64,000 bases of DNA, from the NCBI GenBank assembly GCA_030747075.1, contig JASLLL010000005.1:48216-112215 (forward strand). Direction: 5' to 3'. This DNA is from Gemmatimonadota bacterium. GTDB taxonomy: Bacteria > ARS69. A model generated the notes under the pieces. It did no database searches and was not told the DNA's origin. It worked only from the letters and a program-made list of their open reading frames with translations. Each line of letters opens with the position of its first letter. The stretch's first letter is position 1. The position numbers were made by a program, and so were the translations under genes. Below are positions 1 to 64,000 of the stretch, one piece after another.

Positions 1-108
1 ATCTTCCGGGATCTCCGGCGCGTCGCACACGGTTCCTTCGGCCGCTTCCACGGCCTCGTCGGTCTGAATGTCCGTTCCCTTGTCTTCTGTCATGACTTTC
101 TGGTCCAT
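1..108 (-). CDS. rpsA: 30S ribosomal protein S1, N-terminal fragment (runs off the window)
   Basis: Only the first 36 codons are present; the gene continues beyond base 1. The readable start is MDQKVMTEDKGTDIQTDEA followed by an acidic stretch, which resembles the acidic leader that S1 proteins of several phyla carry before the first OB-fold. No S1 domain is visible. The call therefore rests mainly on position: plsC and cmk lie directly upstream on the same strand, and cmk-(plsC)-rpsA is a widely conserved order. Two in-frame ATGs are possible, at 108 and 93. The upstream AGGGA lies four bases before the 108 start and fits it better. S1 binds mRNA on the 30S subunit and promotes initiation. 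Confidence 0.6.
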   Translation of the reverse strand, partial: MDQKVMTEDKGTDIQTDEAVEAAEGTVCDAPEIPED

Positions 109-163
109 CCCTTCCCTGCGAATATACGGTTCCTTGCGGACGAAGCGCCGGGCGGGCCGAGGG

Positions 164-823
164 CTAGCGCCGGGCCTTCGCTTCCGGGGAACCGTTCCCC
201 CGATCGGAGATTCCACGCCCCGGTTCAAGCTCCGTGATGTGCTCCATCACGACGCTCGCGATCCGCCGGTAGTCCTCCCGCCGGTTCTCCGGGTTCGTGT
301 CCCCCTTCGGGAGCGTGAACGGGCGTCCTATGGCCACCCGCACACGTCCCCGGCGGAGCAGGCTCCGCAAGGGGTGATCCGACCCTTCCACCCGAACCGG
401 AAGCACCGGCACGGGATTCCTGGTGAGCACCATGCCCACCCCAATCTTCGGCCGCCTGGGCCTTCCCTGGCGACCGCGCGTGCCTTCCGGAAAGTACAGG
501 AGCGCCCCCTGGCTCTCCAGCACGCGGTCAAACTCTCTGAGCGTCTTCACCGACAGGCTGTCGCGATCCACCGGGATCGAGTTCAGCGCGCGGATGGTCC
601 GCCCGAGCAGCGGAACCCCGAAGAGCTCCCGCTTCGCCGCGAAGAACACCTCTCGCGGAAGCGCGCTCCCGATCAGAGGCGGGTCGACCGTCCCGATGTG
701 GTTGCACGCGACAAGAAGCGCCCCCTCTCGGGGGACATGCTCCAACCCTGTCACGCGCACTCCCCAAAGGAGACGCGCCACCCCCCGGACCAGGCTGTGC
801 GCAAACCGATAGAAAGGGGTCAA
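164..823 (-). CDS. plsC: 1-acyl-sn-glycerol-3-phosphate acyltransferase (PlsC family)
   Basis: Acyltransferase that would convert lysophosphatidic acid to phosphatidic acid at the inner membrane. The 219-residue protein has the family's HX4D block (NHIGTVD; His42 and Asp47) and the FPEGTRG substrate-binding block near residue 112, followed by a basic, Arg-rich C-terminal half. Length fits the short PlsC class. The start is a TTG at 823; no ATG is available in the right place, and the best purine-rich sequence upstream (GAAGGGAA) is rather distant, so the exact N-terminus is uncertain. It sits between cmk and rpsA, an arrangement also known from Bacillus- and Geobacter-like operons. The acyl donor cannot be told from the sequence. 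Confidence 0.85.
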   Translation of the reverse strand: MTPFYRFAHSLVRGVARLLWGVRVTGLEHVPREGALLVACNHIGTVDPPLIGSALPREVFFAAKRELFGVPLLGRTIRALNSIPVDRDSLSVKTLREFDRVLESQGALLYFPEGTRGRQGRPRRPKIGVGMVLTRNPVPVLPVRVEGSDHPLRSLLRRGRVRVAIGRPFTLPKGDTNPENRREDYRRIASVVMEHITELEPGRGISDRGNGSPEAKARR

Positions 824-906
824 AAGGCCCGATTCCCTTCATTCCCGGCACGGACAAACGGGCATCCTAGAGCACTCGGGGGGGGCATGGGAAGAAAAAA
901 GGAGAC

Positions 907-1602
907 TCAACCGTTGGAAGTCCCGGATTCCGCCTCTCGCCGTTGCCGCACAATCTCCACGACCGCCAGAACCTGCTCCTCAATGGTCATCTTCGTGGTG
1001 TCGAGAGGGACTGCGTCCTCGGCCCGACACAAAGGGCTGTCCAGCCGGTCGGAATCCAGGGCATCCCGCTTGCGGATTTGGTCCATCAGCTCTTCCACCG
1101 GGACGACCACTCCTTCTGAAGCCAGCTCCCGGGATCGCCGCCTCGCACGCTCCTTGAGCGACGCCACCAGGAAGACCTTCACTTCGGCGTCGGGGAACAC
1201 CACCGTGCCGATGTCCCGGCCTTCCACGACGACATCGCCACGCTGCCCGACACCCCGCTGCAAACGCACCATCTCCCGCCGGACCGCCGGAACCCGCGCC
1301 ACAAGAGAGACGGTTCGGCTGATCTCAGGGTCGCGAATCTCGCCGGTCACATCCCGGTCGTCCACGACCACTCGCGTTCCCTCCGCGCCGTGCGCCAGGT
1401 CCAGATCCGTGGAGGCAGCCAGGCGACCGAGCGCCTCTTCGTCGGTGAGGTCGGTCCCTTCCTGAAGCGCCTTCCAGGTGATCGCGCGATACATCGCGCC
1501 GGTGTCCAGATACAGGTGTCCCAGCCGCTCCGCCACCAGTCGCGCGGTCGTGCTCTTCCCCGAGGCCGCCGGACCGTCGATCGCCACCACTCTTCCGCTC
1601 AT
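907..1602 (-). CDS. cmk: Cytidylate kinase
   Basis: Phosphorylates CMP and dCMP with ATP in the cytosol, feeding CTP and dCTP synthesis. The 231-residue protein opens with a P-loop (GPAASGKST, residues about 10-18), then the DTGAMYRA block that contacts the nucleobase, and later the VVEGRDIGTVVFPDA stretch typical of Cmk. Length is the family norm of about 225. The ATG at 1602 overlaps the aroA stop as ATGA, so translation is probably coupled to aroA. About 80 bases separate it from plsC. The aroA-cmk-rpsA order is a classical conserved cluster, so the assignment is secure. Confidence 0.96.
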   Translation of the reverse strand: MSGRVVAIDGPAASGKSTTARLVAERLGHLYLDTGAMYRAITWKALQEGTDLTDEEALGRLAASTDLDLAHGAEGTRVVVDDRDVTGEIRDPEISRTVSLVARVPAVRREMVRLQRGVGQRGDVVVEGRDIGTVVFPDAEVKVFLVASLKERARRRSRELASEGVVVPVEELMDQIRKRDALDSDRLDSPLCRAEDAVPLDTTKMTIEEQVLAVVEIVRQRREAESGTSNG

Positions 1603-2915
1603 TTCGCTCTCCGCACGACACGACGCAAGCGTCCATCAAAGCCGGGATCTGAGACCCGAATACACGAAGAACCCAAGATGCGCACTCTCCCTCGCGCGAG
1701 GAGACTTGCCACGCGAAAGGCCATCGCAAGCCGGTGGTCCCCGTGTGAATCCACCGTGCCTCCGTGGAGTTCTCCCCCTTCGATGATGAGCCCGGCGGGG
1801 CGCTCCGTCACACGAGCCCCCAGTCGGCCCAATCCCTCCGCCAGCCCGGCCAGACGGTCGGATTCCTTCACCCGAAGCTCTCCGGCCCCTGTGATCCGTG
1901 TGGTTCCCCGACACGCCCCGGCAGCCAGAACCGCCAGCACGGGGATTTCATCCAGAAGCGACGGGATCGCCGGGCCGCCGATCCTCACACCGTGAAGTGT
2001 GCCCGCTCGCACGCGGAGGTTCCCGACCGGCTCCCCGCACCAGCGGCGCAACTCCACCATGTCGATGCGGGCCCCCATGCGGGACAACACTCGATAGAAC
2101 CCCAGACGCGTCGGGTTCAGGCAGATGCCCTCCAGCCACAGGTCCGACCCCGGGAGCGCGGCGGCCGCGGCGGCCAGGAATGCCCCGGCGGAAGGGTCGG
2201 CCGGGACGCGCCCCGACGGGGACGCGAGGCTCCCCCCCGCGCGAAGTCGGGCTCGCCCCTTCTCCCGGCGTATGGGCAGCCCCAGTGCGTCCATCATTCG
2301 CTCCGTATGGTCCCGGGATGCGCCGGGTTCGACAATGTCCACCGCCACTTCCGCCCCGTGCGCGGCGAGGAGAATGGCCGACTTGACCTGCGCGCTGGCT
2401 ACGGGGAGCGAAAAGCGCCCGCCGCGAAGCGCACCCCCTTGAATGCACAGCGGCGGCATAATCTCCGCCCCGGCACCCGCGACTCCCTCCACCTTCGCAC
2501 CCATGCGCCGGAGGGGGACCGCAACCCGCGACATGGGGCGCCGCACGAGCGAGGTGTCACCGGTAAGCCGCGAACGAAAGGGGCACGCGGCCAGGACTCC
2601 CGCCAAGAGGCGCATCGTGGTGCCGGAGTTCCCGCAGTCAATGCTACGGCCGGGCTTTCTGAAAGGGGACTCTGTCGCGCGCGCACCCCCGCGCCCAATG
2701 ACAGTCCATGCCCCGCCCTCTCTCTGAACGCGGACACCCAGAGCCGCCAGCGCCCCGGCAGTGGAGGCGACATCTTCGCCAGGATTGAGCCCGGTCAGCC
2801 GCACGGATTCCCCTGACAAGGCCGCAAACAGGAGCGCACGATGAGAAAGTGACTTGTCTCCGGGGGGGCGGACTCGACCCGTCACGCACGGGGCGGCTCT
2901 CCGCAGGGCCGTCAC
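1599..2915 (-). CDS. aroA: 3-phosphoshikimate 1-carboxyvinyltransferase (EPSP synthase)
   Basis: Transfers enolpyruvate from PEP to shikimate-3-phosphate, the sixth step of chorismate synthesis. The 438-residue protein shows the substrate-binding [13 protein letters not shown] near the N-terminus, [14 protein letters not shown] in the first domain, and the C-terminal [10 protein letters not shown] and GDHRLAMAF blocks. All usual landmark residues are present and the length is standard. The start is a GTG at 2915 that overlaps the aroF stop as GTGA; its own stop overlaps cmk as ATGA. With aroF upstream, two shikimate enzymes are translationally coupled here, so common control of flux into aromatic amino acids is likely. 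Confidence 0.96.
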
Positions 2916-3925
2916 AGCCCGCGGCCCACCGCGCGGGCGACCTTTCGGAGATCCGTCATCCCTTCCGCGAACCGCTCGGGAAGCAGCGACTGGACGCCAT
3001 CAGAGAATGCCGTTTCCGGCGAATCGTGGACTTCGATCATCAGTCCGTCCGCACCGGCGGCCACCGCGGCCCGCGCCATCGGCATCACAAATCGCCAGGT
3101 CCCCACGGCGTGACTCGGGTCCACAAAGATCGGGAGGTGCGTCAATGACTCCAGCAACGGCACGGCCGAAACATCCAGCGTGTTGCGCAACGCCGTCTCG
3201 AAGGTGCGGATCCCGCGTTCGCAGAGGATCACATTCTCATTCCCGTTCGACATGACATACTCCGCCGACATCAGGAACTCGCTGATCGTGGTCATCAGCC
3301 CGCGCTTCAGGAAGACGGGCGTGCGCGTCCGGCCGACTTCGTTCAGAAGGCTGAAGTTCTGAACATTCCGCGCACCGATCTGGAGAATGTCCGCATATTC
3401 GCAGACCAACTCAACATCGCGCGTGTCCATGACTTCCGTCACAATCGCCAGGCCGGTCCTCTCTCGAACTTCGGCAAGGATCTGCAGCCCTTCCTCGCCC
3501 AGCCCCTGGAACGAATACGGGGAGGTCCTCGGCTTGAAGGCTCCGCCCCGAAAGACGGTGGCACCCGCCTTCGCCACGGCATCACCGATGGTGAAGCACT
3601 GCTCCCGCGACTCCACGGAGCACGGCCCCGCCATGACGACGACCTTCTTGCCCCCCGCCCGCGATTTCCCCGCCTTGATGACGGTCTTCTCCCCGCGAAA
3701 CTCGCGGCTCGCCATCTTGTAGGGCTTGGCGGTGGCCACCACGCGCTCCACCCCGGGAAGCGCCTCCAGTTGTGAACCGCGGAGGGTCTCCATGTCTCCC
3801 TCCACAGAGACGACCACGCGATCCGCGCCATGAGCCACATGCGCCTGCGCGCCCAGCGCGGTCAGCCGGTCCAGCAGCGCGTCGATGTTCTTCTGTGTCA
3901 CATTTGGAGAGAGAATGAGAATCAC
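2912..3925 (-). CDS. aroF: 3-deoxy-7-phosphoheptulonate synthase (DAHP synthase, type I-beta)
   Basis: Condenses PEP with erythrose-4-phosphate, the first step of the shikimate pathway. From the chosen start the protein has 337 residues. An N-terminal ferredoxin-like regulatory segment of about 70 residues is followed by the barrel carrying [37 protein letters not shown] and [10 protein letters not shown], all hallmark blocks of the Thermotoga/Bacillus-type enzyme. The reading frame extends upstream, but the GTG at 3925 ([11 protein letters not shown]) overlaps the rluB stop as GTGA and matches the coupling pattern of its neighbours, so I use it. The N-terminal domain in this subfamily mediates feedback inhibition; which amino acid acts here is unknown. 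Confidence 0.94.
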
Positions 3926-4683
3926 GAGACATCCTCCCCGGACGCAAGCTCGGGACCGAACACAGCACTTCGAAGGCCGTCCAGTTCCGTCTCCGTCAAG
4001 GGCCGCCACTTACCGGGCGCCAGAGAGCCCATGGTCAACGAGCCCACCTGAGTGCGCACAAGGCGCGTCACTTCCAGACCGAACAAAGCGAACATCCTCC
4101 GAACTTGTCTCTTGCGCCCTTCCCGAAGCGTGACCTCCAGGCGGGTGAATCTCTTTTCGCGCTCCACGATGCGTACGCGCGCCGGCTGTGTCGGCCCGTC
4201 TTCAAGGCGAACGCCTCGTCGGAGGGCATCCACCACCGCAGGAGCGACTCCCCCCAGCACCTCCACCAGGTAAACCTTCTCCACCTTGAACGCCGGGTGG
4301 GCCAGACGGTAGGCCAGATCCCCGTCATTGGTAAAGAGAAGCAAGCCTTCGCTCCGGAAGTCCAGACGCCCCACGGGGAAGACACGCACGGGAACCTCCG
4401 TGAGAAAGTCCATCACAATCCGCCGCCCCCGGGGATCCACCGCGGCCACGAGGACATTGGGGGGCTTGTGGAACGCCAGGGAGACCGATTCTTCCTCTGC
4501 CGTCACGACCTTCCCGTCCACGCACACCGAATCGCTGTCCGGCTGGATCCGGCCTCCCAGTTCGGACACGACCTCGCCGTTGACGGTCACCCGCCCCTCG
4601 GAGATGAGAGCATCGCACCGGCGACGGGAAGCGACTCCCGCCCGTGCAAGGAACCGGTTAAGCCTGAGCGCCTGAGTCATCAA
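3922..4683 (-). CDS. rluB: RluB/RsuA-family rRNA pseudouridine synthase
   Basis: Converts a specific uridine in rRNA (23S U2605 in E. coli RluB) to pseudouridine. The 253-residue protein begins with an S4 RNA-binding domain ([17 protein letters not shown], residues about 8-25) followed by the synthase domain with [17 protein letters not shown] near residue 105, whose Asp is the catalytic residue of the family. RKRQVRRM and LVRTQVGSL near the C-terminus complete the set. It overlaps the scpB end by 26 bases and aroF by four, placing it in the scpA-scpB-rluB cluster conserved across many phyla. That context favours the RluB role over RsuA or RluE. Confidence 0.92.
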
Positions 4684-5563
4684 CCGTGCCCGACTCCCTC
4701 CCGGAGTGAGACGAGGATTCCTGTCCCGCCGTGGAAGCCGTTTCCGGATCTTCGCTCATGTCGCCGGGTGGGATTTCGTCGAAGGCGTCCGGCTCTTCCG
4801 AAGCCGCACCATTTTCGGTCAGTGTCCCTTCGGGGAGTTCTCCAGCCAGAAGAGATTCCAGTTCCGCGGTCCCGGGCAAGTCCGACACATTCTCCAGCCC
4901 GAAGTAGACGAGGAACTCCCGAGTGGTCGTATAGAGAAGTGGACGCCCGGGAGCATCGGCACGCCCTGCAATGCGAACCAGTTTTCGCTCCAGAAGGTGC
5001 CGGAGGACGCTGTCCGTGGAAGTGACTCCGCGAATGGCATCAATCTCCGCACGAGTCGCCGGCTGCTTGAACACGACGATCGAGAGCGTCTCCAGGGCCG
5101 CCCGCGAGAGGCGGGAAGGGATCTTCTCCTTGTGCAGGCGCGTCAGGAGTTCGGAGAAGCCGGACACCGTCACCATCCGAAATCCGCCCGCAAGCGCTAC
5201 AATCCGAAACACGCGCCCTGACTCTGCATACGCAAGATTGAGTTCATCGATTGCCCGAAGCACATCCTTGCGTTCCGCTCCGCACAGATCCGCAAGGCGA
5301 CGCGGCGCAAGAGGGATTTCGCAGGAGAAGAGAAGCGCCTCTACCGTCTCGGTCACTGCGGGACCGGCCCCATCCACCGGCTCCGCCACCGATCCCCCGG
5401 GCGCGGACACCTGAGCCGCAGGTTCCACATACCCCGCATCCACGGATTCCGCAGACGCCTCCGCGACCGGCATGTCCTTCACCGGAAGCGAAGCTTCTTC
5501 CACGACGGGTTCCCGTTCCTTCGACTTCTCCTGGACTTCTTCATGCGTCATCAGGGATTCCAA
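4658..5563 (-). CDS. scpB: Segregation and condensation protein B
   Basis: Kleisin-associated winged-helix subunit of the SMC-ScpAB condensin complex that compacts and segregates the chromosome. The core (residues about 75-225) has the expected pattern: VEALLFSCEIPLAPRRLADL, then two winged helices with SRAALETLSIVVFKQPATRAEID and FLVYFGLENVSDLPG. At 301 residues it is about 100 longer than usual, because of an acidic, low-complexity N-terminal tail of about 70 residues and a Glu/Ser-rich C-terminal tail of about 60. Both look disordered. The start could be the ATG at 5563 or the one at 5551. It overlaps scpA by 23 bases. Confidence 0.93.
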   Translation of the reverse strand: MESLMTHEEVQEKSKEREPVVEEASLPVKDMPVAEASAESVDAGYVEPAAQVSAPGGSVAEPVDGAGPAVTETVEALLFSCEIPLAPRRLADLCGAERKDVLRAIDELNLAYAESGRVFRIVALAGGFRMVTVSGFSELLTRLHKEKIPSRLSRAALETLSIVVFKQPATRAEIDAIRGVTSTDSVLRHLLERKLVRIAGRADAPGRPLLYTTTREFLVYFGLENVSDLPGTAELESLLAGELPEGTLTENGAASEEPDAFDEIPPGDMSEDPETASTAGQESSSHSGRESGTVDDSGAQA

Positions 5564-6386
5564 CCTCCGTTCTCCTCAGCCAGATTTCGCCAAACAGATC
5601 CGCTTGATTCACGGCCAGCACTCTCTTCCGAATCAGTTCCAGGAGCGCCAGAAAGGTCGTAATGACATTGGCCCGGCTGGGGGTTCCCTCGAAGAGGCGG
5701 GCAAAACTCACGCCCTCCGAGTTCCGGTCACACTCCGCCAGAATGGCCTCCGTCCTCTCCTCCACCGAATACTCCTCCGGCTCCAGCGTGAAAGGTGTGT
5801 CGTCCGGGCGGTTCGAAAGGACGGTTCGAAACGCGCGATACAGCTCCAGCATCGTCAGATCCAAACTCTCCGTTCCCGGGTCCTCTGCCTCGGGAAGGGC
5901 GCTTGGCCCTCGCTCAAAGATGCCGCGCCATTCCTGTTCCCGGTCTCCCAGCAGTTCCGAAACCTTCTTGAACTCCCGGTATTCCAGAAGGCGGCGGACC
6001 AGTTCCGCGCGAGGATCTTCTTCCTCGTCTTCCAGGTCTTCGTCTTCACGCGGGATCAGCGTGCGGCTCTTGATGCGCATCAGCGTGGCCGCCATCAGGA
6101 GGAACTCCCCCGCGAAGTCCAGGTCCAGCGACTCCACATCCTGAATGGAGAGCAGAAACTGCTCCGTGATGTGGGCGATGGGAATATCGTGAATGTCCAC
6201 TTCGTCCCGTTTGATCAGATGCAGAAGCAAATCCAGCGGCCCTTCGAACTGATCCAGCGACACTCGGTAGCCGTCGCCCCGAACCGGGGAGTCCACCTCG
6301 GCGGAGAGGGCGGTCCCGGGCCGCGCCTCCACGGCTTCGACCACCTTTCCGGCGGGCGGAGCAAGGACCTGCTCTTCCGTGGACAT
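5541..6386 (-). CDS. scpA: Segregation and condensation protein A (kleisin)
   Basis: Kleisin subunit that bridges the SMC heads in the bacterial condensin. The 281-residue protein has a short disordered lead, then the diagnostic FEGPLDLLLHLIKRDEVDI block near residue 48, DIPIAHITEQFLL, and FLLMAATLMRIKSRTLIP. A strongly acidic linker (DEDLEDEEEDPRAELV) follows, and the C-terminal winged helix (VITTFLALLELIRKR) comes last. It is the first gene of the scpA-scpB-rluB-aroF-aroA-cmk-plsC-rpsA run. The 125 bases between it and the upstream xerD stop could hold a promoter, although I did not find a convincing one. Confidence 0.95.
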   Translation of the reverse strand: MSTEEQVLAPPAGKVVEAVEARPGTALSAEVDSPVRGDGYRVSLDQFEGPLDLLLHLIKRDEVDIHDIPIAHITEQFLLSIQDVESLDLDFAGEFLLMAATLMRIKSRTLIPREDEDLEDEEEDPRAELVRRLLEYREFKKVSELLGDREQEWRGIFERGPSALPEAEDPGTESLDLTMLELYRAFRTVLSNRPDDTPFTLEPEEYSVEERTEAILAECDRNSEGVSFARLFEGTPSRANVITTFLALLELIRKRVLAVNQADLFGEIWLRRTEVGIPDDA

Positions 6387-6511
6387 GGGACTTCCTCAGT
6401 TGGGCGCGGGTTCTTGAACTCTGCGTTGCCGCGGAGATTACCCGCATGCCCTCACCTGCGCCAGTCCGCAGTTTCACCGCCTCCGTGGGACAGGGGCAGC
6501 GTGGAAGAGCG

Positions 6512-7420
6512 TCACGACCTTCGGGCCCGCTCACGAGGATGGGCGCTTCTATGGACCTCGGAGAGGAGCGTCGTGTCCACTCGCGTGTAAATCTGCGTCG
6601 TGGACAGGTCTGCATGGCCCAGAAGCTCCTGAACGACGCGCAGGTCCGCCCCTCCCTCCAGCAGATGAGTCGCGAAGGAGTGCCGCAGAGTATGGGGAGA
6701 CACACTCCCGCCCAGCCCGGCCGCTCGCGCGTGACGCCGAATCGCAAGCCAGATTCCCGCACGAGAGAGACGCCCCCCGCGCGCGTTCAGAAACAGCGCG
6801 TCTTCGCGCCTGCCCCGAAGAAGCGAAGGCCTCCCCTTCCGCCGCCACGCCTCCACCGCATGGCGGGCGATGCGCCCTACCGGGACCTGGCGTTCCACTT
6901 CTCCCTTGCCTCGAACGCGAACAAGTCCCGGCTCTTCGTCCAGATCTCCCTCATTCACCGAGGCCATCTCCGACGCCCGCAGGCCGGTCGCGTAACCGAA
7001 CTCCAGAAGAGCCGTGTCACGAAGGGCCAATGGGCCTTCCTTCGGCACCGCCGCGAGCAGGCGTTCGATTTCCGGCACCGTCAACGCACCCGGGAGCTTC
7101 CGCGTGCGCCGAGGCCCCACGACTTCGCGCGTCGGATCCTCCCCCGCGAGCCCGGCGCGAAGCGCGCTTCGGTGAAGTCCCCGCACTGCGCTCAGTCTCC
7201 TGCGAACCGTGGTGGGCGCGCGCCCCCGCTTCGTCTCGGACTCCAGGAACTCGGCCACGAGTGTCGGGGTGACATGCTCCACTTCGACCACCTCGCGCTT
7301 CCGCAGTGCCTCCACATACGCCGCAAGATCCCGACGGTACGCGTCCAGCGTGTTCTTCGACGCACCCCGTTCAACCGAGAGTTCATCCAGAAAGCGCCGC
7401 TTCGCGTCCTCCAGCTTCAT
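6512..7420 (-). CDS. xerD: Tyrosine site-specific recombinase XerC/XerD
   Basis: Resolves chromosome dimers at dif sites, probably with a Xer partner. The 302-residue protein has the N-terminal SAM-like core-binding domain (FLDELSVERGASKNTLDAYRR) and a catalytic domain with the full set of active-site residues: Arg in TGLRASE, Lys in VRGKGEVERQVP, His and Arg in HTLRHSFATHLLEGG, His in LLGHADLSTTQIYT and the nucleophilic Tyr in IYTRV. Length and order fit XerC/XerD rather than a phage integrase, and no attachment site or phage gene is nearby. Its ATG overlaps the uvrC stop (ATGA), so it is co-translated with uvrC. Whether it is XerC or XerD cannot be decided from the sequence alone. Confidence 0.92.
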   Translation of the reverse strand: MKLEDAKRRFLDELSVERGASKNTLDAYRRDLAAYVEALRKREVVEVEHVTPTLVAEFLESETKRGRAPTTVRRRLSAVRGLHRSALRAGLAGEDPTREVVGPRRTRKLPGALTVPEIERLLAAVPKEGPLALRDTALLEFGYATGLRASEMASVNEGDLDEEPGLVRVRGKGEVERQVPVGRIARHAVEAWRRKGRPSLLRGRREDALFLNARGGRLSRAGIWLAIRRHARAAGLGGSVSPHTLRHSFATHLLEGGADLRVVQELLGHADLSTTQIYTRVDTTLLSEVHRSAHPRERARRS

Positions 7421-9249
7421 GATGCGTCTCCGGACATCCGTTCCCAGATTGCGCGAGCCAGTTCGACCCCGATCCCCGGGACGGCGGCGATTCCCTCGCG
7501 CCCGGCAAGGCGCAGCCCCTCCGGTGAGCCAAACGCACGCAGAAGAGCCCGCCGCCGCTTCGGCCCGATCCCGGGAATGCCGTCGAGGGCGCTCTCCCGC
7601 ATTCGCTTCCCGCGCTTTCGGAGATGCGCTCTTCGGGCAAACCGGTGCGACTCATCGCGGACTCTCTGAAGCAGTGCCAGCGCGTGATCGCCTTCCTTCA
7701 TACACACCTCGCCCGGACTTCCCGCCAGGCGCACGACTTCCTCGCGCTTGGCCAGCGCCGCGACGGGCACGCCGCCGAGCCCCGCCTCCATCAGCGCCCG
7801 CCGCGCCGCCTCCAGTTGTGCCTCTCCACCATCGACCAGCACGAGATCGGGAATCGTCCCCTCTTCCCGGGCCGTCTTCGCGCGCCGCCCCACGGCTTCC
7901 CCGATCGCGCCCGGGTCGTCTGCCCGCGCGGCAGTTCGAATGCCGAAGGTACGGTATTCCGCACGCGACGGCTGCCCTCCCCGGAACACCACCAGCGATG
8001 CATACGCATCTCGACCCTGCACATGGGAGATGTCGAACCCCTCGATCCGGCCCGGGAGCCCCGGGAGCCCCAGCACCGCCGCCAGTTCGACGAGCGCCGC
8101 GTCCCGCGTTTCCACCCGTTCCGCACCCGCCCCCACCGCCACCGCCGCATTGTGGTCGGCCATCTCCAGAAGCCTCGCGCCGTCGCCGCGGCTGGGCACC
8201 CGAAGGCGAACGCGACGACCGGCCCTCTCCCCCAGCCAGCTCTCAAGGACGGGCGCGTCCGCAACCCGGGCAGGCAGCAGGATCTGTGGCGGAATGGTGG
8301 ATCTGGAACGATAGAACCCGAGCAGAAGAACGCGCGCCACCTCCGCCGGGGAATCCTCCGGGCCGCACTCCACATCCAATCGATCCCTCCCCACGACGCG
8401 CCCTTCCCGCAGATGAATGAGAACGCCCGTGCCCCGGCTGCCGTCCCGCGCAAAACCGAGCGCGTCGAGATTCCCACGCCCGAGAGTGACATGCTGGGTT
8501 TCGAGAGTGCTTCGGAGAGAGCGAAGTCGATCGCGGATGCGCGCCGCCTCCTCATAGCGACGATCCCGGGACGCCCGCGCCATGTCCTCTTCCAGCGCCG
8601 AGAGAATGCCCACGCCCCGGCCGCCGAGGAAGCTCATCACCTCCTCCACGATTCTCCGGTACTCCGCCGGATCCCCATCTCCGCGACACGGGGCCACACA
8701 CCTCCCCAGCTGATGGTCCAGGCAACCTCGCTCGGACATGCCCTCCGTCAGGCGGATCCGGCAGGTCGGCAGCGGAAAGGCCGCCCCCAGCGCACGCAGC
8801 GCACTTCGCATGGATCCCACATCGGTGTACGGCCCGAAATACCGACTGCCGTCCTCGACCACCTCGCGCGTCGGAACCACGCGAGGATACGGTTCCCCGA
8901 GCGTCACCTTCAGGTACGGATAGCGTTTGTCGTCCCGGTACACCACATTGTACCGGGGTCGGTATTCGCGAATCAGGTTGTATTCCAGAAGCAGCGCTTC
9001 GACCTCGGTTCTCGTGACGATGGTCTCCACCGAGTCGGTCTGCGACACCGTGCGCTTCACCTTGACGGCGGGGTCCGCGGTGGGCGCGAAGTAACTTCGA
9101 ACTCGCGTGCGAAGAACTTTCGCCTTCCCGACATAGATGACCGCTCCCTCGTCATCCCGGAAGAGGTAGACGCCCGGTGCCCGCGGAAGCTCGGCCGCCT
9201 CTCGCGCCAGACGCTTCCGCCGGACGGCGGAGGAACTCGCCTCGCTCAC
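7417..9249 (-). CDS. uvrC: Excinuclease ABC subunit C
   Basis: Makes both incisions in UvrABC nucleotide excision repair. The 610-residue protein carries the N-terminal GIY-YIG nuclease domain (APGVYLFRDDEGAVIYVGKA, residues about 24-43), a UVR domain near residue 205 for UvrB contact, and an RNase H-like central nuclease with EGFDISHVQG and LVLVDGGEAQLEAA. A tandem helix-hairpin-helix segment lies at the C-terminus (LDGIPGIGPKRRRALLRAFG and AVPGIGVELARAIW). All parts are present in the usual order. The start is a GTG at 9249 overlapping the murJ stop (GTGA), and its stop overlaps the xerD start. Confidence 0.97.
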   Translation of the reverse strand: MSEASSSAVRRKRLAREAAELPRAPGVYLFRDDEGAVIYVGKAKVLRTRVRSYFAPTADPAVKVKRTVSQTDSVETIVTRTEVEALLLEYNLIREYRPRYNVVYRDDKRYPYLKVTLGEPYPRVVPTREVVEDGSRYFGPYTDVGSMRSALRALGAAFPLPTCRIRLTEGMSERGCLDHQLGRCVAPCRGDGDPAEYRRIVEEVMSFLGGRGVGILSALEEDMARASRDRRYEEAARIRDRLRSLRSTLETQHVTLGRGNLDALGFARDGSRGTGVLIHLREGRVVGRDRLDVECGPEDSPAEVARVLLLGFYRSRSTIPPQILLPARVADAPVLESWLGERAGRRVRLRVPSRGDGARLLEMADHNAAVAVGAGAERVETRDAALVELAAVLGLPGLPGRIEGFDISHVQGRDAYASLVVFRGGQPSRAEYRTFGIRTAARADDPGAIGEAVGRRAKTAREEGTIPDLVLVDGGEAQLEAARRALMEAGLGGVPVAALAKREEVVRLAGSPGEVCMKEGDHALALLQRVRDESHRFARRAHLRKRGKRMRESALDGIPGIGPKRRRALLRAFGSPEGLRLAGREGIAAVPGIGVELARAIWERMSGDAS

Positions 9250-10814
9250 TGCCGCCCCGCTCGTCTCCGGAAGACCGCGACCACGTCGGCCAGTTCACGA
9301 TGGCGCAGCAGACGCCCCGCGACGAGCCACAGACTCAGTCCGCCCACCACGCCGCCCGCCACTTCTCCGACGCGCCCCACCGGCGCTCCCAGGGCTGCGC
9401 CCGCCACACAACCCACGCCCAGCGCAAGGGTCGCGGCCAGCGTCCGGACGACGGAGCCCGTCAGCGCCCCGCGTCCCCGCAGCCCGATCCGGCCGCGCAA
9501 TCCCGCAAGGAGAAGGCCGGTGTTGAGGCACGCCGCCAGCGAGGTCGCCAGCGCCAGGCCACGCAACCCCATGGGGCCCACCAGCGCGAAGTTCAGCACA
9601 ATGTTCGTCCCCATCGCCACACACGCGATCCGTACCGGCGTCTTCGTGTCCTGCACGGAGTAGTACCCTTGCGCCAGCCCCTTCACCAGCCCGAACGCCG
9701 GCAGACCCAGCGCGTAGAACGCGACAGCTCCCGCCGTCATCGGCGTGGAATGCGCCGCGGTAAACTCCCCGTACTGGAAGAGGAGGCGCACGATCGGCTC
9801 CGACAGGATCATGAGCCCCGCCGCCGCCGGCAGAAGGAGCGCAAACAGAAGTCGCAGCGAATGCGCGAGCCCCTCGCGAAGTTGCGCAAGGTCACCCCGT
9901 GCCGCGCGCATGGAGAGGTCCGGAAGCGCCGCCGTCGATATGGCCACGCCGATGACGCCCATCGGGAGAAGGGTCACGCGGTTTCCGAGACGCAGCGCGG
10001 AGAGCGAACCTTCCTCCAGCCGGAGTGCCAACAGCGTGTCGACCAGCAGATTCACCTGCGTCACGCCGAACGCCAACAGCCCCGGCAGCATGAGAGCTCC
10101 GATCCGCCTCACATCCGGATCGGACGGCTTCCATGCGGGCGTAATGGGAAGCCCCAGTCGGCGCATGACCGGGAAGTGGGCGAACCAGGCCAGAAGCCCC
10201 CCCGCCAGCCCTCCGAGGGCGAAGACGACCGCGCGGCTCTCCAGACTTCCCCCGCGAAGCACCGCCACGCCCGCGGCCGACAGAAACGACAGATTCAGGA
10301 GAATCGGAGCCAGCGCAGGAATCCGGAAATGACGGAGGCTGTTGAGCGCAGCCCCCGCCAGCGCCGCTCCCCCAGCGAACAGGAGATACGGAAACAGGAT
10401 ACGCAACAGTCTGACGGCGTAGTCGAACGCGGCCGGATCCGCCGACCAGTCCCGCGCGTACAGGCGCACGAGCGGTTCCGCAAGGAACTCTCCCGCCAGC
10501 GTCAGGACAAGGAGCACCCCGAAGAGAGACCCGGCCACACGCCGGAGAAGGACCCCTCCGGCCCGGTCCCCCCGGCGCTCCCGGACCTCGGTGAAGACGG
10601 GGACGAAGGCTGGATTGAGGTTCCCCTCGCCGACGATGCGGCGAAAGAAGTTCGGCAGGAGAAACGCCAGATTGAAGGCATCGGCGACAAAGCCCGTCCC
10701 GAAAAGAACGGCAAAGGCGGTGTCCCGCGCCAGCCCGAATACCCGGCTCAGAAGCGTCGCGGCCCCGATTCCCGTCGCCTGCCGGGTTACCGGCCGGATC
10801 CCGCCCCCCTCCAT
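9246..10814 (-). CDS. murJ: Lipid II flippase MurJ (MviN)
   Basis: Polytopic inner-membrane protein that flips lipid II to the periplasmic face for peptidoglycan synthesis. The 522 residues form about fourteen hydrophobic segments. The N-terminus TLLSRVFGLARDTAFAVLFG and NFFRRIVGEGNLNPAFVPVF are signatures of the MviN/MurJ branch of the MOP superfamily. The frame is open up to 10907, but the ATG at 10814 is preferred: it is preceded by GGGGAGGG with a five-base gap and the extra upstream residues have no MurJ character. It is the first gene of the murJ-uvrC-xerD run and is divergent from rpsT, with about 140 bases between the two starts. Confidence 0.95.
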   Translation of the reverse strand: MEGGGIRPVTRQATGIGAATLLSRVFGLARDTAFAVLFGTGFVADAFNLAFLLPNFFRRIVGEGNLNPAFVPVFTEVRERRGDRAGGVLLRRVAGSLFGVLLVLTLAGEFLAEPLVRLYARDWSADPAAFDYAVRLLRILFPYLLFAGGAALAGAALNSLRHFRIPALAPILLNLSFLSAAGVAVLRGGSLESRAVVFALGGLAGGLLAWFAHFPVMRRLGLPITPAWKPSDPDVRRIGALMLPGLLAFGVTQVNLLVDTLLALRLEEGSLSALRLGNRVTLLPMGVIGVAISTAALPDLSMRAARGDLAQLREGLAHSLRLLFALLLPAAAGLMILSEPIVRLLFQYGEFTAAHSTPMTAGAVAFYALGLPAFGLVKGLAQGYYSVQDTKTPVRIACVAMGTNIVLNFALVGPMGLRGLALATSLAACLNTGLLLAGLRGRIGLRGRGALTGSVVRTLAATLALGVGCVAGAALGAPVGRVGEVAGGVVGGLSLWLVAGRLLRHRELADVVAVFRRRAGRQ

Positions 10815-10874
10815 CGCGTCCCTCCCCGCTGACAGTGGACATTCCACGTTTCCGCCGCAGTCGTCAAATGACGC

Positions 10875-10903
10875 TTGACCCGCCCCGAACTCCCCCCTAG
10901 AAT
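10875..10903 (+). promoter_or_regulatory. Sigma-70-type promoter for rpsT
   Basis: TTGACC at 10875-10880, a 17-base spacer, then TAGAAT at 10898-10903; each box matches the consensus at five of six positions. Transcription would begin near 10910 and leave a leader of about 45 bases before the rpsT ATG, with GGAGAGG as ribosome binding site. It is one of the strongest promoters readable in the window. Confidence 0.75.
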
Positions 10904-10954
10904 CCATCGGTCCGTATAGGGATATCGAAACTCACGCTTGGAGAGGCTCTACTT

Positions 10955-11209
10955 ATGCCCCAGCACAAGTCGTGCGAAAAGCGCCTGCGTCAGACCAAGA
11001 CGGCCAATGAACGCAATCGCGCCATTCGCAGCGCACTCCGAACCATCGTGCGCAAGTTCCGCGAAGCCAGCGGCGAGGAAGCCCGGGACCTGTTCACCCG
11101 GAGTTGCTCCGTTCTGGACCGCGCTGCCAGCCGGAATGTCATCCACCGCCGCCAGGCGGATCGCCGGAAGAGCCGATTGGCTCTCGAACTGGCTCGGAAG
11201 ACGGACTGA
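10955..11209 (+). CDS. rpsT: 30S ribosomal protein S20
   Basis: Small primary-binding protein of the 30S subunit that contacts 16S rRNA helices at the bottom of the body. The 84 residues are rich in Lys and Arg and follow the S20 pattern: KSCEKRLRQTKTANERNRA, then IRSALRTIVRKF, and a C-terminal helix with SRNVIHRRQADRRKSRLA. The length is normal. It is a single-gene transcription unit with its own strong promoter upstream and a hairpin terminator downstream. It lies divergent from murJ and convergent with proS. S20 next to murJ is a common arrangement in several phyla. Confidence 0.95.
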   Translation: MPQHKSCEKRLRQTKTANERNRAIRSALRTIVRKFREASGEEARDLFTRSCSVLDRAASRNVIHRRQADRRKSRLALELARKTD

Positions 11210-11233
11210 CCGGCCCACGCTGCCTGAATTCAG

Positions 11234-11264
11234 ACCCCCCGGCTTATACCCGGGGGGTTTCTTC
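11234..11264 (+). terminator. Rho-independent terminator of rpsT, overlapping the proS 3' end
   Basis: A nine-base-pair stem pairs 11234-11242 with 11250-11258, ACCCCCCGG against CCGGGGGGT, around a seven-base loop, and TTTCTT follows on the plus strand. The minus strand lacks a good T tract, so it mainly serves rpsT. The last codons of proS lie in the stem, and the proS TAA stop (11244-11246) lies within the loop. Confidence 0.8.
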
Positions 11265-12953
11265 GTTCAGCATCCGCGCCACCACCTCCGGCGCGGACTC
11301 CACGGAGACCTTCTCGACCTGACCGTCGCGTCGGCGCCGCACCTCAACCAGTCCTTCCGCGAGATTCCGCTCTCCGATGGTCACCCGCACGGGGCTGCCC
11401 ACCAGGTCCGCATCCTTGAACTTCGCGCCCGGCCGGCCAGAGCGATCGTCCAGCAATGTCTCGTCCGCGGGAAGCGCGTCAGCGATGGTCCGTGCCGCGA
11501 TCATCGATTCCTCATGCGCGGCCTTGACCGGCGTGACGGTCACCTCATACGGAGCCAGAGCCACGGGCCAGATGATGCCGTTCTCGTCGTGGTTCTGCTC
11601 CACAGCCGCCGCCACCGTCCGCGTCGTCCCGATGCCATAGCACCCCATGACACTCGTCCGGTTCTTGCCGTCCTTGTCAAGAAACTGCGCCCCCATCGCC
11701 CCGGAGTACTTCGTCCCCAGCTTGAAGATGTGGCCGACCTCGATCCCCCGGATCGCCTGCATCGGTCCCCCCCCGCGCGGGCACAGGTCTCCGGCGCGAG
11801 CCGTCGCAATATCACACCAGTCGTCCGGGTCGAAGTCCCGTCCAGGGTTCACCCCCGTGAAGTGCGCATCTTCCCGGTTGGCACCGGTCACTCCGTCCGC
11901 AATGCCCCGCACGGAGTAGTCCGCGATCACGCGCACCCCGGAGAGTCCCACCGGACCCGCGAATCCGACCGGGGCCTTCGTGACGCGCGTGATCACTTCC
12001 GGAGAAGCCAGCTCCACCCGCTTCCCGAGGAAGCGCGCCAGCTTGCCCTCGTTGACATCCCGATCGCCACTGACCAGTGCAACCACCGGGCCATCCTCCG
12101 TCTCGTAAACCAGCGTCTTCACCAGTCGCCCCGGCTCGACACCGAGGAACGCCGCCACCTCATCCACGGACTTCAGCCCGGGCGTGTCCACTTCCGCAAG
12201 ATCCGCACTCCCTTCGGGCGACTCGCCCCCCGGATCCAACCGGTCCGCGCGTTCGTCAGAAGCGCAGTAGCCGGATTCCTCGCTGAAGAGAATCGTCGCC
12301 TCTCCGGACTCCGCCAGCACCATGAACTCGTGGCAGACCTCTCCCCCGATCGCGCCGGAATCCGCCTCCACCACGCGAAACTCCAACCCGCATCGCGTGA
12401 AAATCCGTGTGTAAGCTTCGTGCATCTTCCGATAGGTCTCGGCCAGGCAGTCTTCGGTTTCATGGAAGCTGTACGCGTCCTTCATGCCGAACTCGCGTGC
12501 CCGCATCAAGCCGAATCGAGGCCGGATCTCGTCGCGGAACTTGGTCTGGATCTGGTAGAGATTCACCGGCAGCTGCCGATAGGACGAAACCTCGGTCCGG
12601 ATAAGATCGGTGATCACTTCTTCGTGGGTCGGTCCCAGCGCGAAGAAGCGGCCATGCCGATCCTCCATTCGCATCATCTCTTTCCCGTAAACATCCCAGC
12701 GCCCCGTCTCCTTCCAGAGATCCTCCGGCGAAAGAACGGGCATGCGGACTTCCTGCGCACCGGCCCGGTTCATCTCCTCGCGGACAATGGCCTCTACCTT
12801 CAGCACCGATCGCCACCCAAGCGGAAGCATGGTGTACAAGCCGGAGCCGACTCTTCGCATCATTCCCGCCCGGAGAAGCAAACGATGCGAAGGGATCTCC
12901 GCGTCCGAGGGGACCTCTTTCATGGTGGGGATCAGCGCGCGACTCCACAGCAT
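11244..12953 (-). CDS. proS: Prolyl-tRNA synthetase (bacterial type)
   Basis: Charges tRNA-Pro. From the ATG at 12953 the protein has 569 residues, the usual bacterial ProRS length. Class II motif 1 lies in GLYTMLPLGWRSVLKVEAIV, motif 2 in FRDEIRPRFGLMRAREFGMKD, and motif 3 in GCYGIGTTRTVAA. The insertion (editing) domain between motifs 2 and 3 is present, with VKTLVYETEDGPVVALVSGD. The frame is open far upstream, across the end of the aldolase gene, but AGGAGG stands ten bases before the 12953 ATG and MLWSRALIPTMKEVP is the typical ProS opening. It follows the microcompartment operon on the same strand after only 34 bases, so it may be read through from it. Confidence 0.96.
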   Translation of the reverse strand: MLWSRALIPTMKEVPSDAEIPSHRLLLRAGMMRRVGSGLYTMLPLGWRSVLKVEAIVREEMNRAGAQEVRMPVLSPEDLWKETGRWDVYGKEMMRMEDRHGRFFALGPTHEEVITDLIRTEVSSYRQLPVNLYQIQTKFRDEIRPRFGLMRAREFGMKDAYSFHETEDCLAETYRKMHEAYTRIFTRCGLEFRVVEADSGAIGGEVCHEFMVLAESGEATILFSEESGYCASDERADRLDPGGESPEGSADLAEVDTPGLKSVDEVAAFLGVEPGRLVKTLVYETEDGPVVALVSGDRDVNEGKLARFLGKRVELASPEVITRVTKAPVGFAGPVGLSGVRVIADYSVRGIADGVTGANREDAHFTGVNPGRDFDPDDWCDIATARAGDLCPRGGGPMQAIRGIEVGHIFKLGTKYSGAMGAQFLDKDGKNRTSVMGCYGIGTTRTVAAAVEQNHDENGIIWPVALAPYEVTVTPVKAAHEESMIAARTIADALPADETLLDDRSGRPGAKFKDADLVGSPVRVTIGERNLAEGLVEVRRRRDGQVEKVSVESAPEVVARMLNEETPRV

Positions 12954-12987
12954 TGGTTCCCTGCCTCCTCTTTCCCTGGAGATGTCC

Positions 12988-13758
12988 TTACCTGTTCGAG
13001 TCCCCGCGAAGGGAATCGCGAACGCGGTCCGCAATCGTGGCCGCGAGCTGCCGATCCGCGTCGGACAACCCGCCACTCCGGGGAGTCGACACCCCGCAGG
13101 AAGCCAGCCCCTCGCGTATCCCGTGTCGCCCTCTCTCATCAAGAAGGCGCTCCACCTGCTCCCTGCCCAGCGGATGCGCCCCACCCAACAGCCGCGCCAC
13201 CAGGAGAACCCGCGCCGCGTGTTCGACCGTCTCCATCCGGCGGTACGCGCTGGAAACGCAACTCCCCACGGTCACCACACCGTGATTCGCCAGAAGAACC
13301 GCGTCGTGATCGGCGATCCACGGATCCAGCGACCGGGACAGATCCTCGGTCCCCGGCGTGCCGTATGCGGCGACCGGCACCCCCCCGAGCCCCAGGATGA
13401 CCTCCGGCAGGACACATTCCGACAGGTCCGCCCCGGCCGCTGCAAAGCCGGTCGCCACCGGCGGGTGGGCATGAACCACCGCCTTCACATCCGGCCGGAG
13501 ATCATAGATGCGAAGATGCATCCCTGTCTCGGAAGAAGGAGTGCCGCGCCCTTCCCGCACCTTCCCGGCGCGACCCAGAAGGAGCAGGTCCTCCGCGACC
13601 ATCTCCCCCTTGGCGCGGCCGGACGGCGTGATCAGGAGGGTGTCCTCCTGGCCGAGCAGCGCAGAGACATTGCCATCGGTGCCCGCGACATACTGCCGGG
13701 TGTCCAGCCGCGCACAGACGCGAACGATCTCCCGGCGAACTTCTTCAGGAGTGGTCAC
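12988..13758 (-). CDS. Class II aldolase (L-fuculose-1-phosphate aldolase-like), microcompartment operon
   Basis: Zinc-dependent class II aldolase/adducin-family protein of 256 residues. Family landmarks are present: TDGNVSALL (substrate loop, about 27-35), ITPSGRAKG, SSETGMHLRIY with the catalytic Glu near 77, the metal-binding pair in VVHAHPPVA near 96-98, and a third His in LLANHGVVT near 157. By analogy with FucA it would split a ketose-1-phosphate such as fuculose- or rhamnulose-1-phosphate into DHAP and lactaldehyde; the true substrate is not shown by the sequence. Its GTG start overlaps the preceding BMC-P stop (GTGA). In Planctomycetes-type metabolosomes the same kind of aldolase supplies the aldehyde for the encapsulated dehydrogenase, and that role is likely here. 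Confidence 0.82.
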   Translation of the reverse strand: MTTPEEVRREIVRVCARLDTRQYVAGTDGNVSALLGQEDTLLITPSGRAKGEMVAEDLLLLGRAGKVREGRGTPSSETGMHLRIYDLRPDVKAVVHAHPPVATGFAAAGADLSECVLPEVILGLGGVPVAAYGTPGTEDLSRSLDPWIADHDAVLLANHGVVTVGSCVSSAYRRMETVEHAARVLLVARLLGGAHPLGREQVERLLDERGRHGIREGLASCGVSTPRSGGLSDADRQLAATIADRVRDSLRGDSNR

Positions 13759-14036
13759 TTCTCAGGAACCCTCCACGGGTGGTGGTCGACTACACCGACA
13801 ATCACGGTGCGAATGGGCGGCTGGTCGAGGCCGAGCACCTGTCCGGCCGAGTTCCCTTCATCCAGGACGAGGACTTCGTCCCCGACGCCGGCGTCCACGG
13901 TATCCACCGCCAGATACGCTGCCCCCCGAAGCACGCCGGTCGCGTCCATCGGGCGCACCAGCAGGAGCTTTCGCCCGGCGAGTGTTTCCTCCTTCGCGGT
14001 GGCCCAAACGCTCCCGATGACCTGCCCGAGTTTCAC
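13755..14036 (-). CDS. Microcompartment vertex protein, BMC-P (EutN/CcmL family), copy 3
   Basis: Pentameric shell protein that would cap the vertices of the icosahedral compartment. The 93 residues begin MKLGQVIGSVWATAKEETLAG, a standard EutN/CcmL opening, and continue with the beta-barrel pattern (LLLVRPMDATG, YLAVDTVDAGVGDEVLVLDEGNSA) and the closing VIVGVVD strand. The frame is open a few codons further upstream, but the GTG at 14036 overlaps the stop of the preceding vertex gene as GTGA and gives the usual family length. It is one of three BMC-P paralogs in the operon. Three different pentamers are typical of aldolase-containing metabolosomes. Confidence 0.93.
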   Translation of the reverse strand: MKLGQVIGSVWATAKEETLAGRKLLLVRPMDATGVLRGAAYLAVDTVDAGVGDEVLVLDEGNSAGQVLGLDQPPIRTVIVGVVDHHPWRVPEK

Positions 14037-14326
14037 GCGTCCTCCTCCGGGCACAGCTCTTCCTCAACGGAGAGATCGTCGACGATCCCGAGAATCGCCG
14101 CATCCACCGGCGCACACTTCCCGGGGAATGCCTTCGCGGCCTCGCGGGACAACACAAAGAACACGCGGTCCCCGGCGCGAGCGGACACCTGATCCGCCGC
14201 GATCAACGGGGCGCCGCTTGTCTTCCCGCGCTCGTCCTCCGGCTGGATTACGAGGAATCGGAAGCCCTCCAGGCGAGGGTTCTTCCGCGTCGCCCAGACG
14301 GTGCCGATGACGCGCGCCAGATTCAT
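14033..14326 (-). CDS. Microcompartment vertex protein, BMC-P (EutN/CcmL family), copy 2
   Basis: A 97-residue EutN/CcmL-family protein beginning MNLARVIGTVWATRKNPRLEG. LIAADQVSARAGDRVFFVLS is the characteristic central stretch and AAILGIVDDLS the closing strand. A short acidic tail (EEELCPEEDA) is not found in the other two copies and may face the cytosol or a partner. The ATG at 14326 overlaps the BMC-T stop as ATGA, and its stop overlaps the next vertex gene, so the three shell genes are tightly coupled. Differences among the three copies in the loops after the first strand suggest they are not interchangeable, but this is inference. Confidence 0.93.
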   Translation of the reverse strand: MNLARVIGTVWATRKNPRLEGFRFLVIQPEDERGKTSGAPLIAADQVSARAGDRVFFVLSREAAKAFPGKCAPVDAAILGIVDDLSVEEELCPEEDA

Positions 14327-14922
14327 CCGGCACCCCCCTCGTCCGTGCTTTCGGTGAGCATCCTCCCCACCCGCGCCGCCAGTTCCGGATGCGGACCCGC
14401 GAGAACCTCGGTTCGAACATGAAAGCCGCGTTCATCAATGGGCGCACGCGCCGCTTCCACGGCCGCCTGCACCGCGGCGACATCTCCGGTCAGCGTGAAG
14501 AAGCCCTTGCCGCCGATCCCGCGACCGGCCCCCAGTTCCAGAACGCTCACCGTCGCGGCCTTGGCGGCCGCGTCCGCTCCGACAATCGCCGATGCCACCG
14601 TCAAGGTCTCCACGATCCCGATCGCCTCGCCCACCTTCAGCGCGGACGGCCCCCGGCCAATGGCGGGCGGCACCTCCGGGTGCACACGCGCAAGGAGAAG
14701 TTCGTCCAGGATGCAGCCGGGTGCCACCGATCGACCGCTGTCCAGCGAGGCCTCCACCTCCGCCACCCCCCCACCGAAGATCACGAGAAACTTGCCGGGG
14801 GAAACGGGCGACGCTCGAAGCAGAGCCACGCGAGCGGTCTTGAGTACTTCGTCCGCCGCACGCACTCCGGCCGCAATGGACGAATACTCCAGAAGCCCCA
14901 GCGCATCCTCGACCGTCTTCAC
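14323..14922 (-). CDS. Tandem-domain shell protein, BMC-T (PduT-like)
   Basis: Trimeric shell protein built of two fused BMC domains in 199 residues. Domain 1 runs from about 6 to 90 (ALGLLEYSSIAAGVRAADEV ... SPGKFLVIFGG) and domain 2 from about 97 to 185 (VGEAIGIVETLTVASAIVGAD ... GDVAAVQAAVEAA). The alignment by eye to PduT is close over the whole length, including LVLANIHP-like LLLARVHPEVPPAIG. PduT binds a [4Fe-4S] cluster at its pore through Cys38 in the sequence CPGKF; here the equivalent is SPGKF, so that cysteine is a serine and the pore cluster is probably absent. Start GTG overlaps the PduS-like stop (GTGA). Confidence 0.92.
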   Translation of the reverse strand: MKTVEDALGLLEYSSIAAGVRAADEVLKTARVALLRASPVSPGKFLVIFGGGVAEVEASLDSGRSVAPGCILDELLLARVHPEVPPAIGRGPSALKVGEAIGIVETLTVASAIVGADAAAKAATVSVLELGAGRGIGGKGFFTLTGDVAAVQAAVEAARAPIDERGFHVRTEVLAGPHPELAARVGRMLTESTDEGGAG

Positions 14923-16193
14923 GCTCTCTCCCTTACCAGCGTCAGCGAACCATTCAACGCGCGAACTCTCCCCGAGAAGGGCGCGTGAATGCGCACTTCC
15001 TGCTCCCCGTCCCCGCCTCGGGCGACCACCTGCCCCTTCCAGACATCCTCCCCAGTCCGGACGACCGCCGAGACGCGGAGTCCGTCCTCTTGGGCCAGCG
15101 ACAGGCGAACGCGCCCGATCCGGTCGCGGACATCGGTCCGGGCCTCCACCGCTCCTCCGATCCCGAGCCTGCGTGCGAACGCCTCGCGCGGGACGAAGCG
15201 AACCGCTGACGGCGACCGCTGCCGCACCCCTTGCGAACGAACACGCTGCGCGACTTCCGATGCGAGTCTACCCACCGGAATCGCCGACGGACAGACGGTA
15301 TCGCACAATCGGCATTCCAGACACGATCCGGACGCGCTCGGAGGATACGGTCCTCCATCCCGCCCCGGCCAGCGAAGAGCGTCCACCAGGCTTCGCGGCC
15401 GCACCCCCGCATCGGCAGCCGGGCAGATGGTGTTGCACAGGAAGCAGCGGGAGCAGCCCGCTTCCACGCGAGAGAGCGCGCTGTTGAAGGAGCGCGCCTC
15501 CCCTTCGGCCAGTGGGTGATCGGGCGGAAGGAAGATCATCGCACCCTCCCCGGCGGAAATGCCGTGTCGCGTTCCGACCGCTCGCCCACGACTCCCGCTC
15601 CAGGCGAACGCCACCGCATCGGGTGACTTGCGCCCTCCCGCCATCCGCGCAAGCGTGGCAACCGTCGTGCCAAGGGGAACGCGAAAAGTGCCCGGACTGC
15701 GCACATCTCCGGCAACCGTCACCCATGCGTCGAGCAGAACACGACCGCGCCTCGCGTGCCCGGCCGCCACCGCAACCCATGCGGGAAAGATGCGAAACGC
15801 GCCTGCGGGAATGCCTTCAAGACGCGGCGTTGCGGAGAGCCATGTCCGCAGGGCGGACTCCTCTCCCATCGGATAGAGATCCGGAAGTTCCATCGTCGCG
15901 ATCCGCCCGCAGCGCGCCACCAGAGCTTCGAGCGTCTGTGCCTGCGCCTCTTCCGCTCCGACTGAGGCGATGAACACCGGGGCGCCGCCGCATCCCTCTC
16001 CGAGAACGCCCGCGCCCGCCACGAGATCCTCGGGACACTCCGTCAGGAGCGCCGTCTCCGAGGCCTGCCCCGGAGCGGCGTCCACGACCGTCACGACCAC
16101 CGGCCCGGCCTCCCGCGAATCCGTGCGGGGAAGCCGCCGGGGAATCCCTCCCCAGGCGAACAGGTCAGACAGCGTGGGGGAGTTCACGGTCAC
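14919..16193 (-). CDS. PduS/RnfC-like iron-sulfur protein of the microcompartment
   Basis: Electron-transfer protein of 424 residues related to PduS, the cobalamin reductase of propanediol metabolosomes. Two CxxCxxCxxxCP clusters near residues 250 and 295 (CSRCFLCNTICP, CLECRLCDTVCP) should each bind a [4Fe-4S] centre. A SLBB-like segment precedes them (VTVAGDVRSPGTFRVPLGTT). A barrel-sandwich module closes the protein (SAVVRTGEDVWKGQVVARG, IHAPFSGRVRAL). The N-terminus is unusual: I cannot find the glycine-rich GAGGAGFP loop or the ECDPLL-like block with which PduS and RnfC bind NADH and FMN. It may accept electrons differently. Start GTG overlaps the dehydrogenase stop. Confidence 0.82.
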   Translation of the reverse strand: MTVNSPTLSDLFAWGGIPRRLPRTDSREAGPVVVTVVDAAPGQASETALLTECPEDLVAGAGVLGEGCGGAPVFIASVGAEEAQAQTLEALVARCGRIATMELPDLYPMGEESALRTWLSATPRLEGIPAGAFRIFPAWVAVAAGHARRGRVLLDAWVTVAGDVRSPGTFRVPLGTTVATLARMAGGRKSPDAVAFAWSGSRGRAVGTRHGISAGEGAMIFLPPDHPLAEGEARSFNSALSRVEAGCSRCFLCNTICPAADAGVRPRSLVDALRWPGRDGGPYPPSASGSCLECRLCDTVCPSAIPVGRLASEVAQRVRSQGVRQRSPSAVRFVPREAFARRLGIGGAVEARTDVRDRIGRVRLSLAQEDGLRVSAVVRTGEDVWKGQVVARGGDGEQEVRIHAPFSGRVRALNGSLTLVRERA

Positions 16194-17653
16194 ACGATGC
16201 GGAAGGAATCGACGAGCGTGCAGCGACGGAACCGGGTGAAGTCCCGCGCAGTGGTCATGCCCTCTCCGGTCGGACTGGCGATGGTGAAGCTGGTATAGCC
16301 CTCTCCGCCTTCGCCCAGTCCCTTGTAGTGTGGACCGTTCTTCACGAAGATCGAGCAGTCGATGACCCGGGCCATGCGCGAAAGCTTCTCGATGTTCCGC
16401 GAATAGATGGAAGCGCTGTGGCGGTTGCCTCCTTCCACCTCCCGCGCGAAGTCGATGGCGGTGTCGACATCCCGAGCGCGGGTGATCCCCAGCACCGGCA
16501 TCATGAGTTCCGACCAGAGGAAGGGATGTCCGGCATCCACTTCAGCGACCAGAAGCCGCGTGTCGGTCGGGCCGTCGACTCCGGCCGCGTCCAGGATGAC
16601 GCCCGCGTCCCGGCCGATCAGTTCCCGGTTGGGAACGGATGCACACCCGTCGCCGCGGTCTTCCGCAAGGACGACTCGACGGACGGCATCCAGTTCTGTT
16701 CCGGTCAACTCGTAAGCACCCTCGGCGGACAGACGATCCATCAGATCCCGGGCGACGCGATCGACCACGATGACCTCTTTCTCGTCCGTGCAGATGATGT
16801 TGTTGTCCAGCGAGGCACCCCGGACAATCCCCCACGCCGCCAGATCCAGATCCGCCGTGGTATCCACCACCACGGGCGGATTGCCGGGTCCGGCGGTGAT
16901 GGCCCGTTTGCCCACACTCATCGCTTCCTTCACAACCCCCGCGCCGCCCGTCACGACGATGAGGCGAACCGTCTCGTCGCGCATCAGTGCCTGCGTTCCC
17001 TCGATGGACGGTTCCGCGAGAGTGGTGAAGACATTCGGAGGGCCGCCTTCGTTGCGGACGGCCTCTTCCAGAAGGCGCACCGTTCGGAGCGAAGTCTCCT
17101 TCGCGCCCGGATGCGGAGCGAATACCGCGGCGTTGCCCCCCGCCAGCATTCCGATGCCGTTGTTGATCACCGTCTCTGACGGATTCGTGGAGGGGGTGAC
17201 CGAAAGCACGACTCCGTACGGCGCACGCTCCTCCAGCGTGAGTCCGTGGTCTCCCGTCCGGGCCCACGGGGCGAGGTCTTCAATGCCGGGGGTCTTGCGG
17301 GCCACCAGGAGGTTCTTGATGACCTTGTCTTCCACACGCCCGAGGCCGGTCTCGCGAACGGCCAGCTCCGACAGCTCCGCCGCATGGGTCTCCGTGGTGT
17401 GGCGGATGGCCGCGATCCACTTCTCCCGATCCTCCAGCGTGGTTTCCGCCAGATCAAGGAAGGCGCGTCTCGCCGCTGCCACGGCCTCTTCTGTGGTCTC
17501 GAAAACGGCATGACCCGTCGTGGATGCTGCGGGCCGCGAGGGCTGCACAGGAGCGTTTGCGGAGGCTGTCTCCCCTCCGACGAGACCCTCGGCTTCCAGC
17601 CTCGCGAGAACCTCTCCCACGATGGAGTCGATCCGCCGCGTGTCCGTTGCCAC
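16190..17653 (-). CDS. pduP: CoA-acylating aldehyde dehydrogenase (PduP/EutE type), encapsulated
   Basis: Oxidises an aldehyde with NAD+ and CoA to acyl-CoA; this is the signature enzyme of metabolosomes. The 487 residues start with an amphipathic helix (RIDSIVGEVLARLEAEG, residues 7-23) and a Pro/Ala linker, the classical encapsulation peptide that docks cargo to the shell. Then follow VLSVTPSTNPSETVINNGI, the Rossmann part, the catalytic Cys in LDNNIICTDEKEV, and LWSELMMPVLGITRA. If the aldolase makes lactaldehyde, the product would be lactoyl-CoA; with other substrates, propionyl- or acetyl-CoA. Its stop overlaps the PduS-like start, and a BMC-P gene lies 17 bases upstream. Confidence 0.93.
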   Translation of the reverse strand: MATDTRRIDSIVGEVLARLEAEGLVGGETASANAPVQPSRPAASTTGHAVFETTEEAVAAARRAFLDLAETTLEDREKWIAAIRHTTETHAAELSELAVRETGLGRVEDKVIKNLLVARKTPGIEDLAPWARTGDHGLTLEERAPYGVVLSVTPSTNPSETVINNGIGMLAGGNAAVFAPHPGAKETSLRTVRLLEEAVRNEGGPPNVFTTLAEPSIEGTQALMRDETVRLIVVTGGAGVVKEAMSVGKRAITAGPGNPPVVVDTTADLDLAAWGIVRGASLDNNIICTDEKEVIVVDRVARDLMDRLSAEGAYELTGTELDAVRRVVLAEDRGDGCASVPNRELIGRDAGVILDAAGVDGPTDTRLLVAEVDAGHPFLWSELMMPVLGITRARDVDTAIDFAREVEGGNRHSASIYSRNIEKLSRMARVIDCSIFVKNGPHYKGLGEGGEGYTSFTIASPTGEGMTTARDFTRFRRCTLVDSFRIV

Positions 17654-17670
17654 CGCTCCCCCTCGTCGGG

Positions 17671-17979
17671 TCAGGCGCCGACCCCGGGCCGCGCCTTGTC
17701 GTAGACGACCTCTCCGTGAGTCTCCAGTGCATCCACAATGGCCATGATCACTGCGTCCACAGGAGCATCAAGAGTCTGCTCGGTCAGTCGGGCTGAACTT
17801 CCCGCGGCCGTCAGGACGATCTCTCCCGCTCCGGCCCCGACGGCATCCACCGCCACGACAAAGGCTCCCGTCGGCTTCATGTCAAGCCCGAGCCCCTCCA
17901 CGACCTGCAAGGTGAAGCCTGACAGACGGTCTTCTTTGCGAGTGGCCACCACGGTGCCCACAACTCTTCCCAGCGTCAT
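17671..17979 (-). CDS. Microcompartment vertex protein, BMC-P (EutN/CcmL family), copy 1
   Basis: EutN/CcmL-family pentamer protein of 102 residues: MTLGRVVGTVVATRKEDRLSG at the start, FVVAVDAVGAGAGEIVLTAA in the centre and AVIMAIVDALE at the end. This copy is the closest of the three to the generic pattern and sits next to the BMC-H genes. Its tail (THGEVVYDKARPGVGA) is slightly longer than in the other copies. It ends 17 bases before the dehydrogenase start and begins 27 bases after the second BMC-H, so it is part of the same transcription unit. Vertices need only twelve pentamers per shell, so low expression relative to BMC-H is expected. Confidence 0.93.
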   Translation of the reverse strand: MTLGRVVGTVVATRKEDRLSGFTLQVVEGLGLDMKPTGAFVVAVDAVGAGAGEIVLTAAGSSARLTEQTLDAPVDAVIMAIVDALETHGEVVYDKARPGVGA

Positions 17980-18006
17980 TCAGACCTCCGACCCCTGCCG
18001 CAAAGA

Positions 18007-18297
18007 CTAAGCCTGGACAGGTGCCTCCTGCCCGACCGGCAGGATGTTCTCCACATTGGCGTGCGGACGCGGGATCACATGGACGGTGACCAGCTCACCC
18101 ACCTTGTTGGCGGCGGCACTGCCGGCGTCGGTCGCGGCCTTCACGGCTGCCACATCCCCCCGCACCACGGCGGTCACATACCCGCCCCCAATCTTCTCGT
18201 ATCCCACAAGGGTGACATTCGCCGCCTTGACCATGGCGTCCGATGCCTCCACGAGAGCCACGAAACCGCGCGTTTCAATCAGCCCCAGAGCCTCCAT
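18007..18297 (-). CDS. Microcompartment hexameric shell protein, BMC-H, copy 2
   Basis: Single-domain BMC protein of 96 residues that would form the hexameric tiles of the facets. It reads [20 protein letters not shown] at the start, the canonical PduA/CcmK opening. [14 protein letters not shown]-like [20 protein letters not shown] follows with the pore loop, and [13 protein letters not shown] is the last helix. The ATG at 18297 is chosen over a GTG one codon upstream because GGGAGG stands seven bases before it. The C-terminal tail after [12 protein letters not shown] is short. It differs from the neighbouring BMC-H chiefly around the pore (GGG against GSG), so the two may have different permeability; this is inference. 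Confidence 0.95.
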
Positions 18298-18366
18298 CAC
18301 AAAACCTCCCGGTGCGCGGGTTCGACATCCCGCACGGCGGACCCGCCCTTGGGGGCAGGCATTCGA

Positions 18367-18639
18367 CTACTTCAAGAGGATATCCTCAAGCGAGGAATGC
18401 GGACTCGGAATCACATGGCTGCTCACCAGTTCCCCGACCCGCTCCGCCGCCTCGACGCCCGCGGCCACGGCCGCCTTGACCGCGCCCACATCACCCCGGA
18501 CCAGTGTGGTCACGAGTCCGGATCCGACCTTCTCATACCTTGTGAGTGTCACGCGGGCCGCCTTCACCATGGCGTCCGAGGCCTCGATCAGCCCCACATA
18601 ACCGCGCGTCTCGATCAGCCCGAGGGCCTGACCTTCCAA
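18367..18639 (-). CDS. Microcompartment hexameric shell protein, BMC-H, copy 1 (TTG start)
   Basis: First gene of the microcompartment operon; 90 residues of BMC-H type with [40 protein letters not shown] and [13 protein letters not shown]. No ATG precedes the domain. A GTG at 18681 would add 14 residues unlike any BMC-H. The TTG at 18639 gives the family length, and its upstream GGAGGAAGGGGGG is one of the best ribosome binding sites in the region, so I use TTG. It shares most of its sequence with the second BMC-H 67 bases downstream, pointing to duplication. A strong ribosome binding site paired with a weak start codon may set shell-protein level. Confidence 0.93.
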
Positions 18640-18729
18640 GGGTGCCCCCCTTCCTCCCGGGACTCCGCTCAAGGCGATCACCCGGAGAGACGCAGGAGAA
18701 TGGGTTCTCCTCGCGCCATGACCCTTCAG

Positions 18730-18758
18730 GGTTTAGCCGGATGAGGCGGGGTTGTCAA
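18730..18758 (-). promoter_or_regulatory. Probable sigma-70-type promoter of the microcompartment operon
   Basis: On the minus strand, a perfect TTGACA (18758-18753) is followed by a 17-base spacer and TAAACC (18735-18730), a weak -10 with three matches. Transcription would start near 18723, giving a leader of about 85 bases. The leader holds a seven-base-pair inverted repeat, AGGAGAA against TTCTCCT (18694-18700 and 18705-18711). A good -35 with a poor -10 suggests an activator may help; none can be named. Confidence 0.5.
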
Positions 18759-18759
18759 T

Positions 18760-19332
18760 CGAAGCCTTGGGTTCATTCCGGAGAGAAATCGGCTCGGGGA
18801 GGGCGCAACCTGCGAGATACGAAGGGTGGGAAGTTCGGCGGTCCCCCACTTTGATGCCGCGCGCGGCGGCACCCGGGAGCATACCCATGCGAGTCAGGCC
18901 GGGAGCCCGCGAATCGCGGACATCGCAGGGGACCACCATTTTCCGTTCCGACGCCTCCTTCGAAAGCGGGCGCCGTGGAGAGGGCGGAGTCCGGCCGATT
19001 TCGCGGCAGCCTGTCCGGGGCCCGGCGACCGCCGTCCCCCGCTCCACTCCAAAGCTGTCCACTCTCCAAGCACGGTTTGTGCCAGCTCGCGCCCGGAAAG
19101 CGTCAAGAGCCCCGCAGGGACCCCTCCCACCCGGAATCGCCTTTGCTGTGCCGAAGGCGCCCCGGCTCTCCGTGGGGAGATGTCCCGGTGCGGGGACCCA
19201 CTCCCGGCTCCGCAGGTACCCCGCAGGGCCGAAGTGCATCCCCTCGCACCATCCCATGGGACACCTGCCAGCGAGAGTTTTGAGACACGGGGACGAGAAT
19301 CCGAGGCGACCCGCAGGCGTGGCGGCGAGGGC
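18760..19332. other. Long intergenic region without a recognised gene
   Basis: About 570 bases between the microcompartment promoter and the SatD-like gene. Frames on both strands stay open here, but their translations are low-complexity Arg/Pro/Gly-rich and match nothing I recognise. I looked for RNase P RNA, tmRNA, SRP RNA, tRNA and riboswitch landmarks and found none. A 12-base palindrome GCCGCGCGCGGC lies at 18856-18867. It could be regulatory sequence or a decayed gene. Confidence 0.4.
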
Positions 19333-19950
19333 TCAAGAGAGGAGGCGGGAGCAGCCTTCCAGCACTTCGCAGTAGAGGCGGTAGTTTGCGGCAAGAAGCC
19401 GCTTGCTCACATTCTGATACGCGATCCCGAGATCGGTTCCGATCTCCATCAGCGTGCCACCGCTTCGGCGATGGTGGATGGCCTGCCACTGAGCCGCGGT
19501 CCAGCCCGTCTCCAGAAAGTCCATGGTCCTGAAGAGCGCATCCAGTCCGGCATTGATGCGCGGATCCGGCGTCAGACCCCGTGTCCCCGGGCGCTTCGAC
19601 TGATCGAGAGAGCGAAAGGCGGCACCCGCCAGCCCGGAAGCTTCCACTCCGCCGCCAATGCCCAGCCCCGCAGTGATTCCGAGCGGGACGGCGGCCGGGT
19701 CCTGCCGAAGACTGGTCCGCAGAGCATGCAGGAGCGGGAGCGCCGCGGCGACATCTTCGACATCCATCTGCCCGGCAAGCCCGTCCTCGGACGCGGGCAG
19801 CCAGCGAGCTCCCGCGCCGGGAGACGCCAGCATTCGCCGGGCCGCATCCTGCACGGGGGCGAGATCGTCCGGCACACTTTGGAGCGCGCCCCCGAGCGGG
19901 CGGACTTCCAGAAGAATCACGACGCCGGTCGACTCAAAGTCCACAGCCAT
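19333..19950 (-). CDS. SatD-like protein with C-terminal helix-turn-helix (tentative)
   Basis: A 205-residue protein. The N-terminal half has a beta-alpha pattern with GITAGLGIGGGVEASGLAGAA and SLDQSKRP near residues 92-120, which resembles the RxGIGxG...A...AR layout of the SatD family. The C-terminal 55 residues (WTAAQWQAIHHRRSGGT, IGTDLGIAYQNVSKRLLAAN) look like a sigma-region-4 or LuxR-like helix-turn-helix. SatD proteins are poorly understood; most have been linked to stress responses. It is transcribed away from the GH13 glycosidase, with overlapping divergent promoters between them, so it might regulate that gene. The family call is from pattern memory only and the function is inferred. 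Confidence 0.45.
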   Translation of the reverse strand: MAVDFESTGVVILLEVRPLGGALQSVPDDLAPVQDAARRMLASPGAGARWLPASEDGLAGQMDVEDVAAALPLLHALRTSLRQDPAAVPLGITAGLGIGGGVEASGLAGAAFRSLDQSKRPGTRGLTPDPRINAGLDALFRTMDFLETGWTAAQWQAIHHRRSGGTLMEIGTDLGIAYQNVSKRLLAANYRLYCEVLEGCSRLLS

Positions 19951-19964
19951 ACCCCCCGCTTTCG

Positions 19965-19992
19965 ACTATCACCTATGGAGGGCGATTGTCAA
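19965..19992 (-). promoter_or_regulatory. Probable promoter of the SatD-like gene
   Basis: TTGACA on the minus strand (19992-19987), a 16-base spacer and GATAGT (19970-19965). The expected start is about eight bases before the ATG at 19950, so the leader is very short. Its -35 box overlaps the -35 box of the opposing glycosidase promoter. Confidence 0.5.
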
Positions 19993-20014
19993 TCAGGACC
20001 GCGCCGCCTATCCT
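19986..20014 (+). promoter_or_regulatory. Probable promoter of the GH13 glycosidase
   Basis: TTGTCA at 19986-19991, a 17-base spacer and TATCCT at 20009-20014. The start would lie near 20021, leaving about 26 bases of leader that include GAGGAG just ahead of the ATG. It overlaps the divergent promoter at the -35 box. Confidence 0.55.
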
Positions 20015-20046
20015 CCCGGACTCCATCCGCACTCGAGGAGAACCCC

Positions 20047-21552
20047 ATGGCCGGCCCGATCCGAAGCACCCCGAACCCCCTCCTGCTGGAGATCAACACC
20101 CGCGTCTTCCTTGGGGAACTCTCCCGGGACGCGGGCCGCCCGCTGACGCTGGGACAGATCCCGGCCGCCGAGCTGGATCGAATCGCCGCGGACGGCTTCC
20201 AGGGTGTCTGGCTCATGGGCATCTGGACGACCGGGCCTCGCGCACGCGAGATTGCGCTTTCGCACCAAGGACTCCGCGGCGAATACGACCGCGCGCTCCC
20301 CGGATGGACCGACTCCGATGTTCCCGGCTCGCCTTACGCCATCGCGCGCCACGAAGCGGACCCGACTCTCGGTGGCCGGGAGGAACTCGCGCAGCTTCGC
20401 GAGAGACTTGCGCGGCGTGGTCTGGGTCTCGTGCTCGACTTTGTTCCGAACCATGTCGGCATCGACCATCCCTGGCTCGACGAAGCACCGCAACTGCTCG
20501 TGCGCGGGAGCGAACACCACCTTGCCGATGAGCCCGGAAACTGGTTTCGCCACGCCTCCGACAGCGCGCCGGCCATCGTCCTTGCACACGGACGCGATCC
20601 TCACTTTCCCGGCTGGTCGGACACCTGCCAGATCGACTTCCGAAACGCGGAAGCAAGGCAGCGAATGACCGCCGTCATGCGCGACGCGGCGGCGCAGTGC
20701 GACGGCCTCCGCTGCGACATGGCCATGCTTCCGCTGGAGGATGTCTTTCTGTCGACATGGGGAGACACCGACTCCCGGGACCCCGGCGACTTCTGGGCCG
20801 AGGCGATCCCGGCCGTCCGGCGCGACCACCCTGAACTCGTCCTGATTGCGGAGGCGTACTGGGGGATGGAGGACCGTCTCCACGAGGCCGGCTTCGACTT
20901 CGCCTACGACAAGAGCCTCCTCGATCTCCTGGCGGCCGGGAATCCCCCCGCCTTGCGGGCACACCTTTCCGCTCCCCGGTCGTCTCACGCTCACCGCGTA
21001 CACTTTCTCGAAAACCACGATGAAGCGCGCGCCGCGGCTGTCTTCGAACCTCCGCGCCAGGATGCCGCCACGGTCTTCGCATGGACGCTTCCGGGCGCGC
21101 GCCTTGTCCACGAAGGGCAGGCGGACGGCCGGACGATTCGCGTTCCGGTTCAGCTTTCCGGAAGAGCACACGAGATCGTCCGCGAGGATCGCGCGGAGTT
21201 TCATCGCCGCGTTTTCGCCCTTCTCCGCGACCCGTCGTTCCACAAGGGCACATGGACCCCGGTGGATGCCGGCGACTGCCGTACGGTCTTCGGAAATCGG
21301 TGGACGCTGGACGACCGAGTGGTCCTTGTCGTGGTGAATCTCTCGGAGGAGCCGTGCACGCCGGAACTGGAGATCGCGCCGGGTTGGCCTCCTCCTCCCG
21401 CTTCCGGACACGACCTGTGGAACGCCCGCGAGTGCCCTGCCGAAGAGGCCCCGGAAGGATGCCTTCGACCCGAACTGGGGCCGTGGGAGTTCCGCGTGCT
21501 CGCGTTCGCCGGGAGTCAGCCCGCGATCCGCTCCGCCAGCGCCCGCGCCTGA
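20047..21552 (+). CDS. GH13 alpha-amylase-family glycosidase
   Basis: Alpha-glucan-active enzyme of 501 residues with a (beta/alpha)8 barrel. All four GH13 regions are visible: LVLDFVPNHVG (I), GLRCDMAML (II, nucleophile Asp224), LIAEAYWG (III, acid/base Glu269) and FLENHDEAR (IV, Asp325). It starts with LLEINTRVFL, as in cytoplasmic trehalose- and maltodextrin-related members, and has no signal peptide, so it should act in the cytosol on glycogen- or trehalose-like material. The C-terminal beta domain is short. GAGGAG precedes the ATG. The frame is open far upstream, but that part is not protein-like. The 3' end overlaps the convergent pgi gene by 37 bases. Substrate is unknown. Confidence 0.88.
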   Translation: MAGPIRSTPNPLLLEINTRVFLGELSRDAGRPLTLGQIPAAELDRIAADGFQGVWLMGIWTTGPRAREIALSHQGLRGEYDRALPGWTDSDVPGSPYAIARHEADPTLGGREELAQLRERLARRGLGLVLDFVPNHVGIDHPWLDEAPQLLVRGSEHHLADEPGNWFRHASDSAPAIVLAHGRDPHFPGWSDTCQIDFRNAEARQRMTAVMRDAAAQCDGLRCDMAMLPLEDVFLSTWGDTDSRDPGDFWAEAIPAVRRDHPELVLIAEAYWGMEDRLHEAGFDFAYDKSLLDLLAAGNPPALRAHLSAPRSSHAHRVHFLENHDEARAAAVFEPPRQDAATVFAWTLPGARLVHEGQADGRTIRVPVQLSGRAHEIVREDRAEFHRRVFALLRDPSFHKGTWTPVDAGDCRTVFGNRWTLDDRVVLVVVNLSEEPCTPELEIAPGWPPPPASGHDLWNARECPAEEAPEGCLRPELGPWEFRVLAFAGSQPAIRSASARA

Positions 21553-23120
21553 TCCGCCACGCAACCTGATCCCGCGCTGCGCACGGCCCGCCGCCCTGCC
21601 GCGCGAAGCGCCGACAGATCGCCGGACGCCTGTGCCGCCAGGAGATCTCCGAACCCCCAGGACTTCTCCGGGATCGGGAGGTTGTCTTCCTCCGCGAGAA
21701 ACTGCACGACCACCGTCGAGTCCGGGCCGCCCTTGTGCAACTGCCCGGTGGAGTGAAGAAAGCGCGGGCCGAACCCGAGCGTCGTGGCAACGCCCCATCG
21801 GGCGGAGATGGCTGCGCGCAGTTCCGCCATGGCCCGCTCCACCGGTTCGACGGGATCTCCGAAGACGGTCAGCGCGACCGCATCGCCCCGGGTCAGCGTG
21901 GCCAGCACATCCATCGCGTCCGACTCCTCCACCGACGGCGGAGACTCTCCCGACTCAATGACCCGAAGGATCTCGCCCGTCGCGCGTTTGGTAGCCTGTA
22001 CATCCGGTTGATCGAACGGGTGGACTCCCAGCACGAAACCCGCCACCGCGGTCGCAAACTCCCAGCGGAACATCTCGCCTCCGATGTCGCACGCGCCCGC
22101 CAGGGGAATGCGGAAGACTGTCTCTCCCTCGGCAAGCGGCGCCTCTTCTCCCGGCGCGACGAGTTCCACCACCATGCGATCCTCTCCGGTCGCAACGGAT
22201 TCCGGGGGCTCGCCCGTCACCGGCAGGATGCCGCGCCCGTCCTTCCCCGTGCTCTCCGCGACCAGTTGTTCGATCCACGCACCCAACGACTCCAGCGCCC
22301 GCGGAAATCGCAGCGTGAGCTTGTCCCGCCCGGCGAGTGCGGCCCCGCCCATCACCGCGCCCAGGAGCGCTCCCGGGTTCTCCGCTGCCGGGATCTCCTT
22401 CCTGCACGCCGCCGCCATGGCACACGCCCCCGAGAGAAGCGCCCGCGGATCCTGCCCCAGCACCGCCCACGGCACGAGGCCGAAGAGGGTCATGGCGCTG
22501 TACCGCCCCCCCACATCGGGCGGGTTCGTGAGCACATGCGCGAAGCCTTCCTCACGCGCCCTGTTCTCCAGCGGGGATCCCGAATCGGTGATCGCGGTGA
22601 AGTGACCGGCCCACCCGCCCCCCACGGCCTCGGCCATCGATTGCCGAAAGCGCGCAAGCAGCGTCGCCACTTCGATCGTCGATCCCGACTTGCTCGCCAC
22701 CAGCACATGCGTTCGCGCGAAGTCCAGCTCCGACTCCACGCGCCGGATCCGGTTCGGCGAGGACGAGTCCAGCACGATGAGCCGCGCCCCCTCACCCACG
22801 CGCCCGGCCGCATTCGCAAAGACCTCCGCCGCCAGCGAAGACCCGCCCATGCCGAGGAGAACCACATCGCGGCAGTGGCCCCGCGCCAGCGTGTCGCGAA
22901 CGGCAGCCACCTCGTTCAGGCGTTCCGCCATGGGCCCCATGGTGTCCAGCCACCCAAGCCGGTTGGAGATCTCGGTGGGGTCGTCACTCCAGAGGGTGGC
23001 GTCCCGGCTCCAGAGCCGGGAGACCGCGTCCGCCCGTTCCACCGAGCGCAGTGCGTCTCCGATCGCTCGCTCCAGACTCTCCGGTGCGTGGAGACCCGGC
23101 ACCCATCCAATGCTCGACAT
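21516..23120 (-). CDS. pgi: Glucose-6-phosphate isomerase (PGI domain as in Tal-PGI proteins)
   Basis: Interconverts glucose-6- and fructose-6-phosphate. The 534 residues form two SIS domains. GMGGSSLAAEVF and ASKSGSTIEVATLL lie in the first, and DVGGRYSAMTLFGLVPW, LVAESTGKDGRGILPV, GVHPFDQPDVQATK and RFLHSTGQLHKGGPDS in the second. This sequence style is that of the PGI half of bifunctional transaldolase-PGI proteins rather than of classic E. coli Pgi. The transaldolase part is absent and no separate tal gene lies nearby. The ATG at 23120 is preceded by AGGAGG. An inverted repeat stands just upstream and may be an operator. Next to a glucan hydrolase, a role in sugar-phosphate metabolism is natural. 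Confidence 0.87.
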   Translation of the reverse strand: MSSIGWVPGLHAPESLERAIGDALRSVERADAVSRLWSRDATLWSDDPTEISNRLGWLDTMGPMAERLNEVAAVRDTLARGHCRDVVLLGMGGSSLAAEVFANAAGRVGEGARLIVLDSSSPNRIRRVESELDFARTHVLVASKSGSTIEVATLLARFRQSMAEAVGGGWAGHFTAITDSGSPLENRAREEGFAHVLTNPPDVGGRYSAMTLFGLVPWAVLGQDPRALLSGACAMAAACRKEIPAAENPGALLGAVMGGAALAGRDKLTLRFPRALESLGAWIEQLVAESTGKDGRGILPVTGEPPESVATGEDRMVVELVAPGEEAPLAEGETVFRIPLAGACDIGGEMFRWEFATAVAGFVLGVHPFDQPDVQATKRATGEILRVIESGESPPSVEESDAMDVLATLTRGDAVALTVFGDPVEPVERAMAELRAAISARWGVATTLGFGPRFLHSTGQLHKGGPDSTVVVQFLAEEDNLPIPEKSWGFGDLLAAQASGDLSALRAAGRRAVRSAGSGCVADQARALAERIAG

Positions 23121-23130
23121 TCTCCCTCCT

Positions 23131-23155
23131 CATGACAGACGAACATCCTGTCATG
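23131..23155. repeat. Inverted repeat between pgi and yceI
   Basis: CATGACAG (23131-23138) and CTGTCATG (23148-23155) form a perfect eight-base dyad with nine bases between, starting ten bases before the pgi ATG. It could be a repressor operator covering the pgi ribosome binding region, or an mRNA hairpin. Confidence 0.5.
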
Positions 23156-23180
23156 TTCCGCCGCGTCGGCGCAACCGTGC

Positions 23181-23210
23181 TTGACCCGGTCCGGCCCGCT
23201 GCACCATCCT
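23181..23210 (+). promoter_or_regulatory. Possible promoter of the YceI gene
   Basis: TTGACC at 23181-23186, an 18-base spacer and CATCCT at 23205-23210. The -35 is good and the -10 weak. It lies about 65 bases ahead of the YceI ATG and no better candidate is visible. Confidence 0.35.
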
Positions 23211-23274
23211 TGCACCACTGATGTTCCTTGTGAGCGGGAGCGTCACCCTCCCCTGAGTGAAAGGACCCTTCTTC

Positions 23275-23886
23275 ATGATCCATCCCGCCTTCCGGCGCGC
23301 GGCCATTGCCGCCGTGCTCCTGCTGCTGTCCGTACCCTGCCTCGCGGAGATCCAGCACCTGGGTGTTGATTCCGCTCATTCCACCGTCCGGTTTTCCGTT
23401 CGTCATCTCGTCTCCCGCGTGCACGGCACATTCTCGGGATTCGAGGGGGTCGTGCACATCGACCCCGCCGACCCGGCCGGAACGCTCTCCTTTTCAGGCG
23501 AGGTGCAAGTCTCCACCGTCGACACCGGAAACGCGAAACGCGACAAGCACCTTCAGAACGAGGACTTCTTCGACAGCGAACATCACCGCGTGATGCGCTT
23601 CCAGTCCGGGGAGGTTCGCCAGACCGACCACGGACTGGATGTCGATGGGCTCTTCACGATGATGGGCGTCACGCAAACCGTGACCTTCCAGGTCGAGGTA
23701 CTTGGCTTCATGCCGGATCCCTGGGGCCGGGGCACGACAGGAGGCTTCTCCGCCACGACGACGCTCGACCGGAAGGCCTTCGGCATGGCATGGAACACGA
23801 CGCTCGACACGGGCGGACTCGTCCTGGGTGACGAGGTTCAGGTTCACCTGCAGATCGAAGCGGTCACCCTTCCAGAGACGGAGTGA
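23275..23886 (+). CDS. Periplasmic YceI-family protein
   Basis: Secreted lipocalin-like protein of 203 residues. A clear signal peptide (residues 1-22, hydrophobic core AAIAAVLLLLSVP, cleavage after CLA) is followed by the YceI fold: LGVDSAHSTVRFSVRHLVSR, VHIDPADPAGTLSFSGEV, KRDKHLQNEDFFDSEHH and FSATTTLDRKAFGM. Family members bind isoprenoid or fatty-acid-like molecules in the periplasm; several are stress-induced. Length is typical. The ATG at 23275 has AAAGGA ten bases ahead; an upstream in-frame GTG at 23257 is possible but would disturb the signal peptide. No quinone or cytochrome gene is adjacent, so the ligand remains open. Confidence 0.9.
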   Translation: MIHPAFRRAAIAAVLLLLSVPCLAEIQHLGVDSAHSTVRFSVRHLVSRVHGTFSGFEGVVHIDPADPAGTLSFSGEVQVSTVDTGNAKRDKHLQNEDFFDSEHHRVMRFQSGEVRQTDHGLDVDGLFTMMGVTQTVTFQVEVLGFMPDPWGRGTTGGFSATTTLDRKAFGMAWNTTLDTGGLVLGDEVQVHLQIEAVTLPETE

Positions 23887-23928
23887 CACAAGCGAAGGGC
23901 TTCTCCTCCTCTGTGGGGCTTGCCGATC

Positions 23929-23955
23929 GGCCCGGACATGCTCATAGTCCGGGCC
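23929..23955 (+). terminator. Hairpin after yceI, possible terminator
   Basis: GGCCCGGAC (23929-23937) pairs perfectly with GTCCGGGCC (23947-23955) around nine bases. It lies 43 bases after the yceI stop and before the ribosome binding site of the next gene. The following TTCGCGGGCTTTC is a weak T tract, so attenuation is as likely as full termination. Confidence 0.45.
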
Positions 23956-24011
23956 TTCGCGGGCTTTCGGGCCGCTTCATGAGGCCTGCCCGAACAGCGC
24001 AGGAGGTTTTC

Positions 24012-24818
24012 GTGAGCACGCTCAGACTCGGATCGACCTGCCGCGTTCTCCTCGCTGCGCTCCTGGCCATCACGGCGGACGCCGAGGCCGGACGCTTTGA
24101 TGATCCCGCAAAGTACCCGGACGCGCCCGGTTCCGTCACCACCAGTGGCTTCGGCCTCCTCTCCTTCGGCATCACCGGCGGGTTCCAGAGCTGCTCGCTT
24201 CGGCGCTACGAGTCCTTTCTGTCCGATCGCGCCGACGACATGTTCGCATCCACGCGCATCCGGCTGGAGGGACTTTTCCCCCCCAGCTACGCGTTCGGCG
24301 CACAGGTGCAGGTTCGCCTGACCACGCACACTTTCCTCACGACAGGCCTCGAATGGACGGGGTTTGAATGGGGCGATCGGGATTTCGTGAACCTCCACCG
24401 CCTTGGAGGGGCCGTGGACGATCTTTCCGTGGGGAGCCGCACGCTCATCCGGACCCACCCCTTCTTCTTCACGCTGGGAGTGGGAGCAGCCTTCGACTTC
24501 CGCGAGGTTCGCTTCGCCTTGTCCACCAGCGGCGTTCTCGGCCGCATGCGCGTCACGGACACGCAGGAGAACTATCTGAATCAGGAGCGCTACCTGCACG
24601 AAACCACATCCAAGGGCCACGGTTTCGGGATCGAGTCCACCTTCACCATCGACTACTACACGAACCCGGACAACACGCTCTTTCTGGAGTTCTTCCGTCG
24701 CGACGGCTCCGCGACGGTCGAGTTGCAGGAGAGAGAGTGGGAGTCGTCCTTCCTGCCATGGAAGAGAGCCGTCGATTTCGACGGGGTGGGTGTGCGTCTG
24801 GGGCTCCGATGGATTTGA
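24012..24818 (+). CDS. Secreted protein, possible outer-membrane beta-barrel, unknown function
   Basis: I do not recognise the family. The 268-residue product has a signal peptide (residues 1-23, core VLLAALLAITA, cleavage near DAEA-GRF). The rest is built of alternating hydrophobic/polar strands with many aromatic ends (QVQVRLTTHTFLTTGLEWTG, FFFTLGVGAAFDF) and finishes in VGVRLGLRWI. A C-terminal strand of this kind is typical of outer-membrane barrels. The GTG start is chosen because AGGAGG lies exactly five bases before it, and upstream codons do not extend the signal peptide. It overlaps the following lipoprotein gene by ten bases, so the two are probably made and used together at the cell envelope. 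Confidence 0.6.
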   Translation: MSTLRLGSTCRVLLAALLAITADAEAGRFDDPAKYPDAPGSVTTSGFGLLSFGITGGFQSCSLRRYESFLSDRADDMFASTRIRLEGLFPPSYAFGAQVQVRLTTHTFLTTGLEWTGFEWGDRDFVNLHRLGGAVDDLSVGSRTLIRTHPFFFTLGVGAAFDFREVRFALSTSGVLGRMRVTDTQENYLNQERYLHETTSKGHGFGIESTFTIDYYTNPDNTLFLEFFRRDGSATVELQEREWESSFLPWKRAVDFDGVGVRLGLRWI

Positions 24819-25516
24819 CGCGCGCTCTTCCCGCACTCGCGGCCCTGGGAATCCTGCTTGGCAGTACCTCGGGCTGCGACGAAGGCCTGCCCGTCGAGTA
24901 CTCCGACCGGCAGGTTCTCTTCCCGGCGACACTTCTGGACGCGCTTCCGCTGGCCACGACCATCGCGCTCGACTGGGACGAGAACGCGTATCTGTGGGGC
25001 CTCGGGGGTGCTCACACCATCCTCGACAACACCGGCCACGGGGGGACGCTGTCGTATCGATTCTACTCGCGTCGTTCCGAGCGCCGACTGGATGTGCATC
25101 TCTTCTCAGGTACACCGTGGGCGGGTGATGTCGTGCTTCTCGACGCGCCCGCTCCGCTGCCCGGCGCCGCGACGCTGGTGGACTCTGACGAAGCCGTGAC
25201 CCGCGCGCTGGGGATCGCGGACTCGCTCAACACCGTTGCGCCGGGGACCATCCCTGAAGCCTCGACCTTTTCGGCGCGTCTGCTGAGCTATCCCGTCTGG
25301 CCGGAACCCGGCACTGTCTATGCGACCACCGACTCGATCGCCTGGCGGGTGGACCTCATGACCTATCGGGAATACGGAGGCGAAGAGGGGGCTCCGCCCG
25401 AGTCCACCTACTTCTCGCTGGCGCGGTTCTATCTTTCGCCCACGACGGGACTTCTTCTGGACGACGGGGAATCTCCCAACCCGGTCGTCCACGAGGAGAT
25501 CTATCCGTTCCCCTGA
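24809..25516 (+). CDS. Putative lipoprotein of unknown function
   Basis: A 235-residue protein starting MDLTRALPALAALGILLGST and then a Cys preceded by SG (Cys23), a loose but plausible lipobox. The mature part has no domain I can name; it is rich in Tyr, Pro and acidic residues (LDWDENAYLWGLGGAH, SYRFYSRRSERRLDVHLFSG) and seems mostly beta. Its ATG lies inside the end of the preceding barrel-like gene, so it is translationally coupled to it. Together they look like an envelope pair: barrel plus lipoprotein. The 3' end overlaps the convergent mscS gene by 16 bases. Confidence 0.6.
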   Translation: MDLTRALPALAALGILLGSTSGCDEGLPVEYSDRQVLFPATLLDALPLATTIALDWDENAYLWGLGGAHTILDNTGHGGTLSYRFYSRRSERRLDVHLFSGTPWAGDVVLLDAPAPLPGAATLVDSDEAVTRALGIADSLNTVAPGTIPEASTFSARLLSYPVWPEPGTVYATTDSIAWRVDLMTYREYGGEEGAPPESTYFSLARFYLSPTTGLLLDDGESPNPVVHEEIYPFP

Positions 25517-26583
25517 TCCGAGTCCGGCGCGGGTGGCGAAGACTGCGGATGCACCACGCGTTGCGGAAAGGGAATCTCAATCCCGGCTTCCCGGAAGCGG
25601 GCGAGTATGGCGGTGTTCACGGCATCCAGCGCCCGGCCGGTGAACTCCGGGTCGCGCACCCACATGTGCAGCTCGAAATCCAGCGACGACTCTCCGAAGT
25701 TCAGGAAGCGCACTCTCGGCGCGGGCGTCCCGCACACATCGTCCTCATTGGCGGCCACTTCCGACAGGATTCGCCGCACCACTTCCACATCGCTGTCGTA
25801 CGACACGCCCACCGCCACACGCACACGCCGCTTGGAGTGGCGCCCCCGGCTCTCGTTCACGATCTTTGCGGTGGCGATGGAAGCGTTCGGGATGATGATC
25901 TCAAAGTCGTCGCGCGTGAGAATGCGCGTGCTTCGGATTCCCACTTCAGTCACCCGACCCCGTTCCCCGCTGTCGAGCAGGATCATGTCGCCGATGCGAT
26001 ACGGGGCATCGACCAGGACGGCCATCCCTCCGAAGAAGTTGGCCAGCGTGTCCTTCGCCGCAAACCCGATCGCGATTCCGGCAATCCCCGCGCTGGCAAT
26101 CCACGCGGTAAGGTCCACATTCCATGCCAGCAGGAAGAAGTACGCCCCCAGGACAATAATGCCGACCCTCGTCAGCGTATCGAAAAGAGGAACGGTACTC
26201 GACTGCACCAGCGATTGCGCGCCGCCCGCGCTTCCCTTCGATCGCAGCACCGCGCTGCAAAGACGCATGGTCGCGACGCACCAGACCAGCGTCACCGCCG
26301 ACTGGACGCCGGAGGTGACGAGGCCCTCCGCCTTCGCGCCCCACTCCACCAGCGAAAGGCCGAGGAGTACGCCGGCAAGCAGGACGGAGACTCGAACCGG
26401 GCGATGCAGGATGCCCACGACCTGATCGTCCAGCGTGGACTTCGTCCGGCCGACGAGTGCCCTTAGAAGGCGGGAGAAGATCCACTCCGTCAGAAAAGCC
26501 GCCGCGACCGTACCGACCATCAGAACAGCCAACGCAAGCCACGGGGAGTCGCTCAACGCGCGTACGCTCTCAAGAAGTTCCAC
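25501..26583 (-). CDS. MscS-family mechanosensitive ion channel
   Basis: Small-conductance mechanosensitive channel that releases solutes on osmotic downshock. The 360 residues carry four to five membrane spans (WLALAVLMVGTVAAAFLTEW first). The pore-lining TM3 and beta domain appear as WIASAGIAGIAIGFAAKDTL, ANFFGGMAVLVDAPYRIGD and GRVTEVGIRSTRILTRDD. A C-terminal vestibule domain follows with VRVAVGVSYDSDVEVVRRIL. The frame is open upstream through the tRNA-Leu gene, but the GTG at 26583 with GAGAGG six bases before it is the credible start, since the extra residues would be a translation of the tRNA. It lies directly after tRNA-Leu on the same strand. Confidence 0.92.
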   Translation of the reverse strand: MELLESVRALSDSPWLALAVLMVGTVAAAFLTEWIFSRLLRALVGRTKSTLDDQVVGILHRPVRVSVLLAGVLLGLSLVEWGAKAEGLVTSGVQSAVTLVWCVATMRLCSAVLRSKGSAGGAQSLVQSSTVPLFDTLTRVGIIVLGAYFFLLAWNVDLTAWIASAGIAGIAIGFAAKDTLANFFGGMAVLVDAPYRIGDMILLDSGERGRVTEVGIRSTRILTRDDFEIIIPNASIATAKIVNESRGRHSKRRVRVAVGVSYDSDVEVVRRILSEVAANEDDVCGTPAPRVRFLNFGESSLDFELHMWVRDPEFTGRALDAVNTAILARFREAGIEIPFPQRVVHPQSSPPAPDSDQGNG

Positions 26584-26620
26584 GGCGCACCTCTCACTTC
26601 TGTGGACTCCGGGACGGAAA

Positions 26621-26709
26621 TGGTGCCGGAGGCCGGGCTCGAACCGGCAAGGGGCGTTGGCCCCGGCGGATTTTGAGTCCGCTGCGTCTACCCATTCCAC
26701 CACTCCGGC
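26621..26709 (-). tRNA. tRNA-Leu (anticodon CAA)
   Basis: Complete 89-base class II cloverleaf including encoded CCA. The acceptor stem GCCGGAG pairs with CTCCGGC; the anticodon stem GCGGA/TCCGC encloses CTCAAAA, giving anticodon CAA at 26675-26673, which reads UUG. The long variable arm (GGGGC-CAAC-GCCCC) and TTCGAGC T-loop are typical of tRNA-Leu. Confidence 0.97.
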
Positions 26710-26720
26710 GAACGCCGGGG

Positions 26721-26749
26721 AGTACACCACTCGCGGCACAGAGCGTCAA
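26721..26749 (-). promoter_or_regulatory. Promoter of tRNA-Leu
   Basis: On the minus strand TTGACG (26749-26744), a 17-base spacer and TGTACT (26726-26721), four matches to TATAAT. Transcription would begin a few bases before the tRNA 5' end. The mscS gene may be read from the same promoter. Confidence 0.65.
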
Positions 26750-26812
26750 GCGGAGCGGCCCATCCGTGCCCGGCGCTTCCCCACCGGGCGCACGAATCCT
26801 CCTCGCGAAGGG

Positions 26813-26841
26813 TTGACCCAAGCCCCCCCGCAGACTAGTCT
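26813..26841 (+). promoter_or_regulatory. Promoter of tRNA-Ala
   Basis: TTGACC at 26813-26818, a 17-base spacer and TAGTCT at 26836-26841. The start would lie near 26848, about 14 bases before the mature tRNA. The TAGnnT form of the -10 matches the rpsT and cbs promoters. Confidence 0.7.
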
Positions 26842-26861
26842 TCGCGGGCTGTTTGCGGGAT

Positions 26862-26937
26862 GGGGCTGTAGCTCAGTTGGGAGAGCGCATGACTGGCAGT
26901 CATGAGGTCAGGGGTTCGATCCCCCTCAGCTCCACCA
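26862..26937 (+). tRNA. tRNA-Ala (anticodon GGC)
   Basis: Complete 76-base cloverleaf with encoded CCA. The acceptor stem starts GGGGCTG, the D-arm is AGCTCAGTTGGGAGAGC, and the anticodon stem CATGA/TCATG encloses CTGGCAG, so the anticodon is GGC at 26895-26897. The T-arm is AGGGGTTCGATCCCCCT. It reads GCC/GCU codons, the most used Ala codons in a GC-rich genome. Confidence 0.97.
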
Positions 26938-27147
26938 CCCGCTCCGGCGCGTGAGAACGACCCCCACCCTCCAGCATTTCCTGAAGCACTGCCCTGATCT
27001 TTGTGTCAGCAAAGGGATTGCAGCCCACCGGCATGGCGCGCGCATGCCCGTGCGACGCTTCGCTGGCCGCCCTCCAGAGATAAGGACCGCCACCCATCTG
27101 CCGATTCATGGGAGAGGCGGACACGCACCGGAGTGCGGAGGAGACCC

Positions 27148-28446
27148 ATGGACATTCGTATGAGGTACGGAGGCGGCACCATCGAGGTGCGTGTACCCGA
27201 GGCCAATGTCGGGGGAGTGTACCGTCCCTCCCGCCCGGACGGCCCGGGGCCGAATGAGTCTTTGCTCGCGCACCTTGCCGGGACCCCCGGCGGGGAGGCT
27301 CTTGCGCAGGACTCCCGGGGACGGGATGTGCTCTTTCTGATCGCGGATTCCACGCGCGACGAACCCCACGGCGACATACTGGACGCTGGCTTCTCGTGCC
27401 TGACCGACGCACGGTCCATCACCGTATCCATCACCACCGGCAGCCACCGTGCGGACACCCCAGGCAACCGGAGAATCGTCCGGGACGCACATGAACGGGC
27501 CGCCGCACGCGGACTCCCGGAACCGCGCGTGGTGATCCACGACTGCGCCACCGCCACCTTCACCGACCATGGCACGACTTCGCGGGGCAACCGCGTCCTC
27601 CTGTCCGACATTCTCGATGGCGCACAGGTGTTCCTCGTGGCAACGGACATGAAGCACCACTACTTCGCGGGGTATTCCAACGCGCTCAAGGACTTCCTGC
27701 CCGGAGTGGCCTCCTTCGAGACGATCGAGCGAAACCACCGTCTTGCGCTGGAACCCGATGCCACCTTCGGGCAGCACCCGCTTCACCGCGACGCTTCGCG
27801 CCACAGCAACCCCGTCGCGGAAGACATGCTGGAGGCCTACCGGATGAGTGTCGGGAAACGCCCTTCCCACGCGCTCGCCACGGTGACGGTGGACCGGAGG
27901 ATCGCCTGGGCGCGCATCGGCCTGTTGGAAGAAGTCTCCGCGGAATGCATGGACGAGGTCGACCGCGTGGCGAGTTTCTCCGTAGAGCCCACGCGCCATC
28001 TCGTGGTCTCCGCCGGAGGCGCCCCGCAGGACGACAGCCTCTATCTCAGTCAGCGCGGCATTGAACTCACGCGCGCGGCGGTCGCCGACGACGCGGAAAT
28101 CCTGCTCCTTGCGGAGTGCGCCGACGGCATTGCCGACGGAGAGAACGCCTACCGCAACTTCTATGTCGAACTGACGCGGCCCCTCGATCAGGTGCTCGAC
28201 AACATCCGCGACGGCTACCGTCTTTACCAGCACAAGGCCTACAAGTTCGCGGAACTCATGACCCGCGTGCGCGCCATCCATCTTCACAGCGCGCTTCCCG
28301 CCGAGGAGGTCCGGGCGGCCCATCTGCATCCCGCTCCCGATCCGCAAGCGCTTGTGGACCGTTGGATTCGCGACGATCCTTCCTGCACGATCGCGTTCTT
28401 TGACGAGGCCAACCGAATGTGCGTACTCGGAAGTGACCCGAAGTGA
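27148..28446 (+). CDS. LarA-family nickel-dependent 2-hydroxyacid racemase/epimerase
   Basis: Member of the lactate racemase (LarA, DUF2088) family, 432 residues. Key blocks are recognisable: LIADSTRDEPHGDIL, TTGSHRADTPGNRRIV, VVIHDC, and HYFAGYSNALKDFLPGVASF followed by TIERNHR. These match the His/Lys/Arg positions that hold the nickel-pincer cofactor and substrate in LarA. Family members racemise or epimerise diverse 2-hydroxyacids, so the substrate is open. No larB, larC or larE cofactor genes are nearby; they would have to be elsewhere. GGAGGAG precedes the ATG. Lactate is a possible end product of the nearby metabolosome, so a link is conceivable but unproven. The sulfatase-like gene follows after 32 bases. 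Confidence 0.78.
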   Translation: MDIRMRYGGGTIEVRVPEANVGGVYRPSRPDGPGPNESLLAHLAGTPGGEALAQDSRGRDVLFLIADSTRDEPHGDILDAGFSCLTDARSITVSITTGSHRADTPGNRRIVRDAHERAAARGLPEPRVVIHDCATATFTDHGTTSRGNRVLLSDILDGAQVFLVATDMKHHYFAGYSNALKDFLPGVASFETIERNHRLALEPDATFGQHPLHRDASRHSNPVAEDMLEAYRMSVGKRPSHALATVTVDRRIAWARIGLLEEVSAECMDEVDRVASFSVEPTRHLVVSAGGAPQDDSLYLSQRGIELTRAAVADDAEILLLAECADGIADGENAYRNFYVELTRPLDQVLDNIRDGYRLYQHKAYKFAELMTRVRAIHLHSALPAEEVRAAHLHPAPDPQALVDRWIRDDPSCTIAFFDEANRMCVLGSDPK

Positions 28447-28478
28447 TCCGGCGAACCCGCACCCGGGTGTGGTGAGAG

Positions 28479-30305
28479 ATGCCGGAGAATGACTCACGCG
28501 CTACCGCAGCGGTGGCACTCCTGCCTGCAGGATGGTTCATCGGCTGCGCGGTCGGGATGGTGGGCGGCGCCGTCGAGGCCGCCGTCTCCCCCCTTGCGGA
28601 AACATGGCGTATCCCGTGGATCGTGGGAGCGGACGGACTCGCGGGCGGCGTCTTCGGGCTCCTGGCCGCCATCGCCCTGCTTCCGGCCCGCCCCCTCAGC
28701 AGGTGGGGAGCGCCCGCGTCGGGCGGCATCCTTCTGGGCGTCACCGTCTTCCCGGGGCTTCTGCTCACCCTCGGCCTCCTGGTCAATCGAGTCCTTCTCG
28801 CCGGGACCCACTTTCTCAGCCTCGCCAGCCTCGCGGCGGATGCTTTCGCCGCACTGGTCGCCATCGCGCTCTCCCTTTGCCTCGGCCGGTCGGTGAGCCG
28901 AACCCTCGCGCGCAGGCCCCGTCCCCTGCCCGGGCTCGCTGCGGCACTTGTGTCTGCGGCACTCCTTGCGGTCCTTCACGAACTTCCAGTTCGCGCCGGG
29001 CAGTCCGGGGAAACCGCTCCTTCCGACCTTCCCCCGATCGTTCTTGTCTCCATCGATACCCTCCGTCTCGACGGCCTTTCCACCGGCGGCGATCCCCGCC
29101 CGACCTCTCCGGAGATCGACCGACTCTGCCGCGAGGGGCTTTTCTTCCCGGACGCCACCTGCGTCTCGCCCGGATCGGCCGCGTCCCACGCCGCGCTCCT
29201 CACCTCCCGCTACCCGGTCTCCAACGGCGTCTGGGCGAACTTCACGGTAATGGACTCCTCCGTCACAACGCTGGCGGAGGTTCTTCGCGACCGCGGATAC
29301 CGCACCGGTGGATTCGTGACGAACACTTTCCTCGGACGCCGCTTCGGATTCGCTCAGGGGTTCGAATGCTATGTGGAATCCGGCGTGGTGGAGGCGCTCG
29401 GGCATCCGGGGCGCGCCGCCTTCCGACGCTCTCTGGTCCTGACGCAGGTCTTTGACCGCGTCCGGAGTCGGTTCTCGCCCGGCCACGATCCCAGCTTTGA
29501 GACCGCGCTGGCCTGGCTGGGCGAAGACGAGACGCCCCCCTTCCTCTTTCTCCAGATCATGGATGTCCATTCTCCCTATGTCCCCCCCGCTCCCTGGGGC
29601 GCCCGATTCGGCGCACGACGCGAAGGCGACGGAAAGGGACCGGTGAACCGCTTCGGGTGGCGTCCCTCCGAAGAGGCGTACGCCGCGGAAATCGGCTTCG
29701 CCGACGCGAAGATCGGGCGGCTGCGTCGCACACTGGAGGAACTTGGCATCCTGGAGGACGCCGTCATCTTGTTGACTTCCGACCACGGCGAGAACCTGCT
29801 GGATCATGAACCGCACTTCTCGCACGGGCGGACTCTCTTCGATTCGACGCTCCGCGTGCTCGCTTCCATCCGCGCACCCGGGCACGGCGTTCGCCCAGCC
29901 ATCGACGGGCGGACCTTTGAGAATGTCGATGTCCTGCCGACCATGGCGGATGTGCTGGAGGAGAGTCCGCATCCGCACTGGGAGGGCCAGTCCGCACGGC
30001 GCCCGTCGCCGGGCGCAAGGTGGGCCGTGTCGCAACTGAAGCACGATTTCGCCATGCGGACACCGAGTCGGAAGATCATCTTCCCGGACGAAGGCGCACG
30101 ACTCCGCTTTCGTCTCGAATCCGATCCCGGAGAGCAGGCACCCACCGCACCGTTCCCCGATGAAGACGCGCTTCAGGATTCGCTGGACGCATGGATCCGC
30201 TCCCACGCGACGGATCTCTACCGAAAGGGGCCGCGTGCCGTCACGCCGGACGAGATGTCCCCGGAGACCGTCGAGAAGCTCCGCACGCTGGGCTATATCC
30301 ACTGA
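28479..30305 (+). CDS. Membrane-anchored sulfatase/alkaline phosphatase-superfamily enzyme
   Basis: The 608-residue protein starts with about five membrane spans (residues 10-165, for example GLLAAIALLPARPL and LASLAADAFAALVAIALSL). A periplasmic sulfatase-type domain follows: IVLVSIDTLRLDGLSTGG with the first metal Asp, the nucleophile region CVSPGSAASHAALLTSRYP, MDVHSPYVPP, and LLTSDHGENLLDHE near residue 430 with the second metal site. The nucleophile motif lacks the C/S-x-P-x-R signature that is converted to formylglycine in true sulfatases, so a phosphotransferase or other hydrolase activity is as likely. It ends in LRTLGYIH, a tail common in this subfamily. The gene follows the larA-like gene closely. 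Confidence 0.82.
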   Translation: MPENDSRATAAVALLPAGWFIGCAVGMVGGAVEAAVSPLAETWRIPWIVGADGLAGGVFGLLAAIALLPARPLSRWGAPASGGILLGVTVFPGLLLTLGLLVNRVLLAGTHFLSLASLAADAFAALVAIALSLCLGRSVSRTLARRPRPLPGLAAALVSAALLAVLHELPVRAGQSGETAPSDLPPIVLVSIDTLRLDGLSTGGDPRPTSPEIDRLCREGLFFPDATCVSPGSAASHAALLTSRYPVSNGVWANFTVMDSSVTTLAEVLRDRGYRTGGFVTNTFLGRRFGFAQGFECYVESGVVEALGHPGRAAFRRSLVLTQVFDRVRSRFSPGHDPSFETALAWLGEDETPPFLFLQIMDVHSPYVPPAPWGARFGARREGDGKGPVNRFGWRPSEEAYAAEIGFADAKIGRLRRTLEELGILEDAVILLTSDHGENLLDHEPHFSHGRTLFDSTLRVLASIRAPGHGVRPAIDGRTFENVDVLPTMADVLEESPHPHWEGQSARRPSPGARWAVSQLKHDFAMRTPSRKIIFPDEGARLRFRLESDPGEQAPTAPFPDEDALQDSLDAWIRSHATDLYRKGPRAVTPDEMSPETVEKLRTLGYIH

Positions 30306-30391
30306 CCGGAAAACTCCCCGCGTGAGGACTCCCTTCGGTACAATGTTCCGACGATTCGCAGATGATTCCCCAACCCTCTGGAGCGATGACC

Positions 30392-31117
30392 ATGCCTGTT
30401 CGTTTCGCAGTGACGGTTCTCCTCGCCGGTTTCCTTCTGACTTCGTTCGCCTTCGCGTCGCAGCCCACGCTCCAGATCAGCCTGTCGCCCGAAGACCCGG
30501 ATCTTCGCTCGGGCGCGCGCCCGGATGAAGGACCGGTCGAGTTCTTCCTCTTCGCCACGGGGGATTCCATTCGAGGGGTTCAGTTCGGCATCCATGTTTC
30601 CGGCGGCGAGTTTGTGGACTATCGCATCAACTCCCGGGCCGGGTGGCTCGCTCTTCCCAAGGCCGATGCGTACCCCGGCACCATCATGCAGGCCGTCAGC
30701 CAATGCGTGGAAACACCCATCTTTCTGGGCTCCATGACGGTGCTTCCCTCCGGGGAGGGTGAGCCCGTGACGCTGAATGTCATCCCCGACCTCATGGGCG
30801 AAGTGGCCGGGTTCCTGCGCTGCGACTATTCGGTCACGGAGGGAATCTTCGCGTCCCCGGCGGTCTATGGCGGAGACGCTCCCGACGCGTACCATGTGAT
30901 CGGGGAGTCCGTACCGGTGACTCCGGGTGTTGAGACCCGCCGGGCGATGGGCATGGACGACAACGCCGCATCCGGACAGAGCGCAAAGAAGAAGGGCAAA
31001 GCCGGGAAGAGACGCGAGAAGCGGCCCGACAAGGACGAAGATGACGAGGACGATGATGACGAAGATGACGAGGACGCGGATCCCGGCGAGTCCGCGGATC
31101 ACGACAGCTCGGACTGA
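30392..31117 (+). CDS. Secreted protein with Lys/Arg-rich and acidic C-terminal tail, unknown function
   Basis: A 241-residue product with a good signal peptide (MPVRFAVTVLLAGFLLTSFA, cleavage after FA). I do not recognise the mature domain, residues about 25-185; it is beta-rich with two Cys (SQCVETP, FLRCDYS) and may form a disulfide-stabilised sandwich. The last 45 residues switch abruptly to a basic block (KKKGKAGKRREKRPDK) and then an almost purely Asp/Glu block. The downstream ATG at 30392 is chosen because GGAG lies eight bases before it; the ATG at 30386 would be only two bases from it. The gene ends six bases from the convergent XdhC-like gene. No function is assigned. Confidence 0.7.
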   Translation: MPVRFAVTVLLAGFLLTSFAFASQPTLQISLSPEDPDLRSGARPDEGPVEFFLFATGDSIRGVQFGIHVSGGEFVDYRINSRAGWLALPKADAYPGTIMQAVSQCVETPIFLGSMTVLPSGEGEPVTLNVIPDLMGEVAGFLRCDYSVTEGIFASPAVYGGDAPDAYHVIGESVPVTPGVETRRAMGMDDNAASGQSAKKKGKAGKRREKRPDKDEDDEDDDDEDDEDADPGESADHDSSD

Positions 31118-31123
31118 CCCGCG

Positions 31124-31972
31124 TTAGCGGAGCGTTCTTGCCACGCGCTCCACCACCGCGCACGACTCCGCCGGCGGCGACATCGATTCGCCGCCACGCC
31201 CCGCGCGGACGGCCAGCATTTCGGCCACGATCGACACGGCAATCTCCGAGGGCGTCTCGGCCCCGATGTCCAGCCCGACCGGAGACCGTACCGCCTCCAG
31301 CGCATCGGCCGGGACTCCCTCGGCGAGCAATGTCTTCCGCAGTTCCTTCGCCTTCCTCCGCGAAGCCACGACCCCCACGAATGCCGGAGTCCGATCGTCA
31401 TGCAGGATGTTCCGCAGGCAGGCTTCATCGGTCTGATGGCAGCGTGTGACCACGACGAGGAAATCACCCTCCTCCACCGGGAAGTCGAGCGCCGCGTACC
31501 CCCCATCGGCCAGCACGACCTCGTCCACGAAGTGAAAACGCTTCTCGTTCGCAAACTCCTCGCGGTCATCCACCACCACGATCCGGAATCCGGTGTCCCG
31601 TGCCAGCTGCGCGATCGGCACGGCCAGGTGTCCGCCCCCGTAGATCACCAGGCGATCGGGCGGACCGTGGACCTCCAGAAACACCTCCACCTCTCCACCG
31701 CAGGTCATGCCTGTCGCATCCTCGCCCACCGGAAGAAAACGGTATCGGCGAATCCGGGACTCTCCGTCAGCCAGCGCTTGCTTCGCGTCCTCGATGGCCA
31801 GCGCCTCAAACGGACCGCCGCCCAGCGTGAAGTCGATTTTCCCCCCAGGGCGCACCAGCATCCGGGTTCCGATCTTCCGGGGAGTGGAGCCGCTGGACCG
31901 AATGATGGTGGCCACGACGAAGCTCTTTCCGTCGCGCAGGTACTCGAGGGTTTTCTCGTGACACTCGTGCAT
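31124..31972 (-). CDS. XdhC/CoxI-family molybdoenzyme maturation protein
   Basis: XdhC-family proteins bind molybdenum cofactor and help sulfurate and insert it into xanthine dehydrogenase-type enzymes. The 282-residue protein has the N-terminal XdhC/CoxI domain (ATIIRSSGSTPRKIGTRMLV, FTLGGGPFEALAIEDAK, MTCGGEVEVFLEV) and the C-terminal Rossmann domain (LVIYGGGHLAVPIAQLAR, VVVTRCHQTDEACLRNIL). The ATG at 31972 has GGGAG six bases before it; the frame extends to 32035 but without family character. No molybdenum hydroxylase gene is in the window, so the client enzyme must be elsewhere. The upstream S8 protease gene ends 72 bases away. Confidence 0.85.
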   Translation of the reverse strand: MHECHEKTLEYLRDGKSFVVATIIRSSGSTPRKIGTRMLVRPGGKIDFTLGGGPFEALAIEDAKQALADGESRIRRYRFLPVGEDATGMTCGGEVEVFLEVHGPPDRLVIYGGGHLAVPIAQLARDTGFRIVVVDDREEFANEKRFHFVDEVVLADGGYAALDFPVEEGDFLVVVTRCHQTDEACLRNILHDDRTPAFVGVVASRRKAKELRKTLLAEGVPADALEAVRSPVGLDIGAETPSEIAVSIVAEMLAVRAGRGGESMSPPAESCAVVERVARTLR

Positions 31973-32044
31973 TCGCTTCTCCCGGATCGACGGTTGCGCA
32001 GGAGCATCCTCAGCGTGCCAACCGGGCGATGTCAAGTGGGCGCA

Positions 32045-34648
32045 TCAACGCATGCGGATGATCTTCTCGGTTCGCGTCACTCCCCCTCCGACGAATCGCA
32101 CGAAGTAAACGCCCGCCGGAGCGGCCCGCCCTCCGGAAAGCGTCCCGTCCCATGCCACCCGATGAGAGCCTTCCGTGCGCTCGCCCGCGAGGAGGACGGT
32201 CGCGAGGCGCCCCGCGGCATCGTAGACCCGTACCGACACGACCGCCGGTGCGGGCAGTTCCATGCGGAAGAGGGCACCGTCGCGAAACGGATTCGCCCCG
32301 GCCACCAGGAACGAAGCGGCGGGAGGCGCGGTCGGCGGCACCGGCGCGGAGACCGCGATCGAAGTGGTCGTCGCGGTGTCGGACACTCCGGGGGAGTAGT
32401 TCGGGATCTCGTCCCGGGAGAAGGCCGCGTAGTGGTAGAGCGTCCCCGGCAGAAGCGGGCCGTCGGAGAGCGGCAGGCTGGAGTGGTCGGCATCCCCCGC
32501 TGACACCACGACGACGCCGGGGACGACTTCCTCTCCTTCCGTGTAGCTCGTTCCCGCTACCGGGGTCCATGCGACAGCCGAGGCCGCGCGCACCACCAGA
32601 GTCCCCGCACGGTCGGTGTCCCCGGGCCGAATCCAGGTAAGCCCGACGGTGGTGTCGCTGGACGCGAACGCCGTCAGCAAAGCCGGGTCCGCCGGAGACG
32701 CGCTGTCGAATCCCACCAGCGAATACACCTGCGGCCCCTGCGGGACGGAAGTTCCCACAACGCGAGCGCTCCATGCTCCGGGTTGGGGAGCAAGCACGCG
32801 AACCTGCTCCATGTTGTCCAGACGGTTCTGCCCGGTACCCGCCGGAGAGAGAGGGGCCGCCGGGTCCGGAACGAACGGCAGGTAGGTCGTTCCGGACGGA
32901 CCCAGCAGCTCCAGATCGAGATCGTTCACGAGCGTCGTCTCGGCGAGTTCAGCACCCGGGGGATCATCCCACGCCAGGGTCAGCGCCAGCGTGTCCAGTC
33001 CCGACGGGATGTGGAAGGACCACAGGTCGGCGATTCCGTGGTCGACCGAATCTTCCACCGTCGTCGCGGTCCTCAGTTCCCGCATACTGAGGTCGATGTC
33101 GATCGCACCGTACCCGAACCGATAGTCCGGCCCGGGGAGGTATCGGTCCTGCGCAAACCCCGCCAGCAACGCCTTGAAGGTGGAGGGAAGCGGAGCCCCC
33201 GGAAGACGCGCCTTCCAGTCTTCCAGGAGGAGCGCAATGGCTCCCGTGACCGCCGGCGCGGCCATGCTCGTTCCGCAGAGCACGGAGTATCCCCACCCGG
33301 CCATCGAAGTCGACTTGATGCCGAAGTCCCCGGACTGCTGGCACCCGGAGGCCGTGACATCCGGCTTTACGCGCCCGTCATCCACCGGTCCCCATGAAGA
33401 GAACGGCGCTATGGTCCCCGCGTCGGACTGGTGCGCTCCCACCGTGATCACATTCTTGGCGGTCGCCGGAGGAGGCAGGCTCCAGTAGCCCCCTGTCGTG
33501 TCAAGGCCGCAGTCGCCGTCGTCGCGTTCGTTTCCGGCGGCGAAGACCATGGGGATCGCTCGTCCAAACGCGCCGCGCACGACAGCGTCAAACTCCGGCG
33601 CCTCTCCCGAGTAGTCGCCATAGTCCCCGCAGTTCCCCGGGGATACCGGATAGACCCACGAGTTGTTCGACACATCGATCTCCAGGAGTGCAATCGCCGG
33701 GTCCAGTTCCACGAGAACCGAGTCGTAGGTGAATGCGACCAGCGAGGCCTCCGGGGCCATGCCCATCCACTGCAACCCCCCGCCCCCTTCGGCCTGGCTG
33801 TTCGAGCCGTCCCCCACGAGCGTCCCGGCCACATGCGTGGAGTGCTGCATGACCGCGGCGCCCGACTCGCCGGTGATGATGCGCCCACCAAAGTCGACAT
33901 GCGTCGTCTCCGGGACGCCCCCGTCCCACATCCCGACCAGCACCCCTGCCCCGCTGTACCCGGCCGCATGAACCGGAGCCACCCGCGCGTCCGCCCGGAC
34001 GCCGTTGTTCGCGGGAACGGGCAGAGGCGGCGCGGGTTCCACCCATCGCACGGCATCCACTCGAAGGAGTGCGTCCAGCGCGTCCGCGGGAAGATAGATG
34101 TCGACAATCCCGAGCGCGGGGATCTCGGCCCGAATCACGCCGTCCTCTTCCCGCACCCGCGTGCGCACCGAAGATGCGTTCGCGTCGGCGAAGACCTTCA
34201 CCCGGAGCGCACTGCGCCCCCACGGATCCTCCGGGTCCGAAACCGGAGGTTCGAGGAGAAGTCCGGGCGCGCAGCGATCCTCCCTGCGCAGCTCCCAGAC
34301 CGCGCGCGCCTCTGCCGGGGCCTCACTGCGCGCGAGTTGCGCTGCGGGAAGGGACGCGAGCCACAGATCCCCGTCAATGGGCCGAAGAAGCCGGAGTCCC
34401 GACTCGCCTGCCCTACGGCCCGCCGCGGACGACGCCTCCACGATGACATGAAGACGCGCGTCTTTCCCCCGTTCCACAAGAACGGATGCCGCCCGAACAG
34501 CCAGCCGGGGCTCGACCAGTTCGGAGGATTTGTGGAGCGACCGGGAACGCAACCCCGCATCCGCGGGCCGTACGGGGAGCACGGCCGCGAGAAGAAGAAC
34601 GCCAGCGGCCAGCGCCGGGCGCGAGAGAAGACGAGAACAGTGTGTCAT
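32045..34648 (-). CDS. Secreted subtilisin-like (S8) serine protease with C-terminal FlgD-like sorting module
   Basis: The 867-residue precursor has a signal peptide (residues 1-31, core ALAAGVLLLAAVLP, cleavage after ADA) and a prodomain-like stretch to about 210. The S8 domain follows with Asp in GVLVGMWDGGVPETTH, His in MQHSTHVAGTLVGDGS and Ser in LCGTSMAAPAVTGAIALLL. Next comes a jelly-roll P-like domain (LALTLAWDDPPGAELAET), a fibronectin-like segment, and a final FlgD-like/T9SS-type sorting module (VRVYDAAGRLATVLLAGE, APAGVYFVRF, ending EKIIRMR). Such tails direct secretion or surface attachment in Bacteroidetes and related phyla. The start could also be a TTG two codons upstream. It is probably degradative or nutritional. 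Confidence 0.9.
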   Translation of the reverse strand: MTHCSRLLSRPALAAGVLLLAAVLPVRPADAGLRSRSLHKSSELVEPRLAVRAASVLVERGKDARLHVIVEASSAAGRRAGESGLRLLRPIDGDLWLASLPAAQLARSEAPAEARAVWELRREDRCAPGLLLEPPVSDPEDPWGRSALRVKVFADANASSVRTRVREEDGVIRAEIPALGIVDIYLPADALDALLRVDAVRWVEPAPPLPVPANNGVRADARVAPVHAAGYSGAGVLVGMWDGGVPETTHVDFGGRIITGESGAAVMQHSTHVAGTLVGDGSNSQAEGGGGLQWMGMAPEASLVAFTYDSVLVELDPAIALLEIDVSNNSWVYPVSPGNCGDYGDYSGEAPEFDAVVRGAFGRAIPMVFAAGNERDDGDCGLDTTGGYWSLPPPATAKNVITVGAHQSDAGTIAPFSSWGPVDDGRVKPDVTASGCQQSGDFGIKSTSMAGWGYSVLCGTSMAAPAVTGAIALLLEDWKARLPGAPLPSTFKALLAGFAQDRYLPGPDYRFGYGAIDIDLSMRELRTATTVEDSVDHGIADLWSFHIPSGLDTLALTLAWDDPPGAELAETTLVNDLDLELLGPSGTTYLPFVPDPAAPLSPAGTGQNRLDNMEQVRVLAPQPGAWSARVVGTSVPQGPQVYSLVGFDSASPADPALLTAFASSDTTVGLTWIRPGDTDRAGTLVVRAASAVAWTPVAGTSYTEGEEVVPGVVVVSAGDADHSSLPLSDGPLLPGTLYHYAAFSRDEIPNYSPGVSDTATTTSIAVSAPVPPTAPPAASFLVAGANPFRDGALFRMELPAPAVVSVRVYDAAGRLATVLLAGERTEGSHRVAWDGTLSGGRAAPAGVYFVRFVGGGVTRTEKIIRMR

Positions 34649-34733
34649 GCGCAAGCGAAACCACCCTTATGCACGAAAGAGGCCAGATGGCCCTTCGTGG
34701 TACACGGGAAGTCACCGCGCCCCGGACCTGTCT

Positions 34734-34762
34734 ATTATCGGCTCTCATTCCTCCTGATTCAA
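34734..34762 (-). promoter_or_regulatory. Probable promoter of the S8 protease
   Basis: On the minus strand TTGAAT (34762-34757), a 17-base spacer and GATAAT (34739-34734), five matches to TATAAT. It lies about 85 bases before the ATG. Confidence 0.55.
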
Positions 34763-34829
34763 GCCCCGGACCCGGGTGCGGTGCCAAAGCTGGATGGAAC
34801 GCCACTTCGCTCACCCCCGCGCTTCCCGA

Positions 34830-34858
34830 TTGCCCATTTTGCCCGGGCACAGTATCAA
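34830..34858 (+). promoter_or_regulatory. Probable promoter of nifJ
   Basis: TTGCCC at 34830-34835, a 17-base spacer and TATCAA at 34853-34858. The predicted leader is about 120 bases long. It lies back to back with the protease promoter. Confidence 0.45.
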
Positions 34859-34986
34859 TGGCCGTTGTGCCAATCCGGATTCGCGGCAGACGAGTCGCCT
34901 TTCCGGGCGACCCCGGCCTCATCCCGGCCCGGGTCCCTCGGACTTCCGGTGAAAGCGGTAGTCACCTCAAGAACGATGGAGTCCCC

Positions 34987-37900
34987 ATGAGTCGGCGAAA
35001 ACTGGTCACGATCGACGGGAACGAAGCGACCGCATCGGTCGCCCACAGGATCAACGAAGTCATCTCCATCTACCCCATCACCCCGTCTTCCCCCATGGGG
35101 GAACTCTCCGATGAGTGGTCCGCACTCGGGCGGAAGAACATCTGGGGGATCGTGCCGGAAGTGATCGAGATGCAGTCGGAAGGCGGTGCGTCAGGCACGG
35201 TGCACGGGTCGCTCCAGGCCGGAGCCCTCACCACGACCTTCACCTCTTCGCAGGGTCTCCTGCTCATGCTCCCGAATATGTACAAGATCGCCGGAGAGCT
35301 TACTTCGGCCGTCTTCCATATTGCCGCGCGAACCATTGCCACGCATGCGCTGTCCATCTTCGGAGACCACTCCGACATCTACGGCGCACGCCAGACCGGG
35401 TTCGCCATGCTGGCCGCCGGCTCCGTTCAGGAAGCGCACGATTTCGCGTGCATCGCCCAGGCCGCCTCGCTCCGCTCGCGCATTCCCTTCCTGCACTTCT
35501 TCGACGGATTCCGAACCTCTCACGAGACCGCCAAGATCGAGGAACTCACCGACGAAGACCTGGCCACGATGATCCCGAACGAACTGGTCCAGGCTCACCG
35601 GGACCGGGCACTGTCCCCGGACCATCCAGTGCTGCGGGGGACCGCTCAAAACCCGGACGCCTTCTTCCAGGCGCGCGAGGCCATCAACTCCTTCTACGCC
35701 GCCTGCCCCGGCCTTGTGGAAGAGACCATGCGGGACTTCGCCTCTCTTACGGGGCGAGCATACAGCCTCTGCGACTATGTCGGGCACCCGGATGCGGAGC
35801 GGGTGGTCGTCCTCATGGGGTCCGGCGCAGAGACGGCCCACGAACTCGTGAACTGGATGACGGAGAGGGGCGAGCGTGTCGGCGTTCTGAAGGTTCGCCT
35901 CTATCGCCCCTTCCCCGCCGAGCAGATTCTGGCCGCTCTCCCCGCGTCCACGAAGTCCGTGGCCGTTCTGGATCGGGCGAAGGAACCCGGGGCCACCGGC
36001 GAACCGCTCTATGTGGATCTCGTCACCGCGCTTGCGCAGGCCCGCGCCGAAGGAAACTCTCCCTTTGAATCGGATCCCGTCCTGGTCGGCGGACGCTACG
36101 GCCTGTCGTCCAAGGAGTTCGATCCCGCAATGGTGCACGCGGTCTTCGAAAACCTCGCGGCGGATTCCCCGCGCAATCACTTCACCGTCGGCATCGTGGA
36201 CGATGTGACCCACACTTCGCTCCCGGTCGATGATGACTTCGATATCGAGCCGGACGATGTCTTCCGCGGAGTCTTCTTCGGACTGGGTTCCGACGGAACG
36301 GTCGGCGCCAACAAGAACTCCATCAAGATCATCGGGGAAGGGACGGACAACCACGCGCAGGGCTACTTCGTCTACGATTCCAAGAAGGCGGGTGCCGTCA
36401 CCATTTCCCATTTGCGCTTCGGCCCGCGCCCGATCCGTTCCTCCTATCTGATTCGCTCCGCACAGTTTGTCGCATGCCACCAGTCTGTCTTTATGGAATC
36501 CCAGGACATGCTGGAATACGCGCAGCCGGGCGCCGTCTTCCTTCTGAATACGCCCCACCCCCCCGACAAGATCTGGGATGAACTCCCTCGGGAAGCCCAG
36601 GAGTCCATTCTGGAGAAGAAGCTGCGCTTCCACTGCATCGATGCCTACACGGTGGCCCGGGACTCGGGAATGGGTCGGCGGATCAACACCATCATGCAGA
36701 CATGCTTCTTCGCCATCTCCGGGGTACTCCCCCGCGATGAGGCCATCGACCGCATCAAGGATGCCATCCGCACGACCTATGGCAAGAAGGGCGACCAGGT
36801 CGTTCAGTTGAACTTCGATGCGGTGGACCGCACGCTGGAACACCTCCACGAGGCCGTCGTTCCGGAGAGCGTCACGGCCACGAGGACCCGCCCGCCCATC
36901 GTCTCCTCCGACGCGCCGGACTTCGTGCAGCGCGTCACCGCGCTGATGATCGCGGGCAAGGGTGACCTCCTTCCGGTCAGCGCCTTCCCTGTCGACGGAA
37001 CCTGGCCGCTGAGCACCACGAAGTGGGAGAAGCGGAACATCGGCCGGGAGATCCCCACCTGGGATGAGGACCTCTGTATTCAGTGCAACAAGTGCGCCAT
37101 GGTCTGCCCGCACGCCGCCATTCGCGCCAAGGTCTTTGATCCCGCCCACCTCGACGGCGCTCCGGAGACATTTCTTTCGGTAGACTACAAGACGCCGGAC
37201 TTCCAGGGCTTCCGCTATACCATTCAAGTGGCACCTGAAGACTGCACCGGGTGTACGCTCTGCTCGCGGGTCTGCCCGGCCAAGGACAAGGAGAACCCGG
37301 AACACCGCGCACTGGACATGGTGCCCCAAGCGCCGCTGGTGGCCGCTGAGGGAGAGAACTTCGACTTCTTCATGGAGATTCCGGATCCGGACCGCACGAA
37401 GGTCCAGCCCGGCGTCAAGGGTGCCCAGTTCCTCCGCCCGCTTTTCGAGTTCTCAGGCGCGTGCGTGGGGTGCGGGGAGACGCCGTACGTCAAGCTGCTC
37501 ACCCAGCTCTTCGGCGACCGCTGTCTCATCGCGAACGCCACGGGTTGCTCTTCCATTTACGGCGGAAACCTCCCGACCACGCCGTTCACCACCGACGCCG
37601 ATGGGCGCGGGCCGGCCTGGTCCAACTCGCTCTTCGAGGACAACGCGGAGTTCGGACTCGGGTTCCGCCTTGCGGTGGACAAGACCCGAGATCTTGCACG
37701 CGAGCTCCTCGGCCAGATGGAGGCCGAACTCGGCGGCCGACTTGTCGGCGAACTCCTCTCGGCGGATTCTTCGGACGAAGCGGCGCTTCAGGCGCAGCGG
37801 GCCCTTGTGGACGAAGCCCGCCGCAAGCTGGATACGCTGGACAGCGCCGAAGGAAACCGCCTCCGCCCGCTTCTCGACTATCTGGTGCCCAAGTCCGTGT

Positions 37901-38574
37901 GGATCGTCGGCGGAGACGGGTGGGCGTATGACATCGGATACGGTGGGTTGGACCATGTTCTCGGCGTCCACAGAGATGTGAATGTGCTCGTACTGGACAC
38001 CGAGGTGTACTCCAACACCGGAGGACAGGCCTCCAAGGCCACGCCGCTCGGCGCCACCGCCAAGTTCGCGATGAGCGGGAAGTCCATCCCGAAGAAGGAC
38101 CTTGCGCAGATGGCGATGGCATACGGGCATGTCTATGTGGCGCAGATCGCCTATGGCGCCAAGGACACGCAAACGGTAAAGGCCTTCCTGGAGGCGGAGT
38201 CCTATCCCGGCCCGTCGGTGATCATTGCCAACAGCCCCTGCATTGCGCACGGGTACGGACTGGAGGACAGCCTCGACCACATGGAAGCCGCGGTAAAGTC
38301 CGGGTTCTGGCCGCTGTTCCGCTTCGATCCGAGGCGCATCGCGTTGGGCAAGAACCCTCTCATCATGGACTCAAAGAAGCCGTCCATCTCTTTCGAGGAA
38401 TACGCCATGACGGAGACGCGCTTCCGTACGCTGCTGCAGTCCAATCCGGAGAGGTCGGCGGAGCTGATTGCCAGCGGGCAGAGGGAGATCAACGCGAAGT
38501 TCGACCTCTACCAGCAGCTTGCGCGCATCCGATACGATGCGGCGGGGAGTGCGGAGGACGCCGGTCAGGGTTGA
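34987..38574 (+). CDS. nifJ: Pyruvate:ferredoxin (flavodoxin) oxidoreductase, single-chain
   Basis: Reversibly converts pyruvate and CoA to acetyl-CoA, CO2 and reduced ferredoxin. The 1195-residue chain contains every domain of the homodimeric PFOR. These are domain I (ISIYPITPSSPMGELSDEW near residue 20), domain II, the gamma domain with FGLGSDGTVGANKNSIKIIG (about 435), and two 4Fe-4S motifs, CIQCNKCAMVCP (about 697) and CTGCTLCSRVCP (about 752). The TPP domain follows (CVGCGETPYVKLLTQLFGD about 825, VGGDGWAYDIGYGGLDH about 975, SNTGGQASKATPLGA). The length is standard. GGAG six bases before the ATG supports the start. It implies anaerobic or microaerobic pyruvate metabolism. CstA, a peptide or pyruvate transporter family, lies nearby. 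Confidence 0.97.
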   Translation: MSRRKLVTIDGNEATASVAHRINEVISIYPITPSSPMGELSDEWSALGRKNIWGIVPEVIEMQSEGGASGTVHGSLQAGALTTTFTSSQGLLLMLPNMYKIAGELTSAVFHIAARTIATHALSIFGDHSDIYGARQTGFAMLAAGSVQEAHDFACIAQAASLRSRIPFLHFFDGFRTSHETAKIEELTDEDLATMIPNELVQAHRDRALSPDHPVLRGTAQNPDAFFQAREAINSFYAACPGLVEETMRDFASLTGRAYSLCDYVGHPDAERVVVLMGSGAETAHELVNWMTERGERVGVLKVRLYRPFPAEQILAALPASTKSVAVLDRAKEPGATGEPLYVDLVTALAQARAEGNSPFESDPVLVGGRYGLSSKEFDPAMVHAVFENLAADSPRNHFTVGIVDDVTHTSLPVDDDFDIEPDDVFRGVFFGLGSDGTVGANKNSIKIIGEGTDNHAQGYFVYDSKKAGAVTISHLRFGPRPIRSSYLIRSAQFVACHQSVFMESQDMLEYAQPGAVFLLNTPHPPDKIWDELPREAQESILEKKLRFHCIDAYTVARDSGMGRRINTIMQTCFFAISGVLPRDEAIDRIKDAIRTTYGKKGDQVVQLNFDAVDRTLEHLHEAVVPESVTATRTRPPIVSSDAPDFVQRVTALMIAGKGDLLPVSAFPVDGTWPLSTTKWEKRNIGREIPTWDEDLCIQCNKCAMVCPHAAIRAKVFDPAHLDGAPETFLSVDYKTPDFQGFRYTIQVAPEDCTGCTLCSRVCPAKDKENPEHRALDMVPQAPLVAAEGENFDFFMEIPDPDRTKVQPGVKGAQFLRPLFEFSGACVGCGETPYVKLLTQLFGDRCLIANATGCSSIYGGNLPTTPFTTDADGRGPAWSNSLFEDNAEFGLGFRLAVDKTRDLARELLGQMEAELGGRLVGELLSADSSDEAALQAQRALVDEARRKLDTLDSAEGNRLRPLLDYLVPKSVWIVGGDGWAYDIGYGGLDHVLGVHRDVNVLVLDTEVYSNTGGQASKATPLGATAKFAMSGKSIPKKDLAQMAMAYGHVYVAQIAYGAKDTQTVKAFLEAESYPGPSVIIANSPCIAHGYGLEDSLDHMEAAVKSGFWPLFRFDPRRIALGKNPLIMDSKKPSISFEEYAMTETRFRTLLQSNPERSAELIASGQREINAKFDLYQQLARIRYDAAGSAEDAGQG

Positions 38575-38579
38575 TCGAA

Positions 38580-40415
38580 TCAGCCGGGGGGGGCGGCTCC
38601 CTCTCCGGCCCGGTCGCCAGTCAGGTTGCGCTTCGCCAGGATCACAAGGGTGCGGTCATCCGCCTCGATGTCCGCATCCTCGCCCCGCGGGCCGCCTCCG
38701 GTCAGTTGGGCCGGTTCCATCTCACGGAGGATCCGATCCGGCAGTTCGGCGGCGGGCAGGTTTCGGTGCTCCTTCGCAAGGCGCAGCAACTCCTCCGTTC
38801 CGCGGGATGCCCCGTCCCCGCGCGGATCGTCAATCAGCCCGTCTGTGAACAGAAGCACCCGGTCGCCCGCTCCGAGATGCACCTCCCCCCGCTCGTATTC
38901 GGCTTCGGGAAACGCGCCCAGGAGGAGCCCCCCCGCTTCCATGGAATCCACGCTCCCGTCCCGGCGAACCACCAGCCCCGGTTCGTGTCCCGCATTGGAG
39001 TAGACGAGCGTTCCCGTTGCCGGATCGTAAACGGACACCAACGCCGTCACAAAACGATCCGCGTCGAGTTCCGCAGCCAGTGACCGGTTGACCACGGACA
39101 GAACGCGACGCGGGTCATCCGAAATCCGGAACGCCGCCCGAACTTCCGCGCGAAAGCCCGCCATGATGAGGCTTGCGGGGATTCCGTGGCCCGAGACATC
39201 GGCGATCAGCACGGCCCAGCGGCCATTCTCCATCGGCAGGAAGTCAAAGTAGTCGCCGCCCACATCCGAGGAGGGATCGTTCCTTCCGGCGAGCGTGTGT
39301 CCCTCCACCGCGGGCGTGGTGTGAGGGAGCAGCGTCCGGTGAATGTGGCGCGCGACCCGCAGTTCCTCCTCCAGAGCACGCTTCTTGCGAACTTCCGCAT
39401 ACATCCGCGCGTTCCCGATGGAGATCGCCGCCTGATCCGCGAAGGCCACCAGTCGATCCAGATCCCGCGTGCCGTAGGCCGCCGCGTCGTCGCTCTCGAG
39501 ATTCAAGATGCCGATGACGCGCCCTTCCGTGCGAATGGGAATGGCCATCTCCGAGCGCGTCGCCTTCCGTGCGTTGACATAGCGCGGATCCGCATGCACA
39601 TCTCCCACGGCCACTCCCTCTCCCCGGTCCGCCACCCACCCGAGAATCCCGTGCCCGACCTTCAGGCGCACTTCATCGAACCGCTCGGGGGCGTATCCGC
39701 GAAGCTTCTCCCGGCGGATCTCCCGCGTTTCATCCCGAATGAGGAAAATGCCCGATGCATTCGACGGGACCAGTTCTTCCAGCGCATCCAGGATGGCGTC
39801 CAAGAGTTCGTCCAGATCCAGTTGAGCGCTGATCTTCGTCCCGATGTCCCGAAGGAGCGAAAGCTCACGGATTCGCCGCTCCAGATCCCGGGCCAGACGA
39901 GCATTGTCGAGCGCAACGGCCAGGTGGTCCGCAAGCGCGGCCAGAGCGCCTTCGCTCCCGAGAACGCGTGGCGGTGGCTCTTCGCGAAAAGCGACCTCCA
40001 GACTTCCAAGCACCCGATCGAGCCGCTTGAGAGGGACGGCGATCCGCACGGCCGGGGGTGATCCGAGGATTCGCGCGGAGGCCCGTGCGCCCGGAGCATT
40101 CGGGTCCCGCTGAACACCGCGCTCGCCGCTCAAGAGCACTCGTTGAGTGAGACGCGAGGAGTCCAGCGCCATCCCCCGCGCTTCCGCTTCTCCGCGCAGA
40201 AGGAAGTGGGCCGTCTCCCCCTGTTCCCGCTGCGTCACAAGAAGCGCACCGTCGGCCCGCATCACACGGAGAGCCAGTCCCAGCGCACGACGCACCAGCC
40301 GTTCGTGATCCAGCGAAGCGTCGAGGAGCTCACCCGCTTCGGCGAGCGCGGTCAGCTCCTCTACCTGCCGCAACGCCCGGCGAAGCCGGGCCGCCTCATC
40401 CGGGTTTTCCTTCAC
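38580..40415 (-). CDS. GAF-domain SpoIIE/RsbU-type protein phosphatase
   Basis: Signalling phosphatase of 611 residues. Two GAF-like sensor domains (about 25-180 and 195-345; the second has SGIFLIRDETREI and HGILGWVADRGEGVAVGDV) lead through a coiled helix (KKRALEEELRVARHIHRTLL) into a PP2C/SpoIIE domain. This domain shows DPSSDVGGDYFDFLPMENGR, VLIADVSGHGIPASLIMAG, VYSNAGHEPGLVVRRDG and DRVLLFTDGLIDD, with the metal-binding Asp residues conserved. Such enzymes usually dephosphorylate anti-sigma antagonists (STAS proteins); no partner gene is adjacent. The GTG at 40415 with GAGAGG six bases before it is the start. The gene ends five bases from convergent nifJ. Confidence 0.9.
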   Translation of the reverse strand: MKENPDEAARLRRALRQVEELTALAEAGELLDASLDHERLVRRALGLALRVMRADGALLVTQREQGETAHFLLRGEAEARGMALDSSRLTQRVLLSGERGVQRDPNAPGARASARILGSPPAVRIAVPLKRLDRVLGSLEVAFREEPPPRVLGSEGALAALADHLAVALDNARLARDLERRIRELSLLRDIGTKISAQLDLDELLDAILDALEELVPSNASGIFLIRDETREIRREKLRGYAPERFDEVRLKVGHGILGWVADRGEGVAVGDVHADPRYVNARKATRSEMAIPIRTEGRVIGILNLESDDAAAYGTRDLDRLVAFADQAAISIGNARMYAEVRKKRALEEELRVARHIHRTLLPHTTPAVEGHTLAGRNDPSSDVGGDYFDFLPMENGRWAVLIADVSGHGIPASLIMAGFRAEVRAAFRISDDPRRVLSVVNRSLAAELDADRFVTALVSVYDPATGTLVYSNAGHEPGLVVRRDGSVDSMEAGGLLLGAFPEAEYERGEVHLGAGDRVLLFTDGLIDDPRGDGASRGTEELLRLAKEHRNLPAAELPDRILREMEPAQLTGGGPRGEDADIEADDRTLVILAKRNLTGDRAGEGAAPPG

Positions 40416-40425
40416 GACCGGCCTC

Positions 40426-40881
40426 TCATTCGACGAACACCCGGTCCTTCCCGTCGAACGGGGGCGAGAAGACGCTGACCACCTCCATCGGCCCGTCCAA
40501 AACACTGAGCGCATGGACCGTGCCGCGTGGAATCAGGAGGATCGACCCCGGCCCGACGGAGAGGGTCTCTTCGCCCAGACGCATCACTCCGCTTCCGGCA
40601 AGGATCACGACCGTCTCGTCATGGGTACGGTGCAGATGCGCCGCGACTTCGGAAGCGATCGTCAGGTGCGTGCAATCCGCAGTGCGGTGAGCACCCACGG
40701 GGCGGGCCGTGATGTTGGCGTGTGCTTCGGCGGGTACGCCCGGGTCGGCATGCCAGGCCACCGGCGCCGATCCTCGCGACGAAGCCATACGCCCCGCCAG
40801 CCACATCCCCGCGAGAGTCATGGCCCCCGCCAACGCGAGTGCCAGCAGGATTCGTGTGCGCGATGTGTGAAGAGTACTCAT
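40426..40881 (-). CDS. Membrane-anchored cupin-domain protein
   Basis: A 151-residue protein with an N-terminal hydrophobic span (ILLALALAGAMTLAGMWLAG) that is either an uncleaved anchor or a signal peptide. A single cupin_2 barrel follows: HLHRTHDETVVILAGSGVMR with the His/His/Glu metal ligands of motif 1, then VGPGSILLIPRGTVHALSVL with the motif 2 His. Metal binding is likely. The substrate is unknown, and many such proteins are sensors or small sugar- or quercetin-like dioxygenases. It lies ten bases upstream of the GAF/SpoIIE phosphatase on the same strand, so the two may be co-expressed. The strand opposite starts CstA after about 140 bases. Confidence 0.8.
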   Translation of the reverse strand: MSTLHTSRTRILLALALAGAMTLAGMWLAGRMASSRGSAPVAWHADPGVPAEAHANITARPVGAHRTADCTHLTIASEVAAHLHRTHDETVVILAGSGVMRLGEETLSVGPGSILLIPRGTVHALSVLDGPMEVVSVFSPPFDGKDRVFVE

Positions 40882-40950
40882 GATTCGCCTCCTTCCCCGA
40901 CTGCCGCACAGCGTAGCCTATCATCGAGGAAAGGGCACTCCCCGGCCGCG

Positions 40951-40979
40951 TTGACTCCCCGCCGGAGGCGTGCCAGCAT
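40951..40979 (+). promoter_or_regulatory. Possible promoter of cstA
   Basis: TTGACT at 40951-40956, a 17-base spacer and CAGCAT at 40974-40979. The -35 has five matches, the -10 only three. It lies about 35 bases before the start. Confidence 0.4.
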
Positions 40980-41019
40980 CCCCCCGGATCCGCCTACCAC
41001 TCCGTTCCGGAGGCTTGCT

Positions 41020-42738
41020 GTGAACGCACTCCTGCTTGCCCTTCTTTCCGCAGCCGCTTTCCTGGCCGCAAACCGCTTCTACGGCGGCTGGATCCGCCGG
41101 GTTCTCCTTGAGGTCGACGAGACGGAACTGACGCCCGCGGTCCGCCTGAATGACGGCGTCGATTTCGTGCCTACGAGACGGGCCGTCGTCTTCGGCCACC
41201 ATTTCGCGTCCATCGCGGGCCTCGGCCCGATTCTCGGCCCGGCCATCGCCGTCATCTGGGGCTGGGTACCGGCCGTTCTGTGGATCGTGTTCGGGACCAT
41301 CCTCATCGGAGGCGTTCAAGATTTCAGCGCCCTGGTGCTTTCGCTTCGAAATGACGGGCGGTCCGTCGGTGATATCGCAGGCGAGATTCTGGGCCGCCGC
41401 GCACGGATCCTCTTTCTGGTCATCATCTACTTCCTGATGTCGCTGGCCATGGGCGTCTTTGCGCTGGTGATCGCAACGCTCTTCACGGCGGCTCCTGACG
41501 CGGGCCTCCATCCTGAATCGCATCCGGAAGCCGTCCTTCCCGTGGCGATCCTTCTGGCCATCGCGGTCCTCATGGGACTTGCGCTCTACCGCTGGAAACT
41601 CCCCTTCGGTCCTGTCACCCTCGCGGGCGTCGCGCTGTCTTTTCTGGGCGTTCTCTGGGGGCAGGCGCATCCCGTCACGGGAGTCGTCCGGGAGACCTGG
41701 ATCTTCGTGCTGCTCGGGTACGCATTCGTGGCATCGGTACTGCCGGTCTGGCTCCTTCTTCAGCCTCGCGACTACCTCAACTCCTTCCAGCTTTACGCCG
41801 GGATGCTGCTCATGTTTCTCGGCCTCGCCGTGTCGCGGCCCGAGGTCGTCGCCCCGGCCATCAACCACGCCCCCACCGATCTCCCGCCGATCTTCCCCTT
41901 CCTCTTCATCACCGTGGCCTGCGGGGCGGTCAGCGGATTCCACAGCCTCGTCTCTTCCGGAACGACCGCGAAGCAGATCGCGCACGCGCGCGACGCGCAG
42001 ACGCTGGGCTACGGCGCCATGGCCACCGAGGGAATGCTGGCGATTCTGGCTGTTCTCGCCTGCACCGCCGGACTCTCCTCCTCGGCTGAATGGCACGCGC
42101 ACTATACCGGTTGGCAGGCCGCGGGCGGCCTCGGCCCGAAGGTCGGCGCCTTCATCACGGGCGCCGCGACCTTCGTCCATTCGCTGGGAATCCCCATGGC
42201 CACGGCGACCGCCTTCACCGCGGTGGTCGTCGTTTCCTTCGCGCTGACCACACTCGACTCCGCCACGCGCCTTCTCCGCTACAACATTCAGGAACTGGCC
42301 CGTGCGGCCGGGCTCCCTCCCGGACTGTCCAACCGCTATCTCGCCTCGCTGGTTGCCGTGGCCTCCATTGCCTTCTTCGCGCTGCTGCGTATCGGGGGGA
42401 AGCCCGCGGGGATTGTTCTGTGGGAACTCTTCGGCACCACGAATCAGCTTCTCGCCGCGCTCGCGCTCCTTACCGTTCTCGTCTGGCTGGTTCGGCGGCG
42501 GCGTCCCGCGCTGCCCGTCGCTCTGCCCATGATCTTCATGTTCGTGATGACCCTCGCCGGGATGACCATCAAGATCCGGCACTTTTACGCACAGGAAGCA
42601 TGGCTCGTCTTCGGCTTCGGACTGGGTCTGGGAGTGCTGGCGGTGTGGCTCGCGATCGAGGGAGTGCTGGCGCTGCGACGCGCTAGCTCGTCCGCCGGGC
42701 GACCAGGCGAAGCCGCGCTGCCGTCTCCACCACGGTAA
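41020..42738 (+). CDS. cstA: CstA-family carbon starvation / peptide or pyruvate transporter
   Basis: Polytopic transporter of 572 residues with about fourteen to sixteen spans. Diagnostic blocks are NDGVDFVPTRRAVVFGHHFA, SIAGLGPILGPAIAVIWGW, FHSLVSSGTTAKQI, LTTLDSATRLLRYNIQEL and LWELFGTTNQLLAALALL. Family members import peptides (CstA) or pyruvate (BtsT) on carbon starvation. This copy belongs to the shorter class, lacking the extended C-terminal region of the E. coli protein. The GTG at 41020 has GGAGG six bases before it and the first span follows at once; the frame upstream is not membrane-like. It is next to NifJ on the same strand across the phosphatase and cupin. Its 3' end overlaps the convergent pap2 gene by 56 bases. 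Confidence 0.93.
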   Translation: MNALLLALLSAAAFLAANRFYGGWIRRVLLEVDETELTPAVRLNDGVDFVPTRRAVVFGHHFASIAGLGPILGPAIAVIWGWVPAVLWIVFGTILIGGVQDFSALVLSLRNDGRSVGDIAGEILGRRARILFLVIIYFLMSLAMGVFALVIATLFTAAPDAGLHPESHPEAVLPVAILLAIAVLMGLALYRWKLPFGPVTLAGVALSFLGVLWGQAHPVTGVVRETWIFVLLGYAFVASVLPVWLLLQPRDYLNSFQLYAGMLLMFLGLAVSRPEVVAPAINHAPTDLPPIFPFLFITVACGAVSGFHSLVSSGTTAKQIAHARDAQTLGYGAMATEGMLAILAVLACTAGLSSSAEWHAHYTGWQAAGGLGPKVGAFITGAATFVHSLGIPMATATAFTAVVVVSFALTTLDSATRLLRYNIQELARAAGLPPGLSNRYLASLVAVASIAFFALLRIGGKPAGIVLWELFGTTNQLLAALALLTVLVWLVRRRRPALPVALPMIFMFVMTLAGMTIKIRHFYAQEAWLVFGFGLGLGVLAVWLAIEGVLALRRASSSAGRPGEAALPSPPR

Positions 42739-43234
42739 AAAACCAGCCCAGCGCCGCACCCACGACGGCTCCGCCGAGAATGTCCAGCGGGTAGTGAACG
42801 CCGCAATAAACACGCGACCATGCCACGACGGCGGCCAGCAGGAGAGACGGCCACCACCCGCGAAAGCGCAGAGAAAGAAATACTCCGGCGGCAAAGGTGT
42901 TGGCGGCGTGGGCCGAAGGGAACGAGTAGTCGTGGGCGCCGATCAGCTTACGGACATCATCCAGTTCCTTGAAGGGCCGGGGGCGCTCGAACCACGGTTT
43001 GATGGCGTCGTCCACGAGAAGGTCCGTCGCGGCGACGGCCACGATGGCGAAGAGAATCCCTACGCGCGTGGATCCACTCCCGCGCGCCAGGCCCACCAGA
43101 AGCAGCACGACCAACGGTATTCGCCAGTGGTCAAAGTCCGTCAGATACGGCATCACGACATCCAGCACGGGATGCGTCCATGCCTCATTCATGAGACGGA
43201 ACAGGTGCTCATCGAGGGCGAGAAGTGCGTTCAT
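42683..43234 (-). CDS. PAP2-superfamily membrane phosphatase
   Basis: Integral-membrane lipid phosphatase of 183 residues with about five spans. The three active-site motifs are all present: KPWFERPRPF (KX6RP, near residue 79), SFPSAHAAN (PSxH, near 104) and SRVYCGVHYPLDILGG (SRX5HX3D, near 140). The size and topology suggest undecaprenyl-diphosphate phosphatase (BcrC/PgpB-like) or phosphatidylglycerophosphate phosphatase activity; sequence cannot separate these. The ATG overlaps the PHP lipoprotein stop as ATGA, so it is the last gene of the serC-to-pap2 run. Its 3' end lies within the convergent cstA coding region. Confidence 0.9.
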   Translation of the reverse strand: MNALLALDEHLFRLMNEAWTHPVLDVVMPYLTDFDHWRIPLVVLLLVGLARGSGSTRVGILFAIVAVAATDLLVDDAIKPWFERPRPFKELDDVRKLIGAHDYSFPSAHAANTFAAGVFLSLRFRGWWPSLLLAAVVAWSRVYCGVHYPLDILGGAVVGAALGWFFTVVETAARLRLVARRTS

Positions 43235-45162
43235 CGTTCCCCTTCACTTCGGGTCCACCATGGAGACTCCCAAGCCGTCTCACCGTCGGCCAGCACGACC
43301 CGCACATACAACCACGGCGACGCCGGCCTGTCTCGCCCCTTCAGGAAACGCCGCGTCACCTGCCGCCCTCCGCCCCGCCGGCGCTCCACCACGCCGTCGG
43401 TCCCGACCAGTTCGATTCTCTCCACCGGTTCAGGCGAAACCACACGAATGCGAAGAGCGCCCGCGGGCCATGCATCCACGACCCTCCCGGGGAGGACGCC
43501 TCCCCAGTCCGTATCCAGCAGAATCCGCGCTCCTGTCGTCCCGTAGACATGGCGGTCCCGCATCGCGTCCCACACCGCCTCACGCGTACACGCAGCGGCG
43601 CGAAATGCCACCAGCCCGTGAGTGGCCGCCCCCGCGGATCGATGCCCCGGGTGCCCGTCGTGAGTATCTCCCGACGCCAGAAAGCCCAACCGGTGTCCTG
43701 CATCCAGCGCGGCACGCACAAATCCCTCTGGAACCGGATCGTAGATCATCCCCGGAACTCCCGGTGCCTCCGAGGACCCGTGGATGGAACAGATCTCCAC
43801 CACCGTTTCCATGTCGTCCGGTGAGGGCACGCTCCAGTCCACCGCGATCGGACCGCCACCCGGATGGTGCGGAATGGTCATGGCCCCATACGGCGCGACC
43901 CGTTCCCAGAGTTCCTGCGGGGTGTCGCTGGCCGCGTCCCGATGCTCATAGACGCGCCCCTCCACGCCCGGGAAGTAGACATTCCGATGGCCCCAGGTCC
44001 ACGAGGTCCACTCGTATCCGAGAAGCGTCGCGAACCGCCCGGGATCGTAGGCATTCTGCGTGGCCTGCCTGACCATGGCGAAAGCGGCTTCGTCCAGCGG
44101 AGCCACGCCGTGGGCGTCGTGATCCGTTACGCACGCGACATCCAGTCCGGCGACATCCCGCGCAAACTCCAGCAACTCGCGGGGAGAGCCGGTGCCGTCC
44201 GACAGCGCGGAATGACAGTGAATGTCGCCCCAGAGGAGATTCCGGAGCGAGGAGTCCCGCTCCACCAGAAGCAGGTCTCCCTGTCCGCGCAAGGCTCCCG
44301 AGCCCCCATTCAGCACGGCGTGGATTCGCAAGAGACCGGCCTCGCGGACGAGCAATCCCACGCCCGCACTCCTTCCCCCGGGAGTCACGCCGACATCCTC
44401 CGCTCTCGGGAGATCGGCGGACTCCTCGCCGGGGTGGGCGAGGTCTGTCGTGAAGACCGACAGCGTCCCTCCGGGAAGCACGGCGCGATTCCCAAAGCGG
44501 TCCAGAGCCGAAACCCGTACGGAAACGCGGGCTCCTGGTTCCACCACCGCCGGAGCGGCGAGCGTCAGTCGCACCGCCTCCGCCGGGAGGATGGCCAGCG
44601 TCGGCGCGTTCTTCACCGTCGCAAAGACACCATCCGCATCGGCGTCCGTCTTGATGAGAAGTTCCTCGAATGCTTCCGCGTAAGAGTCGGCCCGCGCAAG
44701 ACTTCCCGGGTGCCCCCCGCTCGTGTCACCGTAGACGAAACGGACCGTGTCCCCTTCCGCGAGGCGGCCGCGGTCCAGTAGGGCCACCAGACTCATGGGG
44801 GGTGCGCCTTCGTGGAGGGTGAGCGTCACATCCTCCCGGGAGCAGGACACCGTGGTAAAACCGGCCGCACCCGGTGGCGCGACTCTCGGCGGAGACCAGC
44901 CCCAGAATGGGGACACCTGGAGGACGACCCCGCCCCCTTCGGCCATCCCCGACTCCCCGGCCACCCAGTCCACCGTCCACGATCCCCGGGAGCCCGCAAC
45001 CACGGGATCCTCCGGGAGAATCCGCACGACTCCCTCGCCGTCACCTCCCGAGTTCACAGGAAGGGTGCGGTCTTCGTCGCAGGCATTCAGTAGAAACAAA
45101 CAGAGACCGCCCGGAAGCAGGAAACGAACCCCGCTCCGGACGGTCCCGGTCACTCTCGGCAT
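43231..45162 (-). CDS. PHP-domain lipoprotein (CehA/DUF3604-like)
   Basis: Surface lipoprotein with a polymerase-and-histidinol-phosphatase metal site. The 643 residues begin with a lipoprotein signal ending FLLNAC (Cys28). About 300 residues of beta-rich, immunoglobulin-like material follow, with the DUF3604-type VEPGARVSVRVSALDRFGNR. The PHP barrel then shows GDIHCHSALSDGTGS, CVTDHDAHG, IPHHPGGGP, ICSIHGSSEAP and ASGDTHDGHPGHR. These supply the usual trinuclear metal ligands, so phosphoester or phosphonate hydrolysis outside the inner membrane is expected. Related CehA acts on carbaryl, but the natural substrate is unknown. It begins five bases after the etfA stop and overlaps pap2 by four bases. 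Confidence 0.85.
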   Translation of the reverse strand: MPRVTGTVRSGVRFLLPGGLCLFLLNACDEDRTLPVNSGGDGEGVVRILPEDPVVAGSRGSWTVDWVAGESGMAEGGGVVLQVSPFWGWSPPRVAPPGAAGFTTVSCSREDVTLTLHEGAPPMSLVALLDRGRLAEGDTVRFVYGDTSGGHPGSLARADSYAEAFEELLIKTDADADGVFATVKNAPTLAILPAEAVRLTLAAPAVVEPGARVSVRVSALDRFGNRAVLPGGTLSVFTTDLAHPGEESADLPRAEDVGVTPGGRSAGVGLLVREAGLLRIHAVLNGGSGALRGQGDLLLVERDSSLRNLLWGDIHCHSALSDGTGSPRELLEFARDVAGLDVACVTDHDAHGVAPLDEAAFAMVRQATQNAYDPGRFATLLGYEWTSWTWGHRNVYFPGVEGRVYEHRDAASDTPQELWERVAPYGAMTIPHHPGGGPIAVDWSVPSPDDMETVVEICSIHGSSEAPGVPGMIYDPVPEGFVRAALDAGHRLGFLASGDTHDGHPGHRSAGAATHGLVAFRAAACTREAVWDAMRDRHVYGTTGARILLDTDWGGVLPGRVVDAWPAGALRIRVVSPEPVERIELVGTDGVVERRRGGGRQVTRRFLKGRDRPASPWLYVRVVLADGETAWESPWWTRSEGER

Positions 45163-45167
45163 GCGCG

Positions 45168-46169
45168 TCAGACGCCCGCAGCCACGCCGCGCTTTTCTCG
45201 GATCCTGCGTGTCAGTTCGGGGAGGATCTTCAACGCATCTCCCACCAGACCATAGGAGGCGGCACGAAAGATGGGTGCCGTCTTGTCCTTGTTGATGGCG
45301 ACGATGGTCTCGGAGGTCCTCATCCCGGCCAGATGCTGAATGGCTCCTGAAATCCCGGCGGCAATGTAGAGATTCGGGCGAACCACCTTGCCCGTCTGCC
45401 CCACTTGGTGCGGGTAGCTGATCCAGCCGGCGTCCACCACGGCCCGGGTGGCCCCCACGGCGCCGTCCAGCGCGTCCGCGAGTTCCTGAACAAGCTGGAA
45501 GTTCTCCGCGGACTGAAGCCCGCGCCCTCCAGCCACGATGACCTCCGCGTCGGAGAGGTTCACCCCTTCGCCCTCTTCCTTGCGGAACTCCAGGATTTCC
45601 ACATCGTTCGTCTCTTCCGGGAAGGAGATGCTCTCCTCCACGACGGGTGGAGGATCTCCTGAGCCCGCGCCGGGATCCGCATACGCCTTCGGGCGCACCG
45701 AAATCACCGCCGGTCCGCCGCCCGGCCACTCGACGGTCTCCAGGAGTCTTCCGCTGTACACGGGACGCACCGCCTGAACGCCCGACTCTCCGACTTCGAC
45801 CGACACGCAGTCCGCCGCGACCCCGGCACCCAACCGGGCTCCGAGCGACGCCGCGAACTCATGGCCGTTCGCCGTCGCGCCCACGAGGACCGCCAGCGGT
45901 TCCGCCTTCCCGACCAGCGTCCCCGCAGCCTCCACATACGCGCGGGCCCGATACCGCTTCAGTTCCGGAGCGGACACCGCAATCACGCCGTCCACGCCCA
46001 GCCCCGAAAGACCCGGCACGACCGCCGCAGCATCCTCGGCAAGAACGAGCGCCGTAAGGCTCCCGCCGGACGAATCCGCAAGGGTCCTTCCCAGTCCCAG
46101 CACCTCACGCGTGACAGGCTGGACGACCCCTTTCCAATGTTCTGCAACCACCCAGATATCTTTCGACAT
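45168..46169 (-). CDS. etfA: Electron transfer flavoprotein, alpha subunit
   Basis: FAD-binding subunit of the ETF heterodimer that carries electrons from acyl-CoA and other dehydrogenases to the quinone pool. The 333 residues have the N-terminal ETF fold (DIWVVAEHWKG) and the C-terminal FAD signature VGQTGKVVRPNLYIAAGISG followed by AIQHLAGMRTSETIVAINKD. The length is normal for the non-bifurcating group. The alpha subunit is downstream of beta with 15 bases between. No acyl-CoA dehydrogenase or ETF:quinone oxidoreductase gene is in the window; the thiolase 17 kb away could be part of the same fatty-acid or amino-acid degradation network. It is probably in the serC-serA-dcd-etfBA run. Confidence 0.95.
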   Translation of the reverse strand: MSKDIWVVAEHWKGVVQPVTREVLGLGRTLADSSGGSLTALVLAEDAAAVVPGLSGLGVDGVIAVSAPELKRYRARAYVEAAGTLVGKAEPLAVLVGATANGHEFAASLGARLGAGVAADCVSVEVGESGVQAVRPVYSGRLLETVEWPGGGPAVISVRPKAYADPGAGSGDPPPVVEESISFPEETNDVEILEFRKEEGEGVNLSDAEVIVAGGRGLQSAENFQLVQELADALDGAVGATRAVVDAGWISYPHQVGQTGKVVRPNLYIAAGISGAIQHLAGMRTSETIVAINKDKTAPIFRAASYGLVGDALKILPELTRRIREKRGVAAGV

Positions 46170-46184
46170 GATTGGCTCCCCCGC

Positions 46185-46958
46185 CTAGATCAGCTTGGCT
46201 TCGGCCAGCCGGGCCACCAGCGTCTCCGCCAGTTCCTCGGGCTCGCCCTGCAGCAGTTCTCCACCCGGTCGCGCCGGAGGAATGCTCATGCCGGTGACCT
46301 GCGTCCGGGACGCGGCCTCCACTCCCAGATCTCCCGCGCCCCATTCCGTCACCGGAGCCCGCGAGGCCTTTCGGATTCCCAGAATGGATGCGAAACGGGG
46401 TTCGTTGCTGTCCTTGGTCATGGCGAGAAGCGCGGGCAGGCGGCCCTTCACCACCTGAAGCCCCCCTTCCAGCAGGCGCTCCACGCAGATGGTCCCGGCC
46501 TCCTGGTCGATTTCGTCCACGCGGAACACCTCGGTCAGCAGCGTCATACCCAAGCGCTGCGCCACCATGGGCCCCGTCAACGCGGTGTTCGTGTCGATGG
46601 TCTGCCGCCCCACGAAGACCAGATCCACTTCGCCGACCTTCTCCACTCCGGCGGCCAGTACCGCCGCCGCACCCGAGGCATCGAGCCCCTCGAACGCATC
46701 GTCCTTCAGATGCACGGCATGGTTCGCCCCCATGGCCAGCGCCTCGCGAAGGCTCTCCACCGCCGTCTCCGGGCCCAATGTCAGGGCCGTGACTTCCCCA
46801 CCATGGGATTCGCGCGTCTTCAACCCCTCCTCGATGGCAAAGTGGTCATACGGGTTGGTCACCGACTTGGAGTCCGACTCCACACTTCCGGCGCCCCCGG
46901 CTTCCCCGCGAATCGAGGGGGCTTCCGGGACCTGCTTGATCAGCACCACAGACTTCAT
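46185..46958 (-). CDS. etfB: Electron transfer flavoprotein, beta subunit
   Basis: AMP-binding subunit of ETF, 257 residues from the ATG at 46958, which has AGGAGG eight bases before it; longer frames begin upstream but lack the family start MKSVVLIKQVPE. The ETF-beta signature is visible in VTNPYDHFAIEEGLKTRE and the VFVGRQTIDTNTALTGPMVA block, and LLEGGLQVVKGRLPALLAMTK closes the core. The loop after VGRQTIDT looks like ordinary ETF, but deciding between housekeeping and electron-bifurcating types would need modelling. It precedes etfA by 15 bases and follows dcd by 41 bases. Confidence 0.95.
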   Translation of the reverse strand: MKSVVLIKQVPEAPSIRGEAGGAGSVESDSKSVTNPYDHFAIEEGLKTRESHGGEVTALTLGPETAVESLREALAMGANHAVHLKDDAFEGLDASGAAAVLAAGVEKVGEVDLVFVGRQTIDTNTALTGPMVAQRLGMTLLTEVFRVDEIDQEAGTICVERLLEGGLQVVKGRLPALLAMTKDSNEPRFASILGIRKASRAPVTEWGAGDLGVEAASRTQVTGMSIPPARPGGELLQGEPEELAETLVARLAEAKLI

Positions 46959-46999
46959 TCCAGCATCCTCCTGCATGAGCAACCCGCCCCGTGCTCCCG

Positions 47000-47554
47000 T
47001 CAGATTCGCGGGAGGACGACGCCGGTCTGGGCCTGGTACTTCCCCTTCTTGTCTGCGTAGGAGACCTTGCAGACTTCATCCGCTTCCAGAAAGAGCACCT
47101 GCGCGATGCCCTCATTCGCATACACCTTGGCCGGCAACGGCGTCGTGTTGGAAATCTCCAGCGTTGCAAAGCCTTCCCACTCCGGCTCGAACGGCGTCAC
47201 ATTCACGATGATGCCGCAGCGCGCATAGGTGCTCTTCCCCACGCAGACGGTGATGATGTTCCGCGGGATTCGCATATACTCCACCGTCCGGGCCAGCGCA
47301 AAACTGTTCGGCGGAACGATGCACACATCCGACTCCACCTCCACCAGTGAAGAAGCGTCGAAGCTCTTCGGATCCACGACGGCAGAGTTCACATTCGTGA
47401 AGATGCGGAACTCATCCGCGACGCGAATGTCGTATCCGTAGGATGAGACGCCATATGAAATCACGCCTTCCCGCACCTGCTGTTCTTCAAAGGGTTCGAT
47501 CATTCCCTGCTCGCGCGCCATGCGCGTGATCCAGGCATCGTTCTTCACCGGCAT
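47000..47554 (-). CDS. dcd: dCTP deaminase
   Basis: Deaminates dCTP to dUTP, the route to thymidylate. The 184-residue trimeric enzyme has [20 protein letters not shown], the catalytic-loop stretch [20 protein letters not shown] with the catalytic Glu, and [20 protein letters not shown]. It ends in [15 protein letters not shown], characteristic of Dcd. The length is typical. It begins 14 bases after the serA stop and is probably co-transcribed with serC-serA and etfBA, although its metabolism is unrelated to theirs. A bifunctional dCTP deaminase/dUTPase cannot be excluded, because no dut gene is in the window. Confidence 0.95.
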
Positions 47555-47568
47555 GCGTGGCTCCCTCT

Positions 47569-48624
47569 CTATGAGTCCGTCGGGCCCGGAAGCCCCGGAG
47601 GCACCGGACCGTTCGCGGCAGCGGCCGCCTCTTCCGCTGCCGCCAGTTCGGCAGCCTCGGCCGCAGCCTGTCGACGGTCTGCGAGTGCCGTGGCCTTCGC
47701 GGACATGATCTTCCGCACGGCCTTCCCGACACCTTCCACGAGTTCCATGCCCACGCGGGCCTGCCCTTCCCGCGTCATCGACCCGATGTGCGGCAGAAGC
47801 AGTGTCCTCGGATGGGCTTTGAGCCGATCCAGCGTCTCACCGGGCGGCTCCACCGCGTAGGTGTCCAGCGCGCAACCCGCCAGATGTCCGCTCTCCAGGA
47901 GGTCCGCAAGCGCGACCTCGTCCACCAGCCCTCCCCGGCCGAAGTTCAGGAGGAACGAACCCTTCTTCATGGCCTCCATCTCTTCACGACCCATGAGGCT
48001 TCCGGTCTCATCCTCCAGTGGCACATGGAGAGAGACAAAGTCCGCGCGGCTCAGCACATCTTCCAGCGTATGGAGATGCACGCCCGCGACATGGCTCTCA
48101 TCCAGATAGGGATCATAGGCGACGGCACGCATCCCGAACGCCTGGGCCATCCGCGCCACTTCTCTCCCGATCCGACCGAAGCCGATCACGCCGATGAGCT
48201 TCCCCTTCACTTCCATGCCTTCGAATCTCTTCCGGTCCCATTCTCCCGAGCGAACGAGCGCGTCCGCGGCGTGAATATTCCGCGCGAGATCCAGAACCGC
48301 TCCCAGCGTGAGTTCCGCCACGGAGACCGTGGTTGCGTCCGGTGTGTTCACGACACGAATGTCCCGCTCCGAAGCGGCGTCCATGTCGATATTGTCCACG
48401 CCGATCCCGGCTCTCCCGATGACCTTCAGCCTGCGTGCCGCCTGAATCACCTCGGCGGTCACTTTCGTCCCGCTGCGAACGATCAGCACATCGGCGTCTT
48501 CCACTCGGCCGGGGAGGTCTTCGGGGGCAACGCCCAGTCTCTCCTCCACAGCCCACCCCGTCTCCTCTTCCAGGCGACGGATGGTCTCCTTCGTAATCCG
48601 GTCCAATACGACAATTCGCTTCAT
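47569..48624 (-). CDS. serA: D-3-phosphoglycerate dehydrogenase-like 2-hydroxyacid dehydrogenase
   Basis: NAD-dependent D-2-hydroxyacid dehydrogenase of 351 residues, best explained as the first enzyme of serine synthesis. The catalytic triad is present: Arg in [15 protein letters not shown], Glu in [10 protein letters not shown] and His in LLLPHIGSM. The nucleotide fold has [17 protein letters not shown]. It is the short form, without the C-terminal ACT or intervening domain. Instead it ends in an unusual 35-residue Ala/Glu-rich tail ([18 protein letters not shown] and PVPPGLPG). The ATG at 48624 overlaps the serC stop (TGATG), which strongly supports the serine-pathway role over other 2-hydroxyacids. 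Confidence 0.87.
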
Positions 48625-49691
48625 CAGCACAACCCCTGGATCTCATCGATCCACATCAGCAGTTCGTTGACATCATCCATCCGGATCTCTCCCATGTGAG
48701 CGATCCGGAAGGTCTCGTTTTTCAACCGTCCATATCCGTTCCCGATGACTACGCCCCGTTCCGCCAGAGCTTCATTCAAGCGGGCAATATCGATCCCGCG
48801 GGTGTTTCGTACCGCGGTCAATGTGATCGACTCCGTTCCTTTCTCGGGAAAGAGCTCGAAATGCTCCCGGGCCCACTGCTGCACCCGGCCCGCCATGGCC
48901 CGGTGCCGGGCTTCCCGGACCGGCATCGTCTCGGTGAGGATCCGGTCGAGCTGGCGATCGAGCGCGTAAAGATGAGAGATCGAGGGAGTGGTCACTCCCT
49001 GACGCTTCCGGAACGCATCATAGTGCCTGACGAAGTCGAAGTAAAAGCCTCTATTTTCGACTTCGCGAGCCCTGTCCACCGCCCGATCGCTGACAGCCAT
49101 GACCGAGAACCCGGGCGGAACCGCCACCGCCTTCTGCACGCCCGCGAGGAGCCCGTCCAGGCCGAGTGCGTCAAAGTCGATGTCCACCGCCGCCAGAGAA
49201 CTCACGGCGTCCACGAACAGGAACACCTCCGGATACTCCTTCACCACGGCCGCAATCTCCGCCAGAGGATTCATCACGCCTGTCGAAGTCTCGTTGTGCG
49301 TCAGGAGAACCGCGTCATAGTCTGACGAACTCAGCGCATCGGCGACCCGATCCGGCCGAACCGCCTCGCCCCAGGAGAACTCCAGCCGGTCCACCGGGAG
49401 ACCGTTCATCTTCGCGATGGCTTCCCAACGGTCGCCGAAAGCACCGCAGCTCACAGCGAGAATTCGCTTCGTCGACCCGTTCCGCACACACGCCTCCATG
49501 AGGCCGGTGGACGAGGAGGTCGAGAGGAAGACGGGGCTTTTCGTGTGGAGCAACCGCTGGATCCTGCGAATCACCCGTTCGCCGAGCTCCGTAGCCTCCT
49601 CCGACCGATGCCCCACCGGCGGGCGGGACATTTCTTCGCGGATGTCCGGCAGAACCTCGGTCGGCCCCGGAATGAAGAGTCGCTTGTGCAT
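48624..49691 (-). CDS. serC: Class V aminotransferase, phosphoserine/serine-pyruvate type
   Basis: PLP enzyme of fold type I, 355 residues, starting LFIPGPTEVLPDIREEM, the opening typical of the archaeal-style SerC / alanine-glyoxylate aminotransferase group. FLSTSSSTGLMEACVRN binds the cofactor phosphate, LFVDAVSSLAAVDIDFDA has the ring-binding Asp, and LAGVQKAVAVPPGFSVM holds the Schiff-base Lys. GIDIARLNEALAERGVVIG and FRIAHMGEI complete the small domain. The stop overlaps serA, so phosphohydroxypyruvate is the likely acceptor. Alanine-glyoxylate or serine-pyruvate transamination is the main alternative. It is the first gene of the minus-strand run, divergent from cbs. Confidence 0.85.
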   Translation of the reverse strand: MHKRLFIPGPTEVLPDIREEMSRPPVGHRSEEATELGERVIRRIQRLLHTKSPVFLSTSSSTGLMEACVRNGSTKRILAVSCGAFGDRWEAIAKMNGLPVDRLEFSWGEAVRPDRVADALSSSDYDAVLLTHNETSTGVMNPLAEIAAVVKEYPEVFLFVDAVSSLAAVDIDFDALGLDGLLAGVQKAVAVPPGFSVMAVSDRAVDRAREVENRGFYFDFVRHYDAFRKRQGVTTPSISHLYALDRQLDRILTETMPVREARHRAMAGRVQQWAREHFELFPEKGTESITLTAVRNTRGIDIARLNEALAERGVVIGNGYGRLKNETFRIAHMGEIRMDDVNELLMWIDEIQGLC

Positions 49692-49777
49692 CCGTATCTC
49701 CCGCCCCTCTACAGCGTCGGGAAAAGCTACCAGCGCACCCCTCTCCGGGAAAGGCCAAAGCCGTCAGTTCGGCTGTC

Positions 49778-49806
49778 TTGACGCGCACACGGCGCCCGGC
49801 TAGGCT
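49778..49806 (+). promoter_or_regulatory. Promoter of the cbs-metB operon
   Basis: TTGACG at 49778-49783, a 17-base spacer and TAGGCT at 49801-49806. Transcription would begin near 49813, about 45 bases before the ATG. The TAGnnT -10 box resembles those of rpsT and tRNA-Ala. Confidence 0.65.
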
Positions 49807-49857
49807 GCCGCACGGTGCCGCAATGGACGCACACCGGGCATCCACGGAGGGGGCCTC

Positions 49858-51222
49858 ATGATTCACACGGACATACTCGACCTCGTGGGGAACACTCCCC
49901 TCCTGCGCCTGGGCACAATCCCGCGTGAGGGCGACGCCGAGATCATCGTCAAGCTGGAGTCCTTCAATCCGGGCGGCAGCGTCAAAGACCGCATCGCGGT
50001 CCGCATCGTGGACGACGCCGAGGAGAAGGGGCTTCTGAAGCCCGGCGGCACGGTCGTGGAAGCCACCAGCGGAAACACGGGCGCCGGACTGGCGCTGGTC
50101 TGCCTTCGCAGAGGATACCGGGCCATCCTCGTCATGCCGGACAAGATGTCGCAGGAGAAGATCCGCTATCTGAAAGCGCTCGGAGCTCAAGTGGTCATCA
50201 CACCCACGGCGGTCCCTCCGGATGACCCGAGAAGCTACTACTCCGTTTCCAGCCGCATTGCGGAGAGTACGCCCAACGCCATCCTCGCCAACCAGTACTT
50301 CAACCCGGTGAACCCGGAGACCCACTACCGTTCAACCGGGCCGGAAATCTGGGAGCAGACCGATGGCAAGCTCGACTACTTCGTCACGGGCATGGGAACC
50401 GGCGGGACCATCACCGGAACGGCGCGCTTTCTCAAGGAGATGAATCCCGGGATCCAGATTGTCGGCGCGGACATCGAGGGTTCCATACTGGAGGAGTACT
50501 TCCGAACGGGTGAGATCGGCGATTCACACCCTTATCTGGTCGAAGGCATCGGCGAAGACATGGTCCCCGGAACGCTCTCCATGGACAACATCGACGACAT
50601 CATCACGGTGTCGGACCGGGACTCCTTCATCATGGCCCGGCGACTCATGCGCGAGGAGGGACTCTTCGTGGGCGGGTCATCCGGGACGGCTGTCGCGGTG
50701 GCCGCGCAGCTGGCTTCCCGGATCGGCGCGGACAAGCGAATCGTCGTGCTGATCCCCGACCACGGAGACCGCTACCTCTCCACATTCCACGGCGACGAGT
50801 GGATGATCGAGATGGGCTTCATGGACCCCGATTCACTCACCACCGCAGAGGTTCTCGCGGCCAAGCCGAACGCTCCCACCGGACTCGTGCAGGCGACGCC
50901 CGACGAGACCGTGCGGGAAGCGCTGGAGCGAATGCGCGGGACGGGCGTTTCTCAGGTCCCGGTGATCGACAAAGGCCGCGCCGTGGGGTCTCTCGAAGAA
51001 GCCCTGGTCATGGGATGCGTACTGGACAACGCGTCGATCCTGGAGGAACGCGTCTCCACAGTCATGGGCGACGCCTTCCCGGAGGTCGCGTCCACCGAAC
51101 CCGCCGAATCCGTACTTCACCATCTCTCGGAGCGACGCGCCGCGGTCCTGGTGAAGGCGAGCGGTAACGAGTTCTCCGGCATTCTCACCCGTTTCGACTT
51201 CCTCAAGTTCATTCACGCCTGA
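49858..51222 (+). CDS. cbs: Cystathionine beta-synthase
   Basis: Condenses homocysteine with serine (or O-acetylserine) to cystathionine, first step of reverse transsulfuration. The 454 residues hold a fold II PLP domain with SFNPGGSVKDRIAVRIV (Schiff-base Lys near 44), EATSGNTGAGLALVC and the GMGTGGTITGTARFLKE phosphate loop. A C-terminal pair of CBS modules begins near residue 335 (LVQATPDETVREALERMRGT ... STEPAESVLHHLSERRAAVL). That regulatory tail, plus the following gamma-lyase gene 14 bases away, favours CBS over cysteine synthase. No N-terminal haem-binding segment is seen. GGAGGGGG lies before the ATG. The two CBS motifs may bind SAM or an adenine nucleotide. Confidence 0.92.
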   Translation: MIHTDILDLVGNTPLLRLGTIPREGDAEIIVKLESFNPGGSVKDRIAVRIVDDAEEKGLLKPGGTVVEATSGNTGAGLALVCLRRGYRAILVMPDKMSQEKIRYLKALGAQVVITPTAVPPDDPRSYYSVSSRIAESTPNAILANQYFNPVNPETHYRSTGPEIWEQTDGKLDYFVTGMGTGGTITGTARFLKEMNPGIQIVGADIEGSILEEYFRTGEIGDSHPYLVEGIGEDMVPGTLSMDNIDDIITVSDRDSFIMARRLMREEGLFVGGSSGTAVAVAAQLASRIGADKRIVVLIPDHGDRYLSTFHGDEWMIEMGFMDPDSLTTAEVLAAKPNAPTGLVQATPDETVREALERMRGTGVSQVPVIDKGRAVGSLEEALVMGCVLDNASILEERVSTVMGDAFPEVASTEPAESVLHHLSERRAAVLVKASGNEFSGILTRFDFLKFIHA

Positions 51223-51236
51223 CACAGGATACCGCC

Positions 51237-52382
51237 ATGGGATTCTCCACCGACGCAATCCACGCCGGGCAACGACCCGACCCGACAACCGGCGCCATCA
51301 TCACTCCCATCTATCAGACCTCCACATATGTTCAGGACAGCATTGCGTGTCACAAAGGCTATGAGTACTCCCGCACGGAGAACCCCACGCGCGAAGCCTA
51401 CGAGGCCAATGTCGCCACGCTGGAAGGCGCGCGGCACGGGATCGCGTTCGGATCGGGAATGGCGGCTATTGACGCCATCGGATCGTTGCTGGATGCGGGC
51501 GACCACCTTCTTCTCACCGACGATGTCTACGGCGGCACATTCCGCCTCTTCGACAAGGTCCGCCGACGCTTCGGACTCTCCTTCGACCGCGTGGACACGA
51601 CCGACCTTGCGGCCGTCCGCGACGCCATCCGTCCGGAGACCCGTATGCTCTTTGCCGAGTCCCCGACGAATCCCACGCTGCGCATCTCCGACCTGAGAGC
51701 TCTTGCGGATCTCTGTCACGAGAAGAACATGCTGCTGGCCGTGGACAACACCTTCATGACTCCCTTTTTCCAGAGACCGTTCGAGCTCGGCGCGGATCTC
51801 GTGGTCCATTCCGCAACCAAGTACCTCGGCGGACACAGCGACACGATCGGCGGGATCGTTCTCGCTCAGGACGATGCGCTGGAGGAACGCATCCGCTTCC
51901 TCCAGAAGTCGGTGGGTGCGGTGCCGGGTCCGCTGGACTGCTGGCTGATCCTGCGCGGGACGAAGACGCTCGCCGTGCGCATGGAACGCCACGAATCCAA
52001 TGCACGGGAGATCGCTTCGCGGCTGGACTCGCACGATGCCGTGTCCCGCACGCTCTATCCCGGACTCCCGAACCACCCCGGGCACGACCTGGCCACTCGG
52101 CAGATGTCCGGGTACGGCGCCATGATCTCCTTCGATGTGGGTTCCCGGGAATGCGCGCGCACGCTCCTGGAATCGCTCTCGATCTTCGCGCTGGCGGAGA
52201 GCCTTGGCGGAGTGGAGAGCCTCGTCTCGGCGCCGGGCGAAATGACGCACGCCTCGGTTCCGGAGGAGGCGCGTCTCGCCATGGGAATCACGCCGGGATT
52301 CGTTCGGCTCTCGGTCGGGATCGAGGATCTGGAAGATCTCTGGGAGGACCTTGAGCGCGGCTTCTCGCAGATGAAGGGCTAG
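51237..52382 (+). CDS. metB: Cystathionine gamma-lyase / gamma-synthase family enzyme
   Basis: Fold I PLP enzyme of the Cys/Met metabolism family, 381 residues. Landmarks are YQTSTYVQ, KGYEYSRTENPTREAYE, the AFGSGMAAIDAIGSLL phosphate loop, AVDNTFMTPFF and VVHSATKYLGGHSDTIGGIV with the Schiff-base Lys near 204. The C-terminus has SLGGVESLVSAPGEMTHASV and RLSVGIEDLEDLWEDL. In tandem with cystathionine beta-synthase it most likely cleaves cystathionine to cysteine, 2-oxobutyrate and ammonia, completing homocysteine-to-cysteine conversion. Gamma-synthase activity on O-acylhomoserine is not excluded. The start lies 14 bases after cbs, with ACAGGATA as a weak ribosome site, so they form one operon. 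Confidence 0.92.
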   Translation: MGFSTDAIHAGQRPDPTTGAIITPIYQTSTYVQDSIACHKGYEYSRTENPTREAYEANVATLEGARHGIAFGSGMAAIDAIGSLLDAGDHLLLTDDVYGGTFRLFDKVRRRFGLSFDRVDTTDLAAVRDAIRPETRMLFAESPTNPTLRISDLRALADLCHEKNMLLAVDNTFMTPFFQRPFELGADLVVHSATKYLGGHSDTIGGIVLAQDDALEERIRFLQKSVGAVPGPLDCWLILRGTKTLAVRMERHESNAREIASRLDSHDAVSRTLYPGLPNHPGHDLATRQMSGYGAMISFDVGSRECARTLLESLSIFALAESLGGVESLVSAPGEMTHASVPEEARLAMGITPGFVRLSVGIEDLEDLWEDLERGFSQMKG

Positions 52383-52388
52383 CCGGAA

Positions 52389-52676
52389 TCAGACGCGTCC
52401 GGAGTGTTCCTCACGCGCCGTTTCCCGCTGTGTCGGCTTCGTCGCCTGCCCGGGCCGGCGCGATGCATCCGCCACCGTGAGGTTGTGCGCCTCCGTCCAT
52501 GTCAGGCCGCCGGTGGGAACCGTGCTCTGGCGGCCCCTCCCGGTCACGGCGCCCGGCAGCCCCTCTTCAAAGAGGCCGTCGCGCACTTCCGCGATCCGGT
52601 TTACGGCGCAGAAACGGCCGACCACGATCCCAAGCGCCAGATATGCGGTGACTCCTGCAAGAATCCAGACGAACAA
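52389..52676 (-). CDS. Putative small membrane protein (TTG start)
   Basis: A candidate 95-residue protein, convergent with metB and downstream of recD2. The first 25 residues, after a TTG start preceded by CGGGGGGTGG, form one clear hydrophobic span (FVWILAGVTAYLALGIVVG). The remainder is hydrophilic, with VNRIAEVRDGLFEEG and a basic Thr/Arg-rich tail (ATKPTQRETAREEHSGRV). I recognise no family. The frame is open beyond the TTG, but those codons are not protein-like. The span with charges only on one side suggests an N-terminal anchor with a cytoplasmic tail. It may simply be an open frame in GC-rich DNA. Confidence 0.4.
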   Translation of the reverse strand: MFVWILAGVTAYLALGIVVGRFCAVNRIAEVRDGLFEEGLPGAVTGRGRQSTVPTGGLTWTEAHNLTVADASRRPGQATKPTQRETAREEHSGRV

Positions 52677-52753
52677 TGCCCACCCCCCGTGAAAGTGCGA
52701 CTTCTCACAAGGGGGATCGGCACAAGAGCGTCCGGAACTGAGGAAAAGCCGTT

Positions 52754-54949
52754 CTATGCGGGGAGGTCCCCGCGAATGCGCTTTGCCAGCGTCGTACGGC
52801 GACCCGCCGCGCGCCCCGGGCGGTTCGCCAGTTCCAGCGCACGCCGACTGCCCACCAGGATCACTCCCTGGCGCGCACGCGTGATCGCGGTGTAGAACAG
52901 CCTCCGCTCCAGAAGGATGGCATGCTGCGTGGCGAGCGGGATCACGACCCATTGGTACTCGCTGCCCTGCGACTTGTGGATCGTGATGGAGTACGCGAGC
53001 GCCACCTGATCCCAGTCCGCCGGAGGGATCTCCACCGATTCATCAAAGAGGACGCGCATGCCCCCGCCTTCCTCCGCGACGGCTTCCACACGCCCGATCT
53101 CGCCGTTGAAGACATTGCGCTGGTAGTCGTTCTTCAGCTGGATCACCCGATCCCCGACGCGGAACTCTCTTCCGATGGCCTTCGAGGGGCGCCCCCCCGG
53201 ATTCAGGTCCTGTTGAAGGGCACGGTTCAGCTCGTTCGCGCCAGCCTCTCCCTTGTACATCGGCACGAGAACCTGCACATCCCGGATGGGGTCCACGCCT
53301 TCTTCCTTCGGCAGGAACTCCGACACAATCCGGCGCACCTCGGCAGCCGTGGAAGCCGGGTCCTGTCGTTCCACCCAGACGAAGTCTCCCTCGCCCGGCG
53401 CGGCAAACTCCAACTTCTCTCCCCGGAGAATCCGGTGCGCGTTCTCCACGATCCCGCTCCGCTCCCCCTGACGAAAGATGCGCGTGAGCCGCGCAGCCGG
53501 AACGCAACCGCTCCTCAGCAAATCACGCAGCACCTCGCCGGGACCGACCGACGGCAACTGGTCCGCGTCCCCGACGAGCACCAGTCGCGAAGACTCCGGC
53601 AACGCTCGAAGAAGACTGTCGAAGAGGTGCAGGTCCACCATAGAGGTTTCGTCCACCAGTAGAACATCGGCTTCAAGCGGATTGGACTCGTCCCGGCCGA
53701 AGATCCCCATGGACGGGTCGAAGCCCAGCAGGCGATGGATGGTGGAAGCCTCGCGCCCCGTGGTCTCGCTCAGACGGCGCGCGGCCCGCCCCGTGGGCGC
53801 GGCAAGAAGCAGGCGCAGCCCATGCCCTTCGAACAGGTCCAGGAGGAACCGGGTCAGCGTGGTCTTTCCCGTGCCGGGGCCGCCCGTGATCACCAGCACA
53901 TTGCGCTCATGCGCCAGGCGAAGCGCTTCGATCTGGTCGGCGGAGAGTTCCAGCGCGTGAATACTCTGGAGGCTGCGGAGAGCGGCCTCATCGAGCGTGA
54001 GGCAATCTTCCTCCAGCGCGCTCTCCTGCAGCGCAGTCAGAATCCGGGCGGCACGAGTCTCCGCGAGATGCAGACCGACCGTGTAAAGGCGATCCTCCTC
54101 GCGAACGACTCGACCCGACTTCACCGCCGTCTCCACTCCCTCCTCCACCGGTACGATGTCCACCTCCAGAAGACCGGCCGTCTTTCGAACCAGTTCATCC
54201 GCCGGCAGGTAGACTTCTCCCACTTCCGCCGATCGCCCCAGGACATGCTCAATGCCCGCCGCCACTCTCGCCGGAGATTCCGGCTTCACTCCGAGGCTCC
54301 GGGCAAGCGCATCCGCACGCACGAAGCCGATGCCCCAGATGTCACGGGCCAGCCGATAGGGCTCCTCGCGAACCACGGTCAGCGCCGAGTCCCCGTACCG
54401 GTCGTGTATGCGCGCCGCATACCGCGCGCCCAGTCCGTTTCTCTCCAGAAGCATGGTGAGGTTTCGAAGGCGTGCATGCCTACGCACTCCGTCGGCCAGC
54501 GCGCGAGCCTTCGCCACCGAGATCCCGGAAACTTCCGTGAGCTTGCCCGGATGGTGGTCGATGACATCCAGCGTGTCCGTGCCGAAACGCTCCACGATCC
54601 GCTCCGCCAGTCGCGGGCCGATTCCTTCCGCCAGACCCGCCCCGAGGTACCGGGCAATGGCCGCACAATCCTCCGGCCTTCTGAACTCCACGCGCTCCAC
54701 CTGAATCTGCGCACCGAACTTCGCGTGTTCCGTCCACTGGCCGCCCATGCGCACGCGCTCCCCCACTGTCAAGGGAGGCATCTTCCCGACCACCGCGACG
54801 GTTCGTTCATCATCTTCCGGGGCGATGCGAGCGACCGTGTAGCCGGTCTCCTCGCTGCGATAGGTGATCCGGGCCACCGTTCCTTCCACTTCCACGGCAC
54901 CCTGCCTTCGCGAGGCGAAGAGATCCGCCTCGGGTTTGTTCCTGGGCAT
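52754..54949 (-). CDS. recD2: RecD2 / RecD-like helicase (superfamily 1B)
   Basis: ATP-dependent 5'-3' DNA helicase of the RecBC-independent RecD2 family, 731 residues. The N-terminal third has an OB-like region (VEVEGTVARITYRSEETGYT) and tandem helix-hairpin-helix motifs (LGAGLAEGIGPRLAERIVER). Helicase motifs are I GGPGTGKTTLTRFL (about 358), II LLVDETSMVD, III LVLVGDADQLPSVGPGEVL, V/VI AYSITIHKSQGSEY and FYTAITRARQGVIL. The ATG at 54949 with GGGGAGGA before it is chosen because the upstream frame runs into the next gene without domain content. A GCGGGG/CCCCGC hairpin lies in its last codons (52758-52773). The role is in recombination or repair of stalled forks. Confidence 0.93.
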   Translation of the reverse strand: MPRNKPEADLFASRRQGAVEVEGTVARITYRSEETGYTVARIAPEDDERTVAVVGKMPPLTVGERVRMGGQWTEHAKFGAQIQVERVEFRRPEDCAAIARYLGAGLAEGIGPRLAERIVERFGTDTLDVIDHHPGKLTEVSGISVAKARALADGVRRHARLRNLTMLLERNGLGARYAARIHDRYGDSALTVVREEPYRLARDIWGIGFVRADALARSLGVKPESPARVAAGIEHVLGRSAEVGEVYLPADELVRKTAGLLEVDIVPVEEGVETAVKSGRVVREEDRLYTVGLHLAETRAARILTALQESALEEDCLTLDEAALRSLQSIHALELSADQIEALRLAHERNVLVITGGPGTGKTTLTRFLLDLFEGHGLRLLLAAPTGRAARRLSETTGREASTIHRLLGFDPSMGIFGRDESNPLEADVLLVDETSMVDLHLFDSLLRALPESSRLVLVGDADQLPSVGPGEVLRDLLRSGCVPAARLTRIFRQGERSGIVENAHRILRGEKLEFAAPGEGDFVWVERQDPASTAAEVRRIVSEFLPKEEGVDPIRDVQVLVPMYKGEAGANELNRALQQDLNPGGRPSKAIGREFRVGDRVIQLKNDYQRNVFNGEIGRVEAVAEEGGGMRVLFDESVEIPPADWDQVALAYSITIHKSQGSEYQWVVIPLATQHAILLERRLFYTAITRARQGVILVGSRRALELANRPGRAAGRRTTLAKRIRGDLPA

Positions 54950-55038
54950 GCGCGAGTCCTCCCCGGAGAGCATTCTGGCCCCCCGTGGGTACCACGCACG
55001 CGCCTCGGGGGCAACGGGCATGCTGGTGGTTCCGTGGG

Positions 55039-55068
55039 AAAACCCCCGCAAGATCAGGCGAGCGGGGG
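55039..55068 (-). terminator. Rho-independent terminator of the sigma-factor gene
   Basis: On the minus strand CCCCCGC (55068-55062), a 12-base loop and GCGGGGG (55049-55043), followed at once by TTTT (55042-55039). The sigma gene's TGA stop (55056-55054) lies in the loop and its last codons in the stem. This is one of the clearest terminators in the window and separates the sigma gene from recD2. Confidence 0.85.
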
Positions 55069-55965
55069 CACAGACGCGCCATCCTCGTACCGGCGGGCGA
55101 TCTCCCGGAGCTTCACGAGACACCGATTCTGGATCTGGCGCACACGCTCCCGGGTCACGCCGATGTGCATTCCGGTCTTCTCGAGCGACAGCGGTTCCTG
55201 CCCGTCCAGACCGAACCGGAAGTTGAGGATCCTGCGCTCCCGTTCGTCCAGCGAGGAGAGAAGAATGTCCAGACGCCGCCGGGCAAGTTCCGATCCCGCG
55301 GAGTCCTCGGGCGACTGCAGACTCCCGTCGGGGACGAGGTCGTGCAGGCAGAGCTCCCCGTCCGCGCCCAGCGGTCCGTCCATGGAGAGAGTGCTTCGCG
55401 AGAGGCGCGCAAGTCGGTCCACCTTCGGCAATGGCAGCCCCAGCGCGTGGGCCACATCCTCCCGCGTGTGCCGGCCCTCCCCCTCTTGTGCCAGGTCCCG
55501 CTCCACCCGAAGATAGCGCCGGAGATCCTGCACGACATTCGCCGGGATGCGAACCGTGCGACTGTGGTTTGCCAGCGACCGTGTGATGGCTTGCCGAATC
55601 CACTTGGAAGCGTAGGTCGAGAACCGAAAGCCGAGCTCGGGGTCGAAGTACTCCGTCGCCTTGATCAGCCCCAGATTCCCTTCACCGATCAGATCCGGAA
55701 GCGCGATTCCCATGCCCTGGTAGCGGCGCGCGATCGACACCACCAGGCGGAGGTTGGACGCGATGAACTTCTCCTTGGAACGCGCACACCCCTTTGAGGC
55801 GGCCCGAGCCAGCCGACACTCCTCCTCCCGCGTCAGGAGGCGCGCCCGACTGATGGCCTCCAGGTACGCACCCATCGTGTCCCGGGATGAAGCCGCCGTC
55901 GGACTCGGCGCAGCCCGCCGCGTGGCTCTTCCATTCCCAGCGCGCTCGCTTTGACCTGTTTCCAT
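55054..55965 (-). CDS. RNA polymerase sigma factor, sigma-70 family (group 2/alternative)
   Basis: A 303-residue sigma-70-family factor without region 1.1. Region 1.2 starts near DTMGAYLEAISRARLLTREE. Region 2 has FIASNLRLVVSIARRYQGMG, LPDLIGEGNLGLIKATEYFD (core binding) and GFRFSTYASKWIRQAITR (-10 reading). Region 3 follows, and region 4 ends in GVTRERVRQIQNRCLVKLRE (-35 reading). Size and region 1.2 resemble RpoS-, HrdB-like or stress sigma factors rather than the housekeeping one. The ATG has GGGAGG seven bases before it. A near-consensus sigma-54 promoter lies just upstream and the sigma-54 activator gene precedes it, so its synthesis is probably controlled by that regulator. Confidence 0.93.
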   Translation of the reverse strand: METGQSERAGNGRATRRAAPSPTAASSRDTMGAYLEAISRARLLTREEECRLARAASKGCARSKEKFIASNLRLVVSIARRYQGMGIALPDLIGEGNLGLIKATEYFDPELGFRFSTYASKWIRQAITRSLANHSRTVRIPANVVQDLRRYLRVERDLAQEGEGRHTREDVAHALGLPLPKVDRLARLSRSTLSMDGPLGADGELCLHDLVPDGSLQSPEDSAGSELARRRLDILLSSLDERERRILNFRFGLDGQEPLSLEKTGMHIGVTRERVRQIQNRCLVKLREIARRYEDGASVPPLA

Positions 55966-55993
55966 GTCGCACCCTCCCTTTGCGGAACTCTTC

Positions 55994-56008
55994 GCATGGA
56001 GCGTGCCA
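55994..56008 (-). promoter_or_regulatory. Near-consensus sigma-54 promoter upstream of the sigma-factor gene
   Basis: On the minus strand TGGCACGCTCCATGC (56008-55994) matches the sigma-54 consensus TGGCACN5TTGC at all but one position (A in place of the first T of TTGC). The GG and GC dinucleotides are twelve bases apart, as required. The start would fall near 55982, leaving 17 bases that contain the GGGAGG ribosome site of the ATG at 55965. Confidence 0.7.
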
Positions 56009-56066
56009 GTACCCGTCCCGCTCGCGTCTCACCGCGCAGGCGACCGATTCAGGCGGCCACGCCGGG

Positions 56067-56200
56067 GTTCACGCCACCGAAGCGAATGCTCATGTCCACG
56101 GGACGACCCGCGCAGATTGCGCACGAGGTTCACACTTCAGCCCGGAGCGCGCCCACGGCATGCCACGCGACCGTCTCCGGGCGGGAAGGAAGTTCACGCC
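56067..56200 (-). repeat. Three regularly spaced GTTCAC repeats, possible activator-binding sites
   Basis: GTTCACGCC at 56067-56075, GTTCACACT at 56128-56136 and GTTCACGCC at 56192-56200 (plus-strand reading) share the form RRGTTCACRC. They are 61 and 64 bases apart, close to six helical turns, and centred about 90, 150 and 215 bases upstream of the predicted sigma-54 start. That is the usual place for enhancer sites. A fourth copy, GTTCACTCC, lies at 59376-59384, just before the activator gene. Confidence 0.5.
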
Positions 56201-56251
56201 GGATCGCGTCTGGATGTGAAGGAAGTGGCCACCTGGGAGTGATCTCCGCGA

Positions 56252-59200
56252 TCAGAGCGGGATGTGGTAGCGGCCGATCTTGTTCAGGAGTCCCCGCCGG
56301 CTGATCCCAAGGAGGCGCGCGGCCTGGGAGCGGTTCCCCCCCGTCTTCTGAAGCGCCTTCGACACCATGTCCCGCTCCAGTGCTTCCACCACACTCGGCA
56401 GCGTGCGCTTCCCGTCCGGAGACAACACCCGCCCCGGCAAATCCGGAGGGCGAAGTTCCCGCGAGAGCTCACCCGCCTCCACCACGGAACCCGGCTCCCC
56501 CGTGGCCACGATGCGTTCCACCTCGTGCTGGAGATCCCTCACATTCCCCGGCCAGTCGTGCGCGACCAGAAGACTCATGGCGTCTGAAGAGATGCGCGGC
56601 GGGGGATCGCCCTGCCTCGTGGCATACCGCTTGAGGAAGTGATCCACCAGAAGCGGCACATCTTCTCTTCGCTCACGAAGCGGCGGGATGTCGATGGAGA
56701 TCACTCGAAGCCGATAGTACAGGTCTTCGAGGAACCGGCTCTTCTCCACGCGGGTCCGCAGATCTCGATTCGAGGCGCACAGAATCCGTGCGTCGATCGC
56801 GATCACTTCGCTGGACCCGACCGGACGAATCTCACCGCGATCGACCACCCGCAGTAGTCGCTGCTGAAAGCCACGGCCCGTCTTGTCGATTTCGTCGAGG
56901 AATACGGTCCCTCCCGACGCCTGCTCAAAGAGCCCGGTCTTGTCCCGCCCGGCGTCCGTGAACGCACCCTTCACATGGCCGAAGAGTTCGCTCTCGAGCA
57001 CGGACCGGGATATGGCGGCACAGTTGATGGTCACAAAGGGCGCGTCCCGCCTGGCCGAGGAAGCATGGATGGCTCGCGCAAGGAGTTCCTTGCCCGTCCC
57101 CGTCTCTCCCTGGAGGAGGACGGTGGACTCGTTCGAGCGGATCTTCTCGATCAGTTCGATGATCTCCAGCATTCTTCGGCTCTGCGTGAGGATCCCGTGG
57201 AAGCCATCCCGCCCCGTAAGACGCCGGCGCAGCATGAGGTTCTCCCGACGCACCGCTTCCAGACGCATTTCCTGCACCGCCATCGCAGCCGTCGCGGCAA
57301 AGCCCACCACAAAATCAATCTCCGACTGCCGGAAGTCACCGGCCTCCCGGCTTCGAGCCACATGGACTCCGCCCAGGAACTCCTCTTCCGAGAAGAGGGG
57401 CATGAACAGAATGGAGCCGGTATCCTCCAGTTCTTCGGGCGGCAGTTTCTCGAACCGGGAATCCACGGACGGGTTCGTGGAGACCAGCGGCCGTGGCCCG
57501 AAACTACCATTGCCTTCCAGCGCGACCACCTGCCGCACGATGCGCGCGCACTCTTTCTCACTCTTCGAACTTCCCGCGGCGGGCGACCACTCCGTGGTGT
57601 CCTGCCCGCGCAAGAGCAGCACCGCACTCGACGCGACGAGTCTCTCCTTCAGCGTCGTCTCCATGACGCTAACGCGCGCGGAGGAATCCTCCGCAGCGCA
57701 TACCCGACCGACCGCATCATTCAGTACGGCCAGGTCGTTTCGCTCCGTGAGGGACTCATCCTCCAGTCGGCGATCGATGTCGCGGTGAAGGCGCCGCACG
57801 GCCATCCGATCCTCTTCATCCCCCACGCGATCCAAGAGCGCCATGGCCTGCCGCAGGTGCCCGCGCGCATCTCCGGTGGGTTCGGTGAGCACGGTCTCCA
57901 GTCTTGCCAGAGTCAGGTAGGCACAACCGGCCTCGTAGCTGGCTCCCATGTGGTCGAACAACGCCACGGCTTCCCGCAGATCAGCGCCCGCCTGATCCAG
58001 ATCCAGAATGTTCTCCACACGGAATGCCGCGAACTCCAGACGCGTCACGGCCAGTTCGTATGGGCTGCCAAACCGTCGCTGAATCTCCAGAGACTCACGG
58101 TAAGACCCGGCGGCGGCGGGGATGTCTCCATCCATCGCCGCAAGACGCGCGGCAAGGCGACGAAGCGCTCCCGCCTCCGAGTTCTCCCCGAGGCCCGCTG
58201 AGACGGCCTCGGCCTCCGTGAGAAGAGCTTGCGCCGCCGCACCGTTTCCACAGTGCGACTCCAGATCCGCCTGCCTGCGAAGCACCTCCAGGACCAGGTC
58301 GCCCAGGGGCGCGAGCCTTCGCGCGGATGCCAGTGCACCCTGATAGATCCCCCGAGCCCTCTCGTGTTCTTCGAGTGCGACAGCCAGATCTCCGCGAAAC
58401 TCCCGCGCCAGAATGACGGAGCGTGCATCCCCCAGCTGACCCGCGATCTTCTCCGCGCGCGAATAGAACTGCTCCGCCACCTCCCAGTTCCTTCGGTGCC
58501 GGTGGTAGTTTCCAAGATTCAGGCAGGCTGTACCGATCTCCAGGCGATTGCCGATCCCCTCCAGCGTGCGAAGCGCCCTCTCCCACTGGGCGCGGGCCGT
58601 CTCCCAGTTCCCCAGATGAAACTCGACCAGCCCGATGTTGTTGAGTGACCACCCCACGCGCAGGGTGTCGCCCACTTCCTCAAAGACGGCGAGGCTCTTC
58701 AGCAAGTGGCCTCGTGCATGGGTCCAGCGACCCCGGTTCTTCTCCATGAGGCCCAGGTTGTTCAGGCTGTCCGCCATGCCGGGCCGGTCTCCGGCCTCGC
58801 GGAAGAGCGTCAGCGCAGACTCAAACGAGAACGCGGCCGCATCCCAGTCTCCCCGGCGCAGGGCAATGATCCCGCGGCACTTTTGTCCGTGGGCCATCTG
58901 CGTCATGGTCTTTGTGTCGAGGAATGCGGACGCCGCCTCGTCGAGACACTCTTCCGCCGCGTCGTAGTCTCCGAGCCTTGTCAGCGCGTAGGCTCTCTCA
59001 TTGAGGATGCGAAGGCGTTCCGGACCCCCCTCCGTTGGGTCCATGGATGCCTTCGCTCGATCCAGAAGTTCCAGTGCACCCGTGCAGTCGCCGCTTTGGC
59101 TGCGACACCGCGCGGCCTCCACCAGAATCCTCGCGACCTCCCCGGGCGGTGCGCCCGCCTCTCTCATTCCGGATAGAATCCGGTCGAAGTAGCCCAGTGC

Positions 59201-59344
59201 CCCGGCAAGGTCCCCGGCGCTCCGGCTGAACTCCGCCATCTGTTCCAGGTGTGCGGCCTCTTCCCCGGCGCGAGGCGAAGGGGGCGAAGACGAGTCGCCC
59301 GAACCGGGTCGATCACCCCTGCCGCTTTCGAAAGGCCTTCGCAT
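56252..59344 (-). CDS. Sigma-54-dependent transcriptional activator with TPR and GAF sensor domains
   Basis: A 1030-residue regulator. Residues about 30-480 are a TPR array of ten or more repeats (GDWDAAAFSFESALTLFREA is one). A GAF domain spans about 545-700. The AAA+ domain (about 715-945) has Walker A GETGTGKELLARAIH, the sigma-54 loop GHVKGAFTDAGRDKTGLFEQ and Walker B GTVFLDEIDK. A Fis-type helix-turn-helix ends the protein (NRSQAARLLGISRRGLLNKI). The loop reads GAFTDA in place of GAFTGA, a known active variant. No response-regulator receiver domain exists, so control comes through TPR- or GAF-bound signals. The sigma-70-family gene follows downstream, behind a sigma-54 promoter. Confidence 0.92.
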   Translation of the reverse strand: MRRPFESGRGDRPGSGDSSSPPSPRAGEEAAHLEQMAEFSRSAGDLAGALGYFDRILSGMREAGAPPGEVARILVEAARCRSQSGDCTGALELLDRAKASMDPTEGGPERLRILNERAYALTRLGDYDAAEECLDEAASAFLDTKTMTQMAHGQKCRGIIALRRGDWDAAAFSFESALTLFREAGDRPGMADSLNNLGLMEKNRGRWTHARGHLLKSLAVFEEVGDTLRVGWSLNNIGLVEFHLGNWETARAQWERALRTLEGIGNRLEIGTACLNLGNYHRHRRNWEVAEQFYSRAEKIAGQLGDARSVILAREFRGDLAVALEEHERARGIYQGALASARRLAPLGDLVLEVLRRQADLESHCGNGAAAQALLTEAEAVSAGLGENSEAGALRRLAARLAAMDGDIPAAAGSYRESLEIQRRFGSPYELAVTRLEFAAFRVENILDLDQAGADLREAVALFDHMGASYEAGCAYLTLARLETVLTEPTGDARGHLRQAMALLDRVGDEEDRMAVRRLHRDIDRRLEDESLTERNDLAVLNDAVGRVCAAEDSSARVSVMETTLKERLVASSAVLLLRGQDTTEWSPAAGSSKSEKECARIVRQVVALEGNGSFGPRPLVSTNPSVDSRFEKLPPEELEDTGSILFMPLFSEEEFLGGVHVARSREAGDFRQSEIDFVVGFAATAAMAVQEMRLEAVRRENLMLRRRLTGRDGFHGILTQSRRMLEIIELIEKIRSNESTVLLQGETGTGKELLARAIHASSARRDAPFVTINCAAISRSVLESELFGHVKGAFTDAGRDKTGLFEQASGGTVFLDEIDKTGRGFQQRLLRVVDRGEIRPVGSSEVIAIDARILCASNRDLRTRVEKSRFLEDLYYRLRVISIDIPPLRERREDVPLLVDHFLKRYATRQGDPPPRISSDAMSLLVAHDWPGNVRDLQHEVERIVATGEPGSVVEAGELSRELRPPDLPGRVLSPDGKRTLPSVVEALERDMVSKALQKTGGNRSQAARLLGISRRGLLNKIGRYHIPL

Positions 59345-59457
59345 TGCCCGCCGTCCTTCCCCGGGTGTGAAGAGGGTTCACTCCCGATGACCCAACTCCG
59401 CCTTTCGGGAACGAACGGGTCGCGGCGGGGGGGGAATGACGAAACCGCGACGGTTCC

Positions 59458-59718
59458 CTACAGCGTCTGCACAACTCGCACGAACTCGGCGAGAAGCCTC
59501 GAAGTCCACAGGTTCCAGTCTCCGCGCGCTGAGTGAGGCAGGCGGCCGGACTCCTCCGCCACCAGGACCTCGTCTCCTGCCGGATTCCCTGGTTCCACCT
59601 TCATCGGAATGTCCGGGTCCCCTTCCGTGAGGTCGCCGCCGGGGTTGGCCATGGCCGCCCCGGTAACGAACATCGCGAGCGTCAGGAACCACCATACACT
59701 TCGATACCGTCTGCGCAT
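59458..59718 (-). CDS. Small secreted protein of unknown function
   Basis: An 86-residue precursor with a convincing signal peptide (RRRYRSVWWFLTLAMFVTGA, cleavage after AMA). The mature peptide is only about 63 residues: an acidic start (NPGGDLTEGDPDIPMKVEPG) and a short amphipathic C-terminal helix (WTSRLLAEFVRVVQTL). I recognise no family. The ATG at 59718 is seven bases after GGAGG; a GTG two codons upstream is also in frame. It sits upstream of the sigma-54 activator on the same strand, 113 bases apart, with an AACCG/CGGTT hairpin just after the stop. It may be a small envelope or signalling peptide, but nothing shows this. Confidence 0.55.
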   Translation of the reverse strand: MRRRYRSVWWFLTLAMFVTGAAMANPGGDLTEGDPDIPMKVEPGNPAGDEVLVAEESGRLPHSARGDWNLWTSRLLAEFVRVVQTL

Positions 59719-59843
59719 GATCACGCCTCCTGCGATTCCCGCCGGGCGTTCGGCGGATCCCCGGGGAGCCCGCTGCGAAGGGGCTTCACACCCGAGGTTC
59801 CAACACTCTAGGAAGGAAGGGGCGAATCGTCAAATCGGGAGGG

Positions 59844-60107
59844 TCACCGACGCTGCCGCGAAGGTGCCGAAAGAGCGGCCCGGCCTCGCCAGAGCCCAAA
59901 AAGAAGCCCTCCGAAGCACGCCAGACCCATCCACCACAGCCCGAAGAAAGCCGTCATTTCGTTCAAGGGCTCAGCCAGTGACGGAAAAGGACGGACCAGC
60001 GCGGCCCGGAGTCCCAGCCATACTCCCTGAATCAGGAAGGCCCCCACGAGGATCGCCACCCAGTCCCCGATGAGACGCAGCCAGAATCGGTCTGTACGAT
60101 CACTCAT
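59844..60107 (-). CDS. Small integral-membrane protein, unknown function
   Basis: An 87-residue protein with two hydrophobic spans (WVAILVGAFLIQGVWLGL near 16-33 and FFGLWWMGLACFGGLLFGLW near 54-73), an Arg/Lys-rich N-terminus and a basic C-terminal tail (SAPSRQRR). Both ends are likely cytoplasmic by the positive-inside rule. No family is recognised. It follows the M23 peptidase gene after 57 bases on the same strand, so it may belong with the peptidase and SAM-hydrolase genes. Its codon use is like the neighbours', supporting a real gene. Confidence 0.6.
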   Translation of the reverse strand: MSDRTDRFWLRLIGDWVAILVGAFLIQGVWLGLRAALVRPFPSLAEPLNEMTAFFGLWWMGLACFGGLLFGLWRGRAALSAPSRQRR

Positions 60108-60164
60108 GGGCTTCTCACTCCCTCCGCTCAGACTGCGGCATGGTAGGAAGCTCCGCGATCCATG

Positions 60165-61508
60165 TCAACGAGTGGCATCATCGCCCGGAAGGGTGGGCCG
60201 CCGGGATTTCTCCCCGGAACCTGAGTCCTCGCTCCACCCCGGGAGCAGCGCCATCGACTCTCCGGTGACCGCGAGGGAGTCCGCAAGGTGCCACGCGATC
60301 TCGCGGCTCCGATCGAAGCTCTCCCGCTCTTCACCCGGCACGGATCTACCGGGAGGGGACTTCAGGCGAAGCGGATCCACGAAGTCGCCATTTCGCTTTA
60401 CGCGAAAGTCCAGATGCGGCCCCGTGGAAAGCCCCGTCGAACCGACGAGGCCGATGACCTGCCCCTGGGCCACACGAACTCCCCGACGAATCCCCTTGCC
60501 GAACTTCCAGAGGTGCGCGTAGCAGGTGGTGTAGGAAGAACTGTGACGAATCTCCACATAGTTCCCGTAACCACCCTTTCGCCCGGCAAAGGTGACCACA
60601 CCTTCTCCCAGGGCGCTCACCGGAGTCCCGCGCGGGGCCGCGTAGTCCACGCCCCAGTGTGGGCGGACGGTCTTCAAGATGGGATGACGACGCCGCGCGG
60701 AGAAACGCGAACTGATCCTCCGGTACTGGAGCGGCGACTTCAGAAACGCTCGGCGAACCGTGCTCCCTTCGTCATCGTACCAGTCCACCTTGCCTTCGTC
60801 GTCCTCGTAGCGGACGGCGCGTCCCGAAGCGCGGGCACCGTCATATTCGAGCGCGTAGATCTTCCCGAAGCCCAGGAACTCGCCATCCAGACGACGCTCC
60901 TCCACAAGCATGCGAAAGGAATCCTCCGAACGCGGTTCCGTCAGAAAATCCACCTCCCACCCGAGGAGGTCCGCGAAACGCATGACCAGATCCGCCTCGC
61001 CGCCCGCGGCGATCACCGACTCGTAGAGGCTCCCGTTGACCCGTCCGGTCACCGCGCGAAGTCGAATCTCCGGCTCACGAACCCGCATGGCGACGGAAGC
61101 CGAACCGGAGTCCGGGAATGTCACCACCACCGAGGTCAGCGCATCCCGGACGAGCGAGACTTCCCGAAGCGCTCCCCCCGTATCCCATGCCACTCCGACC
61201 GTCTCTCCGGGGAGAATCCGGCGGAGGTCAATCTCCTCGCCCAGAAGGCGTTCCGCCTCCATGCGCCAAGCCCCCGGCACATCCAGCCGGCGAAGCACGA
61301 GATCCAGCGGTTCCCCCTGCCCCACCTTTCGCGAGAGGCGGCGCAGGTCCTCCCCGGCGGGCTGTGCCTCGGGCGCTTCGATCACCGCGGTGATCGAATC
61401 CACGCCGCCGGACGATTCCCCGCACGGCCCGACGAGCCTCACAAGGACATAGAGCGCGAAGGCCGCCAGCAAAACGACCGCCCGTGTTCTGCCAAGCCGA
61501 CCGGTCAT
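60165..61508 (-). CDS. M23-family peptidoglycan metalloendopeptidase
   Basis: Cell-wall endopeptidase of 447 residues, anchored by an N-terminal hydrophobic segment (RAVVLLAAFALYVLVRLVG). The middle (about 50-270) resembles the LysM/OapA-like and beta domains of MepM-type enzymes. The catalytic domain follows with VRPHWGVDYAAPRGTPV (HX3D metal site near 290-294) and YNNY-like GYGNYVEIRHSSSYTTCYAHL. The second metal motif, normally HLHF or HLHY, reads GPHLDFRVK, so an Asp replaces the usual second His. HLDx versions occur in other bacterial M23 proteins, so it may still bind zinc. The tail ends in a long, probably disordered stretch. Start overlaps the SAM-hydrolase stop (ATGA). Confidence 0.87.
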   Translation of the reverse strand: MTGRLGRTRAVVLLAAFALYVLVRLVGPCGESSGGVDSITAVIEAPEAQPAGEDLRRLSRKVGQGEPLDLVLRRLDVPGAWRMEAERLLGEEIDLRRILPGETVGVAWDTGGALREVSLVRDALTSVVVTFPDSGSASVAMRVREPEIRLRAVTGRVNGSLYESVIAAGGEADLVMRFADLLGWEVDFLTEPRSEDSFRMLVEERRLDGEFLGFGKIYALEYDGARASGRAVRYEDDEGKVDWYDDEGSTVRRAFLKSPLQYRRISSRFSARRRHPILKTVRPHWGVDYAAPRGTPVSALGEGVVTFAGRKGGYGNYVEIRHSSSYTTCYAHLWKFGKGIRRGVRVAQGQVIGLVGSTGLSTGPHLDFRVKRNGDFVDPLRLKSPPGRSVPGEERESFDRSREIAWHLADSLAVTGESMALLPGWSEDSGSGEKSRRPTLPGDDATR

Positions 61509-62308
61509 CCGTCTCCCCCCGCGACAATCCTCACGCGTCGATTCGATGGTGGCCCGAGCACCCGGACGGCCCGCCCGCCATTCACCGCAATCTCCAGAGT
61601 CCCGCCCCCGCCAATGGTAAGGACGGGTTCTCCCCGCCCCACCTCGGCGTAGGCGTTGCGGATTCCCCGGATCTCCCGGTTCCCCACGCGAACGACAATG
61701 TCACGCCACGCGTCCCCGAATGCGGACCGCAGGAAACCCTCCTCCGCGCCGGTGACCAGGTTTCCGTAACCGTCCACCCAGTGGATCTCCGTATCCCAGA
61801 CCCTGCCCGTTCCAATCGGAGTGAACGAGCGCAGGCGAACCGGATCCGATGCGGCTTCTCCCAGCGCATCGAATGCCTCTCCGGCAGCCAGTCGACCGGC
61901 CGCCACGGCGAAGACATCCCGTCCGTCGAATGTCGTTCCGCGCCCGGGAGACACTTCCGGCGGGCGGGAGATCTCGCGATACTCCCAGCCGTCGGGGAAT
62001 CTCTCCGATGCATGGGAGAGGAGTCCGTTGTCCGGCCCCACGAAGAACCGACCCGCACCGGCGGCGATCAGCGCCCTGCGGTCCGTCCCGACCCCCGGGT
62101 CTACCACCACCAGATGGACCGTGCCCTCCGGGAACCGGTCCCACGCCCGCCCCACCAGCCAGGATGCCGCGCGCAGATCTCCCGGCATGACCGCGTGCGT
62201 CAGGTCCACGAGCGCGGCCTGCGGTGCCCGGGCGAGAAGGGCGCCCTTGACCTCTCCGATGTATGGATCTCGAAGGCCGTAGTCCGTCAGCAGCGTGACG
62301 ATCGGCAT
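61505..62308 (-). CDS. SAM hydrolase/SAM-dependent halogenase family protein (DUF62)
   Basis: Member of the family of SAM hydroxide adenosyltransferases and fluorinases, 267 residues, two domains. Landmarks are VTLLTDYGLRDPYIGEVKGA at the start, VHLVVVDPGVGTDRRALIAA with the conserved Asp and Arg, FVGPDNGLLS and, in domain two, WVDGYGNLVT. Family enzymes that turn SAM into adenosine and methionine use a third conserved residue, His in the sequence FHGRD. Here that block reads TTFDGRDVFAVAAG, so the His is Asp. Activity may be changed or lost. The gene is co-translated with the M23 peptidase. Confidence 0.87.
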   Translation of the reverse strand: MPIVTLLTDYGLRDPYIGEVKGALLARAPQAALVDLTHAVMPGDLRAASWLVGRAWDRFPEGTVHLVVVDPGVGTDRRALIAAGAGRFFVGPDNGLLSHASERFPDGWEYREISRPPEVSPGRGTTFDGRDVFAVAAGRLAAGEAFDALGEAASDPVRLRSFTPIGTGRVWDTEIHWVDGYGNLVTGAEEGFLRSAFGDAWRDIVVRVGNREIRGIRNAYAEVGRGEPVLTIGGGGTLEIAVNGGRAVRVLGPPSNRRVRIVAGGDG

Positions 62309-62420
62309 GAGTACTCCGCAAGTCAGGGAGAACAGGCTGGACGGAAAGCGGCGCCACCCCTTTTATAGCAGGCATGGATTGGATTCTGAAAGCCTCCTGT
62401 GTCCCCCTGCCGGAGTTCCT

Positions 62421-63608
62421 GTGAGACCTGTCGCCATTCTCTCCGCGGTCCGCACGCCCATTGGCCGCTTTCTGGGATCCCTCGCGGAGGTGTCGGCCTG
62501 CGACCTAGGAATCACTGCATCGCGTGAGGCAATCCGCCGGGCCGGGGTTTCGCAAGCGGACATTGGGGAGACCATCTTCGGCATGGCTCGTCAGGCAGGG
62601 AGCGGTCCCAACCCCGCCCGCCAGATTTCGATGGGCGCCGGAGTGCCGGAGACGGCGTGCGCATTCACGGTCAACAAGGCCTGCGCCAGCGGGCTCAAGT
62701 CGGTGACGCTGGCGGCCTCTGCCATTCTGGAGGGCGAAGCCCGCTTTGTACTCGCGGGAGGCGCGGAGAGCATGACCCGCGTCCCGCACTACCTGACGCA
62801 GGCACGCAACGGGTACCGCCTGGGGCATGCGGAGATCGTCGACGGGATGTACCTCGATGGATTCCATTGCCCGATCGCCGATCAACTCATGGGTGCCACC
62901 GCAGAGACGATCGCCGAACAACTGGGCCTCACCCGGACAGAGCAGGACGAATACGCCCTCCAAAGCCAGACGCGCGCGGCCGCTGCCCGGGACGCCGGTC
63001 GCTTCGACGACGAACGGGTTCCGGTGACCATCCCCGGGCGACGCGGTGAGACGCACGAGTTCACTCAAGACGAACATCTCCGCCCGGACACCACGCTGGA
63101 GAAACTGGCGCGTCTTCCTGCCGTCTTTCGCAAGGGAGGGACGGTCCATGCGGGGAACTCCTCCGGCATTACTGACGGAGCCGCCGCGCTCGTGCTGGCC
63201 GACGCCCGTGACGCACAGCGGGCCGGCACACCGCCTCTCGGATGGATCGTCGGCTGGGCTTCGGCGGGAGTCGGCGCGGAAGTGATGGGCCTCGGCCCGA
63301 TCCCCTCCATCCGCCGTCTCTTGGATCGAACGGGCTGGAAGCTCGCGGATGTGGATCTGATCGAACTCAACGAGGCCTTCGCCGCCCAGGTACTGGCCGT
63401 CGTCCGGGAACTGCAGATCGATCCGGAACGCATGAATGTGAACGGGGGTGCCATCGCGCTCGGGCATCCCATCGGTGCCACCGGCGCCCGCATCCTGGCG
63501 ACGCTCCTGCACGAAATGCGTCGGCGCGGGGCCGCGCGGGGGATCGCCACCCTTTGCGTGAGCGGCGGGATGGGCTACTCCGTCGCGGTCACGCGAGAGA
63601 AGCCCTGA
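62421..63608 (+). CDS. atoB: Acetyl-CoA acetyltransferase (thiolase)
   Basis: Thiolase II of 395 residues that condenses two acetyl-CoA or cleaves acetoacetyl-CoA. The active-site residues are in place: nucleophilic Cys in TVNKACASGLKSVTLAA (about 90), His in NGGAIALGHPIGATGAR (about 350) and Cys in IATLCVSGGMGYSVAV (about 380). FVLAGGAESMTRVPHYL and VHAGNSSGITDGAAAL support thiolase over KAS enzymes. The GTG at 62421 with GGAG six bases before it is the start; the upstream frame has no family features. Its length fits the biosynthetic class. It ends inside the convergent PTS IIA gene by 34 bases. No HMG-CoA or beta-oxidation partners are adjacent. Confidence 0.93.
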   Translation: MRPVAILSAVRTPIGRFLGSLAEVSACDLGITASREAIRRAGVSQADIGETIFGMARQAGSGPNPARQISMGAGVPETACAFTVNKACASGLKSVTLAASAILEGEARFVLAGGAESMTRVPHYLTQARNGYRLGHAEIVDGMYLDGFHCPIADQLMGATAETIAEQLGLTRTEQDEYALQSQTRAAAARDAGRFDDERVPVTIPGRRGETHEFTQDEHLRPDTTLEKLARLPAVFRKGGTVHAGNSSGITDGAAALVLADARDAQRAGTPPLGWIVGWASAGVGAEVMGLGPIPSIRRLLDRTGWKLADVDLIELNEAFAAQVLAVVRELQIDPERMNVNGGAIALGHPIGATGARILATLLHEMRRRGAARGIATLCVSGGMGYSVAVTREKP

Positions 63609-63964
63609 ACGATTCGCGCCGGATCCGTCTCCTGGCGGAACCACTCACGCGAAGCCTCCGTCCGGAATATCCACAGGAGGCGTGACAGCGTACTGATCAG
63701 TTGAGCTCTGGGCGGGAACCGGCCCACGACGCCTACGAAGAGATCCACCGGCAGCCCATCCGCCGCGCCAAAGGGCACCGGCTCAGCAGTCCGCACGAAT
63801 GCGGCCCGAACCGCCGTCACTCCCTCCACGCGAGCGTGAGGAAACGCCACGCCCCCGCCGATGGTCGTGGAGCAGACGACCTCCCGCGCGGCCATCCCGT
63901 CGCGGATGATTTCCGCAATGCCCGGGTCCCGGCCGCCCACGAGGGAGGCCACGTACCCGCGCAC
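63575..63964 (-). CDS. PTS IIA-like (EIIA-Ntr/fructose type) protein
   Basis: A 129-residue PTS EIIA type-2 domain. The phosphorylatable His is in TIGGGVAFPHARVEGV near residue 43; AREVVCSTTIGGG before it and VDLFVGVVGRFPPRAQLIS after it are family blocks. It is about 20 residues shorter at the N-terminus than most EIIA-Ntr proteins, so a start further upstream was considered, but a stop codon (TAA at 63967-63965) immediately precedes the GTG at 63964. It may therefore be translated by coupling to the upstream gene. Without a nearby EIIB or EIIC it is more likely regulatory than a sugar transporter part. Confidence 0.75.
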   Translation of the reverse strand: MRGYVASLVGGRDPGIAEIIRDGMAAREVVCSTTIGGGVAFPHARVEGVTAVRAAFVRTAEPVPFGAADGLPVDLFVGVVGRFPPRAQLISTLSRLLWIFRTEASREWFRQETDPARIVQGFSRVTATE

Positions 63965-64000
63965 TTACTCGGAGGTGGCGGCGGTCACCATCAGGCCGAC
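63965..64000 (-). CDS. C-terminal fragment of an upstream gene (runs off the window)
   Basis: The last eleven codons, reading VGLMVTAATSE and a TAA stop, are all that is visible of a gene lying beyond base 64000. The fragment is too short to identify. Its stop abuts the GTG of the PTS IIA-like gene. Fused or neighbouring transporters are often found with EIIA-Ntr-like proteins, but nothing here identifies one. Confidence 0.35.
   Translation of the reverse strand, partial: VGLMVTAATSE

What the first reader, a model, noticed from the sequence alone, without database searches (positions are those of the whole stretch)
12988..18639. Compact metabolosome operon: aldolase, PduP, PduS, one BMC-T, two BMC-H, three BMC-P, without PduL or alcohol dehydrogenase
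Nine consecutive minus-strand genes encode a complete shell set plus a class II aldolase and an aldehyde dehydrogenase bearing a targeting helix. Six junction-linked genes overlap by four bases, so stoichiometry is probably set by coupling. Planctomycetes-type loci combine aldolase, PduP and three BMC-P but normally carry no PduS; Pdu-type loci carry PduS and PduT but no aldolase. This locus mixes both and lacks the usual CoA- and NAD-recycling genes within the window. Gene composition is seen; the substrate and the hybrid classification are inference.
Basis: partly seen in the sequence, partly recalled or inferred. Interest (0 to 1): 0.75.

Follow-up and report, generated by a model that had tools for sequence, protein, structure and literature searches.

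The report
Aldolase microcompartment with altered PduS
This bacterium, from a phylum with only five genomes held, carries a nine-gene kit for a protein-walled organelle that probably splits a sugar phosphate and oxidises the toxic aldehyde released; the kit belongs to a known family, but it carries a PduS-like iron-sulfur protein that has lost its flavin/NADH signature motifs.

Summary
The nine-gene operon is real and the coordinates hold: H1-H2-P1-AldDH-PduS-BMC-T-P2-P3-class II aldolase, the last six genes joined by 4-base overlaps. PduL, Pta-type transacetylases and Fe-type alcohol dehydrogenases over cut-off are missing from the whole genome, not just the window. The 'hybrid of Planctomycetes-type and Pdu' reading does not hold. 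Gene order and AldDH kinship place the locus among HO/SPU-like metabolosomes of many phyla; 19 of 21 genomes with sister loci also lack PduL. In those loci DeoC+RpiB and a class II aldolase replace each other without overlap. PduS with a class II aldolase is already published (GRM5, SPU-like). The unusual parts: (1) PduS, in 2 of 3 loci of this phylum, keeps both tetracysteine motifs but has lost the glycine-rich and NAAECEP motifs tied to FMN/NADH binding, and its BMC-T neighbour has Ser where PduT has the pore Cys; (2) the genome's only strong FGGY-kinase match is glycerol kinase, arguing against canonical fucose/rhamnose breakdown, while MTAP and MtnA are present, so a nucleoside-derived ketopentose-1-phosphate is a testable substrate. 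New variant of a known kind. Substrate and PduS role are inference.

The parts
18367..18639 (-). BMC-H shell protein H1 (pore motif KVGSGL), likely TTG start at 18639
   Evidence: PF00936 104 bits; ortholog at the same place in L021 and G004; start read
18007..18300 (-). BMC-H shell protein H2 (pore motif KIGGGY, as in the Myxococcal L014 hexamer)
   Evidence: PF00936 106 bits; best single-domain PDB hit is the Haliangium hexamer HO-5815; motifs
17671..17979 (-). BMC-P pentamer P1
   Evidence: PF03319 95 bits; best PDB hit is the BMC-P of the Haliangium shell, entry 5v74, ahead of all others by 31 bits
16190..17653 (-). CoA-acylating aldehyde dehydrogenase (PduP type) with N-terminal encapsulation-peptide-like helix
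   Evidence: NCBIfam PRK15398 620 bits; N-termini of relatives; tree
14919..16193 (-). PduS-like protein: two CxxCxxCxxxCP motifs, SLBB and RnfC_N domains kept; glycine-rich and NAAECEP motifs lost
   Evidence: same loss in the G004 ortholog, 44% identical
14323..14922 (-). BMC-T shell protein; Ser where PduT has the cluster-binding Cys
14033..14326 (-). BMC-P pentamer P2
   Evidence: PF03319 94 bits
13755..14036 (-). BMC-P pentamer P3 (start at GTG 14036 gives a 4-base overlap with P2)
   Evidence: PF03319 83 bits; start consistent with the 92-aa L021 ortholog
12988..13758 (-). Class II aldolase (PF00596) with FucA-type catalytic residues (SSE, HAH, NHG) and a C-terminal tail that looks like an encapsulation peptide
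   Evidence: PF00596 157 bits; alignment and tails; tail comparison

Best explanation
A metabolosome of the HO/SPU-like group. Shell proteins H1, H2, BMC-T and three BMC-P enclose two cargo enzymes. The class II aldolase cleaves a ketose-1-phosphate to DHAP plus a short aldehyde, and the CoA-acylating AldDH oxidises that aldehyde to an acyl-CoA with NAD+. Because the genome has no PduL, no Pta-type enzyme and no Fe-type alcohol dehydrogenase over cut-off, CoA and NAD+ are probably not recycled in the lumen by the usual enzymes: acyl-CoA and NADH leave through the shell, and acyl-CoA can be used in the cytosol, for example by an ADP-forming acyl-CoA synthetase. The most likely aldehyde has two carbons, because sister loci with homologous AldDH and shell carry acetaldehyde-forming DeoC in place of this aldolase; the substrate would then be a nucleoside-derived ketopentose-1-phosphate made by MTAP and MtnA (5-deoxy- or 5-methylthioribulose-1-phosphate, the DHAP shunt) or ribulose-1-phosphate. 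PduS is no longer a NADH:FMN oxidoreductase; it is kept as an iron-sulfur or shell-docking protein of unknown partner. Shown: genes, order, motif losses, presence and absence calls. Inferred: encapsulation, substrate, flow of CoA and NAD, role of PduS. Rough weights: enclosed aldolase plus AldDH 0.9; HO/SPU kinship 0.85; C2 aldehyde 0.5; DHAP-shunt substrate 0.3.
For: Gene families. Same order in other phyla, with DeoC and RpiB in 9 loci and the class II aldolase in 6 others plus the window, never together. The window lineage's AldDH sits among DeoC-associated AldDHs, and the aldolase types are interleaved on that tree (several weak forks). FucA-type residues SSE/HAH/NHG in the aldolase. Targeting helices: AldDH N-terminus and, in all three genomes of the phylum, a C-terminal tail on the aldolase after a variable linker; the tails of G003 and G004 resemble their own AldDH helices (1/2000 and 49/2000 shuffles). 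No PTAC, PTA or Fe-ADH genome-wide. ADP-forming acyl-CoA synthetase candidate, 743 aa. MtnA and MTAP over equivalog cut-offs. The only FGGY match over cut-off is glycerol kinase. No satellite shell genes. Motif loss in PduS.
Against: The window's own aldolase tail does not resemble its AldDH helix by the same test (1532/2000). The aldolase scores below every curated cut-off, so its substrate is not set by sequence. MtnA is also present in G001, where no such AldDH was found, so the two are not tightly linked; MtnA and MTAP also serve ordinary methionine salvage, and MtnB, MtnC/D and MtnK were not searched for. Zn-type alcohol dehydrogenases, other kinase families and DeoC outside the stretches held were not searched for genome-wide. 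The 743-aa synthetase is below its family cut-offs.
Confidence: 0.45

Rival explanations
1. A fucose/rhamnose metabolosome that works like the PVM type: the aldolase cleaves L-fuculose- or L-rhamnulose-1-phosphate to DHAP plus lactaldehyde, which AldDH turns into lactoyl-CoA.
For: Class II aldolase as signature enzyme, BMC-P triplet and AldDH, as in PVM (PMC4207490, PMC8217296). FucA models match at about 117 bits.
Against: No FGGY sugar kinase other than glycerol kinase over cut-off in the genome; no PTAC. No regulator, kinase or transporter among the nearest genes scanned: on the aldolase side ProRS, MurJ and UvrC (window) or MurJ (L021) or S20 and UvrC (G004). Sister AldDHs go with DeoC. 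No PVM AldDH reference was obtained, so kinship to PVM was not tested directly.
Confidence: 0.2
2. A ribulose-1-phosphate variant: purine nucleoside phosphorylases give ribose-1-phosphate, an isomerase gives ribulose-1-phosphate, and the aldolase releases DHAP plus glycolaldehyde, which AldDH oxidises to glycolyl-CoA.
For: The best NCBIfam model for the G003 and G004 orthologs is ribulose-1-phosphate aldolase (121 and 113 bits); two purine nucleoside phosphorylases in the genome.
Against: Those scores are far below the cut-off of 300. The only PF01008 protein fits MtnA, and scores 223 against 314 for the ribose-1,5-bisphosphate isomerase model.
Confidence: 0.15
3. PduS still moves electrons: its two iron-sulfur clusters carry electrons between a lumen redox partner other than NADH and the cytosol, with BMC-T as docking site, as proposed for PduS/PduT.
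For: Both tetracysteine motifs are intact in two orthologs only 44% identical, and pduS stays next to the BMC-T gene, as in published pduS/pduT pairs (PMC6325248). G003 and G004 BMC-T have a Cys four residues before the PduT position.
Against: No FMN/NADH motifs and no pore Cys at the PduT position; the same operon works, or at least persists, without PduS in G003.
Confidence: 0.2

Closest known systems
HO-type BMC (Haliangium ochraceum type; Sutter et al. 2021, PMC8217296), 'type II' with two BMC-P and an aldolase in the main locus
   Same: Order H-P-AldDH-BMC-T-P-P-aldolase, BMC-P triplet, no PduL or alcohol dehydrogenase, P1 closest to the Haliangium BMC-P and H2 to HO-5815
   Different: No BMC-T double protein found in the operon; a second BMC-H at the front; PduS between AldDH and BMC-T. 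The paper's supplementary locus diagrams could not be read, so formal typing is open.
SPU loci (PF01791 DeoC + PF02502 RpiB; PMC8217296)
   Same: Homologous AldDH, BMC-T, BMC-H and BMC-P triplet in the same order
   Different: DeoC and RpiB are absent from the locus and replaced by a class II aldolase
SPU-like loci of Latescibacteria (Axen et al. 2014, PMC4207490)
   Same: AldDH, PduS and class II aldolase together
   Different: Those also encode PduL, an RpiB-like protein and acetate kinase; here PduL is absent genome-wide and RpiB is absent from the locus
GRM5 loci (PMC6325248, PMC4207490)
   Same: Class II aldolase, PduS, a BMC-T next to PduS, AldDH
   Different: No glycyl radical enzyme among the nine genes; BMC-T lacks the PduT Cys; PduS lacks the glycine-rich motif reported for GRM homologs
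PVM loci (PMC4207490)
   Same: Class II aldolase, AldDH, BMC-P triplet
   Different: No PduL; acetate kinase, lactate/malate dehydrogenase and DeoR regulator are not in the operon
DrdA / Ald2 of the DHAP shunt (PMC6079011, PMC10986504)
   Same: Class II aldolase; DrdA (6btd) is among the best PDB matches at 91.7 bits; MTAP and MtnA are encoded in the genome
   Different: No published DHAP-shunt aldolase is in a microcompartment in the papers found; the match is no better than to other class II aldolases

Membership tests
HO-type BMC | BMC-P triplet in the locus | tested here: met
   three PF03319 proteins
HO-type BMC | Gene order H-P-AldDH-BMC-T, with two BMC-P and an aldolase following in type II | tested here: met
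   PMC8217296
HO-type BMC | BMC-T double-stacking (BMC-Tdp) shell protein | tested here: inconclusive
   absent from the operon and from the stretches held; the genome-wide PF00936 search finds only the four operon domains, but that model misses some Tdp proteins, such as L007
HO-type BMC | Shell-protein colour HMMs and AldDH clade of the 2021 catalogue | not testable with these tools
   the HMMs and supplementary locus diagrams are not held
SPU | DeoC (PF01791) and RpiB (PF02502) in the locus | tested here: not met
SPU-like (Latescibacteria) | AldDH + PduS + class II aldolase | tested here: met
SPU-like (Latescibacteria) | PduL and RpiB-like protein | tested here: not met
   no PduL genome-wide; no RpiB in the locus or window
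GRM5 | Glycyl radical enzyme in the locus | tested here: not met
   none among the nine genes
PVM | Class II aldolase + AldDH | tested here: met
PVM | PduL-type PTAC | tested here: not met
PVM | AldDH in the PVM clade | not tested
   no PVM reference locus was obtained (searches failed)
PduS (NADH:FMN oxidoreductase) | Glycine-rich GAGGAGFPT and NAAECEP motifs | tested here: not met
   present in E. coli PduS, L012 PduS and G001 RnfC; absent in the window and G004
PduS (NADH:FMN oxidoreductase) | Two tetracysteine [4Fe-4S] motifs | tested here: met
   C247-C257 and C291-C301 invariant
PduT | Pore Cys before PGK | tested here: not met
   VSPGKF in the window against LCPGKF in E. coli PduT

The most novel reading that the evidence does not exclude
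A microcompartment that encloses the last step of the 5'-deoxynucleoside DHAP shunt (or a ribulose-1-phosphate shunt), with a class II aldolase swapped in for DeoC, no in-house CoA or NAD recycling, and a PduS that has become a flavin-free iron-sulfur shell partner.
Probability: 0.2. Interest if true: 0.75.

Novelty: new variant of a known kind. Interest (0 to 1): 0.5.

Why it matters
The HO/SPU-like group is a structural model for shells, yet its function is called enigmatic (PMC8217296). The exchange of DeoC+RpiB for a class II aldolase in otherwise matching loci gives a direct handle on the aldehyde. A genome with no PduL, no Pta-type enzyme and no Fe-ADH over cut-off tests the assumption that metabolosomes recycle CoA and NAD inside. 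A PduS without FMN/NADH motifs beside a BMC-T without the pore Cys separates the iron-sulfur part of PduS from its NADH chemistry.

Tried and rejected
Planctomycetes/Pdu hybrid: rejected on gene order, published GRM5 and SPU-like content, and lack of PduT Cys. Epimerase instead of aldolase: disfavoured by SSE in place of the SSD recalled for AraD (recalled, not tested). PduL just outside the window: rejected genome-wide. Satellite shell loci: none found with PF00936. Canonical fucose/rhamnose route: disfavoured by the FGGY result. PduS as a misread start or sequencing error: disfavoured because G004 shows the same loss. AlphaFold of PduS on a four-row alignment gave mean pLDDT 56; Foldseek returned RnfC and complex I NuoF folds at TM about 0.3, which confirms ancestry only. 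Promoter and terminator scan near chance. The hydrophobic-moment scan did not single out the termini. Two searches centred on other phyla failed on the handle format.

Full report
What is there. The window is G000:C5:48216-112215, in a 2.67 Mb genome of 61 contigs, estimated 100% complete with 0.96% contamination. Start codons that match relatives give 12988-18639 and 4-base overlaps at the last five junctions. The PF00936 search finds no other shell gene in the genome.

Relatives. The phylum has five genomes in the collection. Three hold the AldDH: the window, G003 (record L021, 72% identical) and G004 (71%). All three loci have the same order, but G003 has no PduS in its operon and no match genome-wide, while G004 has one 44% identical. 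G001 and G002, 82% and 67% complete, show no match to the AldDH. In genome contigs the same core order occurs in Gemmatimonadota, Myxococcota, Chloroflexota, Acidobacteriota, Planctomycetota and others. Nine of the 22 loci carry DeoC with RpiB. Five (L001, L008, L019, L020, L021), G004 and the window carry the class II aldolase, and none carries both. The rest show neither within the DNA held; several contigs are short. On the AldDH tree the two kinds are interleaved, although several forks there are weak, so repeated exchange is likely rather than proven.

Known systems. The order fits the published description of HO loci, whose type II main locus contains two BMC-P and an aldolase (PMC8217296). 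Axen et al. list the Haliangium locus among metabolosomes with an incomplete core and argue that cofactor recycling may not be absolutely required (PMC4207490). The lack of PduL is therefore not peculiar to this locus: 19 of 21 genomes with sister loci have none, with the caution that many are drafts. PduS together with a class II aldolase is known from GRM5 (PMC6325248) and from SPU-like Latescibacteria loci (PMC4207490).

What is unusual: PduS. Compared with E. coli PduS (L115), the SPU-type L012 PduS and an RnfC from G001, the window and G004 proteins lack GAGGAGFPT and NAAECEP, and the two tetracysteine motifs are intact. The Pfam 51K domain falls below its cut-off. Published PduS homologs of GRM loci keep the glycine-rich motif (PMC6325248). 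The neighbouring BMC-T has Ser at the position of the PduT Cys. The L012 locus, which pairs PduS with a BMC-T, has the Cys. PMC6325248 also reports that a BMC-T was engineered to hold a cluster by a Ser-to-Cys change in the pore; from memory this was the Haliangium protein, which was not checked here. A NADH-oxidising PduS that passes electrons to a PduT cluster is therefore unlikely. What PduS does instead is not known; that its cysteines are kept at 44% identity argues for function.

What is unusual: the substrate. The genome's strong FGGY match is glycerol kinase, 740 bits against a cut-off of 498; the other match is below cut-off. MtnA is present over its equivalog cut-off (424 against 279), and so is MTAP (322 against 275), with two purine nucleoside phosphorylases. 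MTAP and MtnA would supply 5-deoxy- or 5-methylthioribulose-1-phosphate, which class II aldolases of the DHAP shunt cleave to DHAP and acetaldehyde or methylthioacetaldehyde (PMC6079011, PMC10986504). The exchange with DeoC, whose product is acetaldehyde, points to the same C2 aldehyde. No paper found links this shunt to a microcompartment. The aldolase itself matches ribulose-1-phosphate, fuculose-phosphate and other models about equally and below all cut-offs, so this remains a hypothesis.

Fate of the products. No PTAC, no PTA and no Fe-ADH over cut-off was found. An ADP-forming acyl-CoA synthetase-like protein of 743 aa is present, and a pyruvate:ferredoxin oxidoreductase lies in the window. 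A cytosolic route from acyl-CoA to acid and ATP is plausible but not shown.

Targeting. AldDH N-termini in the phylum share an amphipathic pattern (IDxIVxxVxxRLE). The aldolase in all three genomes ends in a variable linker and a helix-like tail. In G003 and G004 the tail resembles the AldDH helix more than shuffled versions do (1 and 49 of 2000); in the window it does not (1532 of 2000). Encapsulation of the aldolase is therefore supported by the family more than by this copy.

Limits. Draft genomes; absence calls depend on family models. Not searched: Zn-type ADH, LDH/MDH, MtnB-D, MtnK, DeoC genome-wide. Formal typing against the 2021 catalogue was not possible.

Noticed in passing
L013:7210-8751, L016:3792-4646, L012:2165-4462 and six further loci: Sister loci carry DeoC and RpiB, in some as one long frame, and L012 has TIM, RpiB and DeoC in one 765-aa frame; loci with the class II aldolase carry neither.
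   Followed up: partly
window 34486-38574 (+): Pyruvate:ferredoxin oxidoreductase (POR_N, POR, EKR domains), which fits a ferredoxin-based metabolism of acetyl-CoA.
   Followed up: no
G000:C9:67186-67584 (L113:5945-8176): 743-aa ADP-forming acyl-CoA synthetase-like protein, best model 4-hydroxybutyrate--CoA ligase at 577 bits, below its cut-off; PF13607 matches occur in all five genomes of the phylum.
   Followed up: partly
L021:5512-7119; L111:9883-13770; window 7417-13184: The BMC operon lies next to housekeeping genes (ProRS, MurJ, UvrC in the window; MurJ in L021; S20 and UvrC in G004), which suggests vertical inheritance in this phylum.
   Followed up: partly
window 19333-19950 (-): 205-aa frame upstream of the operon on the same strand without a Pfam match; its C-terminal end looks like a helix-turn-helix, unverified.
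   Followed up: no
L014 / G018: A Myxococcales genome with an HO-like locus also has strong PduL matches (252 bits) elsewhere, an exception among the sister genomes.
   Followed up: no

Follow-up and report, generated by a model that had tools for sequence, protein, structure and literature searches.

A predicted sigma-54-dependent cascade to a group-2 sigma factor in a Gemmatimonadota bacterium

How is an alternative sigma factor gene controlled when it lies directly behind the gene for an enhancer-binding protein? The question is raised by a window of 64,000 nucleotides from a 2.67-Mb draft genome of a Gemmatimonadota bacterium, in which the preliminary description had placed a TPR-GAF-AAA+ activator ahead of a sigma-70-family gene and had read a sigma-54 box between the two as the link in a regulatory cascade. 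Both genes were found at the positions and with the domain types that this description gave. To our knowledge, most cases in which sigma-54 governs a second sigma factor come from a few pathogens, while the lineage concerned here is uncultured, with no cultured member known to us, and probably diderm.

The gene pair and its surroundings

The locus is transcribed from the minus strand in the order small exported gene, activator, sigma gene and helicase (Table 1), the last being of the RecD2 type as called from sequence alone. The sigma protein carries the Sigma70 r1.2, r2, r3 and r4 domains of Pfam, and its best NCBIfam models are those of RpoS, with 288 and 285 bits against cut-offs of 394 and about 378-379. 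An RpoS identity was dropped because these scores fall under the curated cut-offs, and the protein is best classed as a group-2 sigma factor that is RpoS-like only. Its orthologs in four other genera are 64-68% identical. The activator combines several TPR stretches and a weak GAF match with a sigma-54 AAA+ domain (PF00158, 210 bits) and a Fis-type HTH (HTH_8, 52.7 bits), the pair of Pfam domains by which bacterial enhancer-binding proteins (bEBPs) are recognised. An AlphaFold2 model of the TPR-GAF part gives a confident TPR superhelix and a GAF-like domain (pLDDT 85.5). A fold search with the TPR part returned generic TPR superhelices, Rap3T among them, and identified no ligand; by sequence, the region is nearer to the TPRs of LGN and kinesin light chain.

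The comparison set comprises this genome and one genome from each of four other genera of a phylum-level group (contigs JALGZO010000614.1, JALGZR010000033.1, BQJX01000146.1 and JAGQIB010000257.1); the four relatives' assemblies are fragmented, and contamination exceeds 5% in two of them. The activator orthologs, 50-54% identical, immediately precede the sigma gene in all four, and the two genes are thus adjacent and co-oriented in every genus compared. Since a neighbourhood of about 10 kb is syntenic across the genera, with a peptidase gene on the upstream side and the genes for the helicase and for cysteine synthesis on the downstream side, this adjacency proves little by itself. The preliminary description had regarded the adjacency of activator and target as the unusual part; an enhancer-binding protein beside its target gene is an ordinary arrangement. 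That description had also staked its reading on the presence of rpoN, and the gene is indeed there, full length and intact, with the RpoN box ARRTVAKYREKMG. Besides the activator of the locus, 16 other enhancer-binding proteins score strongly in the genome.

Table 1. Annotated and predicted features of the locus (window coordinates)
Feature	Position	Strand	Remarks
Predicted sigma-54 start	55982	minus	12 bases past the C of the -12 GC
Sigma gene, presumed target	55054-55965	minus	303 aa, group-2 (RpoS/RpoD-like), sigma-70 family
-24/-12 sigma-54 box CTGGCACGCTCCATGCG (predicted)	55993..56009	minus	11/13 to consensus
Enhancer dyad U3, TGTGAA-CCTCG-TGCGCA (putative)	56118..56134	minus	rank 1 of 63,980 positions
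Enhancer dyad U2, weak (putative)	56182..56198	minus	rank 36 of 63,980; 64 bp from U3
Enhancer dyad U1 (putative)	56215..56231	minus	rank 4; 97 bp from U3
Activator gene	56252-59344	minus	1030 aa, TPR-GAF-AAA+-HTH enhancer-binding protein
Palindromic dyad GTGAACCCTCTTCACAC, probable operator	59365..59381	minus	rank 3; scan match given as 59364-59384
Small exported protein gene	59458..59718	minus	86 aa, signal peptide, motif GDPDxP
Dyad GGTGTGAAGCCCCTTCGCAGC	59772..59792	minus	rank 2; just downstream of the small-gene promoter
Sigma-70-type promoter TTGACG-N17-TAGAGT (predicted)	59805..59833	minus	17-base spacer

The putative promoter and enhancer of the sigma gene

The sequence TGGCACGCTCCATGC, at 55994-56008 of the minus strand, departs at one position from TGGCACG-N4-TTGC and at two from the 17-base form YTGGCACG-N4-TTGCW; the one-mismatch box with exact GG-GC spacing given in the preliminary description therefore holds against the shorter consensus. 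Recomputation also returned the same 17-base leader from the predicted start to the sigma ATG, a length peculiar to this genome, the relatives' leaders measuring 90-101 bases. Rfam yielded two distant tRNAs only, and no known RNA element in the sigma-gene leader. Boxes of equal strength occur four times in the 64 kb, and the chance of finding one in this intergenic stretch is about 0.0075. Taken alone, the box is weak evidence and would not carry the claim of a cascade. It becomes significant because it is conserved: boxes scoring 11-12 of 13 (TTGGCACGAGCCCTGCA, TTGGCACAATGCCTGCA, TTGGCATGCCCCCTGCA and CTGGCACAAGCCCTGCA) occupy the equivalent position in each of the four other genera, within intergenic sequence that has otherwise diverged, and the orthologs thus keep a near-consensus GG-N10-GC box, as expected of a sigma-54 promoter. 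Among 31 other group-1 and group-2 sigma loci used as controls (25 of them from other families and the remainder paralogs; for one locus the upstream sequence was limited to 71 bases), a comparable box within 500 bases upstream was present at a single one, in genome G052, where the sigma gene has its own adjoining activator. The strict sigma-54 pattern gave too few sites across the five genomes to describe a regulon.

Upstream of the box lie three dyads of the TGTGAA-N5-TTCACA type in all five genera. The distance between U2 and U3 is exactly 64 bp in each of them, and that between U1 and U3 is 97, 98, 98, 99 and 98 bp, while U3 and the box are 125 bp apart here and 144-148 bp apart in the four relatives. 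The promoter is thus about 21 bp nearer to U3 in this genome, close to two helical turns. When a matrix trained on the relatives' sites only was run over the whole window, its four top-ranking sites were U3, the site at 59772-59792, the palindrome at 59365 and U1, and leave-one-out matrix scans of the other genomes recovered this layout too. The strict motif TGTRAA-N5-TGYSCA has eight matches in about 20 Mb (five genomes), five of which fall here, one in the gap of each genome; this motif was derived from these very sites, and the relatives-only matrix is the fairer test. Because the 15 other loose dyad matches of the genome all lie within long open frames with no sigma-54 box nearby, the array looks dedicated to the sigma gene and to the activator's own gene, and a wider dyad regulon is not claimed. 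We infer that the dyads are bound by the adjacent activator.

Upstream sites and the small exported protein

Four features had escaped the preliminary description: the three dyads of the enhancer, the sites of probable autoregulation, the GAFTDA sequence of the activator loop and the small exported protein. Two of the top-ranked sites are located upstream of the activator, which suggests that it is autoregulated. The palindrome stands about 37 bases before the activator ATG here and in two relatives (G002 and G003), is weaker and slightly nearer in G004, and has no clear copy before the activator start in G001. The operator role of the dyad at 59772-59792 is uncertain, since its counterpart overlaps a possible 5′ hairpin in the relatives. 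The sigma-70-type promoter just upstream, matched by TTGACG-N17-TAGAAT at the equivalent promoter of G002 and G004, would serve the small gene and probably the activator too. Negative autoregulation would be the simplest reading of this arrangement.

The small protein, 84-95 residues long across the five genomes, carries a signal peptide (judged by eye) and the motif GDPDxP, and its gene is single-copy in each genome, found only at this locus, as the upstream neighbour of the activator in every case. Given its constant place beside the activator, it is a candidate for the signal, for a partner of the sensor or for a product of the system, and it is the least explained and potentially the most novel part of the locus. 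The RRNPP regulators of Firmicutes combine a TPR sensor with an exported peptide precursor; here an exported small protein adjoins a TPR activator in five of five genera. By this analogy, the GDPDxP protein or a peptide derived from it might act as the signal, or as a co-regulator, sensed by the TPR array, and an RRNPP-like circuit would then feed a sigma-54 enhancer and, through it, an alternative sigma factor, a proposal that we regard as speculative and rather unlikely.

The predicted cascade, its alternatives and its known counterparts

It is highly probable that the locus forms a self-contained sigma cascade, in which the activator would act on sigma-54 at the box to express the group-2 sigma factor. 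The gene pair, the box, the three-dyad array and the intact rpoN can be read directly from the DNA, and the retention of gene order, box and array in all five genera, together with rpoN, favours the cascade that the preliminary description proposed; transcription from the box is the step predicted to join them. The sigma-70-type promoter ahead of the small exported gene would supply the activator in small amounts, which the protein itself probably limits. With its sensor part (TPR, perhaps GAF) in the active state, activator dimers would bind U1-U3, assemble an AAA+ ring and loop to the sigma-54 RNA polymerase at the -24/-12 box, where ATP hydrolysis by the ring would open the sigma-gene promoter. 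The resulting group-2 sigma factor may then redirect RNA polymerase to its own genes.

Alternatively, the box might be incidental, most transcripts of the sigma gene coming either from read-through out of the activator gene or from a sigma-70-type promoter that escaped recognition. Read-through would be favoured by the co-orientation of the two genes across a gap of 286 bp, in which no terminator was found in this genome, and the occurrence of four such boxes in the window would allow for a fortuitous one. However, hairpins resembling terminators were seen by eye 3′ of the activator in two relatives, and no match to the sigma-70 consensus types scanned lies between the two genes, although a promoter outside those types could also drive the sigma gene. 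The recurrence of box and array at the same place in five genera, amid diverged surroundings, is difficult to reconcile with an incidental box, and we consider this explanation quite improbable. It is also very improbable that U1-U3 serve a different enhancer-binding protein, the neighbour not being the regulator at all: the genome offers 16 strong-scoring candidates, and recognition of the dyads by the neighbour is deduced, but outside the gap the dyads turn up almost exclusively beside the activator's own gene, and the two genes are neighbours in every genome compared.

The loop of the AAA+ domain bears on a further alternative. It reads GAFTDA in four orthologs and GSFTDA in one, instead of GAFTGA, and a pull-down with VfmH, which also carries GAFTDA, recovered no sigma-54 (PMC10714721). 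As the dyads are also found near the activator's own sigma-70-type promoter, the protein could be an AAA+ regulator devoid of any sigma-54 role, similar to TyrR, that represses or activates the sigma gene at the dyads as an ordinary sigma-70 regulator. This seems very doubtful indeed. The G266D variant of NorR, whose loop is GAFTDA, keeps enhancer-dependent assembly and sigma-54 open-complex formation while escaping GAF repression (PMC2941729), and the loop thus does not exclude sigma-54 action; the GAFTDA-bearing Desulfovibrio regulator DVU2106 is recorded as functional (PMC4641369). Of the 15 activators readable in this genome, several have an aspartate at the same position, and the dyads are followed by a conserved -24/-12 box. 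Within the sigma-54 cascade, the loop rather suggests that control is not exerted through the NorR-type action of GAF on the loop, and the large TPR array is then the likelier control element; the activator would then depend on a TPR-sensed signal. No papers on TPR-containing enhancer-binding proteins were found in the open-access literature searched.

The logic predicted here, from sigma-54 to an alternative sigma factor, is that of the Rrp2-RpoN-RpoS pathway of Borrelia burgdorferi, in which a sigma-54 promoter and an AAA+ activator drive an RpoS-type sigma gene (PMC3037356, PMC11109971). Rrp2, however, is NtrC-like and reportedly needs no specific enhancer binding to act on rpoS, whereas here a one-component TPR-GAF protein stands beside its presumed target, with three conserved dyads ahead of the promoter. 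In the HrpR/HrpS-RpoN-HrpL system of Pseudomonas syringae, sigma-54 and enhancer-binding proteins at an upstream site also drive a sigma gene (PMC5263251), but HrpL is an ECF sigma factor under two codependent activators, in contrast to a group-2 sigma factor and a single TPR-GAF activator. The three-site enhancer geometry is closest in kind to that of NorR-norVW in Escherichia coli, where a sigma-54 promoter is preceded by three enhancer sites for a GAF-AAA+-HTH activator (PMC2941729). NorR lacks a TPR array, targets the norVW operon rather than a sigma gene, and relies on repression of its GAFTGA loop by the GAF domain, a control that GAFTDA would presumably bypass here. Lastly, at locus L097 of G052, a group-2 sigma gene with the box ATGGCATGGCCATTGCT is immediately preceded by the gene for an NtrC-type activator; that activator has a two-component receiver and a neighbouring kinase instead of TPR-GAF, its sigma factor is 38% identical to the one described here, and the genome belongs to a different family of bacteria.

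Altogether, the type of cascade is known, while the dedicated version with a one-component sensor and a three-dyad enhancer is new; no description of a module of this kind was found within the open-access literature searched. The existence of a different activator-sigma pair in G052 suggests that bacteria have built such wiring more than once. The five diverged natural enhancers provide a compact set for the study of spacing and helical-phase constraints on sigma-54 activation. For this uncultured lineage, the locus would represent a dedicated sigma-54-to-sigma module that couples a one-component sensor to an enhancer of three sites in fixed geometry, probably controls itself and is maintained in all five genera compared.

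A lysine in the tryptophan pair of the sigma factor

In housekeeping sigma factors, a tryptophan pair helps the opening of the -10 region. This pair was found at the corresponding position in the 29 other sigma entries compared, a set that counts some loci twice, while its first tryptophan is replaced by lysine in all five orthologous sigma factors, which read YASKWIRQ or YGSKWIRQ.

Gene surroundings and leader

The relatives from four other genera that carry the activator-sigma pair (L051-L054) have a sigma-gene leader of 90-101 bases containing conserved blocks, an N-terminal extension, MNLWxSEDLGEL, and, after it, a second in-frame start with a ribosome site of its own; compared with these, the sigma gene of the window genome lacks the long leader with its conserved blocks, the extension and the second start with its ribosome site. 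The small exported protein is encoded once per genome, always immediately upstream of the activator.

Three more sigma-54-like boxes within the window score at least as high as that of the main locus.

Coordinates of features (window positions unless L097 is named)
Feature	Position	Strand	Remark
Gene of the sigma factor with KW for WW	55054-55965	-
Small exported protein gene	59458-59718	-	GDPD.P motif invariant
Sigma-54-like box	15657-15673
Sigma-54-like box	19069-19085
Sigma-54-like box	12078-12094	-
NtrC-type response regulator and group-2 sigma gene	L097 5373-7934

A second activator-sigma pair

At L097, in a bacterium of a different family, an NtrC-type response regulator gene lies immediately upstream of a group-2 sigma gene that has the sigma-54 box ATGGCATGGCCATTGCT. 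This pair is an independent case from a separate lineage.
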